From a virus, in IMG/VR virus record IMGVR_UViG_3300020370_000016, positions 1-38,044 of that record: a stretch of 38,044 nucleotides of DNA; one strand, given 5' to 3'. The notes beneath the pieces are model-generated. The model was not told where the DNA came from. It saw only the letters and a program-made list of their open reading frames with translations, and did not search any database. Made by a program: the position numbers and the translations under genes. Every line of letters begins with the position of its first letter. The stretch's first letter is position 1. Shown one piece after another: positions 1-38,044 of this stretch.

Positions 1-950
1 TCAAATAATGTGTCAACACTAGCTCTTACATCTTGACAGTCAGCATCTGTGTATCTACCAGCTGAGTTTGAACTGTCATGTGTAATTGTAAGATCAAAAC
101 TCTGTGTCTTACCATGGTCACCTCTTACTACAACCTCGTTGTTAGCAAGAACTAATTTACAAATCTCTCTAGCATGTTCGATACAACGAACTGATTGGAA
201 CTCCTCGTCATCTAGGTGAGGTGTACCAACATAATACTTCGCAGCATCCCATACTTTATTGTTACCACCATGCTGTACGTTGAAAGCAACTGCCTCAACA
301 ATGTCTACGATGTCATCAATACAATCTTGTCCGTTACCTGTAGGAACGTGTAGTGTAGGATCTTCAGCAAGTTCCCAAGCATATGCCTCAGCACCGATAA
401 AGTCTTTGTTAGCGATCAATAGATCGTGAGCATCAACTACCTTATTATTAGCAACTTCAAATCCAAAGTCAGCATTCATTCTACCGACTGCTATGTCAGC
501 AATGAACTGTCTGTTAGCCCATATTAAGTTACGAGCATCAGCATGCTTATTACCTTGACCTGATCCAGCTGCGTCAGGAGTGATTGTAAAGTCTCTAATC
601 TGTGTAAGACCATGACTACCCTGTATAGTAACAGGATCATTTCTCATGATCTGTATAGCAATATCTCTTGCGTGGTTGAATGTCTCTACAGATTCATTCT
701 CTTCACCTACGACATGAGAACCATCAACGTAATACTTAGCACCATCCCATACTTGGTCGTTACCACCGTATGCTAGGTTATATCCCATTGCCTCACAGTA
801 GTCAACAATGTCATCAATACATGCTTGGTTACCAGTAGGAACCTGATATGATGGGTTGTTGGCAAGCATTCTGTCTACTGCTTCCTGAGCAATAAACTGT
901 TTGTTAGCAAGGATTAGTGATGTACCATCAGCAGATCTATCTACAGGAGG
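1..950 (-). repeat. Helical repeat array in the partial C-proximal fibre
   Basis: Two full units (cysteines near 822 and 328) and the start of the next element at the window edge (CQDVRASVDTLF). Blocks such as FIAQEAVDRM, YNLAYGGNDQVWDGAKYYVD and GSHGLTQ correspond to FISREAVDRM, GGNSEVYDAAKYYVD and GDHGETQ in gp7. The array may continue beyond the window. Confidence 0.75.
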
Positions 951-3900
951 TACAGAGTTAGGTGTCTGCCATGGAGCAGGAACTGTTATTGTAACGTCTC
1001 CACTGTCTGTACTCTGACCACTTAAGATAATGGTAGCAGTTCTATGGTCAGCAACATCATCTATGATGTATGAACCATCAGGAGTAGCACCAGAGAATAC
1101 TATACTATATGCGTTCTTACCAAATACACCATGTCCTCTTGGGCAGACTATTGTCATCACATCGCCTGAGCATGTGTATGTACCCTTTCTTGTAAATGTT
1201 GTAGATGTTCCTGCGTTATTTAATTTCTTAACATATGCGTATGATTCAAGAGCAATGTAGTCAAGGTTATTATTGATTGTCTCAGCACCATCTCTTTGCT
1301 TAGACATCTCCTTGAAGTCAGCACCAAACTCAACCTTTTCAAATGCGTAAGGAGAGTTCCTTAATGACATCAAAGCATAGTTTGTAGCAGAACAAACCTG
1401 TTGGTCTCCAGATGGATCGAAGTCTGTAGCAAACTTAGAACATGAACCTCTGACTACAAACTTAAGTGAGTAACCATCAGCACGTTCTATACGATGTGTG
1501 ACGTACTTTCTTCCATTGAAGTCACCAAGGTTATCAAAGATAGCAGCACTACCAGATCTAGTAACACTGTCTGACCCTCTGATTATAAAGAATATTTCAT
1601 TTGTTGATGCGTTATATCTGGCAACACCAGCTCCTAAGTTAGAACTACCACCCAAAATAGTAGCAAAATCACTCTGTGCTTGTGCTAATGTACCAGCTCT
1701 ATATGTCGCAATATGGAATGATTTATTTTGATGCTGACTACCAGTACCACTAAAGTTAATACGAATACCAACACCCTTATCAGCTGGAGGAACATCAGAA
1801 AGACTGATCAACGTTGGCCAGATCGTATTCATCTTAGAAGGATCTGTATTAGCAACCGTGACTGTAAGAGTATTACCTGACTGGGTGTATGTACCGCTAG
1901 CACTGTTACCAAAGTCTAAGGCACTGTATGGTAGACCATACATATGGACTTCTTGTCCTGCCTCATAGTCATGACCAACAAAAGGTATACCTTCTATTGT
2001 TCTAGAAGCAGCGGTTACCTCGAATGAGATACCTCTATATGTTTGCTGTGTTGCTAATGACGTATCAACTTGGTTGATGTCAATAACGTTGAGTGCTTTT
2101 TCAAACCTGTTGTAACCTTTACCTATACCTGTGATAGGAAGGATAACAGGAGCATCAGCACCAGATATATCAATATTGGTAGCATCGGCTTGAGTGTTAC
2201 ATACTTGGAAATAATTGTTATCTACTTTGTAGACATAATATAAACCATTATTTGTGAGACCACCTATATCTCCTGCTTTTGAAGAACGATAGTATACACC
2301 ATTACCAGTGAATAAACCATGCTTAGGGAAATAGAATGTATTGTCTTTTACACTAACTCTACATGTGAATAATGTATGCTCATCTCCTGTACCAGGATCA
2401 CCTAGATCTCTTCTACCAGTTGTTGTCTGTAAGGCAAGTGCGTCGGCAGCTGTGTCATATAATTCAACATGATTGTCATCAATACTACGTATGAAGTATG
2501 ATGTTCCATCTACTAATCCAGATGGAGCAGTACCACCTTCATTCTCTACTTTATATTCTACCTTAAAACCAGTCTTTAATCTGTGTAGAGGAATGGTAAT
2601 CTGATTTGTAGTAGCATCTACGATAGTAGCAGAACTACCATCAAAACGTAATGTTTCTGTCTCAGAGTTAATTACCCACTGATACCTTTGGTGTTTGATA
2701 ACCTCAGTTTCAGGTCTTTGTGATTCTCTATCAGCAACGTCGAGTGAGTCAGATGGTGAAGCACCTGTCTTAACGATGTTAGCGTAGACATCAGCATAGT
2801 ATAATCTTTCAGCGAGCTGGAAGGTTGATTCATCATCATCCATCAGTACCGTGATAGTACCAGATGAGTATGGTGATGCTTGAGGACCTGTAAATGTGAC
2901 AGCTTCAATGATCGCTCTAGCAGAAGATGATCCACCCTCTACAGCATATCCAACAAGTAATGTAGTATTGTCACCCGTATGGTTTTCAAATGTAATAGCA
3001 AAGATGTTTCTACCTTTGTTTTCCAAACCTGGTGAGAACTCAAATGGTTCTAGGTCTGGTTCATACATTAACCTTTGCTTATCGTCAAACACATAAGCAT
3101 ACTTCCATGTAAAGTCAGGAGATCCATTAGCATCTAAGTGGTCTCTGAATACAACACCCGCACAATACGTCTCGTTTGACGCTTTGATCATGTGTCTGTC
3201 CATGTTTAATGGACGTAGGATAACTCTTCTTAAGTTATCTCCAATCAACGAACAGTTGAATGGTAGAGATATTGGGTTGTCTTCTACGTAGTCACCACCT
3301 GAACAGATGATAGAAACGTATTCAGGAGTCTGTGTATCTTGCTGTAAACTATAAGCTATCTGAGCAGCTTTCTTAATTGTACGAACTGGTTTAGCAGCTG
3401 ATCTACCATCGTTAGCATCATCACCAATACCAGCTATAGATGATACGTAAACACGACCACCATTGTCAGCAGTAGCAACGTCATATACAAACTTGGTAGT
3501 AGCAATTCTATTGTTCTGTGTCTGACGAGGAGGGTTGTCAGCAGTAGGATAGTAGATTGTGCCGAAGTCAGCAGCAGTTGGGTCTGTCTCTTCAAAGTTA
3601 ATTAAATTAGGACCTCTAAGGTCTAGTCCCTTAGTAACAAACTCGTTAGTAACGTCTAGGTTTCTAATTTGAGCAGTATCTGAGATGATAGATCTTGTAG
3701 TTCTGATCTGACCTTCTACGTCTAAGTCAAACTCAGGGTTGGTGTTGTTGATACCAACACGAACGTTACCTGTACTACTCTTGGTTATGAATATAGCGTC
3801 TTCTTCGTCAGCACCTGAACCGATACTGAACTCCATCTTATCTGAAGCGTTGATAGTTAATGATCTAACACTTCTATATGATATTGTTGTGGCAGCTTCA

Positions 3901-4163
3901 ATAAAGTTTGTGCCTGTACCTGTGATTGTAAATGTATCTTCGTCTACTACTGTTATTGTATAATTTCCTGCGTCAAAAGTCCTTAATAAGCTGTCAGAAC
4001 CAGGCTTAACATATAAGAGATCGTTACTATTTAATTTGTGAGCAATAGATGTAATAGTAACTATACCATTAGCACGTCCATACGTAGCACTCGTCCACGG
4101 TCCCTGCGGGACTAGACTTGTACCCTCTATTCTCTGTTGCGAAGAACTCTGCCTAAGTGTCAT
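1..4163 (-). CDS. Large tail-fibre-like protein, N-terminal 1387 residues (3' end beyond window)
   Basis: An open frame runs from ATG 4161-4163 to the window edge without a stop. An in-frame TAA two codons before the ATG fixes the start. Reading it directly gives: an N-terminal HxLxxxD..TFTI module (about 40-85); GNVRVGINNTNPEFDLDVEG (about 132-151), typical of phage fibre shafts; a beta-helix from about 238 (GIGDDANDGRSAAKPVRTIK, a DUF1565-like lead); two more HGL-type modules (about 525-655); and, from about 1070 to the edge, the helical repeat also present in the gp7 homologue (EAVDRM, then CIDDIVDYCEAMGYNLAYGG, WDGAKYYVDG and GEENESVETF). It lies 13 bases after the 179-residue gene and probably shares its late promoter. 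The likely role is a distal fibre or baseplate appendage. The presence of a gp7 module suggests shared assembly or exchange. C-terminal domains are not visible. Confidence 0.85.
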   Translation of the reverse strand, partial: MTLRQSSSQQRIEGTSLVPQGPWTSATYGRANGIVTITSIAHKLNSNDLLYVKPGSDSLLRTFDAGNYTITVVDEDTFTITGTGTNFIEAATTISYRSVRSLTINASDKMEFSIGSGADEEDAIFITKSSTGNVRVGINNTNPEFDLDVEGQIRTTRSIISDTAQIRNLDVTNEFVTKGLDLRGPNLINFEETDPTAADFGTIYYPTADNPPRQTQNNRIATTKFVYDVATADNGGRVYVSSIAGIGDDANDGRSAAKPVRTIKKAAQIAYSLQQDTQTPEYVSIICSGGDYVEDNPISLPFNCSLIGDNLRRVILRPLNMDRHMIKASNETYCAGVVFRDHLDANGSPDFTWKYAYVFDDKQRLMYEPDLEPFEFSPGLENKGRNIFAITFENHTGDNTTLLVGYAVEGGSSSARAIIEAVTFTGPQASPYSSGTITVLMDDDESTFQLAERLYYADVYANIVKTGASPSDSLDVADRESQRPETEVIKHQRYQWVINSETETLRFDGSSATIVDATTNQITIPLHRLKTGFKVEYKVENEGGTAPSGLVDGTSYFIRSIDDNHVELYDTAADALALQTTTGRRDLGDPGTGDEHTLFTCRVSVKDNTFYFPKHGLFTGNGVYYRSSKAGDIGGLTNNGLYYVYKVDNNYFQVCNTQADATNIDISGADAPVILPITGIGKGYNRFEKALNVIDINQVDTSLATQQTYRGISFEVTAASRTIEGIPFVGHDYEAGQEVHMYGLPYSALDFGNSASGTYTQSGNTLTVTVANTDPSKMNTIWPTLISLSDVPPADKGVGIRINFSGTGSQHQNKSFHIATYRAGTLAQAQSDFATILGGSSNLGAGVARYNASTNEIFFIIRGSDSVTRSGSAAIFDNLGDFNGRKYVTHRIERADGYSLKFVVRGSCSKFATDFDPSGDQQVCSATNYALMSLRNSPYAFEKVEFGADFKEMSKQRDGAETINNNLDYIALESYAYVKKLNNAGTSTTFTRKGTYTCSGDVMTIVCPRGHGVFGKNAYSIVFSGATPDGSYIIDDVADHRTATIILSGQSTDSGDVTITVPAPWQTPNSVPPVDRSADGTSLILANKQFIAQEAVDRMLANNPSYQVPTGNQACIDDIVDYCEAMGYNLAYGGNDQVWDGAKYYVDGSHVVGEENESVETFNHARDIAIQIMRNDPVTIQGSHGLTQIRDFTITPDAAGSGQGNKHADARNLIWANRQFIADIAVGRMNADFGFEVANNKVVDAHDLLIANKDFIGAEAYAWELAEDPTLHVPTGNGQDCIDDIVDIVEAVAFNVQHGGNNKVWDAAKYYVGTPHLDDEEFQSVRCIEHAREICKLVLANNEVVVRGDHGKTQSFDLTITHDSSNSAGRYTDADCQDVRASVDTLF
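2840..3455 (-). other. Beta-helix region in the partial C-proximal fibre
   Basis: Residues about 237-440 start RVYVSSIAGIGDDANDGRSA, then KPVRTIKKAAQIA and SIICSGGDYVEDNPISLPFN, the DUF1565-like entry of a right-handed beta-helix. A segment YCAGVVFRDHLDANG follows. It is probably a receptor-binding or spike-like element. Confidence 0.65.
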
Positions 4164-4176
4164 CTTTTAAACCAGT

Positions 4177-4716
4177 TTATGCTGTTGATACTTTTGTGAT
4201 ATCAATGATACCAATCCACTTCACTGTTGAAGTAGTCGAAACTGCTTCTACATCAAAACTAAAGAATGCGTTACTTCCTATCTGGAACGCTACAGGAGTC
4301 ACCGTCCATGTCTCTACACCAGGTAGATGCTCATGTATGACATTTTCATACTGTGCTTGGAGCGTAGGAACACCATTGGTGTCCACTGTAATCACTGCAT
4401 CAAATGCTGACGCAAAAACATATATGTTATTATTTACCTCTTGACCAAATACCTTTGCCTTTACAAATGCCACACTGTTGTGACCTAAAGGAGGTGTATT
4501 TGTTGAGGTGTTTGTACTACCATCAAAACTTAAACGAAGTAAGTTGTTAGCTGGATCTGTTGTCCTTTTACTAATGAAAATATCATTAGTTGCATCGGTA
4601 AAATCATCGGCAACCATGTGGATTGCTGAGATGTTCTTCAGTTCGAGGTTAGGATTTAATACCTCTGTCGAACCTACTCCGAACCCGCCTATTGATGAGA
4701 AATTTTTTGTTGCCAT
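4177..4716 (-). CDS. Beta-rich structural protein, probable fibre-associated (179 aa)
   Basis: The protein starts MATKNFSSIGGFGVGSTEV. The C-terminal half (AFVKAKVFGQEVNNNIYVFA, then DAVITVDTNGVPTLQAQYEN and VKWIGIIDITKV) looks like a single beta-sandwich of the kind that ends other fibre proteins here. It carries its own perfect late promoter, GAAGG 13 bases before the ATG, and CTATAC directly before the ATG. It sits between two very large fibre genes, which fits a cap or adaptor between them. I do not recognise a named family and the function is inferred from position only. Confidence 0.82.
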   Translation of the reverse strand: MATKNFSSIGGFGVGSTEVLNPNLELKNISAIHMVADDFTDATNDIFISKRTTDPANNLLRLSFDGSTNTSTNTPPLGHNSVAFVKAKVFGQEVNNNIYVFASAFDAVITVDTNGVPTLQAQYENVIHEHLPGVETWTVTPVAFQIGSNAFFSFDVEAVSTTSTVKWIGIIDITKVSTA

Positions 4717-4717
4717 T

Positions 4718-4723
4718 GTATAG
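4718..4723 (-). promoter_or_regulatory. CTATAC leader hexamer before the 179-aa gene
   Basis: CTATAC lies one base before the ATG. The same hexamer occupies the same place before gp8 and the 112-residue gene, the only other genes directly behind late promoters. Role unknown; possibly a translation or transcript-start element. Confidence 0.5.
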
Positions 4724-4736
4724 GGTTACCTTCGAT

Positions 4737-4744
4737 TATTTATA
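4737..4744 (-). promoter_or_regulatory. T4-type late promoter TATAAATA before the 179-aa gene
   Basis: A perfect TATAAATA lies on the minus strand. As before gp8, it overlaps the stop codon of the gene in front (GTATAAATAA, end of the 2378-residue fibre) and lies exactly 20 bases before the next ATG. It probably drives the 179-residue gene and the last large fibre. Confidence 0.82.
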
Positions 4745-7700
4745 CCTTAACTTTAGTTGTAGTAAAGCGTCCAGTGAAAGTTGTTGAACTGCTAGCCTGT
4801 GTTGATTTATTTAATGATATAGTTACGTCATCAGCGTTCACTGTAACAGAAGCATCCATTAGGTCATTATCAGATGTAATGGAGTTTGTGATGGTGGCAT
4901 GTGCCACTGTTCCTCCTACTCCACATATAGATGTGACCTCAAGCATATGAACTTTACCGTCATTACTCTCAAGAGTAATAAGTGTCTTAGCACCCTTGTA
5001 TTGTGTTTTGACAAATTGTACGATAGATGCTGAAGTTGAGAATGATGTAATTTCGCCACCCTCTACTCTTGCTGAATCTAATTCAACAAATGTAGCAGTA
5101 GAATCTAGAACTGTTAGGTAACTTGTTGCTCCACCCGCATTGTAAGTTCTGTTGACTTTAAGTCCTGCTTCTGCTCCACTAGAATCTAATGACAAGAACT
5201 GCTTGTCACCATTCATGTTAAAGCGAAGTTCGCTTTGTAAAGCACTGATCTTACCATGAGCAACGTCAGCATTACTCAACGTCTCTACAGTGAATGTTAT
5301 GTCAGTACCAGCTCCACCACCAAGTAAACCACCACCGATAGTGATTACTTCCCCTGCCTCATAGTTACTACCACCAGTATTGATAGTGATGGTTGTGATA
5401 GTACCATTGGCATCAGTTGATAGATCAAAGGTAGCACCAGATCCTGCGAACTCAGATACACCCGCTATGCCAGTGAATGATGATGATACATCATATGCGG
5501 CTGCTGTAGCATTGAATGATCCTGAACTAGCACCTAATGTACCGTCGGTAAAGCTAGCAATAGTACCAGAAACTAGCTGATGCTTCAAGAACATTCCACC
5601 AACTATTTCTGTATCCTTGCTTCCTCTAACTTTTAATAGTGATACACCTTTTCTTTGTACATCTATTGTATCTGTTCCTGTCGTACCATTAAGAGTTAGT
5701 ACTCCATTAACATCAATTATCTTAGTAGTCTTAAGAGTAAATCTATCTTTGTCTATTGATAAAGAATTAAATCCTTCGTTATAAAATTCAAATGTATCTT
5801 CGTCAGAACCAGGTGTAACCTCAGTTAATATGTAAGTATCTTGGTCAACGTCACGTACACCACCAAGTGATACGTAATCAATACCATTGTATCCTTCAAA
5901 CTGCGATGTTGTAGTATTATATCTGATACCACCAAGGTAGGTGTCAGCAGCATCTGGTCTATTGTTTGTGTTACCAACTGGAACTATAAGTGTACCAGTA
6001 GTATCACAAAGAATATTTTTAGCAGGACCAGGTTTGAATGCTATACCTGTACCAGCTACATCAACTATAACAACTTGCTGTACAGAGTCAGTTCCTACAA
6101 TAGCAGGATCAAGAGTTACCTGATCACCCGCTTGATAATCTTTACCACCTGTGTTGACTACAACAGATGTGATAGAGCTGCTTACAACTGTAACATCAAC
6201 AGTACCACCAGATCCTTTTCCAGTTCCTGTTGCTGTAATTGCTACGTTTGTAAACGTACCATCAGTAAATGTAGTACCAGATCCAGTTGTGTTTAGTGTA
6301 ACTAACGATCCAAAACTATTTGATACACCCGCAGCAGTATTCTGTAAAACTGCGTCAGTAATCTTTAATCTACCACCTGACTGTAAATAACCTGAAGCTT
6401 CAAGGTCACCTGTACCCATTGCGATATTGAATACAGTATTACCACCATTATCAATCTTAAAGTTTCTACCAACAAGACCTGTAAGAGTTACTCCACCATT
6501 TCCTTTTGGTGTAAGTGTAATATCTACGTCAGCATCAGTACCAATCGCTGATATAGATGCGTCATTATTAATTTGTAAACCTTTAGCAGATGTACCAGTG
6601 ATGATAGTTGCGTTAGCAACGTCAACTCTTAATACAGGACTAGCAGTTGTTGTAGTGTCACCTACTTGGAAATCGTTAGCTAGATTAAATGATGTACCAT
6701 ATACTGCCTTCTCTATACCCGCTATTGCTATACCAAACTCATCAGGATTTTTGTGGAAGAGACCTGTTGTGAGTGAAGTTGCGAAATTTAAACTTGGAGC
6801 AGCTGCTGTACCATCAGCAAGATTTGCTGTTACATTTGTAAGTGCTACGTTACCTACAGTCTGTGTTAGATCACCTTCTAGAGTTAAGTTACCTGTCTGA
6901 GTGGTGTCACCAGTTACAGTCTGGGTACCTGTGATTGATAATGTATCAGCAGCTTCATCACCAAGAGTCATATTACCCTTGACTATTAAGTTACCATCGG
7001 CAGTGATGTTACCAGTTGTTGTTATATGTCCAAACTCACCTTCTACTTGGAAGACTGTTGCTTGCTTACCAATACTTAATGTACCCTCATATAGGGTTGG
7101 GTCTTTAGTACCAGCTACTTTAAATGCGTCAGATATAAGAGCAGAGTCATGTGTAAACTCAAATCTATCAGAACTTGTTACACCACCTACTGTTAACTGG
7201 AATGGGTTACCAGATGTAGAAGGTCCTGACTCGTTACCAGAAACACGTGGTATTAATGTTTGTCCTACGTTATATCCAAAACCACCATCAGAGACAGTTA
7301 CATCTCTAATAAAACCAACTTTAGTAACTGTATACTGGAATCCAGAACCACTACCACCAACATCTCCCTGATCTACAGAAAGAACATCTCCTACAGTATA
7401 AGGTCCTCCATCAAGACTAATATTAGTTACTTCGTTTATGACAAGTGTATTAGCAGTTAACTGCATCGCAAGACCACTTCCAGTCCCACCTACATCAGCT
7501 TGTCTTGCTTGAATTACATTTCCAATACTATAGTTTTCACCTTGTGCGTTACTAAAGACCTGTGTAATCTGTCCACCTTCGACAGTAACGTCTATTGATA
7601 ATCCTGTACCATAACTTCCTGCTGAACCAGAGTTAATAGTAACACTAGCACCCATGTTAGCATGACTAGAACAGATATAATCTGCTGTCTCTCCTGCTAC

Positions 7701-10700
7701 GCCAGGTCTCAATACAACGTCAGTGTATGCTCCTGCTGAACCAGGTGTTCCTACAGAAACTGAAACGATATCAGTAGCTAGAGTTCCACCATCTTCTCTA
7801 CCCATGGTGATTGGGTGTCCTGCGTTAGAGGAATCACTTTGATCGAAACGATAGGTATTACCCTCGATCATTGTGATAGCTGCCTGTGTACTACCGTCTA
7901 TGACATATACATCATCAGGTGGAGGTGTACCAGGATTTGATATTACTGTGACAGTGAATGTCTGTGTTGGGTTATTATAAACACTTACTGAATCATATTG
8001 TCCGTCTGTATATCCACTTCCTGCGTTTGTTACGTTGACTACCCAACCTGGTACTCTAAAGTCAGCACTAGCAGTCTGTGTTGGTTCTGTACCACCACTT
8101 ACGAATGTAAAGTTAACACCTTGATAAAATCCTGCTGTGTAGGCACTACCATTATTTGTTATATTACCAGTCAGTGACTGGATATTAACTGATGTTTGAG
8201 CATCTCCACCAGCTCCACCAATAAGTGTCAATGTAGGAGCAGTGTCGTAACCAACACCAGGACCAGTTATCTCAATACCAGATAGTCTACCGTTTCTCTT
8301 ACTGAAAGCTGGTGCTAGAACAGCATCGGTAATTGGATTACCACCAGTAATTAAGATTGTAGGAGTAAAGTTATAACCCGCACCAACTTCTGTTATATTG
8401 ACAGCACCGATTGGGAAACCGATAGTTGATGTAGCAGCACCGCCACTACCTGTACTATCTCCTGTAGAAGCTGCTATTGAAACAGTTGGAGCAGATGTAT
8501 ATCCACTACCTCTAGAGTTAATAGCAATATTATTAATAGATCTACCACAATATACTTGAAGAGAAGCAGCACTTGCTCCTAAGTCTTCTGAGAACGTAAT
8601 TGAAGGTAAAGAGTTACCATCATATAATGTACCTTGCTCAGTGATTGTAATTCCTGTAACTACACCAGCTGATGCTGTAAGAGTTGCTTCAGCGTTAACA
8701 CCCTTTAATGAATGTGACTCAGCACTGGTAGCATCAGCAGATGGTGATAGAGATATAGCAGAACCACCTTGTGATGTTGCTAGTCCAAAGTTGTCACCCG
8801 ACTTATTAACAACGTAATAGATTGTACCAGAGTTTAATCCGACACTCTCAGATCCTGAGTTATTGTCATAAACAATTCTTAGGTTGTTAGTAAATGGGTT
8901 GTTAGGAAGAGTAAATGTAGTACCAGATATGTCACTGAACGTATCAAATGTAACCTGATTAGGTTCTTCAATAGTGATAGTTGGTGTACCTGTATATCCA
9001 GTTCCACCGTCACTAATGTCAATTCTGTTAATTACACCATACTGTTCTAAAACTGCTGTGGCATCAGGGTTTGTACTACCCGCAGTAAATGAGATATCAG
9101 GAGGTGAAGTGTAAAGTGAACCAGGATTGGTTACAGTAACATTCTTTAGTGAACCATCATTAGTGTCGATAGTACAAGATGCTGTACCATTGACAGCAGG
9201 GTTTGTATCTAATGTTAGCGTTGATGAACCGCCAGTATATCCATCACCTGTATTAGCAACAGTGATTGCTGATAACTTCTCAGTAGAGATGAGAAGGTTC
9301 GTATCGGATAATAGTCCATAAGCGTTAAATCCACCTCTTCGTTGTTGTTGACCGAGGAAGATATCAATAGAACCAGTCTGAGCAGTGTTGAAACTACCTA
9401 CCTTATTTTGGTCAAAGTAAGCGTTCTCGTTAAATATTACCTCACCGTTAAATGTAATGTCTTCGTTACCCGCAGGGTCGATTAGTAGAGCACCACTTGT
9501 AGTAGAGAAAGTGTTACCCGCTAGTCTTATATTACCTGTCTCAATGTATGCAGGATAGATGTTTGTAGTACCAGTGGAGTCAGATAATCCAATACTGGTT
9601 GCTTGCTGTGATGATGATGTTGACTGGAAGTTAACATTACCTGTCTCTTGGTCAACTAAGAATACTTCACCAACTCTGAAGTCACCCTTCTGGTCAGTAG
9701 ATGAGTAGAATACTCTACCACCATTAGTTTCTACAACTTCATTAGCTTGGTTTGCTAGAGATGTATCATTGGTAAAGTCTTTACCCGCACCAATGTACAT
9801 GAAGTTGTGTGCTGATAGAATCAGTTTACAACCATTACCATCAGAAACAGCACCTTTTAAACCATAGATGTTAGCAGATGCTATAGACTTTAGTTCACAA
9901 CCAAAGGCACTATAGTCAACAAGTGAGATACCTGTAGCAGAGTCAAAGTTATTAGAACGAACATCCTTTGGAGAAGGAGTGTCAGCAAATGTTGTTGATT
10001 GATCTGTACCGTTGAAGTGTACTAGAAGAACTGTATCAGTATCTGTACCATACTCTGAAGATGGTGGTGTAAAAGCTGATGTATATCTTGCTGATAAACC
10101 TGTTGAAAGTCTAACCTCGTCAATCTTACCTGTGAAGAAGTTACCACCAGTTGTTCCATAATCAGAACCAATGTTTAATGGTTTGGTCTTACCATAGTTG
10201 TTAGCATCAGTATAACTACCAACTAGAACACCATCAAGGAATAGTCTTGTAGTTAGTGTACTACTGTTAGTGGGGTTATGACGTGCTACAGCAACGTGAT
10301 GCCAAGTATTAAGTGATAAACTACCACCACTAATATGTTCTGTAGTTCCAGAACCATACTTTAATGTACCACCATTCTGATATAGTCTAGGTGCTACGTC
10401 TGTATCTGATCCAGTACGAAAGTCAAATATAGTGCTAGTACCAGTGGTTGATGTAGGATATATCCAAGCCTCAGCACAGAATTTTGCTGTACCAAATCCA
10501 AAATCTTCTAGAGTTTCAATACTAACAAAGTCACCAGTACCATCAAGTTCTAGTGACGCAGTTCCAAACTTCTTGATTGAAGTATCCAGTCTAGCATCAG
10601 CTTGAGGTGTAAGAGTTTTACCTTCCTCTAATGCTGTAGTAAACTGTCCAGTACCTTTTCCTGATAGGTATATGTAAGTCCCATCATTAGATGCGATAGT

Positions 10701-11876
10701 ACCTTGACCAACTGCTCTTTTGTAGGTAATGATACCACTACCACTATTAGATGTTTTAGCGAATGTAAATGTATTAGCGTCTACCTTTGTACACTCATAG
10801 AAGGCGTTTGCTCCATCTATTGAAGCAAGTACCCAATCACCAGTAACAACTGTGTGAGCAGTGTTTGTGACTGTTACAGTGCCACTACCGAAGGTATATG
10901 AACCAGACTGATATTGATTCTCTAATTCAAATATTTGTTCACTAGCTGAGAACGTACCAGTTGTTCCAGATAGTTTTAATCTTGTTTGTCCAGTACCATG
11001 CTTACCTGTAGCACCCTGTATACCTTTGATACCTTCGTTAGCAAAGTATATAAAAGAGTTCTGCCACTCACAACGAACACCGTTAGTTAAGAGTATACCA
11101 ACTGAGTTGGGTACGATGAATGTTGCTTCGTTGAATAATATTGATGTCTCTAGTGTGTTTGCGTTAGCAATAGCACCATCTAATTTAGCACCACGTCCTG
11201 CGTCCCCTGCGTCAAATCCATAAGGGTCACTAGCAGATGTGGTTGATCCTTTGTTTAATACTGTAACTCTCTGTACATAAGCACTTCTCTCTGAGTTCCA
11301 GTCGTTAGCAGCAACGAAGGCATAACCTGTGTCATTACTACTGTTGTAGAACATGTCCTTAACAGTCAGTTCACAAACAGTGGTGTCACCATTTAGAACG
11401 AAACAGTTAAGATCGTTTGTTGCTGTTGTGGGATATATCTGTGTACTTCTTAATCCTGCACCTCTAACTGTAACACCATCAGGGACTGTTAGGGGAAATT
11501 CTTCTTGATATTCACCAGCTGCTATGTTGACTGTATCTCCAGATGTAGCAGTGGCTAAGGCATATTTAATTGTAAGGAATGGAGTAGAGCTATGCCTACC
11601 TCTATTTGCTCCACCTAATAACGCAGCTGCGTCTGTACCTGTCTTAGCAACGAATAGATGATTACTAGGACCATTAGTAATATCAGACGCTAGCATAGAC
11701 GCAGTAACACTAGCGGTGTTTGGAGCCGCGTTACCTATCTCTACGATAGTACCTGAATTGTTTACAAAGAGTTTTTTGTCCGCAATATTAATTGCGACTT
11801 CCTTATCGACTAGATCACTATTGGTCGGTGTCGCGTTCGGGGTTATCGAGCTCTTTAGTTTGATCCTCGTTGCCAT
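4740..11876 (-). CDS. Giant multidomain tail fibre: beta-helix, LamG-like and cupredoxin-like domains (2378 aa)
   Basis: Starts with a fibre knob motif (MATRIKLKSS..., then KEVAINIADKKLFVNN). Residues about 72-280 form a pectate-lyase-like beta-helix (FLTIKYALATATSGDTVNIA, then VPDGVTVRGAG). Residues about 434-630 form a LamG/concanavalin-like jellyroll (FGTASLELDGTGDFVSI, then LNTWHHVAVAR and FTGKIDEVRLS), a fold that often binds glycans. Next comes a block known from marine phage fibres (HNFMYIGAGKDFTN, then FYSSTDQKGDFRVGEVF). About 14 GxGY beta repeats follow, with a cupredoxin-like domain at about 1319-1414. The C-terminus holds GGIRYNTTTSQFEGYNG and a beta-sandwich beginning VQFVKTQYKGAKTLITLES. 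It is probably a receptor-contacting fibre. ATG is preceded by CTATAA, and the ribosome site is weak. The stop codon lies within the next late promoter. Confidence 0.87.
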   Translation of the reverse strand: MATRIKLKSSITPNATPTNSDLVDKEVAINIADKKLFVNNSGTIVEIGNAAPNTASVTASMLASDITNGPSNHLFVAKTGTDAAALLGGANRGRHSSTPFLTIKYALATATSGDTVNIAAGEYQEEFPLTVPDGVTVRGAGLRSTQIYPTTATNDLNCFVLNGDTTVCELTVKDMFYNSSNDTGYAFVAANDWNSERSAYVQRVTVLNKGSTTSASDPYGFDAGDAGRGAKLDGAIANANTLETSILFNEATFIVPNSVGILLTNGVRCEWQNSFIYFANEGIKGIQGATGKHGTGQTRLKLSGTTGTFSASEQIFELENQYQSGSYTFGSGTVTVTNTAHTVVTGDWVLASIDGANAFYECTKVDANTFTFAKTSNSGSGIITYKRAVGQGTIASNDGTYIYLSGKGTGQFTTALEEGKTLTPQADARLDTSIKKFGTASLELDGTGDFVSIETLEDFGFGTAKFCAEAWIYPTSTTGTSTIFDFRTGSDTDVAPRLYQNGGTLKYGSGTTEHISGGSLSLNTWHHVAVARHNPTNSSTLTTRLFLDGVLVGSYTDANNYGKTKPLNIGSDYGTTGGNFFTGKIDEVRLSTGLSARYTSAFTPPSSEYGTDTDTVLLVHFNGTDQSTTFADTPSPKDVRSNNFDSATGISLVDYSAFGCELKSIASANIYGLKGAVSDGNGCKLILSAHNFMYIGAGKDFTNDTSLANQANEVVETNGGRVFYSSTDQKGDFRVGEVFLVDQETGNVNFQSTSSSQQATSIGLSDSTGTTNIYPAYIETGNIRLAGNTFSTTSGALLIDPAGNEDITFNGEVIFNENAYFDQNKVGSFNTAQTGSIDIFLGQQQRRGGFNAYGLLSDTNLLISTEKLSAITVANTGDGYTGGSSTLTLDTNPAVNGTASCTIDTNDGSLKNVTVTNPGSLYTSPPDISFTAGSTNPDATAVLEQYGVINRIDISDGGTGYTGTPTITIEEPNQVTFDTFSDISGTTFTLPNNPFTNNLRIVYDNNSGSESVGLNSGTIYYVVNKSGDNFGLATSQGGSAISLSPSADATSAESHSLKGVNAEATLTASAGVVTGITITEQGTLYDGNSLPSITFSEDLGASAASLQVYCGRSINNIAINSRGSGYTSAPTVSIAASTGDSTGSGGAATSTIGFPIGAVNITEVGAGYNFTPTILITGGNPITDAVLAPAFSKRNGRLSGIEITGPGVGYDTAPTLTLIGGAGGDAQTSVNIQSLTGNITNNGSAYTAGFYQGVNFTFVSGGTEPTQTASADFRVPGWVVNVTNAGSGYTDGQYDSVSVYNNPTQTFTVTVISNPGTPPPDDVYVIDGSTQAAITMIEGNTYRFDQSDSSNAGHPITMGREDGGTLATDIVSVSVGTPGSAGAYTDVVLRPGVAGETADYICSSHANMGASVTINSGSAGSYGTGLSIDVTVEGGQITQVFSNAQGENYSIGNVIQARQADVGGTGSGLAMQLTANTLVINEVTNISLDGGPYTVGDVLSVDQGDVGGSGSGFQYTVTKVGFIRDVTVSDGGFGYNVGQTLIPRVSGNESGPSTSGNPFQLTVGGVTSSDRFEFTHDSALISDAFKVAGTKDPTLYEGTLSIGKQATVFQVEGEFGHITTTGNITADGNLIVKGNMTLGDEAADTLSITGTQTVTGDTTQTGNLTLEGDLTQTVGNVALTNVTANLADGTAAAPSLNFATSLTTGLFHKNPDEFGIAIAGIEKAVYGTSFNLANDFQVGDTTTTASPVLRVDVANATIITGTSAKGLQINNDASISAIGTDADVDITLTPKGNGGVTLTGLVGRNFKIDNGGNTVFNIAMGTGDLEASGYLQSGGRLKITDAVLQNTAAGVSNSFGSLVTLNTTGSGTTFTDGTFTNVAITATGTGKGSGGTVDVTVVSSSITSVVVNTGGKDYQAGDQVTLDPAIVGTDSVQQVVIVDVAGTGIAFKPGPAKNILCDTTGTLIVPVGNTNNRPDAADTYLGGIRYNTTTSQFEGYNGIDYVSLGGVRDVDQDTYILTEVTPGSDEDTFEFYNEGFNSLSIDKDRFTLKTTKIIDVNGVLTLNGTTGTDTIDVQRKGVSLLKVRGSKDTEIVGGMFLKHQLVSGTIASFTDGTLGASSGSFNATAAAYDVSSSFTGIAGVSEFAGSGATFDLSTDANGTITTITINTGGSNYEAGEVITIGGGLLGGGAGTDITFTVETLSNADVAHGKISALQSELRFNMNGDKQFLSLDSSGAEAGLKVNRTYNAGGATSYLTVLDSTATFVELDSARVEGGEITSFSTSASIVQFVKTQYKGAKTLITLESNDGKVHMLEVTSICGVGGTVAHATITNSITSDNDLMDASVTVNADDVTISLNKSTQASSSTTFTGRFTTTKVKV
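7630..7920 (-). other. Cupredoxin-like domain with intact type-1 copper ligand pattern, inside the 2378-aa fibre
   Basis: Residues about 1319-1414 of the fibre read YVIDGSTQAAITMIEGNTYR, then FDQSDSSNAGHPI, then GTPGSAGAYTDVVL, and finish with DYICSSHANMG. The His of GHP and the C-x2-H-x2-M group correspond to the four ligands of blue-copper proteins (His, Cys, His, Met). It is flanked by GxGY beta repeats. Seen: the ligand pattern and strand order. Inferred: copper binding. It could instead be a purely structural cupredoxin fold. Confidence 0.72.
9985..10575 (-). other. LamG/concanavalin-like jellyroll in the 2378-aa fibre
   Basis: Residues about 434-630 show the canonical order: FGTASLELDGTGDFV, then AEAWIYPTST, then LNTWHHVAVARH, then RLFLDGVLVGSY, then GKIDEVRLSTGLSARY, then VLLVHFNG. 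This fold often binds carbohydrate, which fits host surface recognition. Confidence 0.82.
11035..11662 (-). other. Pectate-lyase-like beta-helix in the 2378-aa fibre
   Basis: Residues about 72-280 begin VAKTGTDAAALL..STPFLTIKYALATA, followed by GDTVNIAAGEY and VPDGVTVRGAGLRST, the usual opening of right-handed beta-helix proteins. No clear catalytic residues could be identified, so a fibre or tailspike role is more likely than a lyase. Confidence 0.7.
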
Positions 11877-12018
11877 TTATAGCATTCTCTGATGATTGAT
11901 CTTGTATACTATTTAACTGGTTTTGTAAATCCAGTATCTTCGCCTCAAGCATAATGTTGGATAATGTCAGTTCAGAAACTTTACGTTGTAATGTTGAAAT
12001 AATAATGTTTACGTTCAT
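11818..12018 (-). CDS. Short coiled-coil protein overlapping the start of the large fibre gene (66 aa)
   Basis: The first 40 residues (STLQRKVSELTLSNIMLEAK, continuing ILDLQNQLNSIQ) form a strong heptad pattern. The last 25 are acidic and polar (ENAINGNEDQ, ending in PERDTDQ). The gene starts 12 bases after the previous stop and its last 59 bases overlap the next gene in another frame. An in-frame TGA lies three codons before the ATG, so this start is fixed. Size, coiled-coil head, acidic tail and position before a fibre gene recall T4 gp57A (79 residues), the chaperone for fibre trimerisation. I see no clear sequence match, so that is only a hypothesis. The overlap is long for this phage, but the heptads argue that the frame is real. 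Confidence 0.72.
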   Translation of the reverse strand: MNVNIIISTLQRKVSELTLSNIMLEAKILDLQNQLNSIQDQSSENAINGNEDQTKELDNPERDTDQ

Positions 12019-12030
12019 GAGTTTTCAGTG

Positions 12031-13710
12031 TTAGAAAACGCCTCCATCTAAGGTGTCTGTCCATACAGGAACGCCTCCTGCTGTGACTGTTAGAACTTGG
12101 AATGAAGTTGTTGCGTCAGAACCTGTACCAGGTGATGCCATGTTAGCAGCAGCTGTTACGGCCAATGGATTTGTACCGTCACCATAAGGAATACCATACT
12201 GAGTAAAGGTTGAAATACCTGTACCACCATATTGTACTTCGAGGTCTGTATCTAGTTCTAGGTCACCAAGTACAACTGTACCTCTGTTACCTGTTACACC
12301 AAATACTGTAGCAGTGTCTGTAGCATTCTCAATGAATGTCCAAGCACCAGCTCCGTCAGCACCTCCAGTGCGATCATAACCAAAGAAACCAAACTGAGCA
12401 GCACTACCTGTGTGATAGTGTACTTTAACACCTCTATCTAGTCCATCACTAGCATCTCTAGTAGCGACAATACTTGCACCACTATCTATGTTACCAGTAA
12501 TTGCCTGATCTAGAGTGATCTGCTTAAGACCTGTGTTGATAGAAGCAATGTTTGTTGAGTTTGCTATGCTTGTTCCAGTAACGTCATCACCAACATTTAA
12601 TCCTACCACTCTGTCTACAGTTAGAACTGTAGCACCTGATGTAGCGGATGCTGTCAATGATAATGTAACTGTAGGATCACCTAACTCGATTGTAGGATCA
12701 TTAACAGACATTGAAGCACTGTTAACTGTAGTTGTTGTACCATCAATCTGTAGGTCACCTTTAATGATAACCAAACCTTCTGAATCATTACCAGCTGGGA
12801 ATGGGTCAATGATCATCTCTGTACCAGCTGTAGTTTCAATTCTATTAGAATCAAACTTTAACTGGTCAACAGTCAACTCTCCAGTTATGTTCTGAGTAGC
12901 GTTGATTGTTTGTGTGCCTTGAAACTCAACTCCTGCTGTAAAAGTAGTTGTTGCGTTAACAGTCATGGTATCTGTGTTAGCAGTACCAAGAGTTACATCA
13001 TCATCTACAACTAAGTCTTTGATCCATGCTTTAGCACCAACTGCTAAACCACCTGATACCATTACAGCAGCAGTCGTGGAGTTAGACGCTGTAGTAGTAT
13101 CAGCAAATGTTACTTGAACACCTGTGTCATACTGCTGATCAGCACCAGCCCATCTTAGTTTGTCTAGAGTTGTCTCATCATAATATACACGTGCGTCATT
13201 TCCTGTACCGAACTTTAGGGGGATATCGTCCTGTATAAGAACTGAAGCAGCTGTGTTACCACCTGACACTCTTCTGACTTGTAAGTCACCGTCAGAGTCG
13301 TCCCAGACTAACTCAAGGTCACCAGTGGTTCCGAACTCTACTTCTTGACCATCTTGGAATACGACCTTACCAGCTCCGTTAGCACCTATGATTAGGTCTG
13401 CGTCTGTTGTGCTTGTGTTGATTACGTTACTATCAATCTGTACGTCATCAACCAACCATTGATCTATTTTACTATTACTATCTACAATGACAGTGGAATC
13501 TGAGGTCAGTGTACCATGTACCTGATCCATCATGTCAGTGAAATATTTACCACCTACAACCTGAGCCGCAGAGTTGTTGTCTCCAACAAATATTCTGTCT
13601 CCCAAGTTTGCTTGCGTTCCCGCACCTACGGTAAGAGCTAATTCACCAAATTCAATGGTACCTGGTGCTGCTGTTCCCGTACTTCTTTTGACCAGTAGCT
13701 TTGATGCCAT
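12031..13710 (-). CDS. Tail-fibre-like structural protein (559 aa)
   Basis: The N-terminus (MASKLLVKRSTGTAAPG, then FGELALTVG and DRIFVGDN) fits the short knob domain that starts many phage fibre and tropism proteins (K-x-K-R-S, then GELALN, then LFVGD). Middle blocks such as AAVMVSGGLAVGAKAWIKDL and LQIDGTTTTVNSASMSVND are typical of T4-like marine phage fibre proteins. The sequence is rich in Thr, Ser, Gly, Asp and Val, with no Cys-rich or catalytic motif. It ends in WTDTLDGGVF. It lies in the same block as the 112- and 73-residue proteins and is translationally coupled to the latter. A virion fibre or tail-tip role is likely; the receptor is unknown. Confidence 0.83.
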   Translation of the reverse strand: MASKLLVKRSTGTAAPGTIEFGELALTVGAGTQANLGDRIFVGDNNSAAQVVGGKYFTDMMDQVHGTLTSDSTVIVDSNSKIDQWLVDDVQIDSNVINTSTTDADLIIGANGAGKVVFQDGQEVEFGTTGDLELVWDDSDGDLQVRRVSGGNTAASVLIQDDIPLKFGTGNDARVYYDETTLDKLRWAGADQQYDTGVQVTFADTTTASNSTTAAVMVSGGLAVGAKAWIKDLVVDDDVTLGTANTDTMTVNATTTFTAGVEFQGTQTINATQNITGELTVDQLKFDSNRIETTAGTEMIIDPFPAGNDSEGLVIIKGDLQIDGTTTTVNSASMSVNDPTIELGDPTVTLSLTASATSGATVLTVDRVVGLNVGDDVTGTSIANSTNIASINTGLKQITLDQAITGNIDSGASIVATRDASDGLDRGVKVHYHTGSAAQFGFFGYDRTGGADGAGAWTFIENATDTATVFGVTGNRGTVVLGDLELDTDLEVQYGGTGISTFTQYGIPYGDGTNPLAVTAAANMASPGTGSDATTSFQVLTVTAGGVPVWTDTLDGGVF

Positions 13711-13931
13711 TAGAATGTACCCCCGTTAATCGTTATGTTGTTTAATACTGTTGTTGGTATGAACTTAGCTATACTTGTTTTGTACATAAGAACACTACCG
13801 TCTTGTAAACCGCCTGAGCTTGTGTCTGTCAGGTCAACGTCAGCTAATGCACCAACGTTTCCACCCCCACCGCCTGTAGCGACGCGGGTTACTCTTGGAA
13901 TTGATTGATCTCCAAATCTTAACCTTGCCAT
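13710..13931 (-). CDS. Small Gly-rich structural protein ending in NGGTF (73 aa)
   Basis: Contains a run of five glycines (TGGGGGN) and the motif ADVDLTD..SGGLQDGSVLMYK..IAKFIPT, a pattern seen in marine phage fibre proteins where each unit ends in a GSVLxY strand. The C-terminus NITINGGTF resembles the C-terminus DGGVF of the next protein. A good ribosome site (GAGGGAG) precedes the ATG. The TAA overlaps the next ATG (TAATG, 13708-13712), and the GGG GGT codons of NGGTF place a purine run 9 bases before that next start. The gene is probably a minor tail or fibre component; the function is unknown. Confidence 0.8.
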   Translation of the reverse strand: MARLRFGDQSIPRVTRVATGGGGGNVGALADVDLTDTSSGGLQDGSVLMYKTSIAKFIPTTVLNNITINGGTF

Positions 13932-14269
13932 TAAAGTGTTACTCCCTCAAGTACGCTTACTGTTCCTTCTAACACTCTCGTCTTTAGACCAGAGGGAGAA
14001 GTTATTACGACATCATATACATATCGCCCAGACTTCATTGATGTAGTCTGAACTGCATTTAGTGAAAGTTGTACACGACCCGCTGTAACAGGTGTCATGA
14101 CTGCCGCTGTAACTGTCACAGAAGAACTACTTGTGTAATGCTTCTTAATTAGTGATGCTACTGTATATCCAGTCATATCAAATTCAGTTCCGTTATCGTT
14201 CTCAACGGTGAAGTCAATATTGAAATCGGAACCTTGATATATGAGTAAGTTGGATACCGCAGATGCCAT
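13931..14269 (-). CDS. Small beta-rich (Ig-like) tail protein, resembling a baseplate-upper-protein N-terminal domain (112 aa)
   Basis: The protein is predicted to be nearly all beta: LLIYQGSDFNIDFTVENDNG, then FDMTGYTVASLI, GRVQLSLNAVQTTSM, GRYVYDVVIT and a final VLEGTVSVLEG strand. This layout (QGxxFxxxFxxxxxxGxxxDLTGxTVxxxI... GxxxxxLxxxxTxxLxxGxYxYDVxxT) resembles the roughly 100-residue N-terminal domain of phage baseplate upper proteins. That domain mediates attachment between tail parts. It opens the block after the tandem late promoters, with AGGG about 14 bases before the ATG and CTATAC directly in front of it. The TAA overlaps the next ATG (TAATG, 13929-13933). The fold assignment is inference from pattern; the gene itself is well supported. 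Confidence 0.82.
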   Translation of the reverse strand: MASAVSNLLIYQGSDFNIDFTVENDNGTEFDMTGYTVASLIKKHYTSSSSVTVTAAVMTPVTAGRVQLSLNAVQTTSMKSGRYVYDVVITSPSGLKTRVLEGTVSVLEGVTL

Positions 14270-14270
14270 G

Positions 14271-14276
14271 GTATAG
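14271..14276 (-). promoter_or_regulatory. CTATAC leader hexamer before the 112-aa gene
   Basis: CTATAC lies one base before the ATG, matching the arrangement at the two other promoter-proximal genes. The purine run AGGG lies a few bases further upstream and is the likely ribosome site. Confidence 0.5.
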
Positions 14277-14292
14277 AATTTTCCCTAAAGAG

Positions 14293-14315
14293 TATTTATC
14301 TCAGAGTTATTTATC
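14293..14315 (-). promoter_or_regulatory. Tandem near-consensus late promoters GATAAATA before the tail-tip block
   Basis: Two copies of GATAAATA (7 of 8 with TATAAATA) lie on the minus strand at 14308-14315 and 14293-14300, 15 bases apart. The upstream copy contains the stop codon of the 98-residue gene. The downstream copy ends 23 bases before the ATG of the 112-residue gene. They would serve the block from 14269 down to 4740. Either copy could be the active one. Confidence 0.62.
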
Positions 14316-14603
14316 GCTTTTTTCGACTAGAACTTGAAGCATAGACTTGAGTTCTGAAATCTCATCTTTGAGATCTAGAACTTCATCACGCTTCTTGCTA
14401 GCTTCAGCACGGGCTTTGATATATGCCTCGTACGCAGCACGATCCGTATTAACAATAGCATTGCTTTCTGGATCTCTTCCTAGGTGTTTATGATCTTCTA
14501 CTTTTATTAAACCTTTCTCGTCTCTTGGGTCTAAAATCCCCTGTTCTCTACGAGCAGTGATTTGTTTCTCTCGTTCTCTGGCTATTGCCTCAAAGTCTTC
14601 CAT
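14307..14603 (-). CDS. Small coiled-coil protein downstream of the DUF4815 gene (98 aa)
   Basis: Highly charged protein with no signal peptide or membrane segment. The N-terminal half (EAIAREREKQITARREQGIL) is basic. The C-terminal third (KKRDEVLDLKDEISELKSML) has a clear heptad pattern and should form a coiled coil. Translation is probably coupled to the DUF4815 gene, because the start ATG shares one base with its stop (TAATG). The stop TAA lies within GATAAATAA, a near-consensus late promoter for the next gene block. I do not recognise a characterised family. The position between two structural genes suggests a virion connector or assembly factor. This is inference. Confidence 0.8.
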   Translation of the reverse strand: MEDFEAIAREREKQITARREQGILDPRDEKGLIKVEDHKHLGRDPESNAIVNTDRAAYEAYIKARAEASKKRDEVLDLKDEISELKSMLQVLVEKSDK

Positions 14604-17600
14604 TATGCCAATGCAATGATTCTTAGGTCTTTGACTCTTGGTATGTAAGGTTGATTATAGTTCTTAAGAACTATCTTAAGTTGGAATCCATCATAAGCTG
14701 GAGCGTCATCTAATGTGTATTCAAAATCACCGAAGACAAATGGATCATTTTGAGGAACCATTAGTCCACTGTCGGGACGACCATCCGTGTTAAAGAACTC
14801 AAAGTTCAAGTCATCAGTGTCCCCAGTATAACCTACTGGTACTAACTTGTACATTACCTGTATCTCGGAGAACTCAAATGTATTGGCTGCCATTGCCACT
14901 TTGACACCAGTAGCGGAGTTATCCAATCTAGCGAGTCTAGTGATGTATATAGCAGCGTTCTCATCACCTATATTTGATGATGGAGTAACATTGTTGATGA
15001 GGTTCGCAGTAGTTGTGACACTCATACGTTGTGTGTCTACTACAGGAGATAGGTGTGTAACGTCAGAGAAGAAGTTTAACTCTAAGTCTAAAGATTTACC
15101 ACCTGACATGTTACTAATTTCGTTTTGCTTAGAAGCAATGACCTTAGTAGCAAGGAAGTAATTGATGTCATTGAGTGTGACATCTCTAAATGTAGTGTCT
15201 TTAACAAATGAAGTCTCAGCAGTATAACCAGCTGGGAAAGGTCCTGCGGATGTACCACTGGTTCCTAACGCTCTAGCACTGATGCTACAGCCAGGTTGTG
15301 CTTGAGTCTGTATTGAAGGAGTAAGAACATCCCATGGTATATTTTGTGAGATAGTAACATTGTCACCACCCGCTGTCAATGTCTTATGTGCTTTGACCCC
15401 TGTAATGTTTAATCTATACTTATGAGGACTGTTCAATGTAGTCAATCCACCAAATGTAGATGTATGATGTGTACCATTAATCTTTGTGAGAGGTATACCA
15501 GCTAAGTTATAGCATGCTACAGTCGCATTAATTAAATGAGCTGTTCCAGTAGCAGCACCTGAGTTAGTTACTGGATCCCAATTTCTACCACTCACTGAAC
15601 CTGCATTGTGTCCAACAATATCAATAACCCAATCAGGAGATCCAGTATTGATATTCTCGTATGCGATAATTTCATCACCAATCTTGAGGAAACCAGGATT
15701 GGTATCGGATACAGCAGGGGCAGAGTTGCCAGGTCCGATGTTACCACTAGCAGCTGATAAACTAGCTGCTTGAGTAGCATTACCTCCAATACAAACATGG
15801 AAGTTAGCTGCCTCTGTCAAGGTAATCTGAGATACACCTGAAGCAGCAAGAGCAACTTTAAGTGTAGTGTCACCTACCTCAGAGGTAACTCCATTCATCA
15901 CAACATAGTTGAGTGATGACTGCATACCATGATTACTATGGAATACATCAATATATGTGTTGTCGTCTGTAGTAGCAATAGCGTTTGGTAGAGCACTTAT
16001 AAATCCACCATTGTTCTCTTCTAGAGTTGCGTTATTAAGAATTAACTTAGACTGGTTGAGAGTTGTAGGTAGAGTGAAGTCTGCTCTGTAAATCTTGAAC
16101 ATCAAGTCTTCAAACTGTGATGGTGTCCATGTAGATGCGTTCTGTGACTTGAATAGAACACCGATGTATGGTTGCTCAGAGATCTTCTCTCCTGCGTGAG
16201 CAGCATCAATGGCATCTTCACCTAGAAGTGAGATGAATACCTTAAACTGGTTTGAGTCAGATGTGACAACGATAGCATGTTCTTGCTGATGTCCTATGAA
16301 TACTGGAGACTCAAATATAAATGTTGTTGGTGTGGAAGCATCTGTTGATACAACTACATCCTTTGCTTGCTTGATGACCTTAGAGAATGGAACGATAGTT
16401 TGTGTAGGTGTGCCATTTTCTACAGTCCTTATATCAATAGCAACTGGAATCTCAAAGTCTTTCTGTTGGAAGAATAGATCAATCTTAGTTAGATATACAC
16501 CACCCTCTAGGTTCTCATCCTGAATCAAGAATGTCTGTGCTAGTGGGTCAGACCATAAAGTTCTTTCTTGAGTGAACTTCTGCTCATCAATCTGTGCGTT
16601 ACGTACAGATATAATAGTCTCCTGTGTGGTCTGTAGGATACCTGTAGCAGCGTACTCTGTCTGTGCTGATGACTCAGACTCACCTTGTACTTGTGAATCA
16701 TTAGTTGTATCAGATAGACGGAAGATACGTGTACCAGTCTTGAACTTAGGATTAGTTGCTTTGCTTGGGTCAGGTATAAAGAATGTACCTTTAAGGAATC
16801 CAGATGGGTCTGTAATTAGTTTTCTCTCTTTAACTTTTGCCTTAGCACCCGAACTTTGTCCGACAAGTATTTCATTCGGGATTGGGTTGCCTGCATATGC
16901 TCCGAGAGCTTGAGCAGCAAGAGCACTGGTATCAAGGTTAATCCAGCCGAGGTTCGCGGTGTAGTCTGAGACCGACGATATATTAACGTTCGTGTATGGG
17001 TTCGTTGTGTAGTTATCATTAGGTTCTAATATCCTCAATGAGCATCCAGAAGTGAGACCTTTTACTGTCTCTCCAACTTGGAATGGTGTACTATTAGTAT
17101 CTGCATCATCTGTTGGGTTCTTTGTCACCTCAAGTAGTTTAGGTGTAACGAATGCTTTGATATCTACTCCATCAAAGAATGGATAGAATCTTGTTTTTGG
17201 TTTTAGTTTCTCGCCCTTAAATTCTATGTTTCTGGAACGCATGTTCTGTATGTGTTCCACAGATACAACCTTATTACCTAAGCTCTGCTGTTCGATAACA
17301 GGTGTAATCTTATGTCTGATACCAGTTCTTGTCTGGTCAGTTCTAATTCTTGTGAATACTTCAGTTCTTGTTCTACGACGCTTACCTTTACCAGTTGTTA
17401 CCTGTCTTGTCTGTTGTATAGCACCTGACCATGTAGTCTGCCATGATCCCCACTGAATAGGTGTAATACCATTCTGATCAGCGTTGAACTCACGTAAACT
17501 TGTCATGTAGTTACCTTCAACAGTAGGTCCTTGGATAGCAGCAAGAGACTTAGTATCTACCCAGTCATCTGAGGCAGGAGTCAACTTGATGTCACCAATA

Positions 17601-20600
17601 AATGTGAATACGTTGAATGGGTTTACATTCTCTAGAGCAGAAGCATATGGTTGGTCAACTAATACTACATCACTGTATGGCAATGTAACTAGATCACCTG
17701 TTTGTTGAATATTTTGAGATGTAGAACTAACTATCATAGGTAAGTTAGTTGTGTAGTGTGCGGGACGTAGATGTCCTTCCTCAAAGTCTACTGATACTCT
17801 ATAATCCTGATGGAATGTATCACTGGTTGCTAGTGATGCGAAGTTGTCAACAATAAATCCATTCTTGAATCTATCCATACCATTGCTATCTCTAACAGCA
17901 AAGGTAGCAGTTTCAGCTTCTAATAATGATAACTGTGTATAGTATTCAAGAGTCTTGATACGCATCTCAAGAGTTTGTATATCTCTAAATGTGTATCTCT
18001 TATAATTTGTCTGTGTGATGGTTACATCTTCATCTACATTAAACACATAAGGTTTGATTTCCAATGTAGCAAGAAGCATAGCATCTTCTGGATCAGCTGG
18101 GTCTACAGGTGTCTCAGATGCTTCACCCTTAAGGATCACAATCTTAGCATCTTTATTAATACCAACCTTATCAATTCTACCCAAGTAGTATTCGTAGGAT
18201 AGGATTGTAGTATCTGCCTGACCAGGTATACCTACAAGGTTACCAGTAAATGCTCTGTTAGTGAAATCAAAGTACTCATTATCAGTAAGTAAATATGGAG
18301 ACTGTCTTGTACCACTACCAGATATTTTATCTGGAACCATGGGACGGAAGTCTAAACCATTTCTAAGAGGAATATCACCGAATAGAGGAATCTCCTTATA
18401 ATCTTCAGTAGAGTATGAGTCAACACTATAGAATCCATCTCCTGATGTAGTTTGGAATCTATCAAAGATAACTAAGATTCTACGAGTAGGAGCTGCGTAT
18501 CCTGCCTTCCTTACAATACGAGAGTAATCATAATACTGTTCTCTTTGTCCATTATCTAACTCATAAGATGATGTAATATTATTAGAACCCTGTCTAATTG
18601 TTCCTACTGTTATTTTACCACTAGCAGTAGGAGTAGAAATATTTTCATCACCTGTAAAATTATTGTCATTTAACATGACATAGAATACTGTAGTGCTATT
18701 AAAGTTTACCACTTGTGCTTTAGCACCTGATGAAGCACCTGTTAATATCTGTCCAATCTCAAGTGTACCTATAAGGTTACTATAACCAAGATTAGGAATC
18801 TCAGGATCAGCATCATCTGCTGATTCATATACTGCCTTAAGTTTGAATACGTCTGGGCAACCAAGAGAAATCTGTTTGTCCTCTAGTCTATGTCCATATC
18901 CTGCATTGGTATTTGTCAAACCATTAGCTGAAGAACCAGATGTATGATCTATACGCAACACCTTCATACGTTGTGTAGTCTTTGCTTTGGCAGTTCTATT
19001 GCTTGAGTAAACTGTAGCAATTACTATAGCAGCTGATGTACCACCGCTTAGTCCAGTAATAGAAGCACTAGCGTCGCCAGGTGATGATGTAGTTGATATA
19101 CCATTACCTACTGTGTAGGAAGTTCCTGCGTTTGTACCAGCTGTAGCAATTACTTGGAAGTCATCGGCATCTGTGGGATCGCGAAACGTGAGGTTCGATC
19201 CTGCTGATAGAGAGAACGCTCCTCCTGTAACTGAGACTGAGTACGATTTTCTGAAGTACCCAAGTGGGGCCACAGCAGAACCAGAAGAATTAGTGGAAGT
19301 TGACTTAACAGCATCCTTCGGAATAGGCGATATAAGTGTTCTCTTTTGAGCTTCCCTAATTTGTCCTCTGAGTAAGGTAATACTTCCATTGATTGCTCCA
19401 TTAGCGATGTTGTTTGATGTGACTCTTTCAATAGCAATCTGCCCTGCATTGGTGATGCCTGTAACTCTAACTTCATGAGCCAAGTTGTTGTTAGAGAATG
19501 CTAAGATATCATTCTCTCTTAACTGAGATACAAAGTTAGACAATGACGCAGTTAAGGTAGCAGTTGTATTAGATGACTGACTTGATAATACAGGTGCGTT
19601 AGCAGATACACTTGATTGTACATCAAGAATTAGATCAGAAGTAAATCCTGATTTATAGAATGATTTACAGTCAGTAAACTGATAGTCTGTAACTGTACTG
19701 ATTGTTTGACCAAGAGATGACTGTGGTGTTTCGTCTAAAGCAATAGCTTCTCCAACTTGGAATGTACCTGTAACACCTTCAAATGTAATATTAGAAGCAC
19801 TACCATTTGTCCTAGAGTATCCAGTAGCACCTGATGACATACCGACATACTTCTTACCACTTACCATACTAACAGAACCACCTAAGACGACATTTGTATG
19901 TAAATCAATGTCTGCCAAGTTCATTATGTAAACTGTAGCTGTAGTATCTCTAGCACCACTATCAAATGAGAATCCAAATACTCTTGCTTGTCCTATAGCA
20001 GAACCACTAGCAGATCCACCACTAGCAATTTTTCTATTATATAAATCAACTGTATCATATAACTGTACACCACCATATACATTATTGATTCTTACAAAGT
20101 TACCAAAGTCAGATGATATAGACTGTGAATCAGCAGCAGCAAATGTTCTTGGTTTAACTACATCTTTAAATGTGTTAGCTAGTTTTTCTGTTCTATATCC
20201 TGAAACGTATGCTGTACCTGGTGAGATCTGTACTGCTAGATGCTCCTCTACAGGAGTATTACCATCTTGTGTAGTCTGATCTGATGTGTATACACCATTA
20301 TTGAATGCGTCGTTAAGGTTCTCTCTTACGTCTATACTAAATCTCTTGACATAGTAATCACCAGACTCTTCCTTAGTTCTGGTTGCTAATACGTCGTTAA
20401 TAAATCCTAGATCACTACGCTCTACCTTATTCTCGATAGCACCAACATTGGTACGTAGCAATTCAATAAAGTCAGCAGAGTTAGGGTCTGCTAGATTCTT
20501 TTTAACCAGAGATAGATTGATTTTGAATCTATCGGCACCTGGTGCTGAGAAGTTTGTACTACCTATGGCATTATCATATAGAGTAGCATCTTCGTCAGCA

Positions 20601-21280
20601 GTTATAATTCTTTCTTCTACTTTTAAACCAACCTTATATGATGGGTTGTTTGAATACTGGTCTAGTACAAGTGTCTGTTCTGATACAGGTACAAAGTATC
20701 CACGAACAAAGTATACACCCTTACCTACGTTTGCTGTAGAACCTACTGCTGTACTATTTGAGTTTAATAACTGGGCTAGGGGTGTACCAGCTACGATAGT
20801 AGATGTACTGTATGTTATATCTTCTTCACAAGTTAATATTTCACCAGCTTGGAATACACTGGATGTGTTGTCATCTGCTTTTGTTAGATATGTCAAATAG
20901 AATGACACATAACCACGAGTAGATGTAGTAGCACTGATAGAGAAATTGACTCTAGCACGGATGTTTGAAGTGGCACCCTTTACAACCTTGCCATTAAGTG
21001 CTTCTCTGTATAATTCTACTGGTAAGTTAAGATAATTATTTTGAACTAATACTACTGGATAATTTCTATTCAGCGTGATACCGCCAGGTACCACCATACT
21101 ACCTTCCTTATAGACACCTTGACCAAATGTATCAATTTGGTTTTGTAGCAGTGACTGGAGGGTAGTAAGTTCTCTTGCCTGTACTGGAAAGCCAGGTTTA
21201 AATAATACTTTTAGAAATCCCTTATCATCATCGAAATCGTCGAAATAAGGAGATATATTCAGGTTAGTATTCTGTGCCAT
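14603..21280 (-). CDS. Large DUF4815-family baseplate/tail structural protein (2225 aa)
   Basis: The N-terminus (PYFDDFDDDKGFLKVLFKPG, then QARELTTLQSLLQNQ and EGSMVVPGG, about residues 12-67) is the DUF4815 signature found in marine T4-like structural proteins. Further familiar blocks are VRGYFVPVSEQTLVLDQY (about 190-210), PGTAYVSGYRTEKL (about 350), KRYTFRDIQTLEMRIKTLEY (about 1090), RSRNIEFKGEKLKPKTRFYP (about 1350-1370) and DPLAQTFLI with GVYLTKIDLFF (about 1575-1600). The C-terminus ends in a conserved-looking FQLKIVLKNYNQPYIPRVKD block. A basic patch KGKRRRTRTE sits near residue 1297. Its place after gp8 corresponds to gp9/gp10 in T4, so a role in building the baseplate rim or attaching fibres is likely but inferred. 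Its ATG overlaps the gp8 stop, and its own TAA overlaps the next ATG (TAATG, 14601-14605). Confidence 0.88.
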   Translation of the reverse strand: MAQNTNLNISPYFDDFDDDKGFLKVLFKPGFPVQARELTTLQSLLQNQIDTFGQGVYKEGSMVVPGGITLNRNYPVVLVQNNYLNLPVELYREALNGKVVKGATSNIRARVNFSISATTSTRGYVSFYLTYLTKADDNTSSVFQAGEILTCEEDITYSTSTIVAGTPLAQLLNSNSTAVGSTANVGKGVYFVRGYFVPVSEQTLVLDQYSNNPSYKVGLKVEERIITADEDATLYDNAIGSTNFSAPGADRFKINLSLVKKNLADPNSADFIELLRTNVGAIENKVERSDLGFINDVLATRTKEESGDYYVKRFSIDVRENLNDAFNNGVYTSDQTTQDGNTPVEEHLAVQISPGTAYVSGYRTEKLANTFKDVVKPRTFAAADSQSISSDFGNFVRINNVYGGVQLYDTVDLYNRKIASGGSASGSAIGQARVFGFSFDSGARDTTATVYIMNLADIDLHTNVVLGGSVSMVSGKKYVGMSSGATGYSRTNGSASNITFEGVTGTFQVGEAIALDETPQSSLGQTISTVTDYQFTDCKSFYKSGFTSDLILDVQSSVSANAPVLSSQSSNTTATLTASLSNFVSQLRENDILAFSNNNLAHEVRVTGITNAGQIAIERVTSNNIANGAINGSITLLRGQIREAQKRTLISPIPKDAVKSTSTNSSGSAVAPLGYFRKSYSVSVTGGAFSLSAGSNLTFRDPTDADDFQVIATAGTNAGTSYTVGNGISTTSSPGDASASITGLSGGTSAAIVIATVYSSNRTAKAKTTQRMKVLRIDHTSGSSANGLTNTNAGYGHRLEDKQISLGCPDVFKLKAVYESADDADPEIPNLGYSNLIGTLEIGQILTGASSGAKAQVVNFNSTTVFYVMLNDNNFTGDENISTPTASGKITVGTIRQGSNNITSSYELDNGQREQYYDYSRIVRKAGYAAPTRRILVIFDRFQTTSGDGFYSVDSYSTEDYKEIPLFGDIPLRNGLDFRPMVPDKISGSGTRQSPYLLTDNEYFDFTNRAFTGNLVGIPGQADTTILSYEYYLGRIDKVGINKDAKIVILKGEASETPVDPADPEDAMLLATLEIKPYVFNVDEDVTITQTNYKRYTFRDIQTLEMRIKTLEYYTQLSLLEAETATFAVRDSNGMDRFKNGFIVDNFASLATSDTFHQDYRVSVDFEEGHLRPAHYTTNLPMIVSSTSQNIQQTGDLVTLPYSDVVLVDQPYASALENVNPFNVFTFIGDIKLTPASDDWVDTKSLAAIQGPTVEGNYMTSLREFNADQNGITPIQWGSWQTTWSGAIQQTRQVTTGKGKRRRTRTEVFTRIRTDQTRTGIRHKITPVIEQQSLGNKVVSVEHIQNMRSRNIEFKGEKLKPKTRFYPFFDGVDIKAFVTPKLLEVTKNPTDDADTNSTPFQVGETVKGLTSGCSLRILEPNDNYTTNPYTNVNISSVSDYTANLGWINLDTSALAAQALGAYAGNPIPNEILVGQSSGAKAKVKERKLITDPSGFLKGTFFIPDPSKATNPKFKTGTRIFRLSDTTNDSQVQGESESSAQTEYAATGILQTTQETIISVRNAQIDEQKFTQERTLWSDPLAQTFLIQDENLEGGVYLTKIDLFFQQKDFEIPVAIDIRTVENGTPTQTIVPFSKVIKQAKDVVVSTDASTPTTFIFESPVFIGHQQEHAIVVTSDSNQFKVFISLLGEDAIDAAHAGEKISEQPYIGVLFKSQNASTWTPSQFEDLMFKIYRADFTLPTTLNQSKLILNNATLEENNGGFISALPNAIATTDDNTYIDVFHSNHGMQSSLNYVVMNGVTSEVGDTTLKVALAASGVSQITLTEAANFHVCIGGNATQAASLSAASGNIGPGNSAPAVSDTNPGFLKIGDEIIAYENINTGSPDWVIDIVGHNAGSVSGRNWDPVTNSGAATGTAHLINATVACYNLAGIPLTKINGTHHTSTFGGLTTLNSPHKYRLNITGVKAHKTLTAGGDNVTISQNIPWDVLTPSIQTQAQPGCSISARALGTSGTSAGPFPAGYTAETSFVKDTTFRDVTLNDINYFLATKVIASKQNEISNMSGGKSLDLELNFFSDVTHLSPVVDTQRMSVTTTANLINNVTPSSNIGDENAAIYITRLARLDNSATGVKVAMAANTFEFSEIQVMYKLVPVGYTGDTDDLNFEFFNTDGRPDSGLMVPQNDPFVFGDFEYTLDDAPAYDGFQLKIVLKNYNQPYIPRVKDLRIIALA

Positions 21281-22803
21281 TAGAATTCGATTACTACTTT
21301 GAGCTCTTCGTTTTGATCAGCAGATCTTGTTATCGGGTTCCTATTGTCTATGTAGAGGATTTCTCCAGAGTTGATTTCAACTTCTCCATTAGCATATCCT
21401 TCAATAAATGACAGTCCTAATTCATAGACAGAAACACCAATAGTGATTTGAGTCAAAGGTACTGAAGAAGTACCAAAGTTCGCATCAGGTGTAGCAGTTA
21501 CAATATCAGAAGATGTAATTTCATAATTACCCGCAAATTCTATGACGTTACCAGATGTGACACCATCATTTGAATCTTGATAGTATCTCATCACTTTAGT
21601 TGTAGAGTCATAAGAAATAACATATCCTTTCGCACCTGTTGTGGTTTGAGAGATAGTTGTGCCAGGTGAAAATGTTCCACTAGGTGTACCAGTTCCAGAC
21701 TGAGGGAAGATCAATGCTTTTACAGCAGACCTTGTATTCTGATCTGAAATAGAGGTTGTATTATAATCATATGGATTAAGAACCAAACCAACTCTACGGA
21801 ATGTAAGGTCAGTTGGGAAATCTACAAATGCTGTTGATGTTTCTAGTTTAGAAGCAAACATGAGACGGTAAGCACCGATCTCTCTTGTAGCATCCTTACC
21901 ATGTCCACCGTTAGGAGGAATGATGATATCGAGAACAGCACCCGATCCACCAGAACCGATGTTAGGAATCAATCCAACATCTATTGTTGCGAAACTATAG
22001 TTAGAACCTGAGTTAGTAACAGTCACGTTAGTAACAGATCCAGACTCTACAGTCACAGAACAAAAACCTTGAGTACCACCATTTATTTCCCAGTCACCAC
22101 GAATAGGTACGTTGGTGTAGGTATCATTATTATATCCTTGTCCTGCGTTCTCGATAACAACTGTATCAATAGAACCAGGTCCAGCAGCAGCCTGTACTAA
22201 ACTATTCTCAAGTACAGGGATAAACTCTGTAGTAACAAATTTTAGAATATTATCAGCATCAATAGTATACATATACTTCCAACGATACTTGTACTCAGAT
22301 GAGTCGTTGGTTTCAATAACTGTTGTTGATGTTCCTGTTGGTTCAACCAATGAAGGTCTACCTCTAGGATATGTTGGAGACTGACCATTATACAAACACT
22401 TATATACGTTGAAGTCAGAGTTCATCACATAGAAGTTTGAGTCATATAATCGTGTCGCACCATTAGCAGTAGTTTTAGCAGGACTATAGTCAGGTTTGTA
22501 CATGGAATATGTACGACCAGTTCCACCAGTAGTCTCTGTAGGATCTATCCAATCTACTCTAGGTACAACGAGAGAAGTGTCAGTAATGTCTACTCTCTTG
22601 AACGCAACTGAATCCGCATATGCTAAACGATGATAGGTGAAACTATCAATAGGCTCGTTAGTAGGTGGGGAATCAGGTGAACCCCATTCTTTAGCTCGTC
22701 CAACAAACAAATACACTTTATTTGCGTCCGATCCAGAGCTGCCCAAAGTATTACGAAATGCTTCGGCTGCGTAAATTCTAAATTTATCGGTTACAAGTGC
22801 CAT
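21280..22803 (-). CDS. gp8: Baseplate wedge protein gp8 (507 aa)
   Basis: Gp8 is a structural subunit of the baseplate wedge that binds gp7 and gp10. The N-terminus (TDKFRIYAAEAFRNTL, then YLFVGRAKEWG) and the C-terminus (NSGEILYIDNRNPITRSADQ, ending in VVIEF) match the start and end of T4 gp8, whose end reads HSGEMIYMENRPPI..ILFTF. The middle YRWKYMYTI is the usual gp8 core motif. At 507 residues it is longer than T4 gp8 (334). The excess is mainly two beta insertions, at about 208-303 (GxGY repeats) and about 350-440 (a GAKGYVISYDS-type module). A perfect late promoter lies 20 bases before the ATG. The TAA stop overlaps the next ATG as TAATG at 21278-21282, implying coupled translation. The ribosome site is weak. 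Confidence 0.93.
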   Translation of the reverse strand: MALVTDKFRIYAAEAFRNTLGSSGSDANKVYLFVGRAKEWGSPDSPPTNEPIDSFTYHRLAYADSVAFKRVDITDTSLVVPRVDWIDPTETTGGTGRTYSMYKPDYSPAKTTANGATRLYDSNFYVMNSDFNVYKCLYNGQSPTYPRGRPSLVEPTGTSTTVIETNDSSEYKYRWKYMYTIDADNILKFVTTEFIPVLENSLVQAAAGPGSIDTVVIENAGQGYNNDTYTNVPIRGDWEINGGTQGFCSVTVESGSVTNVTVTNSGSNYSFATIDVGLIPNIGSGGSGAVLDIIIPPNGGHGKDATREIGAYRLMFASKLETSTAFVDFPTDLTFRRVGLVLNPYDYNTTSISDQNTRSAVKALIFPQSGTGTPSGTFSPGTTISQTTTGAKGYVISYDSTTKVMRYYQDSNDGVTSGNVIEFAGNYEITSSDIVTATPDANFGTSSVPLTQITIGVSVYELGLSFIEGYANGEVEINSGEILYIDNRNPITRSADQNEELKVVIEF

Positions 22804-22805
22804 TA

Positions 22806-22811
22806 GTATAG
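22806..22811 (-). promoter_or_regulatory. CTATAC leader hexamer before gp8
   Basis: CTATAC lies two bases before the ATG of gp8, within CCCTATAC, which is also shared with the 179-residue gene leader. There is no strong Shine-Dalgarno sequence here, so the hexamer may matter for start-site use. Confidence 0.5.
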
Positions 22812-22823
22812 GGCTTTATAGGT

Positions 22824-22831
22824 TATTTATA
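22824..22831 (-). promoter_or_regulatory. T4-type late promoter TATAAATA before gp8
   Basis: The minus strand reads TATAAATA, identical to the T4 late promoter consensus recognised by a gp55-type sigma factor with the sliding clamp. It overlaps the TAA stop of the gp7 homologue (GTATAAATAA) and lies exactly 20 bases before the gp8 ATG, giving a leader of about 15 bases if transcription starts at the usual distance. It would drive gp8, the DUF4815 gene and the 98-residue gene. Confidence 0.82.
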
Positions 22832-25800
22832 CTGTATAAACACGGATAGTTGGAAGGATCTCCATTGTACCCGTTGCTGTCAAAGATACTGGTAAAGTTA
22901 TAGTGAAGTTAGTATCATTCACACGAGTGATCTTATACGTTCCATTGAGTGAATTTGCTGGCCAATTTCCAATAGCAGATGTAAATCTGATGAATCTCTC
23001 CATACCAGTTTGGAGATAATGATTGGCAGCCATTGTGATTACACAATTAGTTCCAGTACTATTGAAGTTTCCAGATGTAGGACCATTAGCATAACCAAAT
23101 CCAAGAGCAGTTCCTGTATTCTTGAATCCTCTACCGTTTGTAGTAACAGTAAATGTCTCTGCTGAGTAATCTACAGAACCATATAAGATTCTTTCACAAC
23201 CCCATGTTGATGTTGAGGCATTCCAGAAAGGAATTAACAACTCACCGTTAGATGGGAATCCAACACCATTACTATAATATGCGTCAAGAACAGGAATAGT
23301 AGCAGTCTGCTGACCAATAGAACCAGTTAACTGTGTAGTGTATAGGAATGTACCATTAGATACTGCTCTGTCTCTCTGAGTCCTCTCTAAAGCGAGTGGA
23401 TGATATGGTGTGACAGAAGGAGGAGTATTATAATTAGAACCACCTTGTAGGTTTCTAATGCCAATAACTCTACCACTACCTTGTTCGATTTCTGTCTCAG
23501 CAAATGCTCCAGATCCACCTCCACCACTAAAGATTAGGAATGGAGCAACCTCATAGTTAGAACCTGAATCAATAATACTGACTTGAACAACTACTCCGTT
23601 TACAACAGTAGCAGTGAATACAGCAACATTAGGTCTTAGACCTGTATATTCATATGTATCTAAGGAGGAGGAACTCGCTATAGTAGCAAGTCGTCTATCA
23701 TCTCCTTCAGACTGTACCTGTATGATGTCGCCAGGATCAAGGGCAGAATATGTATCCTCTATCACAATATCTAGATCAGAACCAGTATAGATGTAAATTA
23801 ATACCTCACTACCAGCTCTAGGTGCTTCACTAAACTCAAGAATAGAACCATCTAGTGTATATGATACTTCAGGTTCCTGATATACACCGTTCAAGAACAT
23901 GATAAGGTTGTTAGCAGGAATAACTTGAGTAGAATCTGATTCTAGTGAGAATGGTTGATCATTCTTCTTAAGAATAAATGTCTTCTTCGTACCGTTCATG
24001 AATGGTGCGATAGAGTCCATATCTTGTAACTGTCCCACATAGAAACAGTAGAAGTCCATATTACCTTTCGGTGCTTCAGTAAAGTTGATTGTGGATGGTG
24101 TACCAGAGTAACTATATGATGAACCCAATTCCTGTATGTGTGAGTTCAAGAATAATAAGAACCTGTCATTAGCAGGAAGTGTATATCCTGATCCACCTAT
24201 AGTAGCAGCGAACGCAGTTGTTGTTCCGTTAAATGTAACTGTCTCTACTTCAACTTGGAAGGAGTTGACTACTGTACCACCAACATCAGCAGCATTTACA
24301 CCAAGTACGTCTGTATTCTTATATCCGTCTCCACCACTGACTAAAGTTACACTTGTCACAGCACCTGTAGTCCTTGCTATAGGAGTATTGAGTGTGCCAG
24401 CTGCTGTAGAAGCAGATCCACCAGTCAGTGACAATGTAGGTGTAGAACTATATCCAGCTCCTGTCTCTTGTACAACTATTCCTTCTAAGTGTCTACCTAC
24501 GATAGCAGATGCTGTAGCAGTTGTAGTTATTGTGTCGGCAGCATTCGCAATAATCTCAACAGTGACATCATCATATCCAAATCCACCTTCAGCAACCGTA
24601 ATACCAGTGACAGCCCCACCACCCACAGTAGCGGTAGCAGAAGCATTAAACCCAGTCCTTGAAGTGATGCGAACTGTTGGTGTGTTATTATATCCAACTC
24701 CTCCTGCGATGACTCCGATTGATTTGACATAACCTCTTTGTGCTAATACTGGTGCAAATGATCCTGCTGTGGTTGGTGATCCACCTGATATCTGAACTGT
24801 AGGAGCAGTCTCATAACCATCACCATGATTACCTACTGTTCTAGTTATACCAGAGAAGTTACCCTGATTCAACGCTGTATATGCTAGATCCATCAAGGTA
24901 TCAACAGTTGCTTGTACAGCTGTACATGCTTCTCTAACTCCATAACCTTGCTTCACAGCGTTAGCAGTAGCAGTCAAGAATGTATGTGTATAGTTTCCAC
25001 CAACTGTAATAGCATTGCTGAGAGATGATGCGTATACATGTGTGGAAGCATTCGTAGCAGCAATACCAACGTTAACTGTAATCCTGTCAATAGAAGAACG
25101 TACAATACCTAATGGTTGATCATATGCCTGATCTTTCTTCTGTTTTAATCCATTTGATGTAGCAGATACAAATGTATGTGTTGTATTATTTGTAGATGGT
25201 ACAAAGTCTAATACTCTTACTTTGAATGTGTCAGTAGTGACATTTCTAATTCTCAACCATTTACCTGATACTGGATCAGTAGCACGTGGATATGTGTGGT
25301 TAGTATTATCACCATCTTCAGCACATGTAAATGTCAATGAGTCATCGTCAAACTTAACGTAGTCACCCTTTCTCATAGAGTGTCCAGCTACAGTAACTAC
25401 CATGTCACCGTCAGCAGGAGTGTATACAGCGTTGGTAACTGTGTGGTTGATTATATCTGTTCTTGGGTATGAGTGAGTAGAACTGCTACTTCCTGCTATA
25501 CCAACGTTGACTGTAATAGTTGTGGCTGATACCGCTGTTATTGCTTCAGCAACACCTGATGATGGGTCACTTGCTCTAGGATATGGATGATTAGTTGCGT
25601 GGTTGTCAGCATCACAAGTAAATGTAACTGATCCATCAGCAAAGGTCACTGTATTAGATGTGGTCAAACTATGTGTACCTATCTCGACTTCCATGACACC
25701 TGTGAGTGGATCATAGGTTGTTCCTGTCGCTGCTGTGAATGTTCCTGACGCTCCACCACCCGCTGTGATACCATTTGTAGTACCAGATACGAATGTATGA

Positions 25801-28800
25801 GTTCCAACAGCAGCATCACATGTGAATGTAATACCACCATCAGCAATCTTAAGACTTGTGCCTCTAACGTGTAGATTATATGCTACGACTGCCTTGAATA
25901 TGTGAGCAGTTACGTTAGTAGATGGAGCTGTGTTTAATACTTGTACTTTAAATGTATTTCTTGTTACGTCTGTAATAGGTTGCCATAGTTCACTGATAGG
26001 ATCACTGCCTCTAGGATAAGCATGATCACTAGCATGACTGTCTTCATCACATGTGAATATAATTGAGTTGTCATCTATAATAATTTCATCTGTAGGTGTC
26101 AAACCATGATCCTCACAGGTTACAGTCATGATACCTGTAGTAGGATTGTAGTCAGCACTGTCTATAGTGAGTGTTCTTTCAGATCTTAGTCCATGAGGTA
26201 GGACTACAGCACCTGTTGTAGCAGATTGGAAGGTATGAGTATGTCCACCACCACTCTGTACAGCGTCAGTAGCAACATAACCTGGTTTCCATCTGTGAGT
26301 AGATGTGTTTGTAGATGGTGTAGAACTTAATGACTGAATAGTTATAGATGTGTCTGTCACAGCAGTAATTGCTAGAGCAGCTCCACTAGCAGGGTCACTA
26401 GGTCTTGGATATGAGTGGTCTGTCTGATAGAAGTCCATCAAACACTGATATACAAGAGAGTTATCTGTGATTGTAATAGAATCACCAACCTTGAGGATGT
26501 GATTACCGATAGTCAACTCAACAAGACCTGTAACTGGGTCGTAGTTTGAACCTGTTACAGTGTGATTGACTAAAGGACTAGGTCCTACGTTGACTGTGAT
26601 TGTATTAGTATCTTTAGCAATAATTTTTAGTGCCTTATCATAGAATGGATCTTTACCAAATCTAGGATACATCTTAGTAGCATTATTACCATCCATTGTA
26701 CATTTGAATCCTAATGATTCAGGTCTGAACATAATCTCTTCACCAATCTCCATGCTATGTGAACCAATGTTCACTGTCATAGAACCTGTATTAGCATTGT
26801 AGGTAGCCGCAGATACATTGAACTGTGTGTTATAGACTTCCATGTCCATGTCACCAGTAGCAGGGTTATAAGTAGCACCTGTGATCTGATAATTTACAGT
26901 AGGAGACTCTCCAACGTACAATGTAATTGTAGTGTTTGTTTTCGCAGTGATAGGAAGGGATTTGCGGTATGCCCAGTCTGTAGATCTAGGATATTGATGG
27001 TGTGTAACACTACCATCTTGAGCACACTTGAATGTCAATGACATATCATCAAGTTTAACTCTTGTTCCTACCTCTAGACTATGAGATCCTATTGTTATCT
27101 CTACTTGTCCTGATGTCGCAGTGTATACAGCGTTAGTTACGTTGTACTGAGTAGCATCAGTGCTCTGATATGCTGTAATTGTAGGATCTTTATACTGTGT
27201 CTTAGTTGTAAGGTTAAGATGTGAGTATGTCTCGAATGATTCTTGCTGTATTGCCTTCAATACCATCTGACGTGCTTCTTCAAACACATAGAGTGTCTCT
27301 GACTCCTCACCTTGTACATGATTACCTACAAAGTACATGTTGAGTGTGTCATATAGAGTATGGTTACCACCGTATGCCACGTTAGTAGCAACTGCGTTTA
27401 GTACATCTCTTGTATCAGACTTACATTGTCCATCACCTAAACCAGGTGCGTTGAATCCAGTAGGAGCAGTCCTTGTAAAGGCACTCATTGTGTTAGTATC
27501 AACTGCCACCTCTACAATATTCATTAGAGTGTGTATAGTCGCTCTAGCACTAGCACACTTATTATCAGATCTAGTAATACCTCCATCATACTTCTGTGTC
27601 TCACCATGATCACCAACTACAGTCACCGCTTCATTAGCAATAACTTGTCTGGCTATCTTGTCAGCCTCACGGAAGGCATAAATGGTATGAATCTCTTCAC
27701 CTGCTACATGAGCACCATCAACATAGTACTTGGCAGCATCATATACTTCACTGTTACCACCAAACTTAGCATTGATAGCAACTGCCTCTAATACATCTCT
27801 TACATCATCAACACAGTCCTCATCATTACCTGTAGGTTCTACAAATAGAGTTGGTTCTGTCTTAGTGACATGATTCATTAAGTCAGTATTGATAGCAGTA
27901 ATAACAATATCAATAAGCGTAGATATAGCGGACTTAGCACTAGCACAACCGTCGTAGATGTAAGTAACGTCTTCAAAGTACTGTTCATAACCGTGATCTC
28001 CTGCGATTGATACCGCTTCATTTAAAATAATCTTGTCTATCAGACCTTTCATCTGATTGGTAGCAGCGATTGTCTGCTGTTCTTCACCTTGTATTACACT
28101 TCCAGAACTATATGCTGATGTGTAGTAGTAGGCAGCATCGTATACTTTATTATTAGCACCAAATAGTAAGTTGAAAGCAACCGCTTCCAATATATCCATC
28201 AAGTCATCTCTACAATCCTGTTCTGTATATCCTTGAGCATGTGTATAACCAGGATAGTCAATAGTCTTGAATAGGTAGTATGCTTCCCAGACAATAAAGT
28301 CTTTGTTTGCCATAATCAAGTTATAGGCATCAAAGTGTCTCTTGTTAGCAATAGTATATGGTATATCAGCATGCATCCTATCGACTGCTTCTCTAGAGAT
28401 GAAGTCTTTGTTCATTAAGATAAGGTTAGCTGCGTCTGCTACCTTGTTGTCTGTAGGTGTACCATACTTATTCATCAGTCCCACAGCAATGTCTGCTATG
28501 ACTCCTGCGTTGTTGTCAATCAGTGTTCTAGCATCAGCATATTTGTTATCGGTGACAAAAGTAGCACTATCGAGGACATTTGTTACAACTATGTTACCAG
28601 TTGCCCCCGATCCGTCTGATAATTTGTTAGTGAATGAAACTCCATTGTATGTACCAGGTGTATAGCCCGTACCTTGATATACTCCATCAGTTGTATTCAG
28701 GGCGGTGATAACATCTCCAAACTGATCTAACTGGAAGTTTCCAGAGATATCAGATCTCTTGAAGTACATTACGATAACTGTTGAGTTCCTCATAGGAGCT

Positions 28801-31800
28801 TCTAAGAATGTTATCGTACTACCTGATAGAGTGTATGATGCAGGGTTCTGTACAATACCATTGATAGTAACCATCAACTGATTTTTACTTGTAGGTGTTG
28901 TTGCTGTACCTCTAGTTCTTAACTGGAAGTTTGTATTGAAGTCATCAAACTCTACAGTTAGTTGATGCTGTGAATCTGTTGATAGTGCTGAAATGTCTAC
29001 AGTAGTATCGGCAACACCAACATTGATTGTTACATCATTACCATTTACAGCAGTGATTGCTAATGGTGTATTATACGCAGGGTCAGTTGAACGTGGATAT
29101 GCGTGAGTAGTAGCATGGTTGTCACCCGCACAAGTAAAGGTAAACGCACCTAATCCCAATGTAATTGTATGACTGGTAGTCATTGTATTACCAGAAACCG
29201 TGAATGTTAACTCACCACTTGTAGGATTATATGTCGCAGTAGAAGGTGTGCCACTAAATCCATTACTACCTGTAATTGGTAAGGCACTTACAAATATATG
29301 AGTAGATCCACCGAATGTGGTAGATAATTTAAAGTTATCGTCATCTACACGAGTAACATAGTATTGTCCTACAGGTAAACCACCTAGAGTTACACCATCT
29401 CTAATATTAGGATAGTTACCTACATTCTGAGTTGGAACGTTGCCTGGATTGTCAATCGCATCCCAAACAATTTGAGCTAATACAGTTATAGCAGATTGTA
29501 CATCAGCACATCCACCAGGATCTTGTGTGATTGTGACATCAGTGAATGGTAATAGGTTTTGAATTGCTTGTATGGCTAGATCTCTAGCATACTGTATGGC
29601 AGCTATAGTCTCAACTGTCTCACCAACGATATAGTCTATAACACCACCAACAATATACGTCTCAGCAGCATCTACAGAGAATTTGTTACCACCATAGCGT
29701 AAATCATTACACCATGCGATAACTATAAGTCTTAAGTCTCTAGCACATGTGTCTGCGTTGTAATCTGGTTTAGTTCCATCAGTTAAGTTAGGATAACTCT
29801 GCTCTAACCATGTAATAGTGGTAGAGATGATGTAATCTATGTTACCTAATATCAAATTACGAGCATCTTGGAATCTATCACCCTGTACAAGATAGGATAC
29901 TTTCTGATTAGATAATAATCCATGATTAGTAAAAGTAATAGTCTCATTTGATATGTCTACAACATTAGTATCTGTACCATCAAAAGTAATTGTCCTCTGA
30001 TTGATAGGATCTATCTTATCAACAACAGCAGATAGAATCTTTCTAACGTCAAGTAACTGTTTACCAACAACCTGAATATTAGTTGGGACTGTTGCTGTAT
30101 AATCTGGTTTACCAAGTACAAAGTTCTCGATACGAGCTAACTTACCTGTGTTAGACGCAGATGGTTTAGGTACGAAGAAGGTTGTACCATTGAATGACTT
30201 ATTCTCGTCACCAAATCTTTGCTCCCACCAATCATTAGCATCTGGATTGGAAGGATTATAATATGATCTACGTTGATATCTCTTGAATGCTGCTTGTGAT
30301 ACAACCTGTGTACCTAATACTCTAAATCCAGCTGGATGAGCAGAGTTCTTGAATTGATTCTTCCATTGATTAACATTAATAGGAGAATTTACAACATAGG
30401 AGAACTCTTGGTATCTGTCACTATCATAAAGACGCTGATCGTTAAGGTCAAGTATACCAGTAGTACGCTTAAACTCAGCAGTAGCAGTGGCGATAGGTGA
30501 TACAGTAAAGTTAGCGATTGATCTGTCAAAGTCATGTATTTCTCCAAAAGCATTAGACTGTAAACCGAAGACTGGTTGATTAAGAGCAAACTCTCCTACC
30601 TGTACCTCAACTGATAGCACTCTACCTTTAGAATCCCATGCTTTTACTATACCCTGAGCAGAGAATGAATCTACAGATGAACCTTGATATACCTTCTCAC
30701 CAATAGCAAATGAAGCAGGAGTCATTGATACAGTGATATCATCTCCTAAGTCTATAGTAGTTAAGTTAAATGTTGAAGTACCACCAGTACCAATAGAAGG
30801 AGGACTTGTTATTGTTATAGATGATCCTGCCATAGCATTTGCTAGTGTTGTTGCTAACTTAAGCTGGTTGCTAGCAAGACCATTAGCAAGTGTAGGTGCT
30901 ATAGCGTAGTATGTCTGATTTTCTACTAAAGGAGCTGGTAATGTACCATCAATCTCTATTAAGTCTACTTTTGTACCTAGAGGTATCTTAGTATCGTATG
31001 GGAAGTTAAGTGTACTATTAGATTGTAGAGGAGTAAATGAATGTGTGATTCTTGCTTGTACAGCAGGAGTAGATGAATAACCTTTACCTGCATTTGCTAT
31101 TGTAATTGCCTGAATAACTTCGTTGTCAATAATAGCATCCATAACTGCACCGCTTCCACCTCCACCAATGAGTTCGATGGTTGGTTTGGTAACGAAGGAT
31201 CCACCTCCGTTTGTAACAGTGAAGAAGTCAACGATTTGAGTTCGTGTGAGCTGTAAATTATAGTTTGTATTAACGCTTGGTTTAAGGGTTCTATCATGAC
31301 TGTAGTTGTACGTGATATTATCTCCACCAAGACTGATGATCTTACCTAGATCACTAGACTTGAGTAGTATAGAAGCACCATTACCAGTACCTTGCTTAAT
31401 TGTAATAATAGGAGGATTTTGGAATCTAGTTCCTGCGTTCTCAATAACTACTGAACTTACAGTCTCATCTATAATCTCAGCACGTAATACAGCGTCTATA
31501 CCTGTACCACCAGAGATCTGAACTTCAGGAGCAGATAAGAAACCTGAACCAGAGTTAGATACAACAACCTGATCAATAGAAGCATCTATGGTTGTACCTG
31601 TGACTGCCTTACGTACATAGTCGAGAGAGTCAACTCTAAGAACAAAGTTATCCGCTGAACTACCACCTGTAATATCCTCACCACGAACAGTGATAAGGTC
31701 ACCTAGTGAATAGTTTGCTCCACCCGCTAATACGTTAGCAGTCTGTACGTCTTGTGTAGACGCAGAAATGATAACTTGAATTGATGCCCCACTACCACCT

Positions 31801-34800
31801 GTAGGAGCTACAGATTCCTGTGATACTGTGTATGTACCTGGCGTAAAGTTAGCAGATGTGTTCTGACTATTGACGCTAAGGGTTAATACACCACCGTAGT
31901 ATGGGTCGTCAATGTATATAGTTGGTGCTGTACGGTAATTACTACCTCCATTACCGTTTATAGCGATATTACTGATAGTTCCTATCTCAGGACCTGAGGA
32001 AGGAACGATAGCAGCAACATTTGCTTGCTCACCTGATACTGCTGTAATAACTGCTTGGTTTGATCCTGCGAATATCTTATTAGTAGCAGCTATAGCAGAA
32101 GTGAACATAATGAAACCACGAGTAGTAGCACCCACTAGGTTATTACGTAATGGTTGTACTCTGAGTGTAGATGTATTAGGATTCCAACTGATTACCTTAC
32201 CTCTAGCAGTGTCACCGTCTAGAACTAACTTAGATGCTATAACGTCACCTGTATTGAAGTCACCAAATATCTCATCTAGTGTTAAATCTACAAAGTCTGG
32301 CATAGAACAGACAACAGCAGGAGGATTAGCACCATCATATCCAATACCCGCATCAATAACAGCTACGTCTTCTAGTTTACCTGAGATAGTAGCAAATGCT
32401 GTAGCACCACCACCTGACCTCTCCACACTTGTGAATTTGGGGAATGTAGAATAGTTTCTACCTGGATCACCAATGTTGATACTAGCAATACCACCTGAAG
32501 GGAATATAGAGTTAGTAGAATATGAGATCTCATTAGCAGATGTATAATTATTTTCTGGTTCTCTAGCAAGAATGAACTCAATCGTAGTAACAGTAGGAAT
32601 TGCTGTGACTGTGTTTGCTCCTAAGAATGGATCATTAACTACACTCAGATAGCTTCCTGTGATTGCTCCATTGATATCAAAGTAGAATAATGTGCCAGGT
32701 ACATCATCTAATGATATGGTGATTGATATTTGTTCTCCTGTAACTGGATCATTTTCTGCTCCAACAATATTTTTATATGTGAATACGTTAGTATTCTCTT
32801 TATCAAAGGTAAACTCTAGTCTCTTACCAACGTTAGATGAATCTGTAGTATTAAACTTGTATAGATGACCATTGATAAGATCTAACTTAGGTTCTTTGAC
32901 ATATACTACACATGCTGTAGTAATAGCAGTATCAGTTATAATACCAACTGCTTTCTTGAACTGGAATCTTCTTCCTGTGCTTATACCTGTAACTGTGAAC
33001 GTACCATCATAGTCAACTGGGTTAGTTCCTGTGATGATAACCTCATTACCTATGGTTAGTTGATGAGCAGCTGACCCTCTAGCAGTAAACTCTTGATTTA
33101 TCTTAGTAGGAGTGATGTAGAATCCATTGACACCTCCAATGTCGCTAGTGACAACTGGATCTAACTGTTCATTGTTATAATATCCACTACCTTCCTTTGT
33201 TAGAGTAACCGATGTTACCTCACCGCTGTTACCAACGACAATAGTAAACTCAGCACCTTCACCTGATGTAGCAGAACTATTAACAAGTGGAACATTAGTA
33301 TATGTGCCAGGTGTACCACCACTACCAGCTAACATTGTCCATTCATCTTGTACTAGACCACCAGTCTTTTTAACATTACCAATGTTTACAGAGAAGTCTT
33401 GACCTGTACCACCAATACTGTTGATACTAGCAGATAATATATCTTCATTCTTGTAATTCTTACCTGTATTCTGTATAGAGACGGATGTGACTGTATTTCC
33501 ACTTACAGTGATATTAGCAGAAGCATTTTGTCCTGAACCGCCAGTTAGAGGTATATTTGAGTAACTACCATCTGTAAGTCCTGTACCGCCAGTAATAGTG
33601 ATATTAGCTTGTAATATTCTACCAGGTGAACTAATGATGAAATTAGTCAAATCGAAGTATTTAAAGTGATATTTGTCGTTTATAATCTTTACATCCAACT
33701 CACGAGTGTATTGGTTGTTTCCAATCGCAATATCAATCGTATCGCCAAGTTTTAGGAAATGGGCAGTGCTTGTAGTGATAGTTCCCGTAATTATGTCTGT
33801 AGTCGAGTTTACTCCAGAAACAATCGCAGAAGTTCCCGATCCAGAGATTTTAGACACTCTAGCGGAAACACCGCTTCCTCCAGTGCCTACTTCGTCAAAT
33901 ATCAGTCTATCGTTAACTTTATAGTTAAAACCTGGACCTTCGATCAAATACTGATCTAATCCACTTGAGAAGTACCTATTTGTCGCAGATACGAATAATG
34001 AGTCAACAGAACCACCTTGGATGCTTGGGAAGAAGTCAAAGTACCCAATACCGACAGTTACGAAGCCAATGAAGGAATTATCGTTTTCTAAGACAATAGG
34101 AGTCGTAGAATCTTCCATAGCGAGTATATACTCGATTGGATTGCCTTTATTCTTTCTTCTTACTAATGCTGTGTCTGTAGCAACATATGGACGCTTATAA
34201 CGAACTGCGTCTTCTGTAAAGTTTCTTTGGAGTCCATTTCCCTTCCAGTTGACTGAATCTGCCTGAGAGTAGTAATTAGGACCTACAAAGTAAGGAAACT
34301 TCGGATTTCCAGTCGTTCCGTCTAATGCTGTGAAATATGCGTATATTCCAGTTGGATATTCGGGAGTTACGCAGAATCGACCATTATACTGATCTAAGTC
34401 GCCTAATCCTTCAATATATTCGTAATCTTCAATATATGTTCCCATCTTATCGGTTTGTGCCAAATCATTACCAACTAACGCATCTCTTTCCGTTCTGATG
34501 CGATATGAGCTGATCATTTGCTTTATTTCATTATATGGGTTCTTATTCTCTCTATCTGTGTATCCGTAAGGTCCGTAGATGGGATGTCCGTCAAATGACC
34601 ATCCTAAGATTGGTGAATGCCTTGTTGGGTTTAATTCTGCGTATGTTGTGTCACTTACGTTATCTCCAAGTAAGAAACGCAACTTTTTAGGATTATATAA
34701 GTATCCGTACTCTCCACCATAGATTCCGAAGTTAGCACCCTTAATTGATACACCATTATTACTATCTGCTATTTTAGGTGATACAAACAGTGGATCTCCA

Positions 34801-37649
34801 ACTTCATCCGCACTAGCAGCTAAGTTCTGCGTCAATATAGGTAATTCGACTTGGAATGTAGCTCCAGAGCCAGGATAGACAATATCAACAGTTGTTATAC
34901 CTGAAGTGTAACCTATACCGCCATTTGTTACGGTAATACTAATAACTTGCTGTGTAGCAGAGTTTATACTCGCAAACGCAACAGCACCAACTCCATCTCC
35001 GTTAATAACGACATCAGGAGCACCATAGTAGTTACTACCACCAAATGTCAAGATAATAGATACGATTCTACCATTTACAATAGATGGATAAGCAACAGCA
35101 CCAGATCCAGACACTAGAGTGATATTTGGTCTCTCATTGTAGTTTGTACCATTGTTTGTGATTGTTATACCCTCAGCTTCTAATCCACCACGAACAACCG
35201 CTGTAGCAGTCGCACCTTGTCCTCCACCACCAGATATTACCACTGTAGGTATAGTTTGGTATCCTGATCCAGTTGCGGACACGGATATAGCAGTAACGAC
35301 TCCTGCGGTGATTGTAGCAGTCGCAGATGCTTCAACTGTAGGACTTCCACCTACAATACCAACTGTAGGAGCTTCCGTATAACCAGATCCTCCGCTTTCT
35401 ACGTTTACCGCAAATAATGAACCAGATACGCTTACAGTAGCTTCAGCAGACAATCCTTCGTATTCCCAGAGGCAACCACCGTCTTGTACTGGGTCTGGAG
35501 TTGTATGTGTAGGTTCTTGACCTAATTCTGCGGTTTTACCGCTTCCTAAGTTCTTATATCTGTATCCTAGACTATTTCTGATTCTTTGGTTAATAAAGAA
35601 CGATGTACCTGTTCTGTGCCTTGGTTCAAACTCTACAATCGGTGGATTAGTGATATCATATCCAGATCCCGCATTTAAAACAGTAATTGACTTTACACCA
35701 CCAAATAGTTTTGTTTCGTCTGATTTATAGGAGAAAAACGGTACTCCGTTCACACCAAAACCAACTTGACCCACTGGAGTCGCAGTTTTAACAGATTTAG
35801 TAGTTGTACTGAGAGGAATGCGTTTTAGATATCTCTGGTTGCCAGGATCTATATCTCCAGTGCCAAAAGGTCCTATTTCGTGACCTGGTATACCTGGTGA
35901 CGCAATTATCGCATTTTCTGTAGATCTGTAGACATTCTGTATATCAGATGGTGTATCTTGTAATGATAGACGTATAGATGTGTCAGTTGACGTAGTTTTC
36001 GCAAATTCACGTGTAACTAAGAATGGTACGTCTACACCACGGATAGGAGTGCTAGGAATTAGAATACTAAACTCAAAATTGGTACTTACACCAAGTACAG
36101 TGAATGATGAGTTATATACGTCCTCTGGAGCGTTCAAAATGACAACTCTATCTTCTCTTCTTAATCCATGCTCTTGTTCAGTCGTAATATTCGCTACAAC
36201 ACTGCCATCTGCCTTTGGAGCGTCTAAAACTAGCAATGTTCCGTTTAAGAGCTTCTTAACATTGTATATGAAGCTTTCCCATATAGGATCTAACGCATCA
36301 AAGCCTGGTTCTGATGGTGTGGTGACTTTTGAGTCCTGTAAGTAATATTTACCGCCACTTTCAATAGATATTCCTCTTGTACCGCCAAATACCTTAAGAC
36401 TGATCTTAGATTGGTCTCTATTGCTGTATCCGAAGATTTCATAAGAAGATGTAACCTCAGAACCCGCAATATGTGGAGCATTGACTGTATTTTCTCTCGC
36501 ACGGGTACATCCAAGGAACTGGGTGACTGTTTTGTCTGTATAGTTGATAATTTCATCATCTATACGAATAGAGCCGTTTTGTTCTGGCCATCCGATAGTA
36601 GAATCGACTGATATGACATTTTCCGTAAGGTTGGAACTTAGATCTTCGGAAAGGAGCGTTTTATACGGAGTTGTAAAAGTTCCATCGCCATTTTCCGTAT
36701 CTACATCCAATTCATAGATCTTTCCGTCTTCGGTAAACACCTCAACCACGGATTTTACGTAAATACGTGCGGAATTGACAAGATTGTCGTTTGGATCGTT
36801 CTCTTGGTATAATACTTCTCCTGTAAGTTCTACAGGGTTTCCGCTTATCGCTGTAGCACGAATAATCTCTCTTACAGTGTAAAATGCGTCACTAGGTTTG
36901 AATATTCTGTCTTTAGGGTACTCAATAACTGCTTCTACACCAAAGAGTACTCTCATCAAGTATTTGAATGATCTCGATGTACCCTTAGAAGCATAAAAGT
37001 CTTTAAGATGCTTAGTAACTGTTGATTGCTGAATAGCAGGGTCAAACTTAGAAGGGAAAGACGCAGCAAATTGATCTCTAAACCTTTGTAGTAAGAATAG
37101 AGGTAAAAGGTTGTTTAGGTTGACTACTGTAGCACCAAAAGCATGGGTAGCTGCTACTGAGGAAGTAAACGTATACTCTGATAGTTCACCAATCTTGGTA
37201 GTAGCATGAAATCCTCTAACACAGTCCTGAAATTGTGTTTGTGACCTGTTCTTGTAATATATGATCTCTTCGTCTATCATCAAGAGACCTTCTTTTGGAA
37301 AATCTCTAGTATTTCCTACATCAATGACTGTTGAGTCAATACTGATCCCAGAGGACGCTGTAGTCGACTCTACAAGGTCATTAAGCTTGTCTATGTTATA
37401 ATATTCATCTATGTTCTGTATTACATCAACTGGGTTACCTTTCAATTCCAGTGATTTATAGTAATACTTGACAAATTGTATAAAGTCAGGATAATCCTCT
37501 TGGATAAACTGAGGCATTTGCTCCTCAAGTCTATCCGAGATTTTAGATCTAGATTCTGGCGAAACCGAAGCATCAATCGGGTCAACTGTGACCTCAGTTT
37601 GAGGTGTGACCCACGACGCTACTCTCCACGACGATTGCTCAGCTGGCAT
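22827..37649 (-). CDS. gp7: Giant baseplate wedge protein, gp7 homologue with very large repeat insertions (4940 aa)
   Basis: Gp7 starts wedge assembly in T4 and links gp6, gp8 and gp10. Here residues 41-98 and 178-245 (including FYASKGTSRSFKYLMRVLFG) resemble the late helical segment of T4 gp7, which has the pattern FYSTKGIEASYKFLFKVLY. Residues about 2335-2450 (IVKAWDSKGRVLSVEV, then VNSPINVNQWKNQF and HPAGFRVLG) resemble the last conserved gp7 segment. These segments adjoin in T4 but are about 2,100 residues apart here, and a further 2,500 residues follow. The added material contains a YHYH-like domain (about 1000-1115), a degenerate cupredoxin-like domain (about 1586-1670), helical repeats (about 2580-2740 and 3020-3490), a Cys/YPR repeat array (about 3500-4220), many GxGY beta repeats and three NGxxQxP beta repeats. 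T4 gp7 is 1032 residues. Synteny (gp6 before, gp8 after) supports the name. ATG lies 2 bases after the gp6 stop, with only a weak ribosome site. No frameshift or internal stop interrupts it. Confidence 0.85.
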   Translation of the reverse strand: MPAEQSSWRVASWVTPQTEVTVDPIDASVSPESRSKISDRLEEQMPQFIQEDYPDFIQFVKYYYKSLELKGNPVDVIQNIDEYYNIDKLNDLVESTTASSGISIDSTVIDVGNTRDFPKEGLLMIDEEIIYYKNRSQTQFQDCVRGFHATTKIGELSEYTFTSSVAATHAFGATVVNLNNLLPLFLLQRFRDQFAASFPSKFDPAIQQSTVTKHLKDFYASKGTSRSFKYLMRVLFGVEAVIEYPKDRIFKPSDAFYTVREIIRATAISGNPVELTGEVLYQENDPNDNLVNSARIYVKSVVEVFTEDGKIYELDVDTENGDGTFTTPYKTLLSEDLSSNLTENVISVDSTIGWPEQNGSIRIDDEIINYTDKTVTQFLGCTRARENTVNAPHIAGSEVTSSYEIFGYSNRDQSKISLKVFGGTRGISIESGGKYYLQDSKVTTPSEPGFDALDPIWESFIYNVKKLLNGTLLVLDAPKADGSVVANITTEQEHGLRREDRVVILNAPEDVYNSSFTVLGVSTNFEFSILIPSTPIRGVDVPFLVTREFAKTTSTDTSIRLSLQDTPSDIQNVYRSTENAIIASPGIPGHEIGPFGTGDIDPGNQRYLKRIPLSTTTKSVKTATPVGQVGFGVNGVPFFSYKSDETKLFGGVKSITVLNAGSGYDITNPPIVEFEPRHRTGTSFFINQRIRNSLGYRYKNLGSGKTAELGQEPTHTTPDPVQDGGCLWEYEGLSAEATVSVSGSLFAVNVESGGSGYTEAPTVGIVGGSPTVEASATATITAGVVTAISVSATGSGYQTIPTVVISGGGGQGATATAVVRGGLEAEGITITNNGTNYNERPNITLVSGSGAVAYPSIVNGRIVSIILTFGGSNYYGAPDVVINGDGVGAVAFASINSATQQVISITVTNGGIGYTSGITTVDIVYPGSGATFQVELPILTQNLAASADEVGDPLFVSPKIADSNNGVSIKGANFGIYGGEYGYLYNPKKLRFLLGDNVSDTTYAELNPTRHSPILGWSFDGHPIYGPYGYTDRENKNPYNEIKQMISSYRIRTERDALVGNDLAQTDKMGTYIEDYEYIEGLGDLDQYNGRFCVTPEYPTGIYAYFTALDGTTGNPKFPYFVGPNYYSQADSVNWKGNGLQRNFTEDAVRYKRPYVATDTALVRRKNKGNPIEYILAMEDSTTPIVLENDNSFIGFVTVGIGYFDFFPSIQGGSVDSLFVSATNRYFSSGLDQYLIEGPGFNYKVNDRLIFDEVGTGGSGVSARVSKISGSGTSAIVSGVNSTTDIITGTITTSTAHFLKLGDTIDIAIGNNQYTRELDVKIINDKYHFKYFDLTNFIISSPGRILQANITITGGTGLTDGSYSNIPLTGGSGQNASANITVSGNTVTSVSIQNTGKNYKNEDILSASINSIGGTGQDFSVNIGNVKKTGGLVQDEWTMLAGSGGTPGTYTNVPLVNSSATSGEGAEFTIVVGNSGEVTSVTLTKEGSGYYNNEQLDPVVTSDIGGVNGFYITPTKINQEFTARGSAAHQLTIGNEVIITGTNPVDYDGTFTVTGISTGRRFQFKKAVGIITDTAITTACVVYVKEPKLDLINGHLYKFNTTDSSNVGKRLEFTFDKENTNVFTYKNIVGAENDPVTGEQISITISLDDVPGTLFYFDINGAITGSYLSVVNDPFLGANTVTAIPTVTTIEFILAREPENNYTSANEISYSTNSIFPSGGIASINIGDPGRNYSTFPKFTSVERSGGGATAFATISGKLEDVAVIDAGIGYDGANPPAVVCSMPDFVDLTLDEIFGDFNTGDVIASKLVLDGDTARGKVISWNPNTSTLRVQPLRNNLVGATTRGFIMFTSAIAATNKIFAGSNQAVITAVSGEQANVAAIVPSSGPEIGTISNIAINGNGGSNYRTAPTIYIDDPYYGGVLTLSVNSQNTSANFTPGTYTVSQESVAPTGGSGASIQVIISASTQDVQTANVLAGGANYSLGDLITVRGEDITGGSSADNFVLRVDSLDYVRKAVTGTTIDASIDQVVVSNSGSGFLSAPEVQISGGTGIDAVLRAEIIDETVSSVVIENAGTRFQNPPIITIKQGTGNGASILLKSSDLGKIISLGGDNITYNYSHDRTLKPSVNTNYNLQLTRTQIVDFFTVTNGGGSFVTKPTIELIGGGGSGAVMDAIIDNEVIQAITIANAGKGYSSTPAVQARITHSFTPLQSNSTLNFPYDTKIPLGTKVDLIEIDGTLPAPLVENQTYYAIAPTLANGLASNQLKLATTLANAMAGSSITITSPPSIGTGGTSTFNLTTIDLGDDITVSMTPASFAIGEKVYQGSSVDSFSAQGIVKAWDSKGRVLSVEVQVGEFALNQPVFGLQSNAFGEIHDFDRSIANFTVSPIATATAEFKRTTGILDLNDQRLYDSDRYQEFSYVVNSPINVNQWKNQFKNSAHPAGFRVLGTQVVSQAAFKRYQRRSYYNPSNPDANDWWEQRFGDENKSFNGTTFFVPKPSASNTGKLARIENFVLGKPDYTATVPTNIQVVGKQLLDVRKILSAVVDKIDPINQRTITFDGTDTNVVDISNETITFTNHGLLSNQKVSYLVQGDRFQDARNLILGNIDYIISTTITWLEQSYPNLTDGTKPDYNADTCARDLRLIVIAWCNDLRYGGNKFSVDAAETYIVGGVIDYIVGETVETIAAIQYARDLAIQAIQNLLPFTDVTITQDPGGCADVQSAITVLAQIVWDAIDNPGNVPTQNVGNYPNIRDGVTLGGLPVGQYYVTRVDDDNFKLSTTFGGSTHIFVSALPITGSNGFSGTPSTATYNPTSGELTFTVSGNTMTTSHTITLGLGAFTFTCAGDNHATTHAYPRSTDPAYNTPLAITAVNGNDVTINVGVADTTVDISALSTDSQHQLTVEFDDFNTNFQLRTRGTATTPTSKNQLMVTINGIVQNPASYTLSGSTITFLEAPMRNSTVIVMYFKRSDISGNFQLDQFGDVITALNTTDGVYQGTGYTPGTYNGVSFTNKLSDGSGATGNIVVTNVLDSATFVTDNKYADARTLIDNNAGVIADIAVGLMNKYGTPTDNKVADAANLILMNKDFISREAVDRMHADIPYTIANKRHFDAYNLIMANKDFIVWEAYYLFKTIDYPGYTHAQGYTEQDCRDDLMDILEAVAFNLLFGANNKVYDAAYYYTSAYSSGSVIQGEEQQTIAATNQMKGLIDKIILNEAVSIAGDHGYEQYFEDVTYIYDGCASAKSAISTLIDIVITAINTDLMNHVTKTEPTLFVEPTGNDEDCVDDVRDVLEAVAINAKFGGNSEVYDAAKYYVDGAHVAGEEIHTIYAFREADKIARQVIANEAVTVVGDHGETQKYDGGITRSDNKCASARATIHTLMNIVEVAVDTNTMSAFTRTAPTGFNAPGLGDGQCKSDTRDVLNAVATNVAYGGNHTLYDTLNMYFVGNHVQGEESETLYVFEEARQMVLKAIQQESFETYSHLNLTTKTQYKDPTITAYQSTDATQYNVTNAVYTATSGQVEITIGSHSLEVGTRVKLDDMSLTFKCAQDGSVTHHQYPRSTDWAYRKSLPITAKTNTTITLYVGESPTVNYQITGATYNPATGDMDMEVYNTQFNVSAATYNANTGSMTVNIGSHSMEIGEEIMFRPESLGFKCTMDGNNATKMYPRFGKDPFYDKALKIIAKDTNTITVNVGPSPLVNHTVTGSNYDPVTGLVELTIGNHILKVGDSITITDNSLVYQCLMDFYQTDHSYPRPSDPASGAALAITAVTDTSITIQSLSSTPSTNTSTHRWKPGYVATDAVQSGGGHTHTFQSATTGAVVLPHGLRSERTLTIDSADYNPTTGIMTVTCEDHGLTPTDEIIIDDNSIIFTCDEDSHASDHAYPRGSDPISELWQPITDVTRNTFKVQVLNTAPSTNVTAHIFKAVVAYNLHVRGTSLKIADGGITFTCDAAVGTHTFVSGTTNGITAGGGASGTFTAATGTTYDPLTGVMEVEIGTHSLTTSNTVTFADGSVTFTCDADNHATNHPYPRASDPSSGVAEAITAVSATTITVNVGIAGSSSSTHSYPRTDIINHTVTNAVYTPADGDMVVTVAGHSMRKGDYVKFDDDSLTFTCAEDGDNTNHTYPRATDPVSGKWLRIRNVTTDTFKVRVLDFVPSTNNTTHTFVSATSNGLKQKKDQAYDQPLGIVRSSIDRITVNVGIAATNASTHVYASSLSNAITVGGNYTHTFLTATANAVKQGYGVREACTAVQATVDTLMDLAYTALNQGNFSGITRTVGNHGDGYETAPTVQISGGSPTTAGSFAPVLAQRGYVKSIGVIAGGVGYNNTPTVRITSRTGFNASATATVGGGAVTGITVAEGGFGYDDVTVEIIANAADTITTTATASAIVGRHLEGIVVQETGAGYSSTPTLSLTGGSASTAAGTLNTPIARTTGAVTSVTLVSGGDGYKNTDVLGVNAADVGGTVVNSFQVEVETVTFNGTTTAFAATIGGSGYTLPANDRFLLFLNSHIQELGSSYSYSGTPSTINFTEAPKGNMDFYCFYVGQLQDMDSIAPFMNGTKKTFILKKNDQPFSLESDSTQVIPANNLIMFLNGVYQEPEVSYTLDGSILEFSEAPRAGSEVLIYIYTGSDLDIVIEDTYSALDPGDIIQVQSEGDDRRLATIASSSSLDTYEYTGLRPNVAVFTATVVNGVVVQVSIIDSGSNYEVAPFLIFSGGGGSGAFAETEIEQGSGRVIGIRNLQGGSNYNTPPSVTPYHPLALERTQRDRAVSNGTFLYTTQLTGSIGQQTATIPVLDAYYSNGVGFPSNGELLIPFWNASTSTWGCERILYGSVDYSAETFTVTTNGRGFKNTGTALGFGYANGPTSGNFNSTGTNCVITMAANHYLQTGMERFIRFTSAIGNWPANSLNGTYKITRVNDTNFTITLPVSLTATGTMEILPTIRVYTV
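23770..24160 (-). repeat. NGxxQxP beta repeats near the gp7 C-terminus
   Basis: Two adjacent units: LLFLNSHIQELGSSYSYSG..INFTEAPKG and IMFLNGVYQEPEVSYTLDGS..LEFSEAPRAG. A third (MVTINGIVQNPASYTLSGS..ITFLEAPM) lies at 28750-28885. Each is a short beta hairpin module typical of large myovirus structural proteins. Confidence 0.68.
24985..27160 (-). repeat. Cys/Asp/His/YPR beta-repeat array in gp7
   Basis: Six full units and one short unit share the layout Y-x-P-x-TG-x-M-x-V-x-IG-x-HSL-x2-GD-x-V, then LTFTC-x2-D-x4-TxHxYPR-x2-DP, then ITAV-x3-TITVNVG. The Cys codons fall near 27030, 26705, 26450, 26055, 25830 (short unit, no YPR), 25625 and 25330. A THTF-x-SAT linker occurs four times between units. 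I know no described function. Confidence 0.78.
27190..28590 (-). repeat. Helical repeat array in gp7 (three main units)
   Basis: Three units of about 130 residues share C-x2-D-x3-DxLEAVA-x-N-x3-GGN/GAN-x2-VYDAA-x-YY, GEE-x3-TI, an N-EAV-x3-GDHG-x-TQ stretch and CASA-x5-I-x-TL-x2-IV. The cysteines begin near 28218, 27815 and 27425. Short ADA-x-NLI-x-ANK-x-FI-x2-EA helices precede them. The function is unknown. Confidence 0.75.
28980..29260 (-). repeat. Isolated copy of the Cys/Asp/His/YPR repeat in gp7
   Basis: Reads ATYNPTSGELTFTVSGN, then FTFTCAGDNHATTHAYPR, then ITAVNGNDVTINVGVAD. This is a full unit separated from the main array by the helical repeats, so the two module types are interleaved. 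Confidence 0.72.
29400..29905 (-). repeat. Divergent first copy of the helical repeat in gp7
   Basis: Reads FQDARNLILGNIDYIISTTI, then CARDLRLIVIAWCNDLRYGG, then VDAAETYIVG, then VETIAAIQYARDLAIQAI, then CADVQSAITVLAQIVWDAI. The order matches the later units, with about 500 residues between the first and second copies. Confidence 0.65.
32635..32895 (-). other. Degenerate cupredoxin-like domain in the gp7 homologue
   Basis: Residues about 1586-1670 read LDLINGHLYKFNTTDSSNVG, then KRLEFTFDKENTNVF, and end with TLFYFDINGAITGSYLSVV. The frame NGHLYKF..DSSNxG aligns with GNTYRFDQSDSSNAG of the intact domain. The ligand His after SSNxG is Arg here, and the C-x2-H-x2-M group is replaced by D-x2-G. 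No copper site remains. The equivalence is by eye. Confidence 0.55.
34300..34660 (-). other. YHYH-like domain in the gp7 homologue
   Basis: Residues about 1000-1115 contain RHSPILGWSFDGHPIYGPYG, the hallmark of the YHYH domain family, then NGRFCVTPEYPTGIYAYFTA. The family is of unknown function and occurs in secreted bacterial proteins and in large structural proteins of marine phages. Confidence 0.75.
37119..37349 (-). repeat. Beta module inserted in the gp7 helical core (copy 1 of the DEII-Y module)
   Basis: Residues 101-177 read VIDVGNTRDFPKEGLLMIDE, then EIIYYKNRSQTQFQDCVRGF, then an Ala/Thr/His segment. Helical gp7-like sequence lies on both sides. A second copy is at 36450-36623 (IGWPEQNGSIRIDDEIINYT, then FLGCTRAREN), and a related GFLKIGDEIIAYENI stretch is in the DUF4815 protein near 15690. 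Confidence 0.62.
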
Positions 37650-37651
37650 TA

Positions 37652-38044
37652 CTAACTATAACTCGATTCTGGTACTACACCTGTTCCAGAAGTGTTTGAA
37701 CCACTGGAAATCTCATCATCAATTACATTTACGACTAGATTATCTATACCCAATGTCAAATAGGTCTCTCTAAGAGAAACAATGTCATTAGATTCTGGAA
37801 CTACAGAGAATTGTATGATTCTATCAGTAGAATTGACTACTTCGGTAATTACCAAGTCGTTAATGGTAATTTCTCCGCGATCATAGTCAATAGTTCCCCA
37901 GTTACCACCGATATACTGTTTTGAACCATCTGAGTTCACATAATAGAGACGGATAGTTCCTAATCCATCATCATTCAAATAAAACACCTGATTTCCACCA
38001 TCAGCACGTTTGAAACCATTAGTTCCGAGTGTTGGGGAAACTTG
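37652..38044 (-). CDS. gp6: Baseplate wedge protein gp6, C-terminal fragment (5' cut by window edge)
   Basis: The frame is open from the window edge to a TAG stop at 37652-37654, giving about 130 C-terminal residues. The readable part has a short beta-rich stretch (DDGLGTIRLYY, then YIGGNWGTIDYDRGEITIND) that I recognise from the C-terminus of gp6 in marine T4-like phages. Gp6 is the baseplate wedge component that joins neighbouring wedges into the ring around the hub. Gene order supports the call, because gp7 and gp8 homologues follow directly as in T4. The stop lies 2 bases before the gp7 ATG, so the two are probably translated from one transcript. A GTG at 37985-37987 could be taken for a start, but the frame continues upstream of it without a stop (residues ..KRADGGNQ), so it is internal. 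The start and the main gp6 domains lie outside the window. Confidence 0.82.
   Translation of the reverse strand, partial: QVSPTLGTNGFKRADGGNQVFYLNDDGLGTIRLYYVNSDGSKQYIGGNWGTIDYDRGEITINDLVITEVVNSTDRIIQFSVVPESNDIVSLRETYLTLGIDNLVVNVIDDEISSGSNTSGTGVVPESSYS

Follow-up and report, generated by a model that had tools for sequence, protein, structure and literature searches.

The window analysed here, a 38,044-base virus contig (IMG/VR record IMGVR_UViG_3300020370_000016), encodes a large structural protein in which a GHP motif is followed by C-x2-H-x2-M, and this locus raises the question of whether a phage virion protein contains a blue-copper site. The initial annotation had marked about aa 1319-1416 of this protein as a cupredoxin-like domain with a complete copper ligand set in a phage tail fibre. 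The features considered are as follows.

4740-11876, minus strand: host protein of the domain, 2378 aa, a baseplate/tail structural protein similar to P-HM1 gp7 (PHM1_095), assigned by PHROG match and identity to PHM1_095
10104-10544 (converted from amino acid positions), minus strand: LamG-like lectin-type domain, aa 445-591 of the 2378-aa protein (PF13385, E 3e-20)
7635-7907, minus strand: cupredoxin-like domain, aa 1324-1414 of the 2378-aa protein (hhalign; profile match E 1.2e-38, the window sequence being one row of that profile)
7815-7817, minus strand: H1354, putative first ligand, in GHP (invariant in 78 of 78 domains)
7671-7673, minus strand: C1402, putative ligand and the domain's only Cys (invariant in 78 of 78)
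7662-7664, minus strand: H1405, putative ligand (invariant in 78 of 78)
7653-7655, minus strand: M1408, putative axial ligand (invariant in 78 of 78)
32682-32897, minus strand: second, ligand-free copy of the domain, in a 4940-aa gp7-like ORF at 22827-37649 (profile E 2.9e-9)

The first 1312 residues of the 2378-aa protein matched PHROG 32294, a baseplate wedge subunit in PHROGs, and aa 1-1310 were 48% identical to PHM1_095 of Prochlorococcus phage P-HM1, annotated as gp7 baseplate wedge initiator. Past aa 1310, no further BLAST alignment between the two proteins was found. Despite this, the cupredoxin-like domain was present at the matching place in both (aa 1324-1414 in the window and about aa 1334-1424 in P-HM1). 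The order and lengths of the window genes were also those of P-HM1 (gp7, gp8, VrlC, small genes, a second gp7, a structural protein and YapH), and a search at the DNA level gave no match to known phages. The best reading is that the window virus is a marine T4-like cyanophage with the domain built into its large baseplate/tail protein. The name tail fibre fared less well for this ORF, given the PHROGs assignment and the syntenic gp7 gene; it is still a possible name, and proteins bearing relatives of the domain alone were often annotated as tail fibres. Tail fibre is an imprecise name here, and 'baseplate or tail structural protein' is the safer label.

GNTYRFDQSDSSNAGHP was present in the domain, and the full His-Cys-His-Met set that had been claimed was found in its typical order (H1354, C1402, H1405 and M1408), with the short Cys-His-Met loop of cupredoxins. 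When the window domain was aligned with 77 non-redundant relatives from profile searches (78 rows, the relatives being 31-95% identical to the window), 7 of the 94 well-filled columns were invariant: S1350, H1354, G1379, C1402, H1405, M1408 and G1409. The four putative ligands thus made up four of the seven invariant columns, a pattern that exceeds chance (probability 1.1e-5), with the first His partly selected for because the pattern used to search viral contigs contained it. The C-H-M triplet was absent from that pattern, and bacterial-genome contigs were scanned with a pattern without any ligand. The C-x2-H-x2-M spacing of the window (2,2) was kept in 77 of the 78 domains, and a single Cys per domain was likewise found in 77 of 78. 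The nearest relative of the window domain, 95% identical, was located in a 189-kb viral contig. Among close relatives dN/dS was about 0.09-0.31, and the ligand codons showed synonymous changes only (CAC/CAT and TGT/TGC).

A profile of the window-domain family (A3) was compared by hhalign with seven PF00127 plastocyanin-type proteins that came from the same bacterial or phage sequences, and the match was obtained at P 5.8e-5 (probability 66%). None of 300 column shuffles reached the score of 31.5, the best of them giving 17.5 and the reversed control 11.7. Two Bacteroidetes proteins were also matched by A3 (E about 1.6e-5); in the one that was checked, PF00127 was above its cut-off at the matched place, and A3 aligned with the segment at P 1.6e-8. 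A sister phage family, recognizable by 'ASGHPFYIKT...YYYICQ.H.GM.G', matched A3 at P 3.9e-19 and the PF00127 set at P 1.3e-7. When an enlarged profile of this sister family was searched against PDB, 48 distinct sequences were found at E <= 0.1, all of them blue-copper or CuA, with plastocyanin 2plt the best match (1.6e-5), and 41 of 64 sister-family members had a PF00127 match at E <= 0.1. Among the PDB matches listed for the sister-family profiles, smaller and enlarged, all were copper proteins. The first His of the domain family was placed by hhalign on the ligand His of the plastocyanin-type proteins; with HMMER, the local sister-family alignment displaces it by two residues.

The window domain itself gave no match in Pfam, including PF00127 at its curated cut-off, and no family for it was found in NCBIfam; weak PF00127 matches were obtained for 11 of the 78 relatives (best E 0.0048). 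A3 against PDB returned a mixture that included pseudoazurin and plastocyanin, none significant, and a single plastocyanin aligned with the profile over 17 residues round Cys-His and no more. Directly following the first His, the window family has Pro and the plastocyanin-type proteins have Asn, which was counted against the cupredoxin/copper reading. Single-sequence and small-profile searches of PDB gave few matches, mainly antibody and other Ig domains. The term cupredoxin-like was nevertheless upheld by the hhalign match to plastocyanin-type proteins and by the chain through the sister family, and the proposed search of cupredoxin profiles was answered in part, by that match and by the 48 blue-copper or CuA sequences of the sister profile but not at the PF00127 cut-off. 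On these comparisons the window domain is almost certainly homologous to cupredoxins (blue-copper proteins), and its family appears to be related to PF00127 without being filed as a member.

The AlphaFold2 model of the window domain was confident (pLDDT 91, pTM 0.81) and all beta except for one short helix turn, with strands flanking the C-x2-H-x2-M loop. Foldseek found nothing in PDB for this model at E <= 0.001, and the best 50 PDB fold matches were weak and mostly Ig-like (TM by query 0.28-0.46). There was no cupredoxin among these 50, which was also counted against the cupredoxin/copper reading. The structure prediction that had been suggested therefore bore out a confident all-beta domain, while the fold matches stayed weak and mostly Ig-like. 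Among predicted viral proteins, many cyanophage structural proteins were matched (43 at E <= 0.001). Weak fold matches were seen as well to 'beta-sandwich proteins' of giant viruses (BFVD A0A481YVH3 and A0A481Z6J5, Marseillevirus LCMAC201 and Pithovirus LCPAC302, respectively). The sister family was modelled as a control (pLDDT 94), and the first 19 PDB fold matches of its model were all cupredoxin-type, including rusticyanin, amicyanin, AcoP, plastocyanin and a CuA chimera (prob 1.00, TM by query 0.48-0.57, E 1.2e-3 to 5e-3). The fold search was thus able to detect cupredoxins. Since the sister model finds them and the window model does not, the window subfamily may have drifted, or its longer middle region may blur the match.

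Ligand states were scored over 193 non-redundant copies spanning the site, and 181 were HCHM, three HCHQ and nine other (two YCYY, two KDH-, and one each of HSAM, YAYY, HCNM, YSAM and YSQM). Gln as the axial ligand is known from stellacyanin and is an accepted type-1 variation. Two or more ligands were lost in eight copies compared to 1.5 expected under independence and a maximum of six in 2000 shuffles, a count to be read with the uncertain alignment of decayed sites; part of the excess may be shared ancestry. In the second copy in the window (32682-32897) the first His is replaced by Lys, and C-x2-H-x2-M is absent. This decayed copy is also present in P-HM1, and directly behind it lies an intact one that the window does not have. 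In three loci (L228, L233 and L246), Tyr occupied three ligand positions (GYPF/GYQI...YYYC or YYYA...LYSGYGN), a pattern resembling the substitution of an aromatic cluster for the metal site. The 189-kb contig of the nearest relative encodes a 2078-aa protein with two more copies, HNNY, which has no Cys or second His, and the Gln-axial HCHQ.

With one family member as tblastn query, the domain was found in at least 307 of 50,697 phage records; for scale, a homologue of the window gp8 was found in 526. The hosts of these phages were nearly all Synechococcus, Prochlorococcus, Pelagibacter or Methylophilales, and nearly all of the phages were marine. The sister family was found in 98 phage records, one of them from an Actinomycetia phage. 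All 16 whole phage records sampled, which were picked because they matched, carried one copy or more, with a maximum of six matches. In eight of the 16 phages a free protein of the plastocyanin type, scoring above the PF00127 cut-off, was encoded too. The 189-kb contig (locus L159, G011:C3:110907-111155) likewise encodes a free plastocyanin-type protein. The domain family was found also in several hundred viral contigs, and it occurs across differently named virion proteins. Intact copies were present in giant ORFs of marine Bacteroidetes (L110, 5494 aa; L122, 13,623 aa; L128, 5164 aa), and the 5494-aa ORF also carries DUF285, FG-GAP and Ig-like repeats. Sister-family domains were seen in tandem arrays of at least three per viral protein (L221, L264 and L247) and, in phages S-H9-1 and S-BM3 (H136 and H151), in proteins annotated as subtilisin-like serine protease or peptidase S8. 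The module is best read as mobile, moving between virion proteins of marine phages and surface-type proteins of marine Bacteroidetes.

These findings point, with moderate confidence, to a divergent mobile cupredoxin module of virion proteins that has a type-1-like copper site and is probably a stabilised adhesion or display domain. It is probable that the domain binds a metal, and copper is more likely than not its native metal. The grounds for the reading as a whole are the invariance of the four ligands in 78 domains, the solitary Cys, the purifying selection, the joint loss of ligands, the Gln-axial copies, the plastocyanin-type homology, both direct and via the sister family, and the spread over many virion proteins and giant Bacteroidetes proteins. 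Most likely, a single copper ion would sit in a type-1-like site among the strands of the beta-sandwich, bound by His, Cys, His and Met, and the sandwich pinned by the metal would serve as an adhesion or display module. Free copper is scarce in the host cytoplasm, in which virion proteins fold, and this was counted against the copper reading; copper loading could occur after lysis, in seawater. A mainly structural or display role is plausible but tentative, from the many differently named virion proteins, the giant surface-type proteins and the copies that keep the fold without the site. Electron transfer is unlikely because no redox partner is evident.

Three other explanations were weighed against the copper module. 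A real metal site might be a purely structural staple that takes any soft metal, Zn or Cu(I), at cytoplasmic folding, so that copper chemistry would be irrelevant. The location of the domain in structural proteins, the folding of such proteins in the cytoplasm, and the persistence of copies with Tyr at three ligand positions (YCYY and YAYY), which implies a fold independent of the site, are all consistent with this, but the full Cys-His-His-Met set and the amicyanin-type spacing are kept, and an invariant axial Met is unexpected for a generic staple; we consider it unlikely. The metal-free alternative, an ordinary Ig-like beta-sandwich whose conserved residues serve the fold, would account for the mostly Ig-like Foldseek matches of the window model and for the antibody and other Ig domains in the first PDB sequence searches. 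Those fold matches were weak, however, with none at E <= 0.001; the sequence homology points in register to blue-copper proteins, ligand losses are correlated and each domain has one solitary Cys, which leaves this explanation very improbable.

The initial annotation had offered stabilisation of the tip, sensing of copper or redox state, and contact with a host metal-uptake receptor as possible roles. The site could also be used in infection, by contact with a copper-uptake or surface receptor of the host or by redox or copper sensing at the cell surface, as a copper 'Ferrojan horse'. Baseplate and fibre proteins carrying the domain could meet the cell, the phage matches are nearly all marine, and an analogous idea has been put forward for tail fibres with iron (PMC11705849). 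The spread of the same module over phages of unrelated hosts, differently named virion proteins and Bacteroidetes giants is nevertheless ill-suited to one specific receptor, and receptor contact via copper, though possible, is hard to square with this host range. Such a role is accordingly rated improbable, and the stabilised adhesion or display module with a type-1-like copper site is preferred.

Compared to PF00127 (Copper-bind: plastocyanin, amicyanin, pseudoazurin), the window domain has the same His...Cys-x2-His-x2-Met order, the same strand order round the ligand loop and statistically supported homology. It differs in being below the Pfam cut-off and within a 2378-aa virion protein rather than a free secreted electron carrier, and in its Pro after the first His, longer middle region and weak PDB fold match. 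Amicyanin (for example PDB 1aac) has the shortest ligand loop, C-x2-H-x2-M, the same as that of the window domain, and it ranked near the top in the fold search with the sister model; it is, in contrast, a free periplasmic electron-transfer protein, and an electron-transfer partner for the window domain is neither known nor likely. Cyanophage petE (plastocyanin) is likewise a phage-encoded plastocyanin-type protein, but its products are small and free (110-131 aa) instead of being domains of a virion protein, and they coexist with the virion domain in several genomes. Ig-like domains of phage structural proteins resemble the family as mobile beta-sandwich modules over many virion proteins, but they are without a conserved metal site, whereas the sequence homology of the window domain is to cupredoxins. 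In the tail fibres of T4 (gp37) and Alteromonas phage R22Y, HxH motifs bind or are proposed to bind iron (PMC11705849). These are also bound or proposed metals in phage adhesion proteins of marine phages, but the fold and ligands are different and iron lies on a trimer axis, compared to a single-chain predicted His-Cys-His-Met site in the window.

Cupredoxins as such are already known. The open-access literature searched yielded no description of a virion cupredoxin, nor of a widespread unannotated cupredoxin family within virion proteins, which is weak evidence as it covers open-access text alone; one literature candidate for a viral cupredoxin concerned a viral nitrite reductase instead. The findings suggest that many ocean viruses may carry copper sites. 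A bolder reading would give many marine phages genuine type-1 copper centres within the virion, for attachment or infection rather than metabolism; these would form a class of virion metalloprotein for which no description was found and a viral copper-binding route in the ocean. This reading is speculative and rather unlikely at present. Since neither Pfam nor NCBIfam has an entry for the family, naming it would give an annotation to many virion proteins now called 'hypothetical', and the naturally occurring copies without ligands or with axial Gln could serve directly as controls. Should copper be bound, the particles of abundant marine phages would be copper proteins, in parallel to the hypothesis of iron in tail fibres, and copper would become a testable factor for phage stability and adsorption.
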